Below are positions 1 through 64,000 of a stretch of 64,000 bases of DNA, in pieces. The stretch is taken from the NCBI GenBank assembly GCA_030062745.1, contig CP099841.1:16367213-16431212 (forward strand). Reading direction: 5' to 3'. A program made the position numbers and the translations under genes. The notes beneath the pieces were generated by a model, which was given only the letters and a program-made list of their open reading frames with translations, was not told the DNA's origin and did no database searches. Within the stretch, counting starts at the first letter, position 1, and each line of letters begins with the position of its first letter. Source of the DNA: Capitulum mitella (taxonomy: Eukaryota > Arthropoda > Thecostraca > Pollicipedomorpha > Pollicipedidae).

Positions 1-333
1 CATAAGTTAAGTAGCTATACCGTCTCGTTGATCTGTAGCGTTATTTGGAACTCATCTATGCAGGAGGCAAGCAATATCATCCTTGTGATATGAACAATAC
101 TGATAGTTATTTCCAAACTGATCAATTGAACAATCGAAAAAAACTTTATTTTGAATTAAACTCTTGATAACATGAAATGATATCACGACGTAGCAAAATA
201 TCAGTGTGAGCAGCAACCTTTCACGTTGTTTTATGTCTTCTTATATATATTCATATATGTCTTACAGCTTGTCTTCAGTAAATATCACAACAGTCGAATC
301 ATCATGCCGATGTCTTATGGCACTCTAACTCTT

Positions 334-352
334 GTCTGTCTGTCTGTCTGTC
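334..352. repeat. (GTCT)n microsatellite
   Basis: Four to five uninterrupted copies of a GTCT tetranucleotide. Confidence 0.9.
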
Positions 353-1725
353 GTTCAGTCCTTCCCAGGCCAAACTATATATCCATCGCTGTTTTACCTG
401 ATGATAGTCACGTTTAAGGACACGAACAGCTGCAGTGGCTAGACATAGCTATCGACCAAAAACTGTTTGTTTGGTTGTTATGAATTTGGACGCACAGCCT
501 CTTGGCCCAAGCGTCCGTTTCTCGAGTCAGGTCTTGTGTTTTGTCAGGCGTTTGTCAATCGTCTGAAGCACGAGCTGCAAATCACACTCGCTTCTAACGG
601 TCCTGAGACGGCGATGCACGATTTTCAGTATTTACAGCAGCTAAATGGCTGCCCGTGTCGCATGTTGCGACCATGCCAAATGGGGGTAACACCCGCACAG
701 AAGTAAATTTCCTAACGTACGATTTTCCGACAAATCTTTGCCAGCATCTCCAGGAGCGGAAAAACTGCATACGCAGTGAAGATTTGTTGAAATAGGCTGC
801 GGTTGAAACCCGTGATGTTACGTGCACCGTTTGTGGTGTTAGACGACAAAGGGCTTTACGGTGGGGCCAAACAAGCAGTGCCATCGGAGCCAAAGAAAAC
901 TGGAGTTCGTATGGTGCTGCATGACAAGACACCCTCAATCCATTATATTTGAAAGTTGCACGCCTAAATCCTGCTGCATACTAGTGCATGAAAATATGAG
1001 ATTTACCATCTCTGGCATGATACAAAAAGTGGGTGATATCACTTTTCCGGTTGCTGTTTTGATTTGAAGCAATGTCTTGTCACCACCGTTGAGGCGCCGG
1101 CAGGCTTCGTGCTGCCAGCCGCTGGACGCGCCACCCGTCCGTCCGCCGGACACGCAGGCCTCGGCGCCCCGTTGTCCCCTACCGTGACCTTGGTGAGACC
1201 GGGTCCCGAGACGCAGCACGCGATTACCGCCGGGCCGGGTGTCGCAACCAGCGGCTGGTCTGACGGGCCGGCCTGCCGGGTTTACATCACCCACCATTGA
1301 TTGTTGGCAAGGGAAGTGGTGTTTGCGAACTGGCACATGCAATATGATGCTGTCATCATTTTATTCCAGTTTTCCACACATGAAATGTGCGTGGCAAGCC
1401 ACCTCTGCTCTCTCCCTGGAGTGCATTGAACGTTACAAATAAAGGGTAGGTCATTTATAGTGGGGCAATTAGCGCCCGGATACGTGTGACCCGCCGTACC
1501 CTTCCGCCGAGCAGCGGCGGCAGGGGAGAACAACGCCTGTAAGGCAGTAAGGGCCATTATGGCTGTAACGACACTACCCTGCCGGGGATTCTGGGACTAA
1601 TTTGGCAGCACCCAACGCGCCGCCGGCCTTGGACGTCCTGAAATCTGGACGTCATGAACTGTGGACAATATGACCGCTTAACACATCCTAAAAGTTTAGG
1701 ATCTATCGTCGGAAGAAAGGAAACA

Positions 1726-1782
1726 AAGTTTAGGACGAAGACGTCCTAAACTTGGCCAAGTTTAGGACATATTCGTCCTAAA
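1726..1782. repeat. Two adjacent TTTAGGAC inverted repeats
   Basis: An 11-base perfect inverted repeat (1726-1736 with 1743-1753) is followed by a second with 8-base arms (1761-1768 with 1775-1782). All four arms share TTTAGGAC, and a further TTTAGGAT lies at 1695. Hairpin-forming; function unknown. Confidence 0.7.
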
Positions 1783-4617
1783 GATAAAGTTAAAGGAACT
1801 CTGTTTAGGGCCAATGCTGCATAAAAATAATGTCATGGGAAACTGGTGGTGGTGACTGGAAATCGGAAATGCGTGTGAATAGTGGAGAAAAAAGAACATT
1901 CGGTCCTGTTTTACGGCCTAGCCGAACGAACATCAAGCATGTGTTAAAGGCCCGGGGGCCTGAGTATGGCACTGTAGTGTCACCGATGGGGAGAATCTAG
2001 GTCATGTTTAGGGTACTTGTTGGGCATGAGTAAAAAAATAAACAGCCTTCTTTTATTTATTTTTATGAATACCTAAAGGCCAGAAGCCTGTAGAAACATT
2101 TTTGGTTTTATTAGGTTATTTGCTGTATTAGTTTATGGTTTTTACATGTTAAGGTCATAAATACTTCATTAATTTCTAGGTATCATGGACCTGATTGTGC
2201 TTATTGGTAGGTACAGAATGGAGAAGATTCCTGTCCTCAGTAAGCAAAACAGAAACACGTTATGTCAAGGGTTGTATGCCATAATACCTACCGTATGTAC
2301 CTGTGTGCCAGAATTCCAGAATGATTAACATAAGGTTCTGTGAGAAATGAGGCTGTGGCGGGCCTGTGAGCTCCTGTTCATTGCCACATTTTCAAATATG
2401 GTTGCCATTGCTATGCTCATTCATTCACATTGGCATTTTTGACTTATTTAACATTTGTGTTATGTTAAATTCATTCACGTTGGTAAAAGGGTCAGGGGTG
2501 TTGTTAATGTTTTTGTCCAGGTGGCGCACATGAAGTGAGGGGGCTCACCGCAAGGCGAGGATCCCACGAAATTTCTGGCTGGATGCGCCTGCAGGGTGTG
2601 ATAGCTAACGAGGGTTATGATTCTTCAACCCGTTTAGGAAGACGAGGAGATATAATGAACAGGCCTCTTGGCATCACTGCAAGTAAAGTGTTTTACATGA
2701 AAATCAAACTCTCTTGGCACTGGAAAGTAAAATACCCTCAATACAGTGACTTTTTGTGTGTGTGCGAGGGGAGGGGGTTGGTAACTTCGAAAACTGCGCC
2801 ATTTGGCATTTTTCAAAAACTTCACCCATGGGCAGAGACCACCAGCATTGCATATCCTACGAAATACTGTTCCAATATGTGACTACGCCAGCCACAGCCG
2901 TGATTTCCAGTTCCACTCATGTTTGTATATGTGGTGTGAAATCCGAAAAGGCTGTTTCAGTATCAACAACCAACAGGCACATAGCCCGGAATTTCGTGGT
3001 GGGGGAGGGGGAAAATGTCATATTTTGTCATATGCCATTGGCATGTGACAAATGTTATAGGGAAAAATGGCAATTTATGTAAATGGCCTCATATCAAACG
3101 CAAAGAAAACATGTTTCTTGTTACATCATGTCTGTGATCGCTTTTCCGTATTCCTGCAAAATCGCTAAATATGTAACGTAGACCGCTTGGCTCAGGGATA
3201 GGGGCTATGACACCCATGCCCCCTTTTTGGCTGCGTGCCTGGCAACAATTCCAAATGGAAAAGGGTGTTGCACTTATTATATAATGCTACGTGCCTGGTT
3301 ACTGCTAGAGCGTGAACTTTGAACGGAACTTTGTTGGAATATGGGAAGAGAGCGCAGCTAGTCGGGGCCTTTCGTTCGGTTGCGTAGCTGAACCATTTTT
3401 TTCGGTGGAATACTTTTCTTGTCGGAGACGACCGGGGCCATTACCCAATCTCGCCGTTACTCTGGTGGATGGCATAGCATCTGCGATTATGTTCATGGTC
3501 TACCTTACCTTCGTAACATATTTCGAAATGGTTCTGCGTATATCACTGTCACCAAACAATGTGTCCTGCGGTCTGTTCATCGTCGCTTCATACTCGCATG
3601 CCTCCAACCGGTGCAGCCAGCTTTCCGGGAGCGCAAAGAGTCCCCCCGTCCGCCCAGGACTGCAAGCGCGGATGAATATTGTCATTCGGCCGACCGGTCA
3701 ACGACCGGCCACTTGAGGACCAAACTAGCAGCACGGCCGCGGAGAGGGCCGAGTCAACAGGATTGCTGTTTTCACAGACGCTAAACTATTGTCTTAGTAC
3801 TGCCTGTCAGCATTGAAAACCTCAGCGTGTCAACGCTGAATGATAAAGCGGGATCGATGCTGACAGTATAAGCCCAGCGATAAGCTATCGTCGACGCTGC
3901 TGCCAGGACGCCAGGTCAAAGAGAGATGGTTAGGCCGGCGGCACGCGTTGTCATAACGTCCTGCGGTATTGACAAAGCCGCCCGCCACCTGGTCGGCCGC
4001 CGATTAGGCCCGATTTCCAGCCAACTTCCATTGGTAGCATTGGCGTAAAATGCCCGACATATACAACTGTCCCAAAGTATCCCAAAGTCCCAGACCCATC
4101 CCAAATGAGCCAAAGACAGACAAAACGAACTGTCCTAGAATCAGAGGCGCGGTCAGGGGGCGGGGGTCCCGGCCCCCCGTAGGCCTGCAGTTTTTGCGAA
4201 AACTATTGTGCATTGTCTTCCCGGCAGTCGGTTTTCGTACGACTGCAGTTCACACTGAGCTCCGCCCCCTCCATTTTGGCTGCGCCTCTGCCCAAAATGG
4301 AGCCCTGCGGAACACCGCAGGCGACTATTCTGGGCATGAAAAAATCCCATTGAAATCAGGTTGTGGGTGCTGCGAGATGGGCAGTAAATGATCAGCCTTA
4401 CAACATCATCAGTGATGTCATATTCTTACAGTTTTTCATTTAAAAGGTCACAGTTTACGGTGCAAAACGCGCGAGTTAGGTCAGAGTAAATAACATCAGT
4501 TTCCCAGCCTTCAGATACTGGCGGATGTGAAGTCATGTACCTGTCTGGCTCGGAAATTTTCAAAAATTATCTAGACAGAGGCGTAGGAATGAGAGAAGGG
4601 GGGAGGAGTGCGGGAGA

Positions 4618-4890
4618 CATGCCCCCAAGTATTTGGAATATAACATTAGCCCTATGAAGAATACGTCTTCCTCCTCCATTTTTTGGATGCTCCATACACG
4701 CCTTATTATGGCAAGCCGAATAGGATTTCAGACCATTTCTTTCCAGTCATCGCCGTTGCCCTGCTATGTTTCAATCCATGGATGTAGGCGGGGGGGGGCA
4801 TGGCCCTCACTTTTTGGGAAATTAAACTTAGTCCTATGAAAACGAGAAAACGTTCCTGTCCTCCCACTTTTCTAGGCGCTCCTACATCCC
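4618..4890. repeat. Imperfect tandem duplication, offset about 180 bases
   Basis: About 85 bases from 4618 (CATGCCCCCAAGT... CCCTATGAA... CTCCTCCATTTTTTGGATGC) recur from 4799 (CATGGCCCTCACT... TCCTATGAA... CCTCCCACTTTTCTAGGCGC). The copies are diverged. Not coding. Confidence 0.55.
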
Positions 4891-5415
4891 TTTTACAATC
4901 TCTGGAAAGTAGGGAGAATGGTCGAGGCTCTTCTAACCCCCCAATCCCCATAGCCATGGTCATGTAATAATGTTACAGGCATATATGTTGACAAATGAAG
5001 TTTGTGATACATGACAATGTCCAAGTCCTTAAATATTATTCGTACAAATGCTGTTGACCTGATGTTAGAATGTTTAACAGCTTTGACATTTAGCCTTGAC
5101 ATTTTGCTTCAGCTGCGTTTGATTATCCCGCCGCCACATTCACTTGCATATGCATTGTAGCATCGTTGTGTAATATGCACAACGTGATCGTTTGGGTGGT
5201 AGCGGCGCCCAGCTGGCTCACTACCACGGGCGCGGTTAATCTGAAATCAACGTTCACCGCGAGTGCACGTACTTGGTGTGGAGCAGGCCGAAGTCAGGAC
5301 TCATGTGCTTTCGTACATGGCTTACTGAGACTCTTTTAGCTCTGAGTCGACCCGTCGTGGCCTGAGGAAACTCTAACCATTGTAAACCACTAAACCTGTA
5401 ATACTCTAAACCAAT

Positions 5416-6632
5416 GTAACCCCTGACTGACATTGGGGCATTTCTCAGATATTTCCGAAACGAATAAACGCAGCGTTCTGAAACTTCCAGTATCTTTTCT
5501 TACATCTGTGTAAATAATGACAAAAATTTAGAACGAGGTCATCTTGGGAATCTTGCCTTCATCTTGCCTTCATCCTCACGAAGGCATAACAAGGACAATC
5601 ATGTTTTGCGATTCGACGTTTTATTTCGCCACTATATTGTAGGTGCTTTTGCAATATTTGGTTGCTGTGGCTTACATTGCACATAGGTATTACATGAGGT
5701 TCAATATTAAGCACATCGGACCTCATGCTAGGCCATCCTAATTGAAATATGTATTTTGCATTCTCCGGGTTCTTCGTGAATACATTTTAGAACAGGAGAT
5801 AACTGGTTTTTGGATACGGCGAAACAGATAATCAAACTCTTTGGCAACATACCTCACATTGCGACATACATACAGCACAACAACACAGCTAACACGGCAG
5901 TTTTCTGCAAACAATGCAACGTTTTTGGCAGTTTGACATTTGGCGGTTTTCTGCAAATTTCAGCTTAGTGATTAAACTGATAGCGTCCTGTTGACGTTCT
6001 GGGTGGCCGGTGTGGAGACATCGGCCTTGCAACGTTGTGCAACATTCCGTGAAAATATGCAGTAGAGGGAAATCGATTCATAAGGTCGTTCAGAGGTGCA
6101 AAACGGAGGTAAGAACGTACTCATATTAGTCCGAGTTTGAAACTATAATATGTTGCAATATTGCATGTGCACGATAATTCGGGCCACGTCAAAACCTTTC
6201 TTGTCCCCAAAGCTCCTTCTAAGTGTTTTTTTTTAATCTCTGTGTCAAATGGACCGGAAAACACGCATTGCATGACTCATTATCACTAGCGTAAAATTTG
6301 ACCCAGTCTGTAACCTTAACATTTGATGATCTTGGGCCAACTACCAGAAGGACATCATGTCCCGGAGACATGTTGCCATTCGGTCTGCTTTTCATTGCGA
6401 TTAGGTGACTCTGGAGAAAGGGTCATTTTTAGGTGTTTGACTTAATCTGTGACGTCATGGGATATCTAACAGTAAAAGCGTATGTGCCATGGGACCGCAC
6501 GGTTCGGCGTTATCGATCGCCATAGGAGTCGGTTGAATCCGGTAATTGATTATTGAGATAGACGAGAGGGGAGCATGCCAAACACCGCATTCAATGGAAG
6601 GTGGCGAAGGACCCCAGTCAATGCCGGGTTAA
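5416..6632 (+). mobile_element. Family F element, copy 1 (TTAA-type MITE candidate)
   Basis: The left end is GTAACCCCTGACTGACATTG and the right end, read inverted, is TTAACCCGGCATTGACTGGG, giving imperfect inverted termini next to (T/G)TAA. The interior (ACAAAAATTT..., CATGTTTTGCGATT..., GGAAGGTGGCGAA) recurs in the same order at 9011-10236. No transposase frame is present, so the copy is non-autonomous. Confidence 0.6.
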
Positions 6633-9010
6633 CACGCTCCTCAAATGGCAGATGTACTGCTGCTCAACTGGACCGGGATGCGCTCCGTCACTGCTCGTCG
6701 ATGTTTTCCTCATAATTTAAACAGCTTTGCGCGATTGCACAACTGCAGTTTATTGCAGGGCACATTAAAGAGGACAGGGTGGTCTGCACTGTACGGAATC
6801 GAAATTCATGTACTGTTCGGGGACCTCAGCAATACCGCCCTGAACCTATACTTTTCAGGGAACCTCACGGAATGAACTTGGGTGACCTGCGCTGGACATG
6901 AGTCCGGATGCTCTTGAGGGGCCTCGGCTTGCGTCGGGAAAGATCTTAAGATTTTTTTTTAAGTACCTCGCGGTATGGACCTGAGTGACCTGAGTGCGCT
7001 GAACCGCGGTTCGTAATCTGCAAGGGGGTCTCGGTTTGGGACCTGTGCTAATTATGCCCAAAATAGACCCAGAGACAAAGACAATGGCGTACTTGGGTGT
7101 TGCTCCAGAATCCGATTTTATATGGTGCAGCATATATGAGATTTGTGTTCTGCAGGCCCCTATACAGAGCTAGTAGAGCATCATGGTGGTCTAAGGGTCC
7201 CAGAGACATTTAAGGAGCCTCAGTAAGATCATCCTCACGAGGGTTTGAATGGCCACATAAAGCTGAGGGTCGTTACAAATGCTTTAGGGACTCTTTATTA
7301 GTCTTAGAGGCTTTCAGACATGGGCAAGGGACGTTTCAAAAAGTGGGGGGGGGGGCCAGGCCCGCCAGGGGCCAAATTATTTTGGCTGACGGGGGTGCGG
7401 TCCGACAACAAAAACTCCTTTGATCCTTTGTTAAGACAAATGATTCGTGCTTTCCGTTTAAATAATTAGAGTCCAAAATGTTCTCGCCTTTCGAGAGGCA
7501 GGCCTGAAATGGGGCATGGTTCTGAAAGGACTTCATGTTAGATGCTTCCGGGCACGCCCCATACTCAGAATACGTTCATTTAAAATGCACTCAAAAAGTC
7601 AAGAAACGGTGCTGCCTGGAATACTGTATACAGCTGCCTTACTAGTCATTTTATGTCGTCGTTTGTATGCGCAAGGCAACCTCCCTCTTGACTTCCCTCA
7701 GCTAAATTTACCTTAAAAAGTGTGCCCACTCGCTACATTTCTGTTTGGGGAGTTTTTGGTGTTCCGTTTTGCCTTTACTTCCTAATTTTGAGCGATTTCA
7801 TTTTCAAAATTGGTCATTTGTGTTGCAATATTTTCTTACACTACATATTTTTTACAATAATATTTGTTGCGGCGTTTTTCTTTGATTTAAAAAAGTGCGC
7901 GGCTAGGGAATATAACTGGTCCTCCCACTTTGAAAAGTGGGGCCAGGGATTGCCCATCGGCCCCCTCTCCCTCCCTGTTCCTACGGTTATGCTATCAGCT
8001 GGGTTAAAAATGTACAGCCTGGGTGCGAGAGTGCGCTATAGGTTGCCTCAGAATATCCCACTACCGCTGGATATGGTAGCATATCGTAAACGGTGTTGTC
8101 ATATCAGTTCTTCATGCAGTCAGTGTACGTATTCCTTAACAATATGGAGTAATGTTTATCCTGCAAGCGTTGAGGAAGATTACCGATGGACTGGGTAAAG
8201 TGTCATACATGTTTTAGATAGCTCAAAAGTAAACTAACAAAAAATAATTCTGAAAATGTGGGGGGGGGGGCAGTTCACATTGCTGGACCCAACCTTGAAA
8301 AATGGGAAGCATGACCCCCTGCCCCACGTTCTTATGCCTATGCCTTCAAACAGTTATGAAGCGCTTCGTTGAGGCCTATGCGGTCCCGAGGAGGCTGTGA
8401 ATTTTCTGTAGTTGATACGAGGGCAGATGTATTATTTCAGGCACTTTATGAACGTTTACAGTGCCCTCAGACAGTGCTAGCAGTCTCGTGAAGGGCTTGC
8501 GCAGGTCTCGAAATGTTTGGGCTTTGGTCATTTGCCGACGATATTTGGTCCCATCGTGCAACATATTTAGTCCCCATCACAACATCCAGTCCAGTAGCCT
8601 CCGGTGATCGCTCTTCGCCTCCCGGGAATAAAACATGTTCCTTTTTACCCCTGTTTTGGGTGTACTTCTGAACCGAGATGAATTTGTAATTTGTCATGAG
8701 GGCCGAGGTATTTGGGTAAAGGAACGTATCTGTTGAGTTGGGCCCACGGTCGCCGAGTACTTTCTTGGGTCCTCGGTGGAACTTATCCGTAGTTATTATA
8801 CGCTTAGACATAGAAGATAACCAACGACTTTGAAATATGCAGTTTATCGCCAAAGTGACATGAACATATCAGTTGAGTGCCACAGTTCGTACTTCGCACA
8901 ACAATGGATCGTCTACCGTACCCCGTCCGTTCAAAGAATTAGAACAAATAGTAGGCAAGCAGCAGGTGCTATTTTGGTAGGAACCAGCTGTTGATTGGGG
9001 AAGGGGACCT
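6633..9010. other. Unrecognised non-coding stretch
   Basis: No convincing exon. Short G-runs occur near 7346 and 8262. The frame at 7722-8198 (158 codons) is AT-rich and resembles no protein I know. Confidence 0.45.
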
Positions 9011-10236
9011 TTAACGCCCCCTAGTGCATTTCTTCAATTGTGCACATACTGACAAAAATTTGGAGACTGAATCATCTTATGTCACGTCTTAGTGACGGCA
9101 AAAAGTAACCATGTTTTACGATTGTACGTTCAATTTTACTTCACCACTTTATTGTCGGAGCTTTTACACTGCATACCTGTGGCTTGGCATGCATATCAGC
9201 ATGACCTGAGGGTTCAGTATGGAACACCCCGACCTCATGCTCGGTCATCCTTCGTCAAATTTACTTTTTCCGCTTTTTGGGTCTATTGAGAATAGATGTT
9301 AGGAACGGATGGAAAAGCGATTTTTTAGATATGACCAGACAGAATATCAAATCTTCCAGCGACATAGTGCAGGTACAACTTACACAACAGTACTTGCAAC
9401 ATTGCAGTATTATTTTCGTATTTATTTTTATTTATTGATTTATTCATATTTTTATGTTTTGTATTTTTATATTTATTTATTGTAACCTTCGGCGGTTTCA
9501 CGCAGGCTTTAAATTATTAGGTAAACTGGTGACGTCCGTCTGACGCTCTGGATGACCGGTGTAGATATATCGGTCCTTGCAGCACTGTGCAACATGACGT
9601 GAAAATGTGCAGGATATGTCGAATGGAATTGCAAGGCCATCCGGAGATGCCAGATGGAGATGCCAGATGGAGATCATTAGCGTGCTCGCAATGCTCCTTG
9701 TAAAAACTACAAAATGTTGCGATATTACATGAACTTGGTAACTGGGGCCATTTGAAGCCGTTACTTGTGCCTTAAAATTTTCAACTGCCTGTTCAGAATC
9801 TCCGTGTCAAACGGGCCAAGACACATGCATTGCACGACCCGCTACACGGACGTAAAATTTAGCCCAGCCTGTGACCTTGGCCTATGGTGACTGTTTCAAG
9901 TGGCATTCAGAATACGAGATCAAACTGCCAGAAACATACTGCCAAGCAAACTTCAGTCCCAGTCTGCTTTTCATTACGATTAGGCAGCTTTGGAGAAAGG
10001 GTTCATTTTTTGGCGCTTGACCTGACCTGTGAAGATATCAGTGACCCAAATGTATAAAATACTTATGCCGCAGAACCTCACGTCTCGACGTCATCGAACG
10101 CCGATTGAATCACCCGAATATGACATTTGGTTCTTGACATAAGCAGGAGGGAGTAAATAACCCCCGGCCCCACCTCCATCCCAGTCAACGGAAGGTGGCG
10201 AAATACCCCAGTCAAATACCCCAGTTTGGCGTTTCG
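9011..10236 (+). mobile_element. Family F element, copy 2
   Basis: Diverged direct repeat of 5416-6632. Shared landmarks are GACAAAAATTTGGAGAC, CATGTTTTACGATT, GACCTCATGCTCGGTCATCC, TGCATTGCACGAC and GGAAGGTGGCGAAATACCCCAGTC. The left end has TTAACGCCCC. The right TTAA is not preserved. It holds a short 14-bp duplication at 9640-9665. No coding capacity. Confidence 0.6.
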
Positions 10237-13200
10237 CTAGTAGGTACTGCCATGGATCTTGGTGCTATCAGTATGCGTTTGCTACCTGTATGACAACATG
10301 GACTAGGCAGTCTGGGCCGGAGCTGAGGATTCGCATGCATTTTAGAATTCAAATCCTACGGTGGGTAGATTCAAATTCGGATTCGGATTCGGAATAGAGA
10401 TCCGAATAGATTCTTTCCATGACGCATCTCTAACTCGGCAAAAAAGGAAATGGTAGGGTGGATCGGTGGATTGGTGCCAGTCTGCGTAGGTGCCGAAGTT
10501 TTGGTTTTTGATGAGGAAGAGGGAAAATACATGACAAACTGGGCATGGTACCGCGACCTTTCCCCTAAATGCCTGTTTATGTATAAAAAAGATTTCCGAC
10601 ATATCAACAAGCTAATGATCGTTCCGTGTATGACATTTCTGCATGTTGGTGACTGAGTAAAACCAGTAACCACGGCAGATGGGTCCAGTAATATCTAATG
10701 CACTGTAATAAAATGCAGGGTGGGCGACTCAGTCCGATGCAGCACCGGCATATACTTGCTACATTTAGTTTATTTAAAGAAATTTTGAGCTTAGAGCGTA
10801 TTTTAGTGCAACTATTTGCATATTTAAATGATGGCTTCCAGGTTTTGGCTGTGGTTCTTAGGATACGAATCCTGATTTCAGGGCTCAAATCCTCGTTCTC
10901 GGTATTCGACGATTCGCAAGATTCCAATCTAGTCAAATCTATTCGAATCCAGCAGATCAGAATCCTCAGCTCTAGATATCCTGAGCATTAGCTTCAAAAC
11001 GGCAATCTTTTTTAGGATTTCGTGTTATGAAAATATCTTCTGGTACAGAGCAACATGTAAATATGACATGACAACAGTGCGTATTTCTGTGCTTTTATCA
11101 CAATAAACATGCTGACTCATCACCTTATAGACTGCGTACCAAAATAGCAGAAACTGATTGACCTATTCTTTGACCGATTGCCGCAATCCGTCCTCAGAGT
11201 TTTTTCGTCCCACGGCGTTTTCTAGGACAGGCAAGGTCATCCAAGGCAAGCAAAGCGGGCTGGGTTTTTGTGGTAATGTTCCCAACAAGAATTAAAAAAG
11301 TATCAATGTGACGTCGAGATAGCTCTTTATCACGTTTGCGTGCCGTCGTGATCTATATATTTAGCACCATCCGTGCTGGAACGTTTATCAAATTTGGCAT
11401 GGGCAGAGCCATTGTTGGGCTATTTCTGTCTTTGCAAAACCATAACCCGCGCCCCACCGGGCCTCAAAATGCCCTTCGCCCAGTCAAGGGTGGAGGCGGA
11501 TATCCTCCCCCTTCAAGATATCAGGTTCTGTGCGTCACACAGACAAAAGTGAGACACTAGCAAAGAATACTGACCAAAGTTAGTCTAATAAACACAAGTC
11601 TTGTAAACCTGAGACAATAATGAAGTCATCAGAGGTCATGATAGGTCAGACTGAGCTTAACTGGAAATGAGATAAAAAAGGATATTGACGTGATTTATTT
11701 GTATTATGATGTATCACATTTCGACTTACCCGGTGGTTTTGGTAACAAGTTGGATTGTAGATGATGCCAGTAGCATTGCAAAACACTTAGTAAGCATTTG
11801 GTACGGTCCTGAAGGTCAGCTTGGGTCAAGAGAGATCATCAGAGGTCATTGACCTCTGATGACCTCCGGTGATCATAGATGGGCTTGTTTTTGGGTTTAA
11901 TTTGATTTCATCGTCTGCTTCTACCCTAGAAAACAGTAAATTATTGTTTCTAGACAGGCACATTTGGTTTCATGGAAATCGTATGTTGCGGGCAACGGAT
12001 ACCCATATCGGGGTCATGACCTGAGCCAAGGTCACGCGTATTCTGGTTAGTGATAGTGACATATGTTATTTTCCATGTTTTTGACAGTATCTGAGCATGA
12101 AAACCCAGCAAAAATTCGCTGAAATTGAAGCCAAATATCAGAAAGTGTCCAAAAATGACCTGGCCTGAGGTCACTGACTTTTGATTTTCAAAACAATCGA
12201 AATATACAAGTTATTGCAGTTATTACATTCTGTTACTCCTGCAAATGTCATGCAAATCTGTTCGTCCCCCCCAATTTTTTTTAATCCTAGAAAGTTATCA
12301 GGGTTGCAACTTTTTTAGAGATTAACCTCTTTAACCTGACTTCGAGCAGTGACCTGACCTCCTTGGAGCTCAGAAGTTTCACACAGGGTGCAAAATAGAT
12401 AAGAGAAGAGGTGTTGCGAATTTTGCGGCGCTGCGTGCCGCCGTTTTTTTAGCTACACTGTTTACCTGGGGGGGGGGGGATTTCCGCGGCCCCGGCCGGG
12501 CGGGGGATAAAAAGCTAGTGGCGGAACTATTCCGAAGTCGCGAGGGCCGCCGCCCTACCTGCTGCTCTACGTTTTACCACATGTATTGTCATAGTTGTAG
12601 CTGCCCTATGGGCTGCTACAAGTGTGCTAGGTACAGACACCATGCAGTTGTTTACGTCTAGGACCTAAGTTTCTTTCATTTACAAGGCCGGTACATGCTA
12701 ACATTTTTATTCTTCCCTTTCGCGTGTGGGAAAGGGAATTGTTCTCACAGAGCTCTAAGTTGCTCACTGCACTCTGGTTGTGTCTTAAGACAGGGAAGCT
12801 GTTCCACATTGGCGCAACATTTTTAATCATACCATTTAATGTTGTTTCCGAAGACTTGAACTATTCCCTGGCGCGACAGCTAAACACAGCGACTACCACT
12901 TTTTTATGCTTGTGCCCTGTCACAAGCTATAGATGTCATAGACAGATGTCAGAGTGAAACAGTCGTAATCCTATACTACCAGAGACTACCGAATGTGTGC
13001 GCGAGAAAGCCCTCCTGAATCAATAGTTTTATATCCGCAATCCTGCATTTGTGTCGTTCCGCTGAGAATGCGTTTCGGCCAGGAAATTTCATCCGTCACC
13101 ACGACTGTTTCGGAAAGTTCCAGTCGATTTTGACAACACTTTCTGGTCATGTCGAAAACATCTTGTTGCACGTCAGCAGTTGTGCCAGCTGCCTGCAGCG

Positions 13201-13985
13201 GTTCTACCAGTCTGCGGCCGTGGCTGCGTCAGCTGTTTACCGAGCCTCGGTGGGCTGTCTGCCGCCGCCGCTGCCGCCGCCGCAGCGCCGGTCCGCTGCT
13301 CGGGGCCGCCAATTTTCCCACGGTGTACATTAAGTGCGCTGCGATCGGGACGGCGTCCCAAGACCGATGAAGCAGAAATCTGTCAGCGCTGACGCATGGT
13401 GCTGTTTGCTTATTGTCGGCCGCCCACTTGGCCTGCGCCGGCCGACCTGTTGGGGAACGGCCGCCGCCGGCCGGGTGTCAGGCGATGACTGTCGGATACA
13501 TACAGTGAACGATCGGTGGACGCGCCTCCAGCGAAACACCTCTCTCTGACTAAGAAATGAGGTGCCACACGACTTGTGATTCTTCCATTACTCATACCCA
13601 TTTCTGTAGCGCTGCATTTACATGATGCGTCTAAATAGAGTTTATGAAATGTTGGTATCACTGTATTTTGTGTAGTAGAAGACCAAGTTTTCCGGGATTT
13701 TCCAGAAAAGGACTGCACTCCAGCACCGTGGTATTCGCTGAGGCTATACCTGCTTTAGCGTAATTATGAAGATAGACAACCTTCTTTATGCCGGGAGAGA
13801 CATGGCTTTGCACATAATTGGGTGTTTATCCCTCGTTTGTTTATCCCTCGTTGTGCGCTTTGATCTGCTCATCGATTTATCTTCTGTCTTAAATTCACAT
13901 ACGAGATTCGCACGGCTAGTAACTACCCTTTCTTGACGTACATATCGACACGCGTGACGGGACGTTTCGCACCACAGCACACAGG
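10237..13985. other. Unrecognised non-coding stretch
   Basis: No supported gene. Present are ATTCGGATTCGG-like short repeats at 10365-10395 and 10860-10960, an AGGTCA palindrome at 11836-11862, a poly-G run near 12470, and a CpG- and GC-rich patch at about 13190-13480 with a short GCC/GCT run that would read poly-Ala. None of these frames resembles a known protein. Confidence 0.45.
11836..11862. repeat. Palindrome with AGGTCA half-sites
   Basis: TCATCAGAGGTCA and its perfect complement flank a single T, making a 13-base-arm inverted repeat of the everted or inverted AGGTCA type. Further TGACCT words follow at once. Confidence 0.8.
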
Positions 13986-13989
13986 AAAT

Positions 13990-14620
13990 CAACTGATGAT
14001 GGGCAATGCATGACTACTAAAACTGAATGTCCAGAAAGATACAAGGTCAACCTCATTTAAGCATTCATCAGCAACTGTTCGAAATGTATGTCAGTCGACG
14101 CGGAACTGGGCAGGATGAAGCAAATCTTGACAGATACTGATTATTCTAACCAGTCTATCGGTGAACACGTCAAAAAGCGTATGGAGATGACGAAGGATGA
14201 ACACCCAGCTCCAGGCCGCAAACTGTGTACACATCTATTCTACGAAAATCAGCTAAACACTTTAAGGGGATCCGTCATCATGCGAAAAACGTCACTTGCG
14301 AATCGTCGGATGAAGAGGTTAAGCTCATCATATACTGCCCGGGTGGTACAGTACAAACTTTGTGATGAAAACAACGTAATGAAGACACACAGCACTCTGA
14401 AGAGCACCAAAGTAGCAGTACATCAGTTTTCCTATCCGTGCGAAGATTGCAGAATTCGTCAGATACGCTTCATCAGTGCTACGACCACAACTCTCTCTAG
14501 ACGACTGACCGCATTTGCACGACAGAGCTTCTTTTCAGCACTCATGACAAGCGTACAACAAAGATATCACGAGGCAAACCCTAAATGACATCACCACAGT
14601 ACTCATGACATGTACAGACT
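13990..14620 (+). mobile_element. Penelope-like retroelement fragment (RT C-terminus plus GIY-YIG start)
   Basis: Reading + from ~13995: GQCMTTKTECPERYK, an in-frame stop near 14058, then ELGRMKQIL, LFYENQLN and, in the open 166-codon frame 14088-14588, VHQFSYPCEDC and TTTTLSRRLT. The word order (TECP-RYK, EL-R-KQIL, LYYKNQ-like, CP-EDC, TTTTLSRRLT) is that of the RT C-terminus, linker and GIY-YIG endonuclease of Penelope-like elements. The YIG triad itself has decayed (FIS). Both ends are truncated and there is a stop, so it is a dead copy. The same family is present on the minus strand at 18.7-21.2 kb. Confidence 0.78.
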
Positions 14621-14709
14621 GGAGACGTGCAGATACGTACAGATTACAGACGATTAATGATCTACGGATTCTTCTGACAATGAAACATTACCCCTCCCTC
14701 ACCGTTCAG

Positions 14710-15904
14710 TTAACCCGCTTCCGACTGGGGGAGCGGATTGACCGATTCTTCCCCTGAGGTTTTTCCGAGATTGCGAGAGAATGAACAAACGCAGCGTCAC
14801 GACACTTTTTGTACCTTTTGCCTCATCATTCTCACACCTTGTACCATTCACCTCAGGTCAAGCAAGATGTCTGACCTAGGTGAGGTCACTTGGACCTATG
14901 TCCAAAAAGGTTTACCGACCTGTGACTTCTTCGCGAAACATGGTATCACAACAAACTTTCAAGGGCTAGAGATTTTGATGAATGCAATAAAACTGCTACC
15001 TCGGATTTTTGGAAATATCCGGGCCATTGACCTAAGGTCAAGCCCGTTTTCAGCATATGTCGTTCTCTAAAAACTGAAGGAATTTTTTTGCAACAATTTG
15101 AGTGTCGGAAGATCCAGGCACCCATTCGCCGTCAATGGTCAAAGTTTCAGTGACCTCCGACCACTGGCCGGAGGTCAGGTCTCGAATAATTATTATGAGT
15201 CAAAATGCACTGCCATCAAAATCGGCCGTGAATGACTCAGATGGGGTGGAAAATGGCAGAGCTGGCTCACGCAGTTGCGAATAAAACCAAAAAGCTCAAA
15301 AAGTCTCAAAAATTGCAAATTTTAGAAATAAACAGGCTCATGCGAATGGGGCTCCAACATTTGTGTACACTGATAACTATTGATTTTTCAACAGTTAAAC
15401 ACGAGAAACCACTGCAAAAACCATTAGAAACAAGAAACAACATTTGTAATGAAATATTTCGCGACAATAAAAGAGCGCTTAAATTAGTTTCCGTTAATTT
15501 CATCCCGCGTTCGAAGGCGCCCGCCATGCAGCGTTGCGGAGATCGCCGAGACTCAACGTTTCCGCGTATATATTGAACAAATCGGAGAAATTAGACGTGC
15601 ATCGGCATCTATGGTTAATTGTCAATTACCTGTCCGCTTGTGCCTGTATCTAGACTTTATTAGTCACAGCCCTTGAGATCCAGGCCGTTTCTCGGTCTCA
15701 TGCAGGCGGCTAAGAGAAAACATATATAGGGCGTAAATTGCTTGTCTATTTTCCAAAACTACAAATGAGATCAATCTCGAGCGTTTCTCGTCACGAGCTT
15801 TCCAACAGTGTGACTATTTTTATCGTGTAGCCAACCGTTTGCGACTTAGAGGGGGGTCAGCCCCCCCTCGGGAGTGCTCCGACCCACAGTCGGGCGCGGG
15901 TTAA
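14710..15904 (+). mobile_element. Family A element, copy 1 (TTAA-type MITE)
   Basis: Starts TTAACCCGCTTCCGACTG; the other end read inverted is TTAACCCGCGCCCGACTG, i.e. 18-base terminal repeats with two mismatches, with TTAA at both ends. Just inside each end lies a short GC hairpin. The interior carries GGTTTTTCCGAGATTGCG, TGACCTAGGTGAGG and repeated TGACCT/AGGTCA words. No transposase is encoded. Known: TTAA target duplication with CCC-starting termini is typical of piggyBac-type elements; assignment of this family is inference. Confidence 0.85.
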
Positions 15905-16087
15905 AATCATGCGTGACCGTGAGGCTGAGATGATCTCGCATAGGTCAGACAATCGGCGTGTGCTGTGCAGTGCATGTGGTATATGGTATATGTGTGCTTG
16001 ATTTTAACCTGTAGATACGGTCGTGATTCTGAAAGTGCTTAAGTAGTTATGACGCGCGTTGTACTTCAAAATTTGAAACTTGCCTTT

Positions 16088-18020
16088 GGGTCATTCCACG
16101 TCAAATCGCCCAAAAATTGACCCTACCCCTTTTTTAATTTTAATGTAATTATTTATGATCAATGTACCTATCGAAACATGATCAGCCGTAAAGTTTTATC
16201 CCAGGGTGACCTCTGAGGTCAAAGTTACATGTCGTGAAAGGTCACCGATTTTTACATGCATTGCATAATTCAAATGGCCGTAACTCGGCGACAGAGTGTC
16301 ACAGGAATGTGTGACTATCGCCATTTGAAAGAAAAATGTTCCTGGTTTCTTATGGGAGTCATTTTTTTTCGGTGAACTCGCTGTGACATTTGACTTAACT
16401 AGGTCACATAGAACATTTTTGGTTTTAACCTTGTTTTCCCATCGTGATCTTCGCGAAAATGTAGTGCAGTATGCCCCTAAGTATGTATAAAAGGCATGAA
16501 GAAACGTTTCTGGGCAAACCGAAACTTTTTCAGATGTCTTGAATTTAGTGCTGTCAAGTGGTGCTTGAGAAATATCCCCCCAGGCTATTTGACGAAGACT
16601 GATTGACCTCGTGCGTCTCGTTCGTCCGATTGTTCTTCAGTTCGGTATGCGCAATGCCTGCGTTACACATCAGCCTAGTTTTAAACTGCTTGACCAGGAA
16701 GGTCAAAGGTCATGGCACCCCACCGCCAATCGATCCCTGTCATCCCAATCTGACATACCCGTTCTTAACATTTACACGGTAGTGAGTCTGTCGAGTGTTT
16801 TAGGTCCTTTAAGGCAATTGAGACAATCTTAGCTGAGCATCGGGGCTTTTTGAAAGTCAAGCGAGGTCGTTTACCTTGATTGACCGTGGATAAACTGTTG
16901 GCTTTGCACCATTCGTAACTTTATCAGGACAATGATCCCGAATTTCACATATATTGTTCACATATCTGAGTTTCCACGCATCGAAGATTCCATTTTGTCA
17001 TGTTCATTTGACTTCTTCTGAATGTAGGAAGAGTTGCAAATGAAATGGCAGCTTCGTATAGAAGTAGAGAGAGATGATGATTAAGAATACGTGTGAAAAA
17101 AGAAAATTAACTTCCTTAGGCATGGAAAGAACATAAATAATTAAACTCGTGCAAAATGTGAATGAAATTAGAACCCAGCGCCCAAAAAATTTATGAATGG
17201 CCCGAAGTCAGAATAAGTAATCCAAGGTCAACCGATGTCAGTGACCTCGGTTGACCGTCAAAATGCCGATGCACTACTAGGATTATCTCAGTTGGCTTTA
17301 GGGCCTAAGCACACCCGAGAGACTCACTCATGGAAATATTAAGAACGGATATGTCAAAGTTAGATGGCAAGGGTCGATTGGTGATGGGGTGTCACGACTT
17401 TGACGTTTCTGGTCAAGCAATTTAACACTAGGCTGATGTATAGCAGGCGCGCAGGGCATTATGCACAGCAAATTGTAGAACAATCGGACTTACAAAAAGC
17501 ATGAGATCAATTAGTCTTGTCAGGTAGCCTCAGGGCACATTTCTCAAGCGCCTCTCGGCAACACTGAATTCAAGACAAACGAAAAAGCTTCATTTTGCCC
17601 AGAAATGTTTTTGCCGTGCTTATTGCAGACATTTGGGAACATATTGTGCTACATTTTCGCGAAGATCACGGTAGGCAAACATGGTTTAAACCGAAAATGT
17701 TCTATACGACCTAGTCGGGTCAAAGGTCATCCCGAGGTCACCGAAAAACGAACTCTTTTATGAAAGCTGAACCATTTATCCCTCGAATGTCGCGAATCGC
17801 ACCTTCGTGTAACAATCTGTTGCCGAGTTATGGTTATTTGGATCATGCAGGGTCTCTAACAAATTGGTGACCTTTCATGCCTGTGACTTTGACCTCAGAG
17901 GTCACCCAGCGCAAAAAATTATACCTGATCATGCTTCGACAGGTTCTATGAGAGTACCAAAGTTCATCAAAATCGAAAGGGGTCGGGTCAATATTTGTGC
18001 GATTTGATGTGGAATGACCC
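16088..18020. repeat. Giant inverted repeat (foldback), arms ~0.83 kb
   Basis: The left arm (16088 to ~16918) begins GGGTCATTCCACGTCAAATC, and the right arm (~17195 to 18020) ends as its complement. Along the arms, in mirrored order, are TGACCTCTGAGGTCAAAG, GAAAGGTCACC, TTTTCGCGAA, TCCGATTGTTCT, CATCAGCCTAGT and GCATCGG. The arms are diverged but alignable from end to end. A ~275-base AT-rich loop separates them. No TTAA ends, no clear target duplication and no coding sequence. If transcribed it would make a long hairpin RNA. Confidence 0.85.
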
Positions 18021-18351
18021 TTTTCTTATGCCGTCACGATAAGAATTCATTCTGAAGATCAAAACTGTCTTTTCCGAGACGTCAGTGTACTTTTTATTAA
18101 ATGTAATTTTTTTGTAAACATGATATCAGAGACTTCAACGACATGGAAAGCGACAGCCCGGACCAAAAAACAATGAGGAACTGTTGAAAGCCGAAATAGC
18201 CGTTTCGTTTAACGAAGCAGGTAAAACATGAATATTTTCTACCGCATTTCAGGAATATACGTATACATATGTATACATAAGTATATATAGTTTCATTAAA
18301 AATCACAGCATATCTGGCACTGACGTGCTTCTTGGACAATGATTCATTACT

Positions 18352-19170
18352 CCAGATCAGTCGTTATCCATCATCGGAAAAACTGTTTAGAAGGGTGCCT
18401 ATATTACTCGGTAACATTTCGTTGGTTTTGTCAACGTCATCAGGCAGCATACGCTCCATTGCACCTAAGAACGATATACAAAACATTGGTGGTCGTATCC
18501 GGTCAAAATTACATCTCCGCATTTTGTGCTCAAAAAGTCCTTTGATTTCATGAACACTGTTAATTGCAGAACATATTCGTGGGCACCTTTGATAATGATG
18601 GACGCCGGAGTTGTCATTACCCCATACTTTTTTATCCAGCTTACATTCTTGGTGTCAGAGGTTGGTCGTCACGTAGCCACAGTGTGTCCCGCGTGTTCAT
18701 CTGCCGATTAATGGAGCGATCTTTATCTGGGATGTAAACGGCTTCCAACACCTTCAGTTTGCCTTTGTGAACGCATTTGGCCAGCATAGTAGTACCGTCC
18801 ACCAGTTCAGCTCTTGTCAGTTGAGATCCATGAGTGGATCTCACATGCCGTTTCGGCACCAAGAATGTAAGCTGGATAAAAAAGTGCGGGCTGATGACAA
18901 TACCGGCGTCCATCATCATCAGAGGTGCCCAAAAGTATATTTTGCGATTGACTGTAGATATTTCCATGAAGTGAAATGACTTATTTGAGCCGAAAACACG
19001 GAGACGTAATCTTGACCCGACACGACCACTAATGTTTTGTATATCGTTGTTACTTACAATTGTGCCTATGTTGTCTGATGATGTTGGCAGGACCAACGAA
19101 ACGTTGTTGAGTAACATAGGCACCCTTCTAAACAGTTTTTCCTACTATGGAAAACGACTGATTCGGATTA
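18352..19170. mobile_element. PLE 3' region with inverted ~310-bp flanking arms
   Basis: 18352-18655 on + is repeated in inverted orientation at about 19170-18850. Shared words are AAAAACTGTTTAGAAGGGTG, AACGATATACAAAACATT and TTTTTTATCCAGCTTACATT. Between the arms, on the minus strand (about 18850-18650), sits a coding tail: LTRAELVDGTTML, LKVLEAVYI and SINRQMNTRDTLWL. This is the terminal GIY-YIG/linker signature of Penelope-like elements. Known: PLE copies often carry pseudo-LTR or inverted terminal segments, so the arms may be such repeats. Confidence 0.65.
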
Positions 19171-19639
19171 TTGAATTATTATCGAAGGAACACGTCAGCC
19201 AGGGTATTCAGGCAGGATATTTTCATTCGTTCTTGCCTTACTGAATGCCAAGGCATATCAACTTTTTATGTTTTCTTTTGTCGGTTATTCCATTTTTTGT
19301 ATTAAGGTTTTCGTATAGATCGGAAGATTGCAAATTAATCCTCCAGTGTTCATGCCATAGTTAAATTGCATTTTCAGTGACATTTCGGTGACATTCACCA
19401 TCTTCAGAATATGTACAGTAGGTTGAGCGCTGATGAAGAATATTCAACATCATATGTGTTTCAGGCTCGAGCAATTAAATAAAGGACACTCTGACATCAT
19501 GAGGAAGAAATTCAAATCGAAATAAGACAACTGAACTATGAATTAGCAACGGACCCAGAAAGTACAAGCGCACAGAAAAGAAGAATATACAGGAGGTGTA
19601 AACCATGTTTAATGGAGGTGAATATTATGTACATGCATT

Positions 19640-20440
19640 GCCGAACAACTCCAAGGTAACGCAGGAGTTGATCTGCCGATTCAGTTTTAGTCGGTCACGT
19701 TGGATGAAGAGAGCTTCGTATATCATGAGCTTCCCACGGCCCGCTGATGATTCTAAGATGACGATGTTAAATGTGAGGTCATTTTTGGCGATGTGAGTCC
19801 TGTGTTCCTGAAGCATGTGATGTGGAGTTCCATCTGAGGTGAACGGTCACACGTCGTCAGAGGGTAGTAGTGATGGATGAAGCCGGCAGTCTTCATGTGG
19901 GCATTTAAATTTGTACACGACATTCATGCATTTGAGTTGGCTGAAGTCTTTCGTTACGTTGTTTTTGAGGACAAGATGACTGGTTTTCTTACTTTTGTAG
20001 CAAATGATGATGTCAGGTTTCTTGTCTTTGTCAATAGGTAAAACGTTGCTGTAAATGATGTTCCTGAGTGCTCTTTCGTCTACTTTCTACGATGGACATA
20101 TTTGATTTTTGTAATAAAGCTTGATGGTGTTTTGCTTGACAGTGGGCCCAGTCTGTTGAAGATGGCGATTCAGTTGTTTCTTGATTTCGTTACCAATCTC
20201 TGTGTTGTTAAAGTCGTTGTTCAGCGGAGTTTGTTTGGTCCGTTGCAGCTCGTCATGAAGGGCTTCGGAGTCTGTGCAGTACTTGATTGCTCTGCGGACA
20301 ACGGAGTGTAAGACGTTCAGGCTGTAACTGTCAGGGCATTTGCTGGTGCCATTCAAGCACCTTCCAGTTTCACTTGGTCTTCGGTGGACCTTGGTCTTGA
20401 AAACTCAATCACCGGCGTGGATGCTCTGGTCCAGAGAAGC
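19640..20440 (-). mobile_element. Penelope-like retroelement fragment (RT C-terminus, linker, GIY-YIG tail)
   Basis: Reading minus from ~20430: TKVHRRPSETGRCLNGTSKC, PDSYSLNVLHSVVRRA, LHDELQRTKQTPLNND, IKLYYKNQ, a stop at ~20087, then DERALRNIIYSNVLP, SHLVLKNNVTKDFSQLKC, VVYKFKCPHEDC, a second stop, then GTPHHMLQEH and LMIYEALFIQRD with LNRQINSC. The order matches a Penelope-like element from late RT to the C-terminal end. The GIY-YIG core after CPHEDC is degraded. An (AT)n tract directly upstream ends recognisable homology. Confidence 0.82.
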
Positions 20441-20475
20441 AATACGGCGGTCGTTGCTAATGTTGGTTGTAAATT

Positions 20476-20478
<3 letters not shown>

Positions 20479-20538
<60 letters not shown>
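20479..20538. repeat. (AT)n microsatellite
   Basis: About 30 uninterrupted AT units, abutting the 5' limit of the PLE fragment. Confidence 0.95.
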
Positions 20539-20542
<4 letters not shown>

Positions 20543-20984
20543 GCAGTAGAAAACTTTCGTTTTTACCTATTTCATTGGAAGAGACGGCTATTTCGCCTTT
20601 CACCAGTTTCTCCAGTGCTTTTGCAATGATTCGGGCTGTCGCTTTCCACGTCGTTGAAAGTTTCGATGTCGTCTGGTAAAGACTGGAAGCATATTATTAT
20701 CGACACGCTGTTGGTTGAATGCTACAGCGGAACAGACATGTTTCTTTCGTGAACTCTATCTTTCGCATGGTAAGTTTTCCATGCTGTGTTTATAAATGAT
20801 ATGATTCAACAAAATAATAGTAATTGCGTAAAAATACTTGATATGTATTGTCAATTATCGTCATTTATTGCACATTTCCAAGACGAAAACAGCCGATCGC
20901 AAAGAAAAGGTCGTTTTTGTAAAAGTCGTGCGACATGTTAATATACACTTCCAGATGGCATGTACAATAAAATACATGAATAAC

Positions 20985-21240
20985 CTACCACCAAAAGAAC
21001 GTATAGACTTGCGAAAAGAACATGGTCATCGTCACTTGCACAACCTGCTGCCCGGCGAAAAGCTGGGGGCCGTCGTACAGGAGCAACGTTCCTCGAGCGC
21101 TCACTTGGAAGTTGATGGTGGGGTCCATCTCTCTGATAAGTACCGCTTCCTGGACTAGAAGTGGACACTTGTCGGAAATTGTAGCCAAGATCATGGTGTT
21201 TTCAGACATGTCTCATCTGGTAAGAGGTATGTCGTGGCAG
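20985..21240 (-). mobile_element. Penelope-like retroelement fragment (C-terminal tail)
   Basis: The minus strand reads HDIPLTR, a stop, then DMSENTMILATISDKCPLLV, QEAVLIREMDPTINFQV and GTLLLYDGP. This is the H-x-LTR, NT-IL, EA-LI, P-IN, L-LYDG pattern at the end of Penelope-like ORFs. It is a separate copy from 19640-20440 because it repeats the same C-terminal region. Confidence 0.72.
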
Positions 21241-21759
21241 GTTACGGTGTGGGTCTTTGGTCCACCCGTTCCAAGAGGCATAGGTACACGGCGGCTCCGG
21301 AAAACGCAACAGAAACACTCTCAGAAGCATCCTCAAGAAAACTAATGAAGTCCATAACTTAAAATGTCCTTGTGAGGAATGCAGGTATCACAACGCAGAC
21401 TGCACCGGCAGTCAGACACAACAACCGTATTGTCACGAAGGCTGACGATGCACTTGATAGATGGAGCCCCCACGTGAACACATGCTCCAACAACACATCA
21501 CTGTGCTCGCAAGAAAACATCAGACGGAAAACACCAGAATTCTAAAGAGATGCAATGATAAAACTGATGATGCTGAAAGCACTTCTCATTCTGAGCAGCT
21601 CCCCGGCGCTCAACAAGCACTTAAAATTTAGCATAACGCTAGGCCTGTGGGGTGATCGAAAATGAAATGGGGTTATGGGCCATCTATGTGAGTGTATGTT
21701 TAGGAGTATTGTGTTTTTTCATTGTCTTTACGTGCACTTCCATGATACGGCCGGGCCGT

Positions 21760-21896
21760 GGCTGGCTAACCCTTTCGGTTTCGGACCAAATACAGGTGCG
21801 CGTTCTGGGTCTCAAACCCAGTTCCTGCCATGCACTGAATGTGTTGTCCTCATCCATCAAGCTACCACGGCGCTTAATCCGACCCGACACCAAAGT
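21760..21896 (-). mobile_element. Putative tRNA-derived SINE, copy 1
   Basis: On the minus strand GGTAGCTTGATGGATGAGG (21866-21848) fits a pol III A box, and GGGTTTGAGACCC (21819-21807) fits a B box. Spacing is similar to a tRNA. The ~35 bases after the B box (CTGTATTTGGTCCGAAACC) match the second copy at 23.1 kb. No intact tRNA fold is claimed. Confidence 0.5.
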
Positions 21897-23059
21897 ATAA
21901 TGGCACTCGGAGGCTACGCCGACACGTTATGCGTTCTCCTATTCGATTTCAGAAATTACAGATTATACAAGTTTGCTAATGTCATGCATGTCACAAAAGG
22001 AAAACGTCACCTGACGGTGGCGTTACCAACGATACGTAAACAAGCCACCACTCGCTGCCTGCTTAATAATTACGTACAGCCTGTGTGTGTTGACAGTTTT
22101 TAAATGCATGTTCAAGCCTAACAATACCTTACCTGACTAACTTAACCTGTCCTACACCTACTTCCACACCTACTCTTGTCCGGACGCTTAAGTTTTCCAA
22201 CAGCTAAGCTTTCGTTTTGTTTTCGTCATTTTCTCAAACCTCAAACGTCAAACGTCATTTTCGTTTTGGAAAATGACGACGGCTTGACTACTAAGACGAA
22301 TTTACTGTAGTTCTGGGCAACATTGATTGCACCGTCGCTACCTGTGGTGCCACTGTCACGGGTGATGATCTTGAATGGTGAGATGATGCCAACTCGCAGA
22401 TTTCCTGCCCCCTTGGCTTCGTCAGTGCCTTCCCAGCCCATCTTTAGCAAACGATATGAAGATAAGAACACAAGCTTCCGTATTTTCCATCACTTTAATT
22501 TATTAGTATTCGATAAGATACAAAACACGAATACGTTCATGATGAAGACATCTGTAAAATCCATCCTGATCTTAAAGCCATTGCACAAGCGCCAGTATGC
22601 AGTTGCCCATGCACAATCCTGCCTCGGGTTCATCATTTTTGAATATCAAGTTACCATTTATTGCCAGATTCAATAGCAGGAAAGGAAAACGCGGAATTAA
22701 GTATATGCTTTTTCTTGCAATACCCAGCGACTGTAGCAGACTTTCCCGGCATAAATGTTGGAGCCTACATTTGGCAGTTACTAGGGGATATAATCCCGCA
22801 ATCAGATGGTTGGAGAGAACGCATCACCCGTTCCTTCTCCTGTGGCGAAGCCAATGATTTTGTGATATCTTTCCTCCATTTCTTTGTTTATCCTGGATAA
22901 TTACATATTTTATTAATTTTTTCATTTTATTTCATTCATTCATTTTCCTACATAAAGCTAGCCCTAACGTTCTGTAGTGGATGACATTTGGATCAGAGCC
23001 AAACTACGCTGAGCTTGTTGCTCGACCATGACCCCACCACCCAAATGTTCCCAGATATG

Positions 23060-23215
23060 GAGTTATTTTGCCTCAGGCGACGTGCCAAATGGCGCTGTGA
23101 CCCTTTTGGTCTCGGGTTAAATACAGTTGCCCGTTTTGGGACTGGAACCCAGTGCTTGGTACGCACGGGATCTGTTGTGCGATTACTTATCCATCTGGCC
23201 ACAGAGACGATGACA
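23060..23215 (-). mobile_element. Putative tRNA-derived SINE, copy 2
   Basis: Minus strand TGGCCAGATGGATAAG (~23201-23187) is a good A box and GGGTTCCAGTCCC (23150-23138) a good B box. This is followed by CTGTATTTAACCCGAGACC and AAAAGGGT, as in the copy at 21.8 kb. The body downstream differs between the two. Confidence 0.55.
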
Positions 23216-23229
23216 GCGACGACGACTAA

Positions 23230-24946
23230 TCTATTATTGATTTAGATGGTGCTTGCCATTCAACTGTAATTGGGTCTTGAGGGAAGTGGAAATAGCTTGG
23301 TGTTACTTTGGTAGTCCTGCAGTAAATACGTTTCTTACCCACAACTAAGATCTCAATACTTTTCCGATGTCGAAAAGATAACAGATGGCCTTTGCAATGA
23401 AAGGCTGAACAAGAACCAAATAAAGACAGGTCCTAGAACTGACCTGATGCTTCATATCATTGCCGCAAAATGCTATATCTGCGATTGCTCATTTTCGTAA
23501 GATCTCCATATGGGACTCAGATATGGCGAACCTGAATGATATCATTCAGAGCATCTAGGCATTGATCAGAGAGCTTGAACATTGTCTATGAAGAATAAAA
23601 AAAGAGTCAAAACCATGCTACCACCTCACTCATTCTAGATTATCCTCTTCCATGTTTTCCAAGCCGATGGTTTCCTGTGCCATGATTAGTGATTTCCATT
23701 ACAGCCCTCCTCCATTGTTAACGTCCCAGAGCAATGGAGGACTTGAGCAGGAGTGTGGACGATTGAAGATGGTCTTACTACTAAGCACACACTGGTCTTA
23801 GGTCCGTGTTTTACATTGGGTGGTCGTCAGAAGTCATTTGGTTTCAAGGTTTCAGTGGGTCATGTCACAGAACTATTACTGTACCGCCAACAATGATGAC
23901 ATGGCGCCACTACCTCTGTCACCGCTTAGCAGTTTGGCTCATGAGAAAAAAAACGTTGCTTACATCACTAAAAGATAATTAAACGAACCATCATACGAAT
24001 AGAGAAAGACCACAGCGCGAAAGCAGAGGCCTGAAACCTGGTTTCTCAAAAATGAGTTTTACATCGAACTTCAGGGGCTAACGGATTTTTAACACCACTG
24101 AGCTCAGTGATGCCCTTTAACTGTGGCCAGGAACGATCGTTCCTCTAGATCGCAGAGGACGCTCCATATCATTGTGGGGTGCCGCCAGCTGGTCGTTTGC
24201 GGTTGTACACATGTCTCCCTTTTGACGACCTTCGGGGTTTTTGCAAGGGACCTTATTATTGGTTTCAAAGTGTGTTGCAATACTGTGCTCAAATTTATTG
24301 TCCATAACACTTGCCCTCGGACATGCAATCGATCCTCGACAAAGAAACCTGGACAGTGCACGATCGTTTATGTACCACAGGACCTCGTACACACTTCATA
24401 TGTGAGGTGCAATTATACACAGACGTCACTTGTTACGAAGCCGTAATATTGTTTTTATTCATTTAATGTTGCAATGTTGAATGGACTTCCAAGTGGGGTA
24501 AGACGAAAAGACAATAATTCAATAATGTTGAAATGGACTTCCTAAGAAGGTTCCTGCCAACACTGTCATTAATTTTCTTCGCTACTTTTCCATGGATGAA
24601 AGACAAACATCTGTTACTGGTGGACCTAATGTCACTACGACGCTCTTAGAATACAGGTCTATAATATTTCTCACTAGAACATCCGTAGGAATTTAATCCT
24701 CACCACTATTTGCCATTAGGTCATGTTCGACAGTACGGGGGGATGCGACCCCCAGCAGTTTCCAAACGTTACGTGATAGGGCGGCGAAACCAAAACGAGA
24801 GTTCAGCTAAGGCTTTCAGGTAAACCATGATACTCAGTTTCATCCACTTTGTTTACACAACTATCTTACCAGCGACTTAATAGGACGTCATATCAGTGGA
24901 TTCTGCTTTTCATTGGATGTTTAGAGCCTTAAGATACACGGCGCAT
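23230..24946. other. Unrecognised non-coding stretch
   Basis: No exon, repeat or RNA recognised. Confidence 0.4.
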
Positions 24947-26148
24947 TTAACCCTATTCCCGGAGGGCTAGACGGTATGGTCGATTCCCGGCAGGGGGGCG
25001 GGTTCGGCCCCCATCTCGAAAACCACACGTCCGATTTCATCGCAACAAACGGCAATCGATTTGCCGTGACGTGAACTACACTTTTATAAAAAGAAATTTT
25101 CAAAATCTCGAAATTCTTGGATACAGGGGGAAAATGTCAAAATGGGGGTACTTTTAGACTTCTTATAACTCCGTTGTTTATAGACCGATTTCAGTGAAAC
25201 TGGCATGAATCGAGAGATTATGGATAGGGCTTTTACTATGGATACACAAATCTGGAATTTTGATAAAATTCATGGGCGTTCAAAGGGTTTCAAAAATAGG
25301 AGGATTAGTTTTCTAATGACTGAATGAGCAAAAGAGGCAAAAACAGTTTTTTGGCTTCTGCTAGTCATGTTACTCTAAAGAAGTACAAATCGCGTTACAA
25401 TGTTTGTATAATGTTAGCATAGGCGGTGCCAGGGACATGAAAAAGGGGGAACTGTCATGGTCACACGTTCTTCATATCAACTTGTGACCTTTCACCTTAA
25501 ATGACCTCCAGTGACCTTAGGGTCACTTGGAATGATGTCATGTGCATTCAGTATTATCTGCCAACGTTTTTTATCATTTGAATTCACTCTATTAAAAAAA
25601 AAAATCATTTTATGACTATTGCGATATAATGTACGCCCACTGACATTTTAGGTCATAGCTCCGTGACCCGACCTGATACCAAGCGAAAACGTGGTACACA
25701 AGTAGAGGGCACCCTTCTGCGTCATATATTTTCTGGGTTTGGCATTTGAAAAAACGACGCCGAAATTATCGCAAAAAAACAAATTTTAACTTTTGACCTT
25801 GACCTGACCTTGCATTGTGACCCCAGACAAACAAAATTACATCTGCACATTGCCCAACTATTTAGCTATACATCCATGTAAAGTTTTAAGTTCTATCTTA
25901 AAATTCTGTTTTTGGCAGGCATTTTCCTTTTACCCTCAACATGGCCAAAAATGGCCTGAGGTGCCTCCCAAAAACGCTGCCTGGCTCCGCTCCTGAGCAA
26001 AGTAGAATTGTGAAATTTTGTCACAGCGCGTAGGAAGAATAACTAGGGAAAGTCACCAAGTTTCGCGCAGCAGCATTAAAAAGCCTGGAATAAGCAAGCA
26101 AAAAACCCCAGGGGGGCGGATTCAGCCCCCTGCCGGGAATAGGGTTAA
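24947..26148 (+). mobile_element. Family B element, copy 1 (TTAA-type MITE, intact ends)
   Basis: TTAACCCTATTCCCGG at the left and its exact complement CCGGGAATAGGGTTAA at the right make perfect 16-base termini with TTAA on both sides. Each end is followed by a GGGGGC...GCCCCC hairpin. The interior has TGACCTCCAGTGACCTTAGG, TAGGTCATAGCTCCGTGACC and GGCCTGAGGTGCCTCCC. No long ORF. The best preserved B copy, useful as the family reference. Confidence 0.88.
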
Positions 26149-27870
26149 GGGAGCCATTGTCTACTGCTGGTATGCAAACCAGTCTTCCACTTCCAGCCTT
26201 CCAGTCTTCAAACATTATGAACCATACAAGATCGACCAAAAGGTGGAAAATTCAAAACCGTACTTCATGGTTTTGGCCTGAGATGACATTAACTAAAGTG
26301 AGGATGACAGTGCAATGGTCAGTGACACCATCAAGGACACCCATGATTAACATTTAGGATTGAGAATCGAGAAATACTTGAGATCTGTATTATCCGATGA
26401 GGACCGCCACCATAACGTTATTTTCGAACGTGCCCTCGAGAAAGAGGTCATAGGTCTGTGACATGGATTGATAATGACTTCAAATTTTGAAGAATATAGA
26501 ACATTTAGAAATAGAACAGGTAGCAGAACAAAAGAAATAGAACACTTAAACACTCGGCGACGCAAAGTTTCAGAATAACCAAAGCATTCGTTTGGGACAC
26601 CTTACAAAAAAAAACGTCCAGTGGGTTGCACTTCACCCCTCCCCCGTAATGGCAACAGTTAATTAGTACCGTAGAAGTTGAGGACAAAAATAAGCAATTG
26701 GACAAGACGGCACCGTTCTAGAACAAACTGAGAGGCATACTTCCGGGAACAGTTAAACCGTGATGTTGAAATAGCCTCACATTACTAGTTATCTGAAAAG
26801 CTTAACACGGTCGCAAGAGAACTAAAACAATGTCTGGTGGCGTAAGAATATTCCATTCTGAGTGCCACCGAGATAACAACTGGTTTTTACTTTTTACCAG
26901 TCTCTTGATGGTTCTTTCGGACACTCAACATGGCTGAAACATAGCATAGCAAGCATAGCAAGCACACAAAGCATTGTATGCGGGATTTGTGTGTACCGCT
27001 AAACAGTGACACCTCTTGACATCTCTTGCGCAGATCTCTGTCGCCACAGCAGCTTAAATGCTTAGAATCGAGGGGAACTTGGAAAAGGCACAAAACAGCT
27101 GTAAACGGATATCCAGTTGACATCCATCAGGTTTCAACCAACAAATTAACATGTCTGCATTTTGTAAATACTGTACACAAGGTAAAATGTTACCGTTGTT
27201 TTCAACGACAGATGTGATGATCTGTTCCGCCCCTTTCCGTGTCGCGCCATTCCTCTTGCATTTGGACAATGTTGTGTTTTAAAAATTGGCGCTGGTTTGC
27301 AAATAACAGACCTGGTCTGTAACTTTCACTGAGGTGGATAGCACAAAAGACGAAGACATGTCAAGCAAAGCCGAAATGTATTGTTTTTTTTTTTTACTAC
27401 TCAAAACGACCCTTCTATTCAAGCAAGCGTCCTCCGCAAAGGCTTTCATCAGCTGGCGTCTGTGTAATATACTTTCACAGAATCACTTGGTACGATTGGT
27501 ACTGTTAACTTTGAAGCTCATATTATATCTGTAATATCCGCAACATAATATTAAATCATCATTAGATCATCAGATTACCGACATCATAGGGCCAGAGATA
27601 TCGCTGTGCATTATTGCCACATTATTCGTACTGCCCTTAGGTTCTACTTCACGAATACGTGAACCCGAAGTCTACCAAACGAGCACTAACACGAAACAAA
27701 AACCGGCAACTTTCGGACCAGCAAATGCAGGTGCAGAATTTGGGCTGGAGCCGAGGGTGTATTCGTTTTCTGCAGCACTCTCCAGATCTGGCTCTGAAAG
27801 GGCAACAGAGGAAAAAATCAGCTGATGTAGGCAGACCATGCATAACGTGGTGTAAGGACACCTAATGCCT
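26149..27870. other. Unrecognised non-coding stretch
   Basis: No gene or repeat recognised. Confidence 0.4.
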
Positions 27871-29066
27871 GTAATCCGCTCCCGACGGGGCGGGGCAGTT
27901 GACCGCCCCCCCCCCCGAGGTTTTTCCAAGATTGTGAGCAAACGAATGAACGCAGAGCCACGGAACTTTGTGTACCTTTGCTTGATCACTTTTGCACCTT
28001 CTACCAAACTTTTGGCCTCAGGTCAAGTCGTGTGTCTCACCTAGGTCAGGTTAAGTGGACCTATGTCCAAAAACGTTCAGCGCCCTATAACTTTTTTGCA
28101 AACATGATATCACGATAAAAATTTTAGGGATTAAAGATCTTCATGACTGCAACAAATCTGCTATCTGTCGGAGCTTCCAAAGTCATTGAGCTAAGGTCAA
28201 CCCCATTTTCAAGACATGTCGTCTTTTTTGGGGAATTTGACGAGATTATTTTATAGCATTTTGAGTATGAGGTGATGCAGACATCCATTTACCGCCGATG
28301 GACAAAATATCAGTGACTTTCAGCCATTGACCTGAGGTAAGGTAACGAATAACTTATGAGCTGGAATACGTCCCCGTCAAAATCGGCGATGAATTACTCA
28401 GAACGGGTAGAAAATGGCAAAACTGGTTAGCACAGTTCTTGGTAATACCAGCAGTTCAAAAAGTCTGTAAATTTGGAAAAAGACTGCGAATAAAGCTCCA
28501 CCGATTGTGTTGACTGATAACTACCGAATTTCTCCAAAATTTAAGCAAAAGAATCAAAAGATCCACTAGGAATACGAAATGTTACATGGAAAGACTTACG
28601 TCGCGAAAATAAAGAAGAGCCTAAATTAGTGTCCGTTCATTACATGCCGCGTCTGGCTACGGCGCCCACCAGCAGTTGGAGCGAAAATCCCCGTGTCTTT
28701 ATCTCAACGTTTCGGCGTCTATGTAACACAAATCAGAGACATTAGGCGTGTATCGGCTTCTGGTGATTTTTACAGGCTCATTGGTGCCTTTACCTAGACT
28801 TTATTAATCATGGCCTGTGAAATCCAGACCGCTTCTTTCTTTCACGCAGTCATCTGTGAGGAAACATTGATATAGCGCAAATGGTTTACATATTTACCAA
28901 AGCTACAAATGAGAAGTTTCGAGCTCTTCTTGCCACGGGCTTTCTTACGGTGCGCTTATGTTTATCGTGCGGCTAACCATTCGTGAATTAGAAGGGGGGG
29001 GGGGGGCGGTGAACCGTCTCCCAGTCGAGCGTGATTGGCACCGACTGCCGGTCGGACGCGGGTTAA
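27871..29066 (+). mobile_element. Family A element, copy 2
   Basis: The left end is decayed (GTAATCCGCTCCCGACGGG) and the right end is intact (GGTCGGACGCGGGTTAA). The left subterminal hairpin is GGGGCAGTTGACCGCCCC. The interior follows copy 1: GAGGTTTTTCCAAGATTG, ACCTAGGTCAGG, TGGACCTATGTCCAAAAACG. Confidence 0.85.
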
Positions 29067-30206
29067 CTTTTCCCATCACGATAAACACCCTCCAATCCAG
29101 ACAGGACAAACAGCCTATCTCATGAATGAAAGGGATAAACCACCGATGAAAGATGCAAACGATGCAAGATCTGATTCTCCCACTCCCTGTGATGGATGGC
29201 GCGGTTACCGTTATCTAGACTGATGGCCGTCTGTCAAAGTAAAGCTAAAAAATTCCGGCGAGATTGTGCTACGCTAATCGCATTTGTTATTCAGTTCTGT
29301 TCAGATATTGTCATCTGGCGTGTTCTTTGTCCGGCTGCAACCGCCTACTATGATGAGTTAATTGGTAATCGGTGATGATATGCATAACAATATGCACGCT
29401 GATGATATGATGAGAATCGGTGTAAAATGCGATACAGGTGTAACTGACCACTGGATCATGTTTGCCCTGAATAGTAAACTTAAATTATGGCGTTTGGAAT
29501 GAGGAATTAGGCGAAAACCTCAGTAACTCAGAGATGTGTTGAACGTATCCAAAATACGTGATTTTGCTCTTCAAACAACTCACTGGGGGTGGACCCACCT
29601 GCACTTTTGGCGTCGCAGGTATAGCACCAAAATAGTTAAATCCGAGAAGTATTATGGGTTTAACATGAAGCCCATGCCTTTCTATGGCAGTGCACAGAAA
29701 GAATGAAACTAAAATCGCTCCCTGCGACACCAGTATTTTGGTCGATGCCTCGCTCCTTTTCTGTAACGCATTACAAATAAAGTGCCCGCTTTTTTAAACT
29801 CCGGTATTCGTGAGGCTTTCCATGAAAATGAAACAAAACTGTAAACCTAGTGAAGGTTGCTGGGTGGTTCAAATTCTGATGTATGCAAAGGATTCCACAA
29901 ACCTGTACGATTCGCGCAATACACGTACGAGTGCCATCTACGCGGTACGTCCTAAGACTACACCACTTCAGTACACAGTTTGTCCGCCGAATGTACAGTA
30001 GGTGACTGGACCGTGTCGAATCGCAAAGCCAGCTTATATACAGTTCATTCTGTCGTCGAGAAAAGAAGTTGGTCTTATTTACATCTGCTCCAAAAGTAGA
30101 ATCCACGTGATAATTCATGGTGAGTGAACAAATGAGAGCAAGTATTCCGCGACTGTTGATTGGGCGGCCGGGCTAAGTACATAAACTGGTGTTTGCCGGG
30201 TTGTAC
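29067..30206. other. Unrecognised non-coding stretch
   Basis: No gene or repeat recognised. Short overlapping frames on both strands look random. Confidence 0.4.
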
Positions 30207-30208
30207 AT

Positions 30209-30247
<39 letters not shown>

Positions 30248-30253
30248 TATATA
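30207..30253. repeat. (AT)n microsatellite
   Basis: AT/TA-rich run with about 16 uninterrupted units. Confidence 0.9.
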
Positions 30254-30254
30254 C

Positions 30255-30590
30255 GTAAAACCGAGTTTGGCTTTTGACTTCGACGTCACTATGCACTCAT
30301 AAAGTTTTAACTTCTATCTTAACATTCTATTTGTGGCAGCCGTTGTACTTGTACCTAAAAATTGCCAAGAAATGGCAAGAAATGCCTCCCAAGAACGTGA
30401 CCCGGTTCCGCTCCTGGGTAAATCACCACAAAAAAAATTGACATGATACATAGAAAGAATGGGAGGAAAGAAAAGGGAACATGAAAATTGAGCAAGTTTG
30501 TGAAACTGCTTCAAAAACCATGGAAATGGCGTCAAGCACTGAGCGGAGGTTTCTGAAGTTCTCCACACCGGAATAGGGCTTAGGTTAGCT
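30255..30590 (+). mobile_element. Family B element, 3' fragment
   Basis: AAAGTTTTAACTTCTATCTT, GTGGCAGCC, GAAATGCCTCCCAAGAACGT and TTCCGCTCCTG follow the last third of family B. It ends CCGGAATAGGGCTTAGG, a decayed B right terminus. The left side stops at the (AT)n tract. Confidence 0.7.
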
Positions 30591-31090
30591 AGTGAGAGTA
30601 TGCGTTGGCAAAAGCAAAGTCTTCCGATTTTCTGGTCTGCTTCATTGGCAGCGACCATGCAAATACTCACGGAAAGACGGGGCAATCAGAGGCCTTTCCC
30701 CGAGGACAAGAAAACGGATGATCGCTGACTAATAACTTAACAACTATTTTCAGGGGTGAAGATGGTGGTCAGTAGACACATTTCATTGCATTTGAACTGG
30801 TTCGTCTGTGGCTTATGGCCCACAGAGTAGGTCTGGAAACCTTCCAGGAGGGGTATGGGTCGGAGTGGATACACTCAGGAATCGGGGCCTCTTTTCTATT
30901 TCTTTGCCATTTCCTATTTTACTATCCTTTAGATTTTCTACCAATCAGATTTTATCACACACCGGAGATGCCTCCTCCCCTTTTGGAATTGCGCCTGGCG
31001 GCTCGTTGTTTATTGTTTGGCTACTAATCTGAGCTGTTAACATGTGACATGAGTGTTTGGCAACTTAGTGCCTGAGCTCAGGTCACATCT
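30591..31090. other. Unrecognised non-coding stretch
   Basis: Nothing recognised between two family B sequences. Confidence 0.4.
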
Positions 31091-32245
31091 GAACCTTATT
31101 CCCGGAGGGTTAGACTTTATGGCCGATTCCGGCAGGGGGGGCAGATTCGTCCCCCCTGAGATCTCCCGAACTGCACATCCGATTTCATTGCAACGGCGAT
31201 CGACTTGCCATGACGTAAACTACATATTTGTAAAAATAAGTTTTCAAAATTTTGAAAGGCGTGCACACTTGTTCGATTTGTTATAACTGTTGTTTATGGA
31301 CCGATTTTGATGAAATTGGCATAAATCGAGAGATTATGGACGGGACTTTAACCATTGGTGCCTACATTTGAAACCTCGAGACAATTCATAGGTGTTCACA
31401 GGGTTTTGAAAAATAGGAGGATTAATTTTTTTAAAAATTGAAGTAAAAAAAGTTCAAAAACTTTCTTAGTTGCCGCTAGTTATGTTATGCTGAATAACTA
31501 AAAATCATTGTACGATGTTTGTATAATGTTAGCATGGGCGGTGCCAGGGGCATGAGAAAAGGGAACTGTCATGACCACATGCTCTTCAGATCAACTTACG
31601 ACCCTTGACCTTAAGATATCTCCATTGACCTTAGAGTCACTTCGAATAACCTTGTGCGCGTTTCATATCATTCGAAAACGTTTCTAATCATTTGATATCA
31701 CTCTATTTCTAAAATCCCATTTTACGGCTGTTGTGATATCACGTCCGCGCACTGACATCTTAGGTCATAGCTCCGTAACTCGAAGTGATATCAAGCTGAA
31801 ACTTGGTACACAGGTAAAGGGCACCCTTCTACGTCGTATGTTATCTGGCTTTGGCATTTCAAAGAAATAGTGCCAACATAATTTCTATGAAACAAAAACA
31901 CTGATTTTTTACCTTGACCTGACCTTGTGAAGTGACCTCAGATGAACAAAGTTGTATTCGTGTATTGCGCAACTGTTATCCTGTACATCTACATAAAGGT
32001 TCACGTTATATCTTAAAAAAGCTATTTTTGGCAGACATTTTCATTTTACTCTTAACAGGGCCAAAAAATGGCCTGAGGCGCCTCCCAAAAATGCTGTCTG
32101 GCTCCGCCCGTGAGCAAAATATAATTACGAAATTTTGTTGCAGTAGGTAAAAAGAATAGTTATAAAAAGTTACCAAGATTTGTGGAGATGCGTCGAAAAC
32201 CCTGGAATTGGCAAACAAAAAACCCGAGATGGACGGATTCAGTCA
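31091..32245 (+). mobile_element. Family B element, copy 2
   Basis: The left end is CCTTATTCCCGGAGGG. The interior is colinear with B copy 1 (GACCGATTTTGATGAAATTGG, TAGGTCATAGCTCCGTAAC, GGCCTGAGGCGCCTCCC). The right end has decayed, with neither TTAA nor CCGGGAATAGGG visible. Confidence 0.82.
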
Positions 32246-34211
32246 AAGGATATCAGAAAACAAGGAAGTTGCGATCTGTTCCGTGGCTTTGGCACCTTGG
32301 TGCAATTTTCGGGAAAACCAAGATCACTTCAGACTGATTTCTTTCAAACGTATGTTGCGTTCTGTACTTTTATCTGTGGTTTTTACGAATAAATAAAAAC
32401 GAAGTATTCCTTTTAATGCCAGCCACGTCCATTTGGCATCGCAGGGGCATCAAGACGCAGTCGACAAGGACGAAGGACATCATGTGCGGCGGCAGGTTTT
32501 TATGCTCCTGTACCGATATTTGTGTAGTCAGGCCTGGCCTTGGTTGACGGACGACGGTCATCTTGATGGCTGGAATTTTCTTCGGGAGTTTGGTCGTCGT
32601 TCCAGTCCGTCTCTGCAATCGGATCTGAAATTTCATCAATTTGATAATTACCTCCAACCACTGATTATTTTACCTGGCAAATGAAATACTGTACTGGTTA
32701 TGGGTACAATAATCCACATCGTCGTATGCTGAGTAAGGCAGCGCTTGTTTTTGAAATCAGGACCAAGTCTTTCGAAGATTGCTGCCAGCGCCCAACAAGG
32801 GTGTCACACCGTTTTGTAATCAGACGTTAAGCCGTAAAGCATCTAATAAGTTGCTGCAATTAACTCAGCATTCTCTTGTATCTTGAAATTGGTCAACTAT
32901 CTGCCAAAATAGAGCAAAGATCCGCATAGCTATCGCAGATAAACAACATTTCTGCGTGCCAACATCATCTGTGTGGGAGCCGGGCAACCAGAAACACGCA
33001 GAAACCATGACCTGTCCTTCCAAAATGTCGCCTTCCATCGCCAAATACTGGGGCATCAGTTTTGTGATTACTGGACGGCTCGCTTGCAGTACGATGATTT
33101 TCTAAGTACTGATGAATAAACATACGGTATGGTTGTTTATAAATCAGGATACAGGCAACCAGAACATGAATGTCAAAAAGGGCGCATTCGGGAATATTAA
33201 CCGCATGAGAATGAAAGAACATCTTACCAGAGGGAGAAGAAAACATATGCAGACCTAAACCAGTTGTGCTGAACGTAGTTGGCGCTGGTTCCTCTGTAAA
33301 AATATTTTTATTTAAATCCTAAATACAAAAGGCATAACAGTACACAGCACGGAGCAGTGAAAAATAAAGCGCCCATTTAAATCGTGACTGTAAACGATTT
33401 ACACAAACTTTTTACCTTCTATTGTTATCATCTCACGTGTCACTGCTTTAACATTGAGACCACAGTTCTCCGGCTCTGAGTTTGTTCGAACAGGCTGAAA
33501 ATCTTGTAATCAATGATCTTTTGTCAGTGCCGACATCTTTTGCCATAGAAAAAACGCATCACGCTACATACAGGGGTCTCTTTAACTGCAGTATACATGT
33601 GCACAAATTCGTCATTTGGTGGTAACTATTTACTCACGTTTAACGTTCTTTGTATATGCTTTTAATAACAGCGTAAAAATTGGAAACTGTTGCTGCTATC
33701 TTTGCTGTGCAACACATGTCCATGTACGATTTTAGTATGACACGAGTAAGATGTTTACCGAGGCGAGGGAACCTTCAGCAGGGGCGTAGTTTGCCCTAAT
33801 GTTCTTTTATGAAAAAAGTAAGGAGCATTTCTCTACCCATTCTGATTTCGTGTCCCAGTCAATAGCTGCTTGTTGATCATTTACTCTGGCAACATATGAA
33901 ACGACTGGCTACAAGTGAAATGTGTGGCAAAGTTTGGTGATGTTAAACACACGATTTTTCCAACCCGGACTGCTTCTGGCATAGAACCCCTTATCAGGTT
34001 AAGTAGCTTGTGATATACATTATCTGCGAATTTACTCCTCATGTTGCTTAAGTTCGGAACGTAATGTAATGAACTACGTCCGCATTGCGAGGCAAACATT
34101 TACTTTGTTTGCGTAACTACCGCGGAAATCTGACCTAAGTTTGGACAGATGCAAAATGTAGATCCGGCAAAAATGACTGCAGAAGGTGGTTCCAGAAAAA
34201 GACAGTCGTAC
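32246..34211. other. Region downstream of the last recovered DIP-like exon; nothing recognised
   Basis: This is where a C-terminal exon or 3' UTR of the minus-strand gene would be expected first. I see no frame with a hydrophobic anchor signal linked to a good acceptor, and cannot place a polyadenylation site. Confidence 0.4.
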
Positions 34212-34364
34212 CATCCAGGGAAATGACACCATCAACATCTCCCAACGAGTTTTTCGCCACACATTTGTAGCTCTGGAAATCTTCTTTGGTGATGTTCTTT
34301 ATGATCAGAAGCATGGACACCTTGTACAGCGACGTTGCCACCGCTTTGATCTCGTACTTGTCAC
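34212..34364 (-). CDS. Exon E: second half of Ig domain 3, DIP-like gene
   Basis: With the previous exon's G it reads GDKYEIKAVATSLYKV, then MLLIIKNITKEDF, then SYKCVAKNSLGDVDG and VISLD. GDKYE and YKCVAKNSLG are the most conserved words of DIP Ig3. The acceptor is CTTTTCAG. The likely donor is GTACGA after GAT G (phase 1), at the position where other family members leave Ig3. No GPI-anchor or membrane exon could be recognised between here and the start of the window. Confidence 0.9.
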
Positions 34365-37300
34365 CTGAAAAGCATTGCGTGCTCTGAACATCACAGTGCA
34401 CCAACCGAATGGAGAAGGTCGAAAGACGCTAGTGTGTCGAGCAGACGGAAAACGGCACAAAAGAATCGTATGAACACAGTATGACGGACGTAATCATATT
34501 TGATGCCCCATACGGGATGGATTTTCTACCAAATTATCAGTTCAGAAAATATTTATAAGCCGACCACAAATCCGATGCCACCGTGGTCTGATCCGATTAT
34601 CGAGGACGCATGAGCTAAAAGGATAAAGGAGGCGCGCTGGGCCTGGACCAAGGTGGCTCCGGGGATCCCGTCCCACGGGTCACACACAGCACCCCAACAC
34701 TACCAGTCGCACTCCATGTGAAGGCTGACAGCACCTGTAGAGAGAATCTGATGTGTATGGCAAATGTGGTGGTCAACTAGTGCTACATATCAGCGCCTGA
34801 CGTGATTCTCCGGTGCTTCGATGATTTATACATGTACATGTATATGTAAATATGCTCTGCAAAAACTGTGAACAATAATAATCGTTAGTGGCGGGTGAAA
34901 CCACCAGACAAACGGCCGGACAGACTGAATATTAACACTTGGCGTGATCAAATGATTGACCCTCGCCAGGCCGGCCTCCCAGCCCACCTTCGCGGGCCGA
35001 AGATCATGACTTGGCCCCATGGTGAACTTTGGGGCCAGGATCGTCTCCGGATCTCATAAGCGGGATTCGGTGTCGGCGACCTTGAAGGCGCTAGGCTGGC
35101 GCGCCGTATGTGACCTAGTTGCGAGGCGCGACAGCATTGGTGTTTTCGGAGCCCTGAACGACTCGCGTGCTCCGGTGGCGGTCCGGTCCCTGTTCATTCC
35201 ACGTACCGCTGTGTCCTGGCGTGCCACCCGGGCGTCGGCGGCCGGCGCCTTAGAGCCGCCGACTTAACGTCCGTCTGTGGCCCGCAGGGCTTTTTCGTAT
35301 CGCGCGGCCTCGTCCTGGAACCGCCTGCTGCCGACACCGCCTCTCGAACCCGTGGAGAGCTTGAACGGAAACTTGACGAACTTTCTCCTATAACTTAACG
35401 TGTCTAACTGCTCAGTTTCATCTGTATGACTATTGCGCATGTGTTGTACTGTAATGACTAGAATCAAACAGCAGTCCATGCGGTGGAAAGTTTCCCAAAT
35501 AAACTGAACTGAACTGAACTGAACATGAGACTCACAAAGACAACGTAAAAATACCGTAGGAAAGCCCTTAGCGAAGAAAAGACGAAAGCACCTGTATTTG
35601 TTTTCAAATAACATCAGTATTAAGGTCAACAGAGGTTATCTTAGGTCAAATTGACCTGTTGCCATATATGCCACAAAACTTCGATAATCAGGGCATCTAC
35701 GAGGTTCAAAAGGGTTTAACAATAAAAAAGAGGTAACATATTACGTTATATGTGGGCAGAAAAAAAGGCACTTGAGGCCAAATGTGACCATTTCAAGAAA
35801 GCGGAAAATGAAGAAAAAAGACGTTTTTTTGCAACGGCAGGAGTATCGTTTTTCTGAATGTATCAGCATTGGAATAAATCGTTAATATGTCTGACACGCA
35901 TATTATGTCTGCAATTATCATATTAAAGTCAAACAAGATCAACCTAGGCCAAGGTACTGACCCGTATGTGTAAGGCGTTTCTGGTGTCTGTTGCATTATC
36001 TGCCACATTATGACTGATCAGGTTCAGTACAACATAGCATTCCATAATATCCGATCATGTAATATCCCTTCTGTATCCTGAAACCCGCTCTCTAAAGCAT
36101 TTTTCAAGTCACACAGATACCGGGCGGCAGGCACGGCCGCAATGGAAAAAGGTGGCGCCTGACGGGAAGTTATTTTCGCGACGTAAGGAAATAATAACAT
36201 GATTGCAACAACGCAAACTGTACAGATCGAATGCATGTATCTGGTTATTGTTTGTGGTCACACGAAGTGTGTCCGCATTGCAAACAAGCGTGATATTTCG
36301 AAAGTCAAACCAGGTCAGCCTGGATGAAATGGCATTGAGTCACCCTTAGAAAATAAGCTCTTGTCATATATTAAAGCCTCCGAAACGCAGACGACTAGCA
36401 ACACACATTCTAAGACCGTAAATCGAAGAACTGTACTCGGTAGCGGGTCCGGAAATTCTGTTTGAAACATGCCCTGACCCAAGGCCACGGGTCAAGGGGT
36501 GTAATTGCGTGTGCAAATTATATGACATACATTAGGGTGTAAATCCGACCTTCGAAGCAGCTGAACCAATCCCACGATCGCAATATGACACAAAAATGGC
36601 CTCAAGTTTAGCTGAACCGAGGTCACGAACCTGCATTTTTTTTTGGAAAAATTCGAAATGGCAGCATTGCTCCATTTGTCATGCTGTATCAGTGTTTCAA
36701 GTTTCATGGTAATCAGTACATTTGACAAAATGTTATGCCACTTTCATTTCTTTCAGCATGGTCCTACTTGACATGCTCTATGACTTGAGGTGACCGTGAA
36801 TTTAAAAACTGGCCCAAGATGTAAAAATGATGTGTGAAAGGTATCCCAACTTTCGTATCTCCGTACCTTTTTCATTTTTGGCTATTCGCAGAAAACCGGA
36901 GTGACGATTCTTATGAGTTCTACGGCCCGGTGAAGGTTAATATCGATACCTGTCTCAGTTGGGTCTGGTGCTGGATACTGGTATTTGCCATGATCATTTG
37001 GTGCTGAATAGCGGGACCTGCCGTCATTATTTATTAATGATATCAGTGACTGCGACGACCGTTTGGTGCTAAACCTGACGTGAGCATCTGTTGACAGTAT
37101 TTATAATTTTTCGCGATTATTTGAAGTCAGAAAGCGGTACAAGTTCCGACTTATAACAGTATCTGCTGTGGTCATGGGCTGAATATCAATGTCTGTTGTG
37201 ATTATACGATTAGTAAGATCGGTAACCGCAATGATCATTTGGTGGTTGGTATATGAATGGCTGTCTTGATCATCTGGTGCTGAATATTAGCACATTTCTT

Positions 37301-40300
37301 TCCTCATTTGGTGCTAGTTATCGGCATCTGTCACAATCGTTTGATACGGAAGATCGGTACCTGCCGTGATCATTTGCTGCTGGCCGTCAGTCCAGTAGTT
37401 GATGGGACGTGGGAACGCTTCAGTTTGGCAATGCAGTCTTTTGGATTTCTGGCCCACATAAGCTGACTCCAGCTGAGAGGAGACGAGCATCATAGGAGCG
37501 ACTGCGGACACAGAGCGGAATCAGTCAGTATGTCGCCACAGCGTGTTAAAGTCTGTCCCTTTGCCGTCAATCAGAATTTTTCAACGTTTCTACGTACCAA
37601 GCCCCGCCACTGTAGACATAGGACAGAGGTCAGTTAGTCCGCCGCTCAGTCTGATGCCGCTGTAGACACGCCGTGGGCGCATGTCAGTACTCCGCTTGGT
37701 TTGCGACCACTCACTGATAACTCCGGAGTCGGGAAAGCTGCTTGGGCCTGTGAAGTGCTGCATGACCTTCGAGAACAAGACGGCAAAAAAAGAAAGCAAG
37801 AAAACGAGAACAGAAAGGCGGCATTTGTTGGTGCTGCGCAGCCCATCCGAGGCAACGTTTATTCGTTTTGAACCACACGCAGAAAAATACACTGCATGCT
37901 CAGAATTCTCTAAGCGGTTTGACGTACGTAAACTCGGGGCGCCTTTGACGAATGAATGACATTTCATAGCATGAAAACAAGCTGGTTCAAATGAGGATGA
38001 CTTAGCACTGTTTTTTTTTTTTTAGGGGGAGCAGTGAACATCAAATGTATTTAGTATGTTCAAATAGCAAATGGTCTTTACACTTACAATGCACCTTGAT
38101 GTAGATTCGCTTGCTGACTGCCGGCAGTATGCCATTTCTGGCTATACACAGGTAGGCGCCCATGTGCAGCCGGCTGACTCGGGTGATGTTGAGAACGTCA
38201 CCTTCAATCACGGTGACCGCGGACATATCTGCGGCGCGGGAGATTGGTAACGGGGCGCCCGAGCTTGCCTGGCTGAGTGACTCTCTGTCGATATCATTAA
38301 CCCGGTACTGACTGCGCATTTCTTTGCAACCCGGTACTGACTGCACATTTCTTTGCAACCCGGTACTGACTGCAGTATTTCGCCACTTTTCATTGGTTGG
38401 CGGAGGGGCGTTTTACGCCCCACCTGTCTACCTCGAGAACCAATGGCCCGATTTGGATGATTTAAACGTATCAATCGGTAGCGTCGGACAATCGATAGCG
38501 CCGGGCCGTGCAATCTTGAGACATATACATTTCTTAGTTTAGGGTCACTGATGACGTCACAGGTCAGGCCAGACACCTAAAAGTAGCATTTTTCTCCCGA
38601 GTCGCCTGATTACCATGGAAAGCATACCGAAGACTGACGTTTGGATCTTAAGTTATCTCAAGAAGTGTGGTCTGTTATTCTGAGAAATACCTGACTCACG
38701 GTCATGAAAGGTCAAAGTCACATGCTAGGTGAAATGTGGCGTTCGTACTCAAGTGTTAAGAGATACATATTTCTTGGTTCATTTAGAATGGAAACTCTAA
38801 AAAGGCACTTACAGGGAGCTTTTTACGCACGGAAAGGCCTGAAATGACTCCGATTGCCATGCTCATGCAATACAGCGACGATTTGCACTTTGAAACTCAA
38901 AGTGACGTGAGCACGCTAGTGGCCTCGATCGGAAACCCCTGAGTGGTTCAACACGTCTGTTTGGCTCATGTTGCTCACTTTGTTACCGAAGATCAACCTG
39001 CAAACAAATGTTGCATTGCTGCGGGAACCTGATGCGTCTTGGAGAAATCCTGGATCCGTCTCTACTTTAAGTATCATTATTTTCACGCCCATTTTATTTC
39101 CACGCCAGAAGTCCACTGACAACCTGTCAATTGGACCGTCAACTGCGTGTTTGCCGACCTGAGCTTGACACTCGCCCCCGGACGATGGGTGGAGGATTCG
39201 GTGCGGCGGGTGTGGCCTCCGCCACACCAGTTTCCAAAATTGGTTTGACATGCCACATCAATTTTTAACAGTGACTGATTCCAAAACTGGGTGTGGGATG
39301 TAACTATCCACATCCCAAATTGCATTTTTTTGCGAAATTATGAGGTACAACAGCAAAAAGAATCACACAGCGGGAACATGCAGATTATGGAACAATGCCA
39401 TCATAGGGCACTCTGGTCCAGTGGGTGTGCAGTGTGTACCGTTAGGCTTGCTGCGCTCTTCAATGCTGGTTTACACAGTGCTGTGATACTGCGGTATAAA
39501 CCTATAACTGGCGGAAAAAAAAAGTTTTTGCTAAGTCAGTGTCATCAAAATAGAAAAAAATTAAGAGACTGAAATCCGGAGGGAAAATAATGGTGAGGGA
39601 GCGGGAGGGGAGGGAGAACGGAAAACTGAGTATATGGGACTGACCGTGTTGACCTTTGCCACACCAACTTTCAACACGCTTCTCCACCCATGCCCACGGC
39701 CCGAGTTAATGAGTTTCTCAAAGATAAAATCGCCTAACACAGTGTGCCGTTTTAAAGCCCGCCAGCGCCGTATCCGCCCACTGCCCAATGACTGTCGACT
39801 GTGGCAAGGTTTTTTGTCCGAGCCGAGCGTTACGAGCAGGGCTGGACGGTGGCTGAGCCGCCCAGTCGGCTCGGTTTTTGACGGCGGGCTGCCGTCAGTT
39901 TGTGGCAGGCCCTCGCCGAGACGCAGTTTTCCGCCACTCGCGGAATGCCAAAGTGGGAGCGTCGGAATGGCATTTTACGCGCAGGTAATGAAGCGAGGAC
40001 CGGCTTTAATGGCTTGCTAGTCAGAGTGATTGTCAAAACTCTCGGGGTCCCCGAAGAGAAAAATCTTGGTTTCAGAGAAAAACAAAAGCGCATTTGGTAG
40101 CTGACAGCATTAAGGACAGGTATTCGGCCGCGCGTGCATCGGCCTATGAGGAGATGAAACTGGAAGGCGCTGGACGTCAGTGAAACTTTTATCGCGCAGA
40201 AGTTTCAAATGAGGCGTACGAAGGAAACACATTGGCAAACATACGAATACCATGGGTCATGGGTACATCCATGACCTATAGTCGACGACCCATGACCCAT

Positions 40301-43300
40301 AATACGACTGGGATCCGGTGTGAATGTTCTTTTTTTATTTAATCACGAGCTACTTGAAGAGAGCAGTGTGCTATTTCTATCGCTGAAGTATCGAGCCGGC
40401 ATTTAAAATCCACGAGCTCGACTAATTTAAGTCCAGAAATGCGTCACAATGAACATCCGTAAAAACAGAAGTTCATCTGTTACTGCTAATCTCTTTAAAT
40501 TCGCTACTCCCGATAATCTTCTGGTCGTGTTCATTTTAGAAGAACTTGCAACTGATCTGTCAGTCAGGTGCTCCCTTTTCCTTGGCATTTGCCTGCATCT
40601 GCCAGGACGTACGCACAACATCGGCGCGTTTTGCATAGATATGCAAGAATATTCTATTATAGATACACAAGAGATTTTATATTCACGACATTTTTAGGCT
40701 CTGGTTCAAAGAGCCATTTGGTACCTAAAATTTTGCCTGCATGTTCCATTGGACTGAAGATTTAGCCAGAGACTGCACTCGGCAGGTGACTGTTTTTTTT
40801 GGGGGGGGGGGCAAAATCTGCGTTAGGACGTGGAGGACTTGACAGAAAGGTATATTGTAGGCGAGGACGGTAAAACACATTATTGTTTTTGTTCATATGG
40901 AGCACAAAAAGCGGGCTACATGTCAGGGTGATTTTCATTTCGAAACGTCAACAGCATTTTTACAGTGCGAAGGATGACAAAAAAAACTTGCCAGCCTGAC
41001 CTGGAGCCAGTGCACGAAAGGCAACCGTGTAAACATTACATTCACTTTAGTTCTTTTTTTGGTGTACGGAGGTTTGCAAACACCTAACCCTGATGTGTTT
41101 TGTTCTACATCCACTGATCTAAGTTTTGCAAACCTGTGGAACTGGAGAAGAATAGGTGCTCCCAGTGATTTTTAACGATTCCCATGTTCTGAAGGCGGTG
41201 GAATGACCTCACCGCCGGGCTGACCACGATGGATGGCAGTGCCGTCTTCCCGGCGCCACTGGACCCGCGGCGGCGGGTACCCGGAGGCCCGACACGCCAA
41301 ACTGATGTCCTCCGACTCGCGCACGATCATGTCTGTACTGCTGCCGTCGTCGTGGATCTTCGGCGGCACTGGAAGCCAGGCCAAGCCATCACCAGCGGTC
41401 AAATGCCCATGCATTTGACACTTGGGTCCCCATGGCGGGGAAGAAGATCACAGTTGTTCGCCCGGACCAGACGCCGACGACACTCAAGGACAACCAGCCA
41501 CATTGTGAGGGTAGAGGATAGTTCTCATGACACACAGCTGAAATTCAAGAGATTCAGATGCGGGATAACGACATTATTTGCAGCAAACTTAACCAGGCAC
41601 TCCATTCACCAGTTTGTCTGCCCTCCCATACGTGGAAAAACCTCAAAAAGTGCTGCGCAGATAAGTTGGAAAGTACAGAAGTACATCATGTATTCCAGTG
41701 TCGGCTTCATGTCTATTCAGGCTAACCGAATAATTATAGTCATATGCTCATAACTTTATTTCATTAAGATGTCGGATATCGGTTTTGATTGGCACGTGCT
41801 GACTTTCAGCGATACGCAAACCGCTGATCATATGTTTAGCATTGCCCATCACAGTTTAGCAGTTAACAACATTAGGGATTTAGAGCTGCGAGAGATAAGT
41901 CAATATACAATTTACTGCCCTGACCTACTCACACATCATCTTGTCACAAGTGGTGAACCAGAGGTAAACTCAGAGAACTGGAAACAGCGCTATGACTAAA
42001 AAAGCACAAGGTTTTGCTTCTTGTGACAACTGTGCGGACATGGTTTGTCAGCGAAACAAGCAGCATGCCGCAAATGGCCAAACAATGTAATATTTGGTCA
42101 AACGGCATTCCAGAAAACGAAAGCATGCGACAAATATGATTTTAAAAACCAAAACGCGAAAGAATAAAGGTTGCGGCGAAAAAAAACAGACCGGGCCATA
42201 GCCGTGCTATTTCAGCTGCGAGTTCCTATACATCCCTATTACATACATATACATATATATATATACATACATTCCTATACATCCCTATACGTGGACAATG
42301 GGCCGGACTGCCTACTACAGAATTCAGATAAGATTTTTGTTTCTGGGAAAGAGCCTGCTTAAGTCACGCGCAAATACTAAATGAGTGTACATATACTTTA
42401 AATTCAACTCCCACTTGCCAAGAGGGACCATGGATGTCAACTCTAGGTCTAGGTTTCAGTTTCCCTTTTATGACAGAATAGTTCGAAAAAACTGAAATTT
42501 AGTGACCAATGTTCGAACCTCTCCGTATGCTCCTCTAACCAAAAAACCAAAGATCATATTAGGGCACCTATTCATGGCATGACAAGGTACAATTGCTACT
42601 TGTAATTCCACGATCTATATTTGACGGTCTCCACCAGTACTCCGACGTCATATATGGACAGTGTTTTTTAAATAGCTTTTCCTGGAAAAAGTTCTGCGAG
42701 GATTCCGTCTTAAAAAATAAGGTAACCTGCAAGGGTTAGCTACTGCAACTGAACTGAAATGCCTTTGTCAGTGCGTTAGGTGATTGGCTGGGACTGACAG
42801 TAATCACTGATTCCACTGACGAAGGCATAACGGGGCGACCGTCCATTAACGGGAGCGTTGTTAAATATCCAATCCAATGACCAACCAACCGACCGTCCAT
42901 GTCCGTCGGCTTCCGGAGGTGGCAGGATAACACTTCTGTGACGTCACGCACGGCTGCTCAGCCCCGTCTGGCGTCCGGTGTCCGGCCCAACCAACCGGCC
43001 ACACCTCACCTGCGCACCGGCAGCCACAGCCACAGCCACAGCCACACAGACAAAAGGCCGAGTGCCTTCAGCAGTGCACTCGTACAATCTGCACCCTCTC
43101 AGGTGGAAAAACGAATAGATCGCCTTGACATAATGCTAAGAGCCGTAGGGATTGGAAATGGGGGCTGCTAACAATAAGAGTCCTTCTTGCTCTCTATATC
43201 AAGCATGGGTGTAGCAAGCAAAACCTTTTTACAGGTGCTGCCGGCGTCGTCGGGTCTACGGCCGTCGGTTAGCAGAAGACTGGGTAGCGGCTGACAGTGC

Positions 43301-45962
43301 GTCTAGAGCGAGATCGCCGACCGCAGGTATGTCTAGAGAGAGATTTGCGACCGGATGCACGTCTAGAGCGAGATCCGCGGCCGGAGGTATGTCTCCAGCG
43401 AGATCCGCGGCTGGAGGCACTTCTAGAGCGAGCTTTGCGGCCGGGGGCACGACTAGAGTGAGATCTGCGACCGGAGGTATGTCTACATCGAGATCTGCGA
43501 CCGGGGTCACGTCTAGAGCGAGATCCGCAGCCAGAGGTATGTCTAGAGAGAGATCTGCGACCGGGGCACATCTAGAGCGAGATACGCGGCCGGAGGTATG
43601 CCTAGAGCGAGACTTGCGATCGGAGCCGCCTCCAGAGCGAGATCCACGATCAGAAACGCCTCCAGCCCTTTCCCTGTGAGGGGTGGGAGAGGAGTGGATT
43701 CCGCCCTGTTCGTTCGTTCGTTCATTAGAGCTTGCAGGCGTCGTACGGCCGCCATGACGTATTAAAGAGCTCACCAGTCTAAGTGGCGACGGCTGACATG
43801 CTCGGTCAAAAAAAATATGGACAAGAACCACGCCAAAATAGAAACATAGGAACATGAAAACAATGCACCCACAAAGGACACACGAGTGACTAAAGTGGTG
43901 TCTACAGGGCAGAGAATGTTGTCCCATGTCCGACAGGAGCCGAAATGACTGCACGTTGTTATACAACGAGACTCGTCTCCCAGCAACTACTGCATCGCGG
44001 GAAGTGGTGCCCTTTGCCCGAAGTGACATAACCATTCCGCCACTAAGCCCCGACAGGTCAACACACGACGCACGATTAAAGGCTTGGCACAGCGAGGACA
44101 CAGCAGCCTCTCGTTCTCACACAAGACATAATCGTGCGATGTGCATGCGTGTCCAGTACGCAAACGGCACAGAACAACCTCCTCGCTTCTCATCTTAACC
44201 AAGCAGGTTGACCACTAGCGATGACGAGGCTTAACAGCTCATGGTTTGTTGGAAACTAGTATGTCGCAGCTGGACTGCCATTTCTTATAAAGAAATGCAG
44301 TTATCGTTGGATAAAGGTCTCTGGCCGGCAATGGCAGAGTACGTCTGCATGCAGTCAGCGTGGCTCGCTTCGCAACGGGGTCTGCGAGCTCGTTTCCCGT
44401 GATACCAACGTGCCTGGGGATCCAACACAGCGTGATTTTCCTCTCCACCCGGTCCAGAATAGTGAGGGACGTTAAAATATTCTGTGCAAGAAGATGTACA
44501 AGATAAAAAGTGAATTCGGCCCCCCCCCCCGGGTTTTTCGCTGGCCCAGTCTAAACCGTTCGAGATAAATCCGTGGAACTTGATGAATTGTCCTGCCCAT
44601 CATTTTTGCACATGTTGATAAGTTTTCAATATTCTTGACCATCAGGGGTCCTCCAGAGGGGGGTTTTAAGGAGGCATGTCTTGACGATTTCGCGAAAAGC
44701 TAGGGTACCACAACATTATATTCTATTTGACATGTGCTGATAACAGCTGATAATGATTCACACCAACGTATTTAGACGCGTGTCTAGGATGCATAGAGAT
44801 GTTTTTAGTTGGGCAGAGGATCTAGGGCAGTCTAAATGGGTATTCTGTTGGTCAGTTTACCAAATAAAATAAAATATTTGAAACGTTTGCATCTTTATTT
44901 CATGCGATTGGTGATGGTAAAAAGTGCAGGTTAATGTTTCAGGCACTCCTTTTCTCATTTTCAATGATAAAACTGTGAAGTTTTAAGGAATTCCGAATCT
45001 TGAAATTTAAAGACCTAAAGTTCGAGATGTTTTGCCTGTTTAATACTTAATTTGACTTCAGCAGTGTCAAAACCCTCATAAATGTATTTTGCCACCAAAG
45101 CACCGCAACCAGAGTGTAAAACCGAGTTTCCAAGGAGTTAGCAACGTTGCCAACACTACCCCGAATTTCGACCTTCTTATTCTGCCTAAGAGAATTTTGA
45201 AATCTTAAAGACGCCATTGTCTAGAACAAATCTCGATGTAGCGTTCACAGTCTGAGTCGAGCAAATCGGACCATAATTTTAAGAGATCTGGGGGGAGTGG
45301 AATCCCCGTCATAGATTCTGATCCAAACCAGCGTCAGGAAAGCGGCTAGAGCGAGATCTACCACCGACTGGTCGACGGCACCTCTACAGTGAGATCCGTA
45401 GCCGGTGGCACGTCTGGAGCGAGACCCGCGGCCGACGACGCGTATGGACCGACAGTTGGGACAGCAGTCGGCGAGATAAAACAGGACAAGTTGAGGCCTT
45501 CAAAAATCCCCGGAACCGACGACTGAATCCCCGCATGTTGACTATAGGATATACATACTATAGGATGGTCTGGGGTGGCTCGATAAAAGAAAGGTATGGA
45601 AATCTTTTGCCCACGCTTGCCACATTTGTCATGCAACAACAGTGAACAGTATTAGCAGTGGTGCCCAAGGCGAGCCATTATTCCTTTTGTGCAACTTCAC
45701 AACGTCATAACGGGCGGGGTGATGTGATGGCGGCTCCAGCCGAGCTGCACGCACCTACCACCTGTAGGTAGCCCGTCTGCGACATCATCGGATCAGTGTT
45801 GATCTGGCACATGTAGAAGCCGCGATCTTGCTCGGTCACCTGGCTGATATGCAGGTGCCAGTTGCTGTGGCCGCCATGAGTGAGCGTCACACGTGGGTTG
45901 CGGGTGATGAGCGTCCGGTGGATCGTTAGGATCGTCTGGGTGTCCACGCGCACCCAGGCCAC
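34212..45962 (-). CDS. DIP/lachesin-like Ig-domain cell-surface protein gene (partial, five exons)
   Basis: Seen: five exons on the minus strand (45962-45755, 41368-41213, 38228-38088, 37501-37361, 34364-34212) join into 799 coding bases without a stop. They give half of Ig1, all of Ig2 and all of Ig3. Each Ig domain keeps its hallmark residues: DRGFYMC in Ig1; a Cys and Trp pair, then HMGAYLC, in Ig2; a Cys and Trp pair, then SYKCVAKNSLG, in Ig3. Known family: this pattern belongs to arthropod DIP proteins (partners of Dpr proteins), often auto-named lachesin-like or IgLON-like. They are GPI- or membrane-anchored and act in neuronal recognition. Introns are about 4386, 2984, 586 and 2996 bases. 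All junctions between recovered exons are phase 1, so the middle exons are symmetric. Missing: signal peptide, first half of Ig1 and C-terminal anchor. Which DIP paralogue this is cannot be decided by eye. Confidence 0.9.
35010..35524 (+). mobile_element. 5'-truncated non-LTR retrotransposon (3' end) in a DIP-like intron
   Basis: The + frame from 35019 reads NFGARIVSGSHKRDSVSATL, KALGW, SIGVFGAL, VRSLFIP and TRASAAGALEPP. One in-frame stop (35265) follows, then FSYRAASSWNRLLP. The pattern of RIVSG, L-LGW, then F-R-A-SSWN-LP is the C-terminal end of an RT-encoding non-LTR ORF2. AATAAA near 35498 precedes a (CTGAA)n tail at 35504-35524. It is opposite in orientation to the host gene. Confidence 0.75.
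35640..36320 (+). mobile_element. Family E repeat, copy 1
   Basis: Colinear with 51480-51855 plus 53070-53500. Shared landmarks are CATTTCAA(G/A)...GAAAA, a GGAATAAA-C-GT-AATAT word, GTCAAACAAG(A/G)TC, then GTTTCTGGTGTCTGT and GGAAGTTATTTTCGCG. Ends and class are unknown; no coding capacity is seen. Lies in the intron between exons D and E. Confidence 0.55.
36945..37395. repeat. Degenerate ~35-bp tandem array running into exon D
   Basis: About a dozen diverged units resemble TACCTGCCGTGATCATTTGG followed by TGCTGAATAT. Clear ones start near 36975, 37012, 37047, 37159, 37222 and 37260. The last unit, near 37356, lies across the donor and last codons of exon D. On the gene strand each unit corresponds to the exon end ATGATCACGGCAGGTACC, with drift. 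Confidence 0.65.
37361..37501 (-). CDS. Exon D: first half of Ig domain 3, DIP-like gene
   Basis: Begins APMMLVSSQLESAYVGQ after the split Phe codon, then RLHCQTEAFPRPINYW, then DGQQQMITA. Cys, Trp and the P-I-NYW motif match the start of Ig3 in DIP proteins. The acceptor is TCCGCAG, and the donor GTACCG follows GCA G (phase 1). The donor and the last ~7 codons coincide with the end unit of a degenerate tandem array that continues into the intron to about 36945, so this splice site lies inside repeated sequence. Confidence 0.92.
38088..38228 (-). CDS. Exon C: second half of Ig domain 2, DIP-like gene
   Basis: Joined to the G left by the previous exon, it reads DMSAVTVIEGDVLNITRVSR, followed by LHMGAYLCIARNG and VSKRIYIKVH. 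VSRLHMGAYLCIA with VSKRI is a near-diagnostic DIP/IgLON signature for the end of Ig2. The acceptor is CGCCGCAG; the donor is a consensus GTAAGT after CAT T (phase 1). It is 141 bases long, identical to the next exon. A 29-bp tandem repeat sits 73-146 bases upstream of the acceptor. Confidence 0.93.
38301..38374. repeat. 29-bp tandem repeat, 2.6 copies, upstream of exon C
   Basis: CCCGGTACTGACTGC starts at 38301, 38330 and 38359, with ATTTCTTTGCAA between. The units are nearly identical. It lies in the intron, ending 73 bases before the exon C acceptor on the gene strand. Confidence 0.9.
38375..41212. other. Intron between exons B and C
   Basis: No further exon found. A perfect 13-base inverted repeat of ATGGGTCATGGGT lies at 40252-40264 / 40288-40300, and a poly-G run lies near 40800. 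The frames at 39634-40020 are GC-rich but unrecognised. Confidence 0.4.
41213..41368 (-). CDS. Exon B: first half of Ig domain 2, DIP-like gene
   Basis: After the phase 1 junction it reads VPPKIHDDGSSTDMIVRES, then ISLACRASGYPPP, then VQWRREDG. The Cys and Trp of the second Ig fold are both present, and VPP at the start is the usual Ig1-Ig2 linker. The acceptor is CTTCCAG after a pyrimidine-rich stretch. The donor is GTGAGG after GGC G (phase 1). The 156-base length is a multiple of three, so skipping would keep frame. The tail after WRREDG (HRGQPGG) is variable in this family, so the donor could in principle differ by a few codons. The long plus-strand frame 41229-41753 is only the antisense of this exon and flank. 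Confidence 0.88.
41369..43300. other. First part of the intron between exons A and B
   Basis: Only an AT/AC-rich microsatellite at 42241-42270 and a short CAGCCA run near 43021-43045 were recognised. Confidence 0.4.
43301..43665. repeat. 30-bp minisatellite, about 12 units, open on both strands
   Basis: The unit resembles TCTAGAGCGAGATCTGCGAC plus CGGAGGTATG, 30 bases long, and drifts between copies. Since 30 is a multiple of three, frames stay open: the minus strand reads a 10-residue PPAADLALDV-like repeat, and + reads an RSAAGGMSRA-like repeat. It lies just 3' of the retrotransposon remnant at 43700-44450 and recurs at 45345-45470. Confidence 0.85.
43700..44450 (-). mobile_element. Non-LTR retrotransposon remnant: RNase H and C-terminal domain
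   Basis: The minus strand reads ITLCWIPRHVGITGNELAD at about 44436-44380, the classic W-P-HVGI-GNE-AD motif of the RNase H domain in I/Jockey-type non-LTR elements. It is followed by RLRTGHACTSHDYVL and CPRCAKPLIVRRVLTC (zinc-knuckle-like end), then in another frame LLGDESRCI and LIRHGGRTTPASSNERTNE. At least two frameshifts separate the parts, and the RT is absent upstream. Inserted in the host-gene intron in the same orientation as the gene. Confidence 0.8.
44515..44800 (+). mobile_element. Diverged fragment related to the family A left part
   Basis: CCCCCCCGGGTTTTTCGCTGG, CGTGGAACTT, CATCATTTTTGCAC and a GTTTTC-like word follow the order of the first ~200 bases of family A, without the terminus. 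Weak similarity by eye. Confidence 0.35.
45345..45470. repeat. Second short array of the 30-bp minisatellite
   Basis: About three diverged units (AGAGCGAGATCTACC, CAGTGAGATCCGTAGCCGG, GGAGCGAGACCCGCGGCCG) match the array at 43301-43665. The minus strand reads PPATDLTVEVP. Confidence 0.7.
45662..45691 (+). repeat. 30-bp direct repeat, 3' of exon A
   Basis: Identical over 30 bases to 46062-46091, exactly 400 bases away; begins TGCCCAAGGCGAGCC. The pair brackets exon A. Confidence 0.95.
45755..45962 (-). CDS. Exon A: second half of Ig domain 1, DIP-like gene
   Basis: The exon encodes 69 residues starting VAWVRVDTQTILTIH and containing ITRNPR, NWHLHI, DRGFYMCQINTDP and GYLQVV. These are the strand C to G motifs of DIP Ig1, including the second conserved cysteine. 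The acceptor is the CCGCAG just before the GTG of VAW (phase 0); it has only a weak pyrimidine tract. The donor is GTGCGT after GTA G (phase 1), which pairs with the TG that opens the next exon to restore Val. The minus-strand frame stays open well beyond both splice sites, but the upstream residues no longer resemble an Ig domain. The partner exon with the first Ig1 cysteine was not found upstream. Confidence 0.9.
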
Positions 45963-46061
45963 CTGCGGAGCATCATAGAGGCTGCTAGTGGCGGTAACGC
46001 TGTCACCGTTCGTAGATATCATATCGCAGAGAACTACTATATTGCAACGAATCTGTTTTCC

Positions 46062-46091
46062 TGCCCAAGGCGAGCCATTATTCCTTTTGTG
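46062..46091 (+). repeat. 30-bp direct repeat, 5' of exon A
   Basis: Partner of 45662-45691; perfect over 30 bases, then the copies differ. Confidence 0.95.
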
Positions 46092-46369
46092 TGTAACTTC
46101 TGAATTGGTGTGGTATCTGCCGACCACAATCACGCGGGCTGCCGTTGGGGTGAGCTGTGAGCCCTTCATCCCTTTTGTGATCTGTCGGTGAACCCTTTCG
46201 CGACAGCAAGCAAACGACCAGATGTGACCAGTGGCAAAACTGGACTTCAGGGACGACCTCATTTGCCTGTCGATGAGCAACACATCCTCCTGGAAACATA
46301 TAAACGGTATCCTCTGACGGCGTTTTCCTCAGTTCCGCACATCGCCATCGTTCAGTTTGATCGGAAGAC

Positions 46370-46620
46370 TCCGGCGCGACGGCTGTAGCCGTCGCTGCCG
46401 GCCTGTGTCCTGGTCCGGCCGGGAGCGGTGCAGCGTGGCGCCGCCAGTCGTGCAGCCGCACCGTCGGCTCGTCGGCCGGCGGCCAGCTCAGCTCTACCTC
46501 ACTATCGGCGCCGCCGGCCCGCCCTCAGACCGACTCCGAGCGGCGCATTACTCGCCGACGAGGCCGTCCGACGACGGAGCACAGCCTCCGGCCATCGCGG
46601 CCGCTATCGCACCACCTAAA
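46370..46620. other. GC- and CpG-rich patch upstream of exon A
   Basis: Very GC-rich with many CGG/GCC words. Frames are open on both strands because of composition. One minus frame reads EVELSWPPADEP, but no conserved domain follows and no good splice sites were seen. Could be a CpG island, an alternative first exon or a repeat. Confidence 0.35.
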
Positions 46621-46804
46621 CGCCCACTTTATGCATGCCGTTGGTTTGGTTTGATTTTTGCTCGCGTCGTGATAAGAAGAATCAATTTGTTGCCCGGGGC
46701 GAGACTGCCGGACGCCAGGCGGAGGTCTGTTTATTGGCCAGCCGAGTCCTGAAAACTCAGTCAACTTGTGCGCGTCGGAGAGAGGGGGTGCGTGGAGGGT
46801 AGAT

Positions 46805-46862
46805 GCGTGCGTGCGTGCGTGGGCGTGTGAGGTGGGGGGGGGGGGGGGCGTGCGCGCGTGTA
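46805..46862. repeat. (GTGC)n / poly-G / (GC)n low-complexity tract
   Basis: GTGC repeats, a run of more than 15 G, then GTGCGCGCGTG. Confidence 0.9.
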
Positions 46863-47247
46863 TTTATGCATGGGTGCGTGGGTACAGTTTACATTCGGAA
46901 AGCAGCACCTACCGGCAGCATTCGGCCAAAGTAGCTTGCGCGGTTTTGTTGTACAACGGAATTCTGGTTGGTCTAAGACCTCGCATGAATTGCAGACTTA
47001 TCACCCTTTGTATTCACAGGTTTTTAGAACAGGGGTGACCTATTTAGCTTTTAATAATCCTCTCCTTACCTGCACCATGACGTAGATGGCCGGAGCCGGG
47101 GGGGGGGGCGTTTCGACGCCCCTCCTCTTTATCTGACGAACGGAAAGTCGACGAAAGATAGAAATGATTTCATCCGAAAGCTCGCCATGGGTATGTTCAA
47201 AAGCAGATAATTCGTTCTAATATTTTGAAAAAATAATGCAATTTTTG

Positions 47248-47252
<5 letters not shown>

Positions 47253-47305
<53 letters not shown>
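47253..47305. repeat. (AT)n microsatellite
   Basis: Uninterrupted AT run of about 26 units. Confidence 0.95.
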
Positions 47306-47308
<3 letters not shown>

Positions 47309-47430
47309 AGGGCTTTCTAAAAAGAACTCTAGCTCCGCCACTAATAACGCTGCAGGAATGCTGAGCATACCGATGGCAAGCTATTACAATGTGCATTTGG
47401 TGGTATATAATTTATAAGACTATATAGCAC

Positions 47431-47452
47431 TACACACACACACACACACACG

Positions 47453-47525
<73 letters not shown>
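47431..47525. repeat. (AC)n(AT)n compound microsatellite
   Basis: About 12 AC units, then about 32 AT units. Confidence 0.95.
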
Positions 47526-47528
<3 letters not shown>

Positions 47529-47671
47529 CACATATCTCATCAGGTAGCTTGACATAACTTCATTTTTGATATCGCTATATTTGTGAGGTTTTTGATCGTC
47601 ACTGGCGAGTTGTTCTACTTCTATATTTCCATAACGGTAGAAGTGATTTGCAAGAACATTTTTAAACCCTA

Positions 47672-48752
47672 TTCCCGGAGGGCTAAACGGTATAACCCAT
47701 TCCCGGCACGGGGGATTTGGCCCCCTGAGATCTCAAACTACAGGTCAGATTTCACCGCAACAATTGCCAGTCGATTCGTCATGACGTAAATACATTTTTG
47801 TGGAAATAAGTTTTCAGAATCTTGAAAAGGGTTCATACAGGGGCGAAAAAAATTACAATGGAACTATTTTTGGCCACGCTGTTTCTGGACTGAATTTGTT
47901 GAAAGAAATATGAAAGGAGAGCTTATGGATGGGACTTTTACCATTGGTCCATACGTTAAGAATTTTGAGGTAAAATCAGAGGCGTTCATCGGGTTTCGAA
48001 AAAGGAGGGTATTTGTTTTCAGTCTGAATTACCAAGAAAAGTTACAACACCTTTTTAGCTTCTACTAGTTATATTATACTGACGAAGAAAAAAATCGTGT
48101 TCCTTTGTGTGATGGCAGCATCGGCGGCGCCACGGACATGAAAAAAGGGGGACTGCCATGGTCACATGTTTATCAGGTCTACTTAAAGCCTTTGACCTAA
48201 AATGACCCCAGAGGTTCTAAGAGTCAAATGCGATGGCCCTGAGCGCATATCATGTGGTCTAAAAACGTTTTTAATCCCCTCAGTTGACCCTATTTCAAAA
48301 ATCCCAACTTCTAGCTGTCATGATATAGGGTACGCGCACTGACATTTTCTGCCACAGCCCCGTGACCCGACTCGATATCAGCCTGAAACCTGGTATACAG
48401 AGGACACTCTTGTACGCAATACATATTCAGGGTTTTTTAGTTGAAAAAATGCGCCAAAGTTATCGGCTTAAAACGGGATTTTGACTTTTGACTTTGCCCT
48501 GGCCCTATGAACGGACCTGAGATTAACAAAACTATTTCTGTATGCGTGGTCACTTAGTGACCTCAACACCGATACCAAATTTTAAGTTCTTTCTAAAAAA
48601 AAACTTTCTGGCAGCCATGTCTTCAGCTTGAACAGGGCCAAAACTCGTATGAGGTGCTTCCAGAAATCGTTACCTGGCTCCATCCCTGAGGAAAATAAAA
48701 TAATGAAGTTCTGACACAGCAGGCTGAAAAAGTAGTTACAGAAAAATACCTA
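47672..48752 (+). mobile_element. Family B element, copy 3 (interrupted)
   Basis: Left end TTAAACCCTATTCCCGG. The interior is colinear with B copy 1 (GGCGGCGCCACGGACATG, TGACCCGACTCGATATCAG, CCTGAGGAAAATAAAATAA). Homology stops at GTTACAGAAAAATACC, where an A-type terminus CTAACCCGCCCCCGAC follows. Its missing right end appears at 50522-50612. Confidence 0.8.
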
Positions 48753-48767
48753 ACCCGCCCCCGACAC

Positions 48768-49263
48768 TTTACGTCATAGCTCCGTGACCTGACCTGATAT
48801 CAACCTGAAACTTGGTACACAAGTAGAGGACACCCTTCTACGTGATATGTATTCCGAGTGTGGCATCTGGAGAAAGGCACCAAAATTGATGTGATGAAGC
48901 CAAATTTTGGTTTTACCTTGATCGCACGTTTTGAAATGACCGCAGATTAACAAAATTATATTTGTATGCTTGTCCAACTGTTTACCTATACGTCCATACG
49001 AAGTTTTGAATTCCATCTTAAAAGCGTCAGTGTCGGTAGCCATTTATGTTTTTCGTTCAAAAGGGCCAAAAATGGCCTGAGGTGCCTCCCAAAAACGTTG
49101 CCCAAAACTCCGCCCCTGAGCAAAATAGAAATGCGACATTTTGTTGCAGTATGTAAAAAAAATGGGTAGGAAAGGTGGCCAAGTTCCGTGAAGCTGCATC
49201 TATAACCTTGGAATTGGCAAGCGAAAAACCCGAGGGGGTCGATTTTAGTCCCTTTGACCCATG
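48768..49263 (+). mobile_element. Family B element, right-half fragment
   Basis: Restarts in mid-element at TACGTCATAGCTCCGTGACC and runs colinearly through GGTACACAAGTAGAGG and GGCCTGAGGTGCCTCCC to a decayed B end (AAAAACCCGAGGGGGTCGAT). Sits between an A-type terminus stub (48753-48767) and A copy 3. Confidence 0.78.
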
Positions 49264-49273
49264 AAATCCTTCC

Positions 49274-50521
49274 TTAACCCACCCCCGACGGGGGGTCCGT
49301 TGGCCGCCCCCAATGAGGTTTTTCTAGGATTGCGTGAGAACGAACAAACACAACGCCATGTCACTTCGTGTACTTTTTTTTATCATTTTGCACCTTGTGT
49401 CAAAGTTTTGATCTCAGGTCACGTCAGGTATCTGACCTAAGTCACATCAAACGGACCTATGTCCAAAAAGTTTAGCGCCCTGTAACTTTTTCGGAAAACA
49501 AGTTATCACAATAATGCTTTCAGGGATTAGTGATCTTGATAGATGCAACAAATCTGCTGTTTGATTTTTCGGAATTTTCTTGGTTGACGTAAGGTCAAGC
49601 CCATTTTTAAGAAATATCGTCGTTTTTTCGGAAACTGGCGGAATTTTTCAGGACATTTTTTAGTGTTGAGTGAAGCAGACATCTAGGTTACCGTCAACGG
49701 GCAAAGTATCAATGACTTCCAGACATTGGTCGGAGGTTAGGTCACGAATAAGTCTTGTAAGCCAAAATGCACCACCGTCGGAATCAGCGATGAGTTACTC
49801 AGAACGGGTGGAAAACAAAAGAATTGGCTTGCACTCACGTAAGTAATACGAAGAATGCCAAAAAGTTAAAAAATGCATATTTTGAAAATAAACAGGTTGT
49901 CGCGAATAATGCTCCGCCAATTCTGTAGAATGGTAACTAATTAATTTTTCCAAAATTTCGGCACGAGAAATCATCAAAAGAGCCATTAAGATCAATAAAA
50001 TTTACATGGATAGCCTTATATCGGGAAAATAAAAGAACGCTAGAATTAGTCCCTGTTCATTTGGTACTGCGTATGGCTGCGACGCCTGCCGACAGCTGGC
50101 GTGAAAATTGCCGTGTCTTGAACTTAACGTTTTGGCTTACATATTGAACAAATCTGAGAACTTGTATTGGCATTTGCGGACCTTTACCTGTGCGTTGGTG
50201 CCTGTACCTATGCGTTATTAGCCACAACCCTTCAGATTTAGGCCGTTTCTTGGTCTCATGCAGTGCGTTATGAGAAAACATATATAGGACGTAAATTGCT
50301 TACATATTATCTGAAACCAAAAATGAGATCAGTTTTGAACTCCACTTGTCACAAGCTTTTCTACGGTGTGCTTATTTTTTATCGTGCGACCAACCACTTA
50401 TGAGTTAGAGGGGGCGGTCGACCGCTCCCTCTGACTCTGTGCTCGTCAGAGTCTGACTCTGACTCTGACGACCGCTCCCTCTGGTGTGATCGCCACCGAC
50501 CCATGGTCGAGCGCGGGTTAA
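49274..50521 (+). mobile_element. Family A element, copy 3
   Basis: Left end TTAACCCACCCCCGACGG, right end GGTCGAGCGCGGGTTAA, with TTAA at both. The interior is as in copies 1 and 2 (GAGGTTTTTCTAGGATTGCG, GGACCTATGTCCAAAAAG). The right hairpin region contains an extra short GACTCT duplication (50429-50475). Confidence 0.87.
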
Positions 50522-50612
50522 CTTTCGCAGATATGCGTCAAAAATCGTGGAAATGGCAAGCATAAACCCGTGGGGGGTTCAGCTCCCTCTGCTGGGAACA
50601 GGGTACAATGTA
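50522..50612 (+). mobile_element. Family B right-end fragment
   Basis: TTTCGCAGATATGCGTCAAA, GGAAATGGCAAGC, AACCCGTGGGGGGTTCAGC and CTGCTGGGAACAGGGT match the last ~90 bases of family B. Its start fits the point where B copy 3 breaks off, with TTAA at the join, so it is probably the displaced end of that copy. Confidence 0.75.
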
Positions 50613-51448
50613 GACTAGGATGCTCATGACCCAAAGTGAGCCGACTTGATCTGGCATTGTGACTTAACCTAATATTAAGCCGCTTTTTTGCTTTATTTCG
50701 TGTTCTTTCGAGGATCAATAACAATGTTAAAAAATGGCAATGAGCATCTTTGGTCTGAAACTCCTTGGATTCTACTGGCTCCGTGTGAAACGTCAGTGAG
50801 ACAGCCAGTGGGCCATTCTGTGATCACTTTGGGCCAGAGTTGGAGGCAGAGTCTGAGTGTGAGTCAGAATAAAAGTCAAAAAGTCGGACAGATGCTGGGG
50901 ATGACAGGCGGCGAGCAGTGTAGCCGGCGGGGGGGGGGGGGTACTGCCGCGGCGGCTGAGAGACGGTGGCAAATAACACGGCCGGGACAGCCGCAGCCGG
51001 TCCCGCCAGCAGCACGCCACAAAAGCCAGTAATCTGGCCGAGATTTGTTCGGCACCGCTGGCGCGCCCTGCGGATCCACGATAATGCCATTAGAGAGTCT
51101 CACAACCGCACATGCTGGCTTCCCAACCGACTTTTTGTTCACTCTGTCCGGGATTCAAGTCAAACGGGCCGACTAGAAGCGGAACCATTCTGTGATGCTG
51201 GGACGCTCGTAAGTCTTTGTCAGTCGTCCTACGGGCAACAGAAACATGATAAATGAAAATCTTGCAATAATTTGCAACAATTTATATATATATATATATG
51301 CATGCATGTGTCTGTCCGTCTGTCTGCATAAGCATTGCTCACTAAAGACCACGGCGTCATGCGCTCGTTATGCCGTGAAGCTGAAATGAGCAATGCATAA
51401 ACGAAAATGTCCTACCTAAGTATACCAATATACACATATATGTATATG

Positions 51449-51479
<31 letters not shown>
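50613..51479. other. Unrecognised stretch with poly-G and AT microsatellites
   Basis: Holds a run of G at about 50930-50941, a GC-rich patch to ~51110, and AT tracts at 51281-51299 and 51434-51479. No gene recognised. Confidence 0.45.
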
Positions 51480-53500
51480 CGGTCAAGTTGCATATTATGT
51501 ATAACTTAGCGCAAATTAATCTGCTGACATTTTTGGCAGCAAATCTTGATAACCAAGGCTTGACGCCATCTGCGTGATCTACAATGATTTTCAAAGGGTT
51601 TAGCAGTAAAAAGAAGGCCTGGTTTACCTATACGCGATAGAAAAGGCAGATGAGGTCAACTTTGGCCATTTCAAACGATGCAGAAAATACGGAAAAAACC
51701 GTCTTTTCGTCGGCAGGAATCGCCTTCTTCTGACTGCTAACAATGTGTTTTGGGTGGAATAAACCGTAAATATATATGGCATGCATATAGAGTCTGCATC
51801 TATCACATTATGGTCAAACAAGGTCGGATTATGTCAAGGTATTAATACCTGTGCGTTCACCGGCTCACGATCGTGGGTCAACGACGATCATGCCCGACCG
51901 GGGGGAGGGCGGTTGACCGACGCCCTCAACTCACGAACAGTTGGTCGCACGATAAAAAATAAACAAGCTGTTGGAAAGCTTGTGACGAGCAGAACTCGAA
52001 ACTGGTCTCATTTTTAGATAATATGTAAGTAATTTACGTCCAATATATGTTTTCTCATAGCCGACTGCACGAGACCGATAAACGGCCTGAATGTCAATGG
52101 CTGTGACTAATAACGCATAGGTAAAGGCACCAACGCACAAGTAAAGGTCCGCAGATGCCGATACAAGTTAAATTTCTCATATTTGTTGAATATATACGCC
52201 GAAACGATAACTTAAAAACACGGCAATTTTCGCGCCGTTGTGGGTGTTGTCGGCGGGTGCGGTGACGGGGACTAATTTTAGCGTCCCTTTATTTTCGCAA
52301 CATAAGCCTGTCCATGCAAGTTTTGCTGATCTTAATGGTTCTTTTTTTGTCTTTCTTTTGCTTTTTCTCATGCTTAAATTTTGGAAAAATCCATTAGTTA
52401 CCAGTCTACACAATTGGCGGAGCTTTATTCGCAAGAGCCTGTTTATTTCCAAAATATGCAATTTTTTAAGTTTTTGAGATTCTTGGTATTGCTTACGTCT
52501 AAACCAGTTCTGCCATTTTCTACCCATTCTGAGCAATTCATCGCTGATTTTGACGGTGGTACATTTTTGCTCATATCAGTTATTCGTGACCTGACCTCAG
52601 ATCAATGGCTGAAAGCCATTGATACTTTGCCCGTTGACGGTAACTAGATGTCTGCATCACTCAACACTAAAAATGTTATAAAAAAAATTCCGCCAATTTC
52701 CGAAAAAGCGACGACATGCGTACAAATGGGCTTGACCTTACGCCAATAACCCGGAAAACCCCGGGGAAATCTGAGAAAGCGGATTTGTTGTATCTATCAA
52801 GATTACTTAATCTCTGAAAGTATTATTGCGATATTTTGTTTTTCCGAAAAAGTTACAGGGCGCTAAACGTTTTGGGACATTGGTCCGTTTGACCTGATCT
52901 AGGCCAGACATCTGACGTGACCTGATGTCAAAACTTTGACACACGGTGTAAAAGTGATCAAACAAACGGTACACGAAGTTTCGTGGTGCTGTGTTTGTTC
53001 GTTCTCTCGCAATCCTAGAAAAACGTCAGGGGGACCGCCAACCGCCCCTCCCAGTCAGGGGAGGATTAAGGGTTTCTGGTGTCTGTCGCATCACCCGGCA
53101 GAATAACCAATGATACGATACGATACAGCATAAAATACTGTACCATCTGTTCATGTCATATTCCTAGGAATGAAACCAAAAAATAATGAAACCCGGAACC
53201 CCAAACACTTTTCACGTTGTTCATGCCAATGCCGGTCGGTGCACACGGCCGCTATCAAAGAGCATAACGTTTGGTTGGAAGTTATTTTCGCGTTGGCCGG
53301 GGATTTTATTTTGGCGACGAAAAATGCGAGGGCCGGGGCAGTGCAGACTTTACAGAGAGAACGGATAAATGTAGTTGTTATCATTTGTAACCATACGAAG
53401 TTCGATCGTATTGAAAACAGGCATATTTCAAAAGGTCAAGCCGACTCAATAAATACATCAGTGAATCGGGTCAGCTTGGGTCAAATGAAATAAGACCACA
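51480..53500 (+). mobile_element. Family E repeat, copy 2, split by an A element
   Basis: 51480-51855 and 53070-53500 together are colinear with 35640-36320. The break falls exactly where E copy 1 reads GTGTAAGGCGTTTCTGGTG; here the right side resumes TTAAGGGTTTCTGGTG. Everything between is family A copy 4. Confidence 0.55.
51856..53069 (-). mobile_element. Family A element, copy 4 (inverted, nested in family E)
   Basis: The left side (TTCACCGGCTCACGATCGTG) is a decayed A right terminus, and the right side ends CCCAGTCAGGGGAGGATTAA. The interior is inverted family A: CCATTAGTTACCAGTCTACA, CAAAATATGCAATTTTTTAA, GTGACCTGACCTCAGATCAA. Insertion at a TTAA is supported by the uninterrupted copy of the host repeat. 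Confidence 0.85.
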
Positions 53501-54924
53501 TAAGTCTTGGTTTTCAACAGCGAGTCTCAATCAGTTTTTAAAAACGAGTCTTCTAAGCTGTCAGAACTACATTCAGCTCAAGGTGTATCTAGCTGGGCGT
53601 ACCATAAATTGCTTACGTTTTGCTTACGATATCCTGCCTACCAGAAAAAAGTCAAAGTGGCAAAGGCAGCTTAGCTTGCCAAGCAACATCTCTTAGTCTT
53701 CAGTCTATGTCACAGTTTGTGCGAGAAAACTGATGCCATTTCTGTACGTTGGCTACAGTTTAGAATTTTGGGGCGTATTTTTCCCACAAATAAGCGTCTG
53801 CGGTTTTTTGAATATCGCAGTCGGACAAGTAACAGTGTTGTCCTTCCATAGCGGAGACTATCATTCATCTATTTTGGTCATGCAGCATAACTCAAGTCAT
53901 GCAGCATGACATGCCAATAACTCTGGTGCGATCTGAGTCATGTTTACCAAACCGCACACTTTAGCACACTGCCTTCTTAATTAAAGATACGCACAGGAAG
54001 AGGAGACACGACCAAGAAGTCCATAGGACTCTTAACAATGCTATCAAAGAAGTACATCTGACTGCAGGAAACGCTCAATGCACCGAAGAACGAAAGGTTA
54101 TGGTGACTCAATAGTCTTGCGTACAAGGTAGATAAATACGCCAGTGTGGTTAGCGGAAGTACAGCGAAGTGCATATCGACGAGTTGGAGCGCTGGCGGCG
54201 CCGGCCGGGCCGGTCTTCTCGCCGACGGGCAGACCGGGCCGGGGCTTTCCGTGACCGTCTCAGCAGGCCGCCCGGCGCCGTTCGGCGCCCCACGTTAGCA
54301 CATGAGAGACACGCCCAGTTGTAGTTTGTTGACCGGCTGTTTACTTGATGGTTATATTGTCGACGTCGTGCCTGGCACACCGTGTGATACGTTAGCCGGA
54401 GTACCGTGCCGAAAACGTGGTACTACAGGCTCGCCGAAACGGTGCCATGACATTGCACATGTTCACCACCGAACGGCAGAACAATGGGAATGCTAGGACA
54501 AAAAATGTCAATAAACAGCAAAACGATAAGTTGTTATCATATCTTAGAGCTTCCAAAACATACATTATTGTGTATAGTTACACCAACATTGAAAACCGGT
54601 TCATTATATTCGATTGCAAATATAAAAATTCGGTACAAAACGTGACCCGACCACAGGACACAGGTCAAGAGGTACAAACACATGTGGGAAGGACGTGAGG
54701 GGTCGTATATTCAAACTTCAAACACTGTCGACGAACGTTAAGAACCATTTTAGGAATACATTAGGAACATTAAAACAAACATTAAGAAAGAACACAATCA
54801 AAGGAAGCATGAAAAACTGTCAGAGCTTTTCACAATAAATATTCGACCCACAATGGGTTCACATTTTTATCGACACATTTTTTTCTATTTCCCGTACTGC
54901 TTGTTTTCCGTTTGTCAACAGATG

Positions 54925-54995
54925 AGAGAATGAGAATGAGAGTAAAGGTTTAACAATGAGAGTTTAAGAATGAGAGTCTAAGAATGAGACTTTAA
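54925..54995. repeat. Short GAATGAGAGT-type tandem repeat
   Basis: About four imperfect units of ~17 bases (AATGAGAGT(T/C)TAAG). Confidence 0.8.
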
Positions 54996-56494
54996 GATTT
55001 CGACATCAGTACGTTTTTGAAGTGATTCTGAATTATCATTCTGGAACTATGCAAACGATACTGCATACAAGATCCAAATGCATTCTGTTTAGCTCTTCTC
55101 CTTATCTGTAGATCTTCTTTTTAGGGCATTTCTTCTTCATTTGGGCATCTTACTCGTTTGTCTCATGGCGACCATGCCCGAGAAAACTGGTAATTTTGAC
55201 CAGTAGTGCGTCCTGGCAAAACCTCATTCTTCTAAATGTCACGAACATGGTTATGCTACAAACTTAAAGGCATTAAATATGATACAAAATTGGTTTTCAA
55301 TATTAAGTGGGGTGGCGGGCACTGGGGGAGGGGAAGCCGGGCTGCATGTCTCCAGCCTTATGCCTGAACAAGTAAGAAATCACGTATTTAACTCACAGCA
55401 AAGACGCTAGGCTACGTTGATGTTTCTCAGACTGGTTGTTCACAAATTATCGTTTATATTACCTTTTGAGAAAGTCACGAAGCTGCACAGTTTGATGGGA
55501 ATGTTGCATGTTTATCAGATGTCGTAAAACCATCTCATTCCAATGTAAGTCGTCCCACAAATGGCGCAAGAATCTATGAGGGTGTTGGAGCCCATGCGCC
55601 ACCTCTCCAGGGGTGGCATCGCACACCTTGGCGAAACTCATTTTAGGAATCCAAATTTTATTAAGAATATAATCCACTTTCCAATATAGTCAATCAGCAC
55701 TTTCCGGCCAATGAAAACGTCACGATAAGGATTCCGCAAGGCTGAAACACAGGGCCGGGGAACCACTGAGATGCGGGAGTGCTTCGCCCCAATGAACACT
55801 AAAATTTTGCATGAACCCTGTGGCGTTGACTATAAAGAAAAAACTTTAAAATGATCAACGCATTCCCCCTTCCTCATTAATTTTGCTGTATCCACCGCTA
55901 ATGACGCCATGCATGGTGCAAATACTCCACTTTGCTTCCTTCATTCGGTCTAGTTTCATTTGCATTGTGAACGTAGTGGACAACGTGCCAGGGTTGTGGC
56001 TCTAGGTTTGTGCCACTGTTCAAGCTCATATGCTTCAGGGGTCCAAAATCACTCATTTCCGCTGGTTCGAATACATCATCCGATTCGCTATACTTTTCGA
56101 TATCGAAGAGTCAACATGAGGTTAGATCTCTATGTCGCAAGGAACAACATTTCGTATCTACGACCAAAATTAAGATTCCGAATTGGCCCCTTAACCAGCA
56201 GTTGAGTGCGCCACTGTGCAGCCAACTTTTGCTTACGACTGCCTACAAATACATCTATAACCGTGACGTGATGCTCCCGTCGACTTATCAACTAACCAAA
56301 ATCGAAAATGATAGAAATTATAAAAGAAAAAGAAATAATGATAGAAATAATGATCTTGCATTATCCGTGGGTGCTGCTTCCTGCTGATTTCCCTAAACAG
56401 CACAGAGCAGACATATGAGTCTTTCTGCGAGACTGCAAAAAGTATTACATGTCACAGGGATACTGAAGATATTCATGGATGGATACTGATGCCT

Positions 56495-56513
56495 GCGTGC
56501 GCGCGCGCGTGTG

Positions 56514-56570
<57 letters not shown>
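56495..56570. repeat. (GC)n(GT)n(AT)n compound microsatellite
   Basis: Short GC run, then GT, then about 25 AT units. Confidence 0.95.
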
Positions 56571-58369
56571 CGCGTATATTTTTTAACAGGAATAGGCATT
56601 TAGGATGAGCGTCATGTCTGCGTTTGATACTCGTAGAATGCTGTCGCTAGAAGCCAGACCCATAGACAGCCTTCTGCCAGCGATCTGTCCGCCAAGAAAG
56701 GAAGAATCCCAAGAAAGGAACTGGTCAAAAATAACGTCAAGGTTTTTTGCAAGGGGGCAAGGGACCCAGGGAAGAACCCTGGAAAACTCCCTGAGTAATA
56801 GGAAGTGGAGCCGAAATCTGTCTGGTGTGAGACGAGGAAGGAATGTTGACATTTTGGGTAACACTGGAAAGGTAATTTCGGAACCATGCTGTGTCGATGC
56901 CGTAAAGCTTAGAGATTTATTTAGAATTACCTGCTACGTCGAAGCAGGTGGTCTATATCCAATAAGATCGTTGGCATATGTCCAGGCTAATGCTTTTTTG
57001 AGTGAGTGTGTACGCGTGCGTACGTTTTCATATAATATAGGCTATTTGCCTGTTTATATATGATTTAGGTGTTTTATATAATGTCACCTTTGTTTTACAT
57101 GTCTAACGGTGCACCTCACCCGTGTGGATAACTCTGAGATTGTACAATACAGTACAATACAATAACTATGCCGATGCGTAGTCATTCTTGTTTTGTGTGA
57201 TCACCATATGCATGCATGTAACGCTATGGCGAGCTGCCCATTCCCTTTCGCGTGCAAATTCTGGTTCAAGGTATTCTGGCAGCGATCTGCCCATCTGCCT
57301 ACTGATACTGAATTTGGGTTTTTTGTGATGTAACTGTGAGACACACAATGCATCGAGGACTACAAAAAATGTTTTAATTCGTCTTTTAACGATGAACCTT
57401 CTTTCACGCATGCTGATGATAAACTTGGTAATAATATGATTATTGCTTAAGATACAATAATGACGCCATGAGGTCATATACCTTGAAGCGGACTTGTTAT
57501 CTAAGGTCTTTTTGTGGTGTGTTCAGTTATGATTATATGGAACCGATTTTTGCGAATGCTGTATCCAAGTTCACCACAGCTTTGGTTATCTTTGGTTTAT
57601 AGTTCTAATCCTTACGGGAAAACAAAGACAGCGGCAGTCATATGTGACGGACGCCTGACCATCACAAAGAAACCTACAACCTACTTATACATCGAGCTAG
57701 AACGTATGAGATGACCAACGAACACACGAAGTGGCATCCCGCACGAAAATGGCGCCGAACAGGGCGCCCGGAGATGGGCCTCATTTTGTGCCATACCTGT
57801 CCCTCCCGGCCTCGTTCGCCGAAAAGAACTAGCAAGTGTCGCGGCGGAGCTCTTAAATCCGCTCCTGATTTGGTCGCCACGCCGGCGCCAGTCCACTTCT
57901 GCCTCCTCGTGCCGTGATTTAAGCATGCCGATGTGACAAAGTGGCCTACGGCTGGTAACTAATGACCACTTGAAGCGCTGTAGGATTATCCTGGTGCGCA
58001 GCAGTGACAGTGCAGAAGTGGACCCGTGTATTTTCAGCCAGGAGAAACACGTGCGCATGCGTACACAATTTCCAATCCGAAGAAATCTATACACATGGAC
58101 CAGTCTTCATAAGGGAACCAGTCAGCATCATCAGGAAACCAGCCGGTCGGGGAATCATTCCGCATGAGCAAGTCCAACGCCATTAGTAATTTTCCATCAC
58201 GATTCTACACAATAACCATGTGCAATATCGCTTGGCTATGCATGGTCATAACATGAGATACTTTGAAACACGCACACCGCCAAGTTGCTGACTGCTCTTC
58301 TTTGGAGCAACGCATTTTTTACGCTTTTGTGCCTTTTTCTCTGAAACAAGATAATACTGAGACAAGGCA

Positions 58370-59200
58370 GGTACTACCACGATCCTGATCACGACTTCTG
58401 CAAAGCGTCGTAACCCATTCATATAAAAACCTGGGCACCAAAGATAAATTGCGCAAGGGTTTCCGGACGACGCATGTCTTAGCTTGACCTCAAACCAGGC
58501 CAAAATCTGGGGTACCGCTTTTCACCTCAATTACGACTTTCTGGAAACGACGCGGCCAATTGATATAAAAACCAACGTTTTATTACGCAAGGGATTTAAG
58601 TCTACGCATGTCATAGTTCGACCTTGACTTTAGGTCATAACCTGGGATACAACTCGCCGTAGTCATGACTTTTGCGAGTCGTCACAACCATTTCATATGG
58701 AAGCAATAGTGTCAAAGACCAGTTACGCATGGGTATTTGTCGGGCACAGACCATTGTTTAACTCTGACCTCAGGTCAAAATCCAGGGTACCGTGGTTGGC
58801 CCTAATAACGACGTTTTTCGGTCGTCGTGACCCACTCATATGAAAGTCAAGACATCAGATATAAATTACTCAGGGTATTCGGCCAACCCAGTGACAGCTT
58901 GACCCTGACATTGACCAAATTCTTGGATATCGTTTGTCGCCCTGATCACGACAGTTGGAAAACTAATTTATGTGGAAGCCAAGGCACCAAAGATACATTG
59001 CACAAGGGTTTTAGGCCGACACATGTCATAGTTTGACTTTCACTTCAGGTAAAAATCCAGGATACTGTTTTTCGTCCCTATCACTACTTCATAGAAACAC
59101 GACTTATCTTTAGCACCCTAGCTTTCATATGAATTGGTCACGACTTTTGTGAACATTCGTGATACGTGCAAAAACGATGATCCGGATTTCCACCTTGAAA
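58370..59200 (+). repeat. Diverged tandem satellite, period about 137 bases
   Basis: A GG(T/A)TAC anchor recurs at 58370, 58511, 58644, 58786, 58925 and 59060 (spacings 141, 133, 142, 139, 135). Each unit then has GATCACGAC-like, a CATATGAAA-like, an ACGCAAGGGTTT-like, a CATGTCATAGTTTGACC-like and a TCAGGTCAAAATCC-like word in that order. Related sequence may continue to ~59350. No coding frame persists across units. Confidence 0.78.
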
Positions 59201-59350
59201 CACGGTGAAACTATAAGTGTTGGCAGGAAACCCTTGAGTAGTTTACTTTTTGCGTCCAGGCGTTCATATTAATGGGTCATGACGCTGCTTAAATGTCGCC
59301 AACAAATCGAAAAGCGGTATCCGAGATTTTGACTTTAGGTCACATTCAAT

Positions 59351-61513
59351 GGGTGACCTGGAATGACAGGCAACCCCCACCCCTTTCTCTCAACAAGAGC
59401 TTCCCTTTAGGCATCGTTTTACTTTTTACGTTAAGCACTTCGGTCGTTCTCTGTCGTCGCAGACGTTGCGTGAATTCCTACCAGTATCCTGAGGTCTGAT
59501 GCCAAGGTCAGGTTATTGTCTATCCCGGAAAGAAACCTTTGCCTAATTAGTCTTCAACGCCTTGGTTTCATATGGACGGGTCGCAGCGATTGATAAACGT
59601 TGTCACTGGGGCCAAAAATGGCACCCCAGACTTTGGCCTGGGGTCAAGGCCAAACGATAGTTTCCGTTCGTACCAAGGATAACGATGACACTCATCTGTG
59701 GTTACATGACGGCGAGTAAGGTACGGCTGGTGAGGTAGGGACTCTGATTCAGGATCCGACGCCCAATATACACTATATACACAATATACACAATGTATGT
59801 GGTCGACTTCTATTTGGTTCAGCTCCAAACTTAATATGCCGACCAAACACAAAATTTATCTCTGAGGGCCTGTCCTCGTACATCCCCGAATCTCAAGATC
59901 AAAGATGGGGAGAGCTGGAACAGGATGGTCAGAACCGGAACACAGTGTCCAAGTTCTCCCCACGCGGCCATTTTTGCCAAAATCCGTGCGATTCTAGGAG
60001 GTTTGTTACCGAAAAATTTATGTATATTTTGAATAACTGACCAGGAAACAACATCTCGTTCTGCAAGGAGCATTATGTGGCGCAGTACCCCGCCAAAAAT
60101 CAGAAAAATGTTAAAAACTTAGTTTTGAAACCCTACCTACGTATCTCCTGGATACGCATCGAACTGAATCCAGGGATTTACTAAAAAAAGGAAATAATTC
60201 AGGAGAAAAAAGAAAAATAACAGAAAAGACAAACCGGGAAAGGAAAGAAAATATGCCGCGGTGGGCAGGAATTAATGCTGTCAAGAACGTTTGAAGGGTT
60301 TGAAAACAGATGATTGCATGCATGCTTGTTGGAATAAGGGTTACCGTCCTTCCTACTTCTCCCGTGTCCCACTTCAGTTTACCTTTTCCTACTTAATTGT
60401 TCCAATACTATGACCTACTAATCCAGCACAACAGCGTGCAGGGGATTAGGTCATTCCACCCGTTAGGCATGAAACGACTGGAGAAGCATGATTTGTGTTC
60501 TGGGAGACAAACGTGTTACTCTTCCAGTCTACTTCCTACATTTCTTCAACCAATTCTCAGCAACGCTACTCAGCTGGACACATAACAACGTTATGTTGTC
60601 ATGACAGCATGTTGTTAACGATAAAATCATTACACTCACATATTCGTGTGATGGAACTGGGGGCGACTGAAGACAGTTTCCGGCAAAAAAAGCTTATCAT
60701 ATCCGGGTATCCGGAATTACTAACGTCCTAGGAAACGTGGCAGTACGGTACTAGTCAGTCTTATGGCTTTCATTGTTGAGGGATTTAGGATGTTTCGCGA
60801 TGTCTAACCAAATTCCAAACGGAACTGCGGACTGTTACTTGCTGTCGCAGATTACAGTGGTTTTCTGAATTTGTGGCAACTGCGCCAAGACCTTCGCATA
60901 CTTGCGACACTATTCCTTGGTTTTGCCCTGAAGCCGTGTTTTTCTGAGCCCGAATTTCAAATCAAAATCAGTTATAGAAGATAAACTCATAGTCAAGGAA
61001 TTTCGGCATATCTGAAATCAGGTTACAGTGCAGCAAAGAGAAAACTCCTACTCCCTCCTCAGAAAACAGTCTTAACATAGTGGACGCCAGAAGTCCATTG
61101 TACGTAGTGATGAGGAGGGAATATTCCCCTCCACCATTTATCTCTTGAAGTATTTAACCGACTTCAGTGCAATTTTGTTGGGAGAAAGGCTTTTCAGTGA
61201 TCTTACAACCTTCAAAAACTGAATGGCCGAGGTCAAGATCTAACCTCTGAGCTGACCGCAACCAATTTTTGTAAAAGCGTGGTCGGTATGATAAAAATGC
61301 GTACAGAAAAGAGAGGCTGGCCTTGCCAGGTCAATTGAGGCTCACCCGGTTCATTGTCTGAAAATGGTGCATTTTGACAAAAATGAACCATAACACAACC
61401 TCGTGCGTTGTTAGTAGATAGGATACCCTTGTTTATCCGTGCAACAACTACGTAATCAGATGATGAGGTTATCCAAGGTTAATCGGGGTCAACAGAATGC
61501 AAACTAACAAATT
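59351..61513. other. Unrecognised non-coding stretch
   Basis: No gene or repeat recognised. Confidence 0.4.
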
Positions 61514-62789
61514 TTAACCCGCGCACGACCGTCGGTCGGTTTCGAACATGCGCGACGGGGGGGGGCAGTTGGCCGCCCCCCCTAACTCACGAACGATTGG
61601 TCGCACGATAAAAATTAGCATACGGTTGGAAGCTCATGACGAGTAGAGCTCGAAACTGGTCTCATTTTTAGTTTCAGAAAATATCCAAGCAATTTACACC
61701 CTATATATGTTTTCTCCTAGCCGACTGCATGAGACCGAGAAATGGCCTGAATCTCAAGGGCTGTCACTAATACCGCATAGATACAGGCACCAGCGCACAA
61801 GTAAAGGTCCGCGGGTGCTCATACACGTCTAATTTCATATTTTCATATTTTTCATATTTTCATATTTCTATATTTCTAATTTTCCAATTTCATAATAACA
61901 TTTGTTCAATATATACGCCGAAAAGTTGAGTTAAAGTGATGGCATTTCTCGCGTCAGCTGACAGCGTGCACCGCTACCGTATGCGGTAACAAATTGGCGG
62001 GAACTAATTTTAGCGTTCCTTTATTTTCGTGAAAAAAGACTATCTATGTAAATTTTATTGATCTTAGTGGTTCTTGTCATGGTTTTTCATGCTTAAATTT
62101 TGGAAAAATTTATTAGTTACCAATCTACAAAATTGGCGGAGCTTTATTCGCGAGAGCCTGTTTACTTCCAAAATATGATACTTTTTCAAACTTTTTGAGG
62201 TTCCTGGTATTACTTACGTCTGTGCAAACTAGTTCTGCCATTTTCTACCCATTCTGAGTAATTCATCGCCGATTTTGACGGTGGTACATTTTGGCTCACT
62301 ACAGTTATTCGTGACCTGACCTCAGGTCAATGACTGGAAGTCACTGATACATTGCCCCATGACGGTAACTAGATGTCTGCTTCACTCCGCACTGAAAATG
62401 TTATGAAATATTCTGTCAATTTCCGAAGAAACGACATGTCTTAAAAATGGGTTTGACCTTAGGTCAATGACCCGGTAAATTCTGAAAAATCTGAGATAGC
62501 AGATTTGTTGCATCTATCACGATCACTAATCCCTGAAAGTATTATTGAGATATTTTGTTTTGCGGAAAAGTTAGAGGGCGCTAAACGTTTTTGGACATAG
62601 GTCTGTTTGACCTGACCTAGGTCAGGCACCTGACCTGACCTGACCTGAGGTCAAAATTTTGACAGGAGATGTAAAATTGATAAGGCAAAAGGTACGCAAA
62701 GTGTCATGACTGTGTTTGTTCGTTCTCTTGCAGTGCCAGGAAAACCTCAGGGGGGCGGTCAACTGTCCCCCCAGTCGGGGACGGGTTAA
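61514..62789 (-). mobile_element. Family A element, copy 5 (inverted)
   Basis: TTAACCCGCGCACGACCG at left; CAGTCGGGGACGGGTTAA at right; TTAA at both ends. Both subterminal hairpins are clear (GGGGGGGCAGTTGGCCGCCC; GGGGGGCGGTCAACTGTCCC). The interior is inverted family A and holds a dense cluster of TGACCT words at 62608-62652. A short ATTTTCATATTT tandem repeat lies at 61840-61885. Confidence 0.88.
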
Positions 62790-64000
62790 TTGAGATCATT
62801 CAGTAGATCAGCAGAAAAATGCTTTTGGCCTTGGAAGACCTCAGCTGACATGATTCAACTTGCCTCAGCTTTAAGGCATCTGTATTCATCATCCACTCGT
62901 CACCATATTCCGACGACAGAATGTGCTAATGTTCATGATTTGATTTTGGCTAACCCAGATTGACCTAACCCATACTACAACTAGCGTTTTGATTGTAAAT
63001 GTGTCACACCGGCGAACTTCCGACAATGTTTTATTGCTGGGTGTTCGGCATAGTCGGCAGACTACGTGCGCGACATAACGCCCTGCCCTCGGTCCGGCAC
63101 GCTTGCGGCCGGCCCCGACCAGGGATCGGCCGCAGGACCTCCCCACTTTGCAATGCTAAAACGAAAAGAAGTTACGGACTAATTTTAAAATTTAGAGGGA
63201 GAAAAGATTTCAGCGAGGAGTTCAGGACACAACATTTTTTTGCTGCTGTTGCTTCGCTACTGCGAAAGTTAGTCGCGAGAACAACGAGGGATGGGCGATT
63301 CCCCCCCCACCAGTGCGCATGTTAAGGGGACCATAAGTTTGGTGTTTGCCAAAACCTTTTCACTCGGATATAATGATATTGAGCTGTATCAGACTGCATG
63401 TTTTGGAAGCTAGGCAAATGTGTTAAATATACCGTTGCTAAAACTTGGTCCCGCACGCAGTATCCGGTATCAAAATAGCCTACTCCAATCATTGGGTAGC
63501 GCTACATTTGTCTGCTTCTGCTGACACACCGCACGCAGGTGACACACAAAAATCGCAGGCGACCACACTCCTTCACGCTGCGTCGATACAAGCCGTGCTT
63601 TGTATTCTGCCATCGCTTCTGAACGAGTCATTCATCTAGTCTTGAAACAAAACGAAGAACTGAGGTTAGCCCATTTGTTAGTCCGCTTCTTCATGATTCG
63701 TACCTTATGGTCTAATCTCACGCACCGTAATTGGAGCGGTCTTTGTAGATTCGGTACATAAATCTGCATTAGAACAAAGCGTTTCGGCTATTTTCGGTCG
63801 AAGACCATTGCATTGGTGCGCTTTTGCTGAGTCGGACAGTACAGTAACACAAGGGCTAGGATCAATGGAAAGATATACGCGCATTTTTTGCAGAGGTATA
63901 AGTCAGCGACTGTCGTGACCCGTTACCTGACCAAAGACCATCTGGGGCAAATTAATGATTGTGATTTTTCAGATATAATGTCAATTTGAGTCTTAAACCA
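62790..64000. other. Unrecognised non-coding stretch
   Basis: No supported feature. A C-run lies at 63300-63310. The frames near 62889-63325 are GC-rich on both strands and match nothing I know. Confidence 0.4.

Follow-up and report, generated by a model that had tools for sequence, protein, structure and literature searches.

In the tandem genomic duplication model of intron gain (Rogers 1989; ATP2A1), several consecutive short copies of AGGT-bearing exon sequence are present at an exon/intron structure. Furthermore, internal tandem repeats of human segmental duplications, with units of 30 bp on average, were found to overlap exon-intron boundaries; these repeats are recent and variable, with about four units on average, and many are supported by transcripts (PMC2812944). 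The array presented here is located in a 64,000-nucleotide window (positions 16,367,213 to 16,431,212 of contig CP099841.1) of the Capitulum mitella assembly GCA_030062745.1. Like the human repeats, it is a minisatellite overlapping an exon-intron boundary, whereas it is degenerate, comprises about 13 or more units and is known from sequence alone. It likewise consists of short AGGT-bearing copies in a row, as in the Rogers model, but part of its unit is sequence of an intron that was apparently present beforehand, there is no sign of a newly formed intron, and the copies, which are old, for the most part lack a GT in register. Among the matches listed, no publication dealt with a tandem array at the donor of a Dpr-interacting protein (DIP) gene, which is no proof of absence.

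Host gene and exon Ig3a

Exon Ig3a (exon D of the preliminary description) joins in frame to Ig2b and to Ig3b, the joined reading frame being made without Ig1, and its peptide matched Ig3 of DIP-alpha, DIP-eta and DIP-theta. The combined Ig3a and Ig3b translation aligned over query residues 2–95 or 2–96 to PDB entries 6efy, 6eg0 and 6efz (E values 1.1e-24, 2.4e-21 and 1.4e-18, respectively). These three best PDB matches are Drosophila DIPs, which the host gene resembles in Ig3a plus Ig3b; the comparison bears on the host gene alone and not on the array. Moreover, the domains Ig_3 (40.4 bits, cut-off 30) and I-set (39.9 bits, cut-off 23.7) were detected. Based on the features tested, namely Ig3 similarity and in-frame exon joins, the gene was classified as DIP-type. 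The normal DIP length previously claimed for the exon end was confirmed: it is as long as in DIP-alpha and DIP-eta and one residue longer than in DIP-theta, and it aligns to DIP-alpha without gaps, with MI in common. Judged from these alignments, exon Ig3a is a normal DIP Ig3 half with an intact frame. Coordinates of all features are summarized in Table 1.

Table 1. Features of the DIP-type gene and its repeat array, as positions within the window; splice cuts are marked by a slash.
Feature	Position	Strand	Details
Exon Ig1, first base	45962	-	AG/G
Exon Ig3a, DIP-type gene, phase-1 end	37361..37501	-	borders CCGCAG and GTACCGAT
Exon/donor copy of the unit	37347..37379	-	19 exonic and 14 intronic bases; cut between 37361 and 37360
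Proximal array	36936..37346	-	period 33, some 13 units within the intron, consensus approximately CACCAAATGATCACGACAGATACYGATATTMAG; lag statistic and trained-model alignments
TAG, first in-frame stop on read-through past the Ig3a donor	37314..37316	-	translation TDLPYQTIVTDADN, then stop
Donor-like site of unit 14	36945..36952	-	CAG/GTATCG, last exon-like base 36950; score 4.96
Repeat-derived stretches	35637..36897		35637-36513 and 36646-36897, separating the proximal from the distal units
Distal unit d1	34925..34957	-	22.4 bits; 19.3-20.1 in six well-converged intron-only runs
Distal units d2 and d3, head to tail	34751..34815	-	trained-model and wraparound alignments
Exon Ig3b, next in gene	34212..34364	-	TTTCAG/GTGACAAG...CCTGGATG/GTACGACT; joins in frame

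A minisatellite overlapping the Ig3a donor

The self-comparison proposed in the preliminary description revealed periodicity. At a lag of 33 the self-identity reached 0.383, the only lag among 15–109 to exceed 0.33, and for the best lag of 20–60 in 500 Markov shuffles a maximum of 0.353 and a mean of 0.311 were obtained. The period is accordingly 33 bases and not the approximately 35 bases assumed before. Since this ungapped statistic is weak (7 of 424 sub-windows of the 64 kb scored as high), a test with a trained model was used instead. In a trained 33-column wraparound model the array scored 224.6, or 191.8 without the exon copy, and 60 shuffles gave a maximum of 143.5 and a mean of 89.9. 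Only one of 88 sampled same-strand sub-windows outscored it, representing a 30-bp minisatellite at about 43.3–43.6 kb. TRF, a tandem-repeat caller of the kind suggested earlier, did not call the proximal array at a score of 50. With head-to-tail copies in one register and above chance, the array qualifies as a minisatellite.

The tandem array first placed at 36945..37395, with about a dozen degenerate units, was recovered at nearly these coordinates with 13 proximal intron units; a stricter alignment resolved the same stretch into 12 units plus a 5-base piece. The count omits six wraparound rows above 37379 and two below 36970, which represent run-on at low gap cost. Most units are 33–35 bases long. 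Those at 37148 and 37126 are badly degraded, and for the worst units the register, which was assigned by hand, may be wrong. Eleven other units are in register with the exon/donor copy without gaps and share 14 to 26 of 33 positions with it. The exon/donor copy and the intron array run on in one register, and the last unit is, as originally stated, the exon's own 3' end plus donor.

Three distal units, overlooked in the preliminary description, were observed farther down the same intron, starting at 34957 (d1), 34815 (d2) and 34782 (d3). Unit d2 scored 22.1 bits (20.9–21.8 in six well-converged intron-only runs), and the d2/d3 pair, with 39.5 in the wraparound alignment, is the best place outside the proximal array. 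Approximately 2 kb rich in interspersed repeats separates proximal from distal units; the repeat-derived stretches match positions 51502-51856, 53067-53442 and 54526-54686 of the window and, weakly, 62484-62746 (57%, E 0.002).

Homology of the exon end to the intron units

In a model trained on intron units only, with a starting consensus that had included the exon copy, the exon/donor copy scored 32.4 bits, the highest value in the window, and over the exonic 19 bases an equally good match was found at none of the 127,464 positions lying outside the array. The test was repeated with eight seeds, each of them an intron unit, with the exon copy kept out. In these runs the exon copy ranked second in six cases and third and eighth in one case each, the latter two runs being poorly converged. 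All eight runs placed it above the highest-scoring site outside the intron (14.9–28.8 vs. 13.2–15.5 bits); the outcome named beforehand as refuting, an exon end matching the array no better than random intron sequence, was not obtained.

Among 17 units, the exon copy was the most central over the 19 exonic columns (mean identity 0.665) and fifth over the 14 intronic columns, taking first place in 136 and 45 of 300 column bootstraps, respectively. In the unit comparison it ranked ninth of 16 over the 12 columns after the GT. Its base at column 3 is retained by none of 15 units, that at column +9 by one of 15 and that at +13 by one of 16. With gaps allowed, the match extends weakly upstream along the exon as far as 37403 and reaches the codons for INYW, a stretch common to all three DIPs (alpha, eta and theta); this extension may be due to chance.

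Origin and direction of the array

Based on these results, it is probable that the exon/intron junction of a DIP-type gene was duplicated in tandem, giving rise to an intronic minisatellite that decayed into a neutral relic. An existing junction would have been duplicated in steps of about 33 bases, possibly by slippage or unequal exchange, each copy carrying the donor with the last ~19–22 bases of the exon (perhaps more) on one side and the first bases of the intron on the other. Their subsequent spread as an intronic minisatellite would probably have started from a single early derived copy, and the units would later have decayed by point changes, indels and the insertion of interspersed elements. 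Such insertions would now part the three distal units from the rest, with which they were presumably once continuous. The splice machinery most likely still uses the exon-proximal donor. Mean pairwise identity among units is 0.525; differences at about half of the sites and the repeat-derived DNA between the array parts are signs of age.

The proposal that the exon end is the ancestor and the intron units are its descendants is supported, though not proved, by the ordinary DIP length of the exon end and its central position over the exonic columns. Because the sequence and length of this end are usual for a DIP, there is no need to invoke an unrelated satellite. High exonic and lower intronic centrality is expected if selection froze the exonic part alone. 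Against ancestry of the exon end stand the weak bootstrap value for exonic centrality and the observation that at least one intron unit outranks the exon copy in intron-only models, as training members can. Since states shared by the intron units are missing from the exon copy, the founder would not have been exactly today's exon end. These shared states, and the continuity of exon copy and array in one register, would also fit growth in the reverse direction, in which an intronic minisatellite expanded upstream and replaced the last bases of the exon, with selection keeping a tolerable Ig strand and a donor. The DIP length of the exon end and its gapless, MI-sharing alignment to DIP-alpha speak against this course of events, as does the extension into the INYW codons, which, if real, favours the exon as source; the reverse direction is considered unlikely.

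Alternative explanations involving splicing and intron gain

The preliminary description had suggested that the units could act as decoy or alternative 5' splice sites. In a functional decoy or poison-extension array, weak copies would compete with a weak true donor and, when used, add a stop codon, lowering output of the gene in some cells. Donor scores, computed with weights not trained on Capitulum mitella, agree with this in that the true Ig3a donor (5.07) is the lowest of five donors taken as used (others 5.78–8.73), and the site of unit 14 is the only one in the array near it. Likewise, the read-through TAG precedes all five proximal in-register GTs, which would thus carry a premature stop. 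For the same reason, the short in-frame tails envisaged earlier are not predicted; the GTs ahead of the stop, at 37348 (score -4.26) and 37335 (1.22), would both shift the frame. However, a GT in donor register is present in just 6 of 16 non-exon units, and retention of the +1 G (0.44 of units) falls short of the mean over the intronic columns (0.52), although the +2 T is retained in 0.75. Moreover, donor-like sites are at or below strand density: positions 37400-36900 contain 4.0 GT per 100 nt vs. 6.0 for the whole strand, and two sites scoring at least 4 (the true donor and one other) vs. 3.0 predicted by density. No RNA fold signal was detected for the array (z 0.24). Decoy donors are not supported by site density and GT register, and competition of this kind is regarded as very unlikely. 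Maintenance of a decoy bank that would divert an adjustable proportion of transcripts into the poison extension is more doubtful still; if true, repeat number and decay would set the level of a neuronal recognition protein. Selection against decoy GTs was rejected, the intronic array having 4.24 GT per 100 nt, which is not unusual, with 11.9% of sub-windows being as low. Micro-exons inside the units were also considered: at the best YAG sites of the array the pyrimidine fraction reaches 0.59, vs. 0.53–0.71 for five real acceptors, a measure with which such micro-exons are compatible.

A splicing-enhancer array, whose units would bind an RNA-binding protein aiding the weak donor, would suit repeated units adjoining such a donor and a somewhat raised YCAY density (2.59 per 100 nt vs. 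a window mean of 1.79). However, 17.6% of sub-windows are as dense, Fox, PTB and Pumilio-type motifs are absent from the array, the MBNL-type motif is at background level, and the Quaking-type ACTAA occurs once, as in at least 29.6% of sub-windows, leaving this explanation highly improbable. RNA families at gathering score were not found within 36500-38600.

The intronic GTACC forms part of the unit, to which the start of exon Ig3b shows no resemblance (6.0, null mean 6.25; a value reached by 64% of 2,757 null pieces), so the intron seems older than the duplication. In vertebrate IgLON genes, Ig2 and Ig3 are each split over two exons, which would make the intron old. A Rogers-type gain, in which an AGGT-bearing exon segment was duplicated and the array represents the founding copies of the intron, agrees with the AGGT at the junction of the joined exons (GCAG/GTGACAAG), as that model needs, but was rejected as extremely improbable on the missing unit likeness at the start of Ig3b, and the unit does not hold exon sequence from both sides of the AGGT.

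Significance of the array

Most likely, the array represents a neutral remnant rather than a device for the control of splicing, and no new splicing mechanism is shown by it. It offers a legible example of a minisatellite that was apparently founded on the end of an exon together with its splice donor; the exon copy has remained recognisable, whereas the intron copies decay. An array of this kind thus seems able to persist next to a donor while the reading frame stays intact. Comparison with related species could date the survival of the relic and tell whether decoy donors are purged.

The Host Gene and Repeats of the Window

The tandem array resides in a minus-strand immunoglobulin gene of the DIP (Dpr-interacting protein) type, for which five exons were recognisable. 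Joining Ig2a through Ig3b yielded a single open frame with phase-1 joins, and Pfam Ig_3 and I-set were detected above cut-offs. The Ig3a+Ig3b peptide matched Drosophila DIP-alpha, DIP-eta and DIP-theta (E-values of 1.1e-24, 2.4e-21 and 1.4e-18, respectively), its junction QQQMITAG/DKY aligning gap-free to DIP-alpha and DIP-eta and being one residue longer than in DIP-theta.

Exons of the DIP-type gene and repeat families of the window
Feature	Positions	Strand	Remarks
Exon Ig1	~45962-45755	minus	
Exon Ig2a	41368-41213	minus	
Exon Ig2b	38228-38088	minus	
Exon Ig3a	37501-37361	minus	
Exon Ig3b	34364-34212	minus	
~1.2-kb interspersed element	14706-15907, 27857-29067, 49272-50425, 51856-53069, 61514-62789	both	five copies, 69-80% alike
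Second interspersed family	24921-26125, 31065-32242, 47662-49252		67-75% alike
Third interspersed family	5496-6621, 9029-10215, 38357-38930		61-63% alike
30-bp minisatellite	43300-43644		11.5 copies, TRF score 324, intron between Ig1 and Ig2a

The 30-bp minisatellite lies within long open frames (43256-44116, minus, 286 aa; 43215-43679, plus, 154 aa), and a 93-bp piece at 45342-45434 shows 73% resemblance to it. Furthermore, a 29-bp tandem repeat (2.8 copies, 38299-38381) is located upstream of the Ig2b acceptor, adjoining the element 38357-38930.

A 33-Base Array Overlapping the Ig3a Donor

A preliminary description had placed an array with a period of about 35 bases at 36945-37395 of the minus strand. 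Periodicity was recovered, with a lag of 33 bases instead; this is the sole self-match lag above 0.33 among lags 15-109 (0.383 versus at most 0.353 in 500 Markov shuffles), but an equally high statistic was seen in 7 of 424 windows across the 64 kb. Wraparound alignment to a 33-column profile (19 exonic and 14 intronic columns) resolved 13 intronic units from 37346 to ~36936, plus the unit formed by the end of Ig3a and its donor (37379-37347, hereafter the exon copy). A stricter run gave 12 units and a 5-base piece; the register of the worst-preserved units was placed by hand. Under a uniform training procedure, the array region reached 224.6 (191.8 minus the exon copy; maximum of 60 shuffles, 143.5). 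It was outscored by one of 88 sampled windows of the strand, representing the 30-bp minisatellite (~43.3-43.6 kb), and the second-ranking of these sampled windows (113.1) overlaps the array itself. TRF did not call the array at score 50.

When the profile was trained on 36900-37346, i.e., excluding the exon, its donor and the 14 intron bases that follow, and started from a consensus containing the exon copy, this copy obtained the top value of all positions on both strands (32.4 bits). Outside the array, 0 of 127,464 positions matched the exonic columns as well as the exon copy, and 1 of 127,474 the intronic columns. Reseeding from eight single intron units ranked it second in six runs, third in one and eighth in one, the two worst runs having converged far lower (127.8 and 124.2 versus 170.4-191.3). 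In all eight runs its score surpassed that of the top non-intron site (14.9-28.8 versus 13.2-15.5 bits). Gapped alignment gave 24 identities in 27 columns (37382 to 37356), using a query ending 5 bases past the donor and a consensus containing the exon copy; with an intron-only consensus, the match reached 37350 on one side and, at weak similarity, 37403 within the exon on the other. Array and donor therefore truly overlap, as first described.

History and Direction of Copying

Beyond the array, the 36900-37346 profile picked out 34957 (22.4 bits) and 34815 (22.1) as strong sites; both fall in the same intron, on the gene strand, and the next-best outside site reached 14.7. Six well-converged single-unit runs gave 19.3-20.1 and 20.9-21.8 bits, respectively, and in the two poor runs the sites dropped to 13.1 and 18.6, and 6.8 and 9.0. 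A third distal unit, at 34782, follows that at 34815 head to tail. Of the DNA separating the proximal from the distal units, 35637-36513 resembles interspersed sequence at 61-66% identity (51502-51856, 53067-53442 and 54526-54686), and 36646-36897 has a weak match to 62484-62746 (57%, E 0.002). These matches suggest a formerly longer array split by insertions; alternatively, the distal units may have moved separately from the proximal array.

The exon end had been regarded as the probable ancestor, and this still appears likely, with qualifications. Ranked by centrality among 17 units, the exon copy comes first over the exonic columns (mean identity 0.665), 5th over the intronic columns and, among 16 units, 9th over the 12 columns after GT, a pattern that fits selection freezing only its coding part. 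Support is modest, since it came first in 136 of 300 (exonic) and 45 of 300 (intronic) column bootstraps. Moreover, its base is rare or absent in other units at column 3 (0/15), +9 (1/15) and +13 (1/16), implying either that the intron units stem from a common derived copy or that the exon changed later, and weakening a simple picture. The start of Ig3b showed no resemblance to the unit: its score of 6.0 lies below the null mean of 6.25 and was matched or exceeded by 64% of 2,757 null pieces. The intron thus appears to be older than the duplication. Overall, we infer the direction, age and neutrality of the array.

Donor Sites and Other Possible Roles

The proposal that the copies serve as decoy or alternative donors was not supported. 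Scored by generic donor weights, the true Ig3a donor (CAG/GTACCG, 5.07) is the lowest of five donors taken as used (Ig1 7.78, Ig2a 8.73, Ig2b 6.58, Ig3b 5.78); an alternative donor that Ig1 might use scored 4.64. The region 37400-36900 holds 20 GTs, a density of 4.0 per 100 nt compared with 6.0 for the strand, with two sites scoring at least 4 (3.0 expected by density), namely the true donor and 36950 (CAG/GTATCG, 4.96), and none scoring at least 6 (1.1 expected). A GT in donor register occurs in 6 of 16 non-exon units, five of them proximal (37294, 37141, 37075, 37018, 36950). If the true donor is read through, the translation continues as TDLPYQTIVTDADN and ends with TAG at 37316-37314, so that any of these five, if used, would carry a stop ~20-360 bases before the junction. 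Short in-frame tails, as formerly suggested for Ig3, are thus not predicted from these five. Two GTs lie ahead of the stop, 37348 (-4.26) and 37335 (1.22), and would shift the frame by adding 13 and 26 bases.

Regarding other roles, Rfam returned no match at gathering score, the predicted RNA fold was not better than shuffles (z 0.24), and five other motif types showed no clear enrichment. YCAY occurs at 2.59 per 100 nt, a density reached by 17.6% of windows.

Comparison with Known Systems

Tandem duplications of AGGT-bearing exon segments include 24-bp repeats in fission-yeast genes (PMC4974935), and minisatellites at exon-intron boundaries are described for human duplicated genes (PMC2812944). 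Among the literature examined, these are the closest known kinds; unlike the AGGT-segment duplications, the array shows no sign of a new intron. Judged from its sequence, it looks like an old, degenerate example of these kinds within the intron of a DIP gene.
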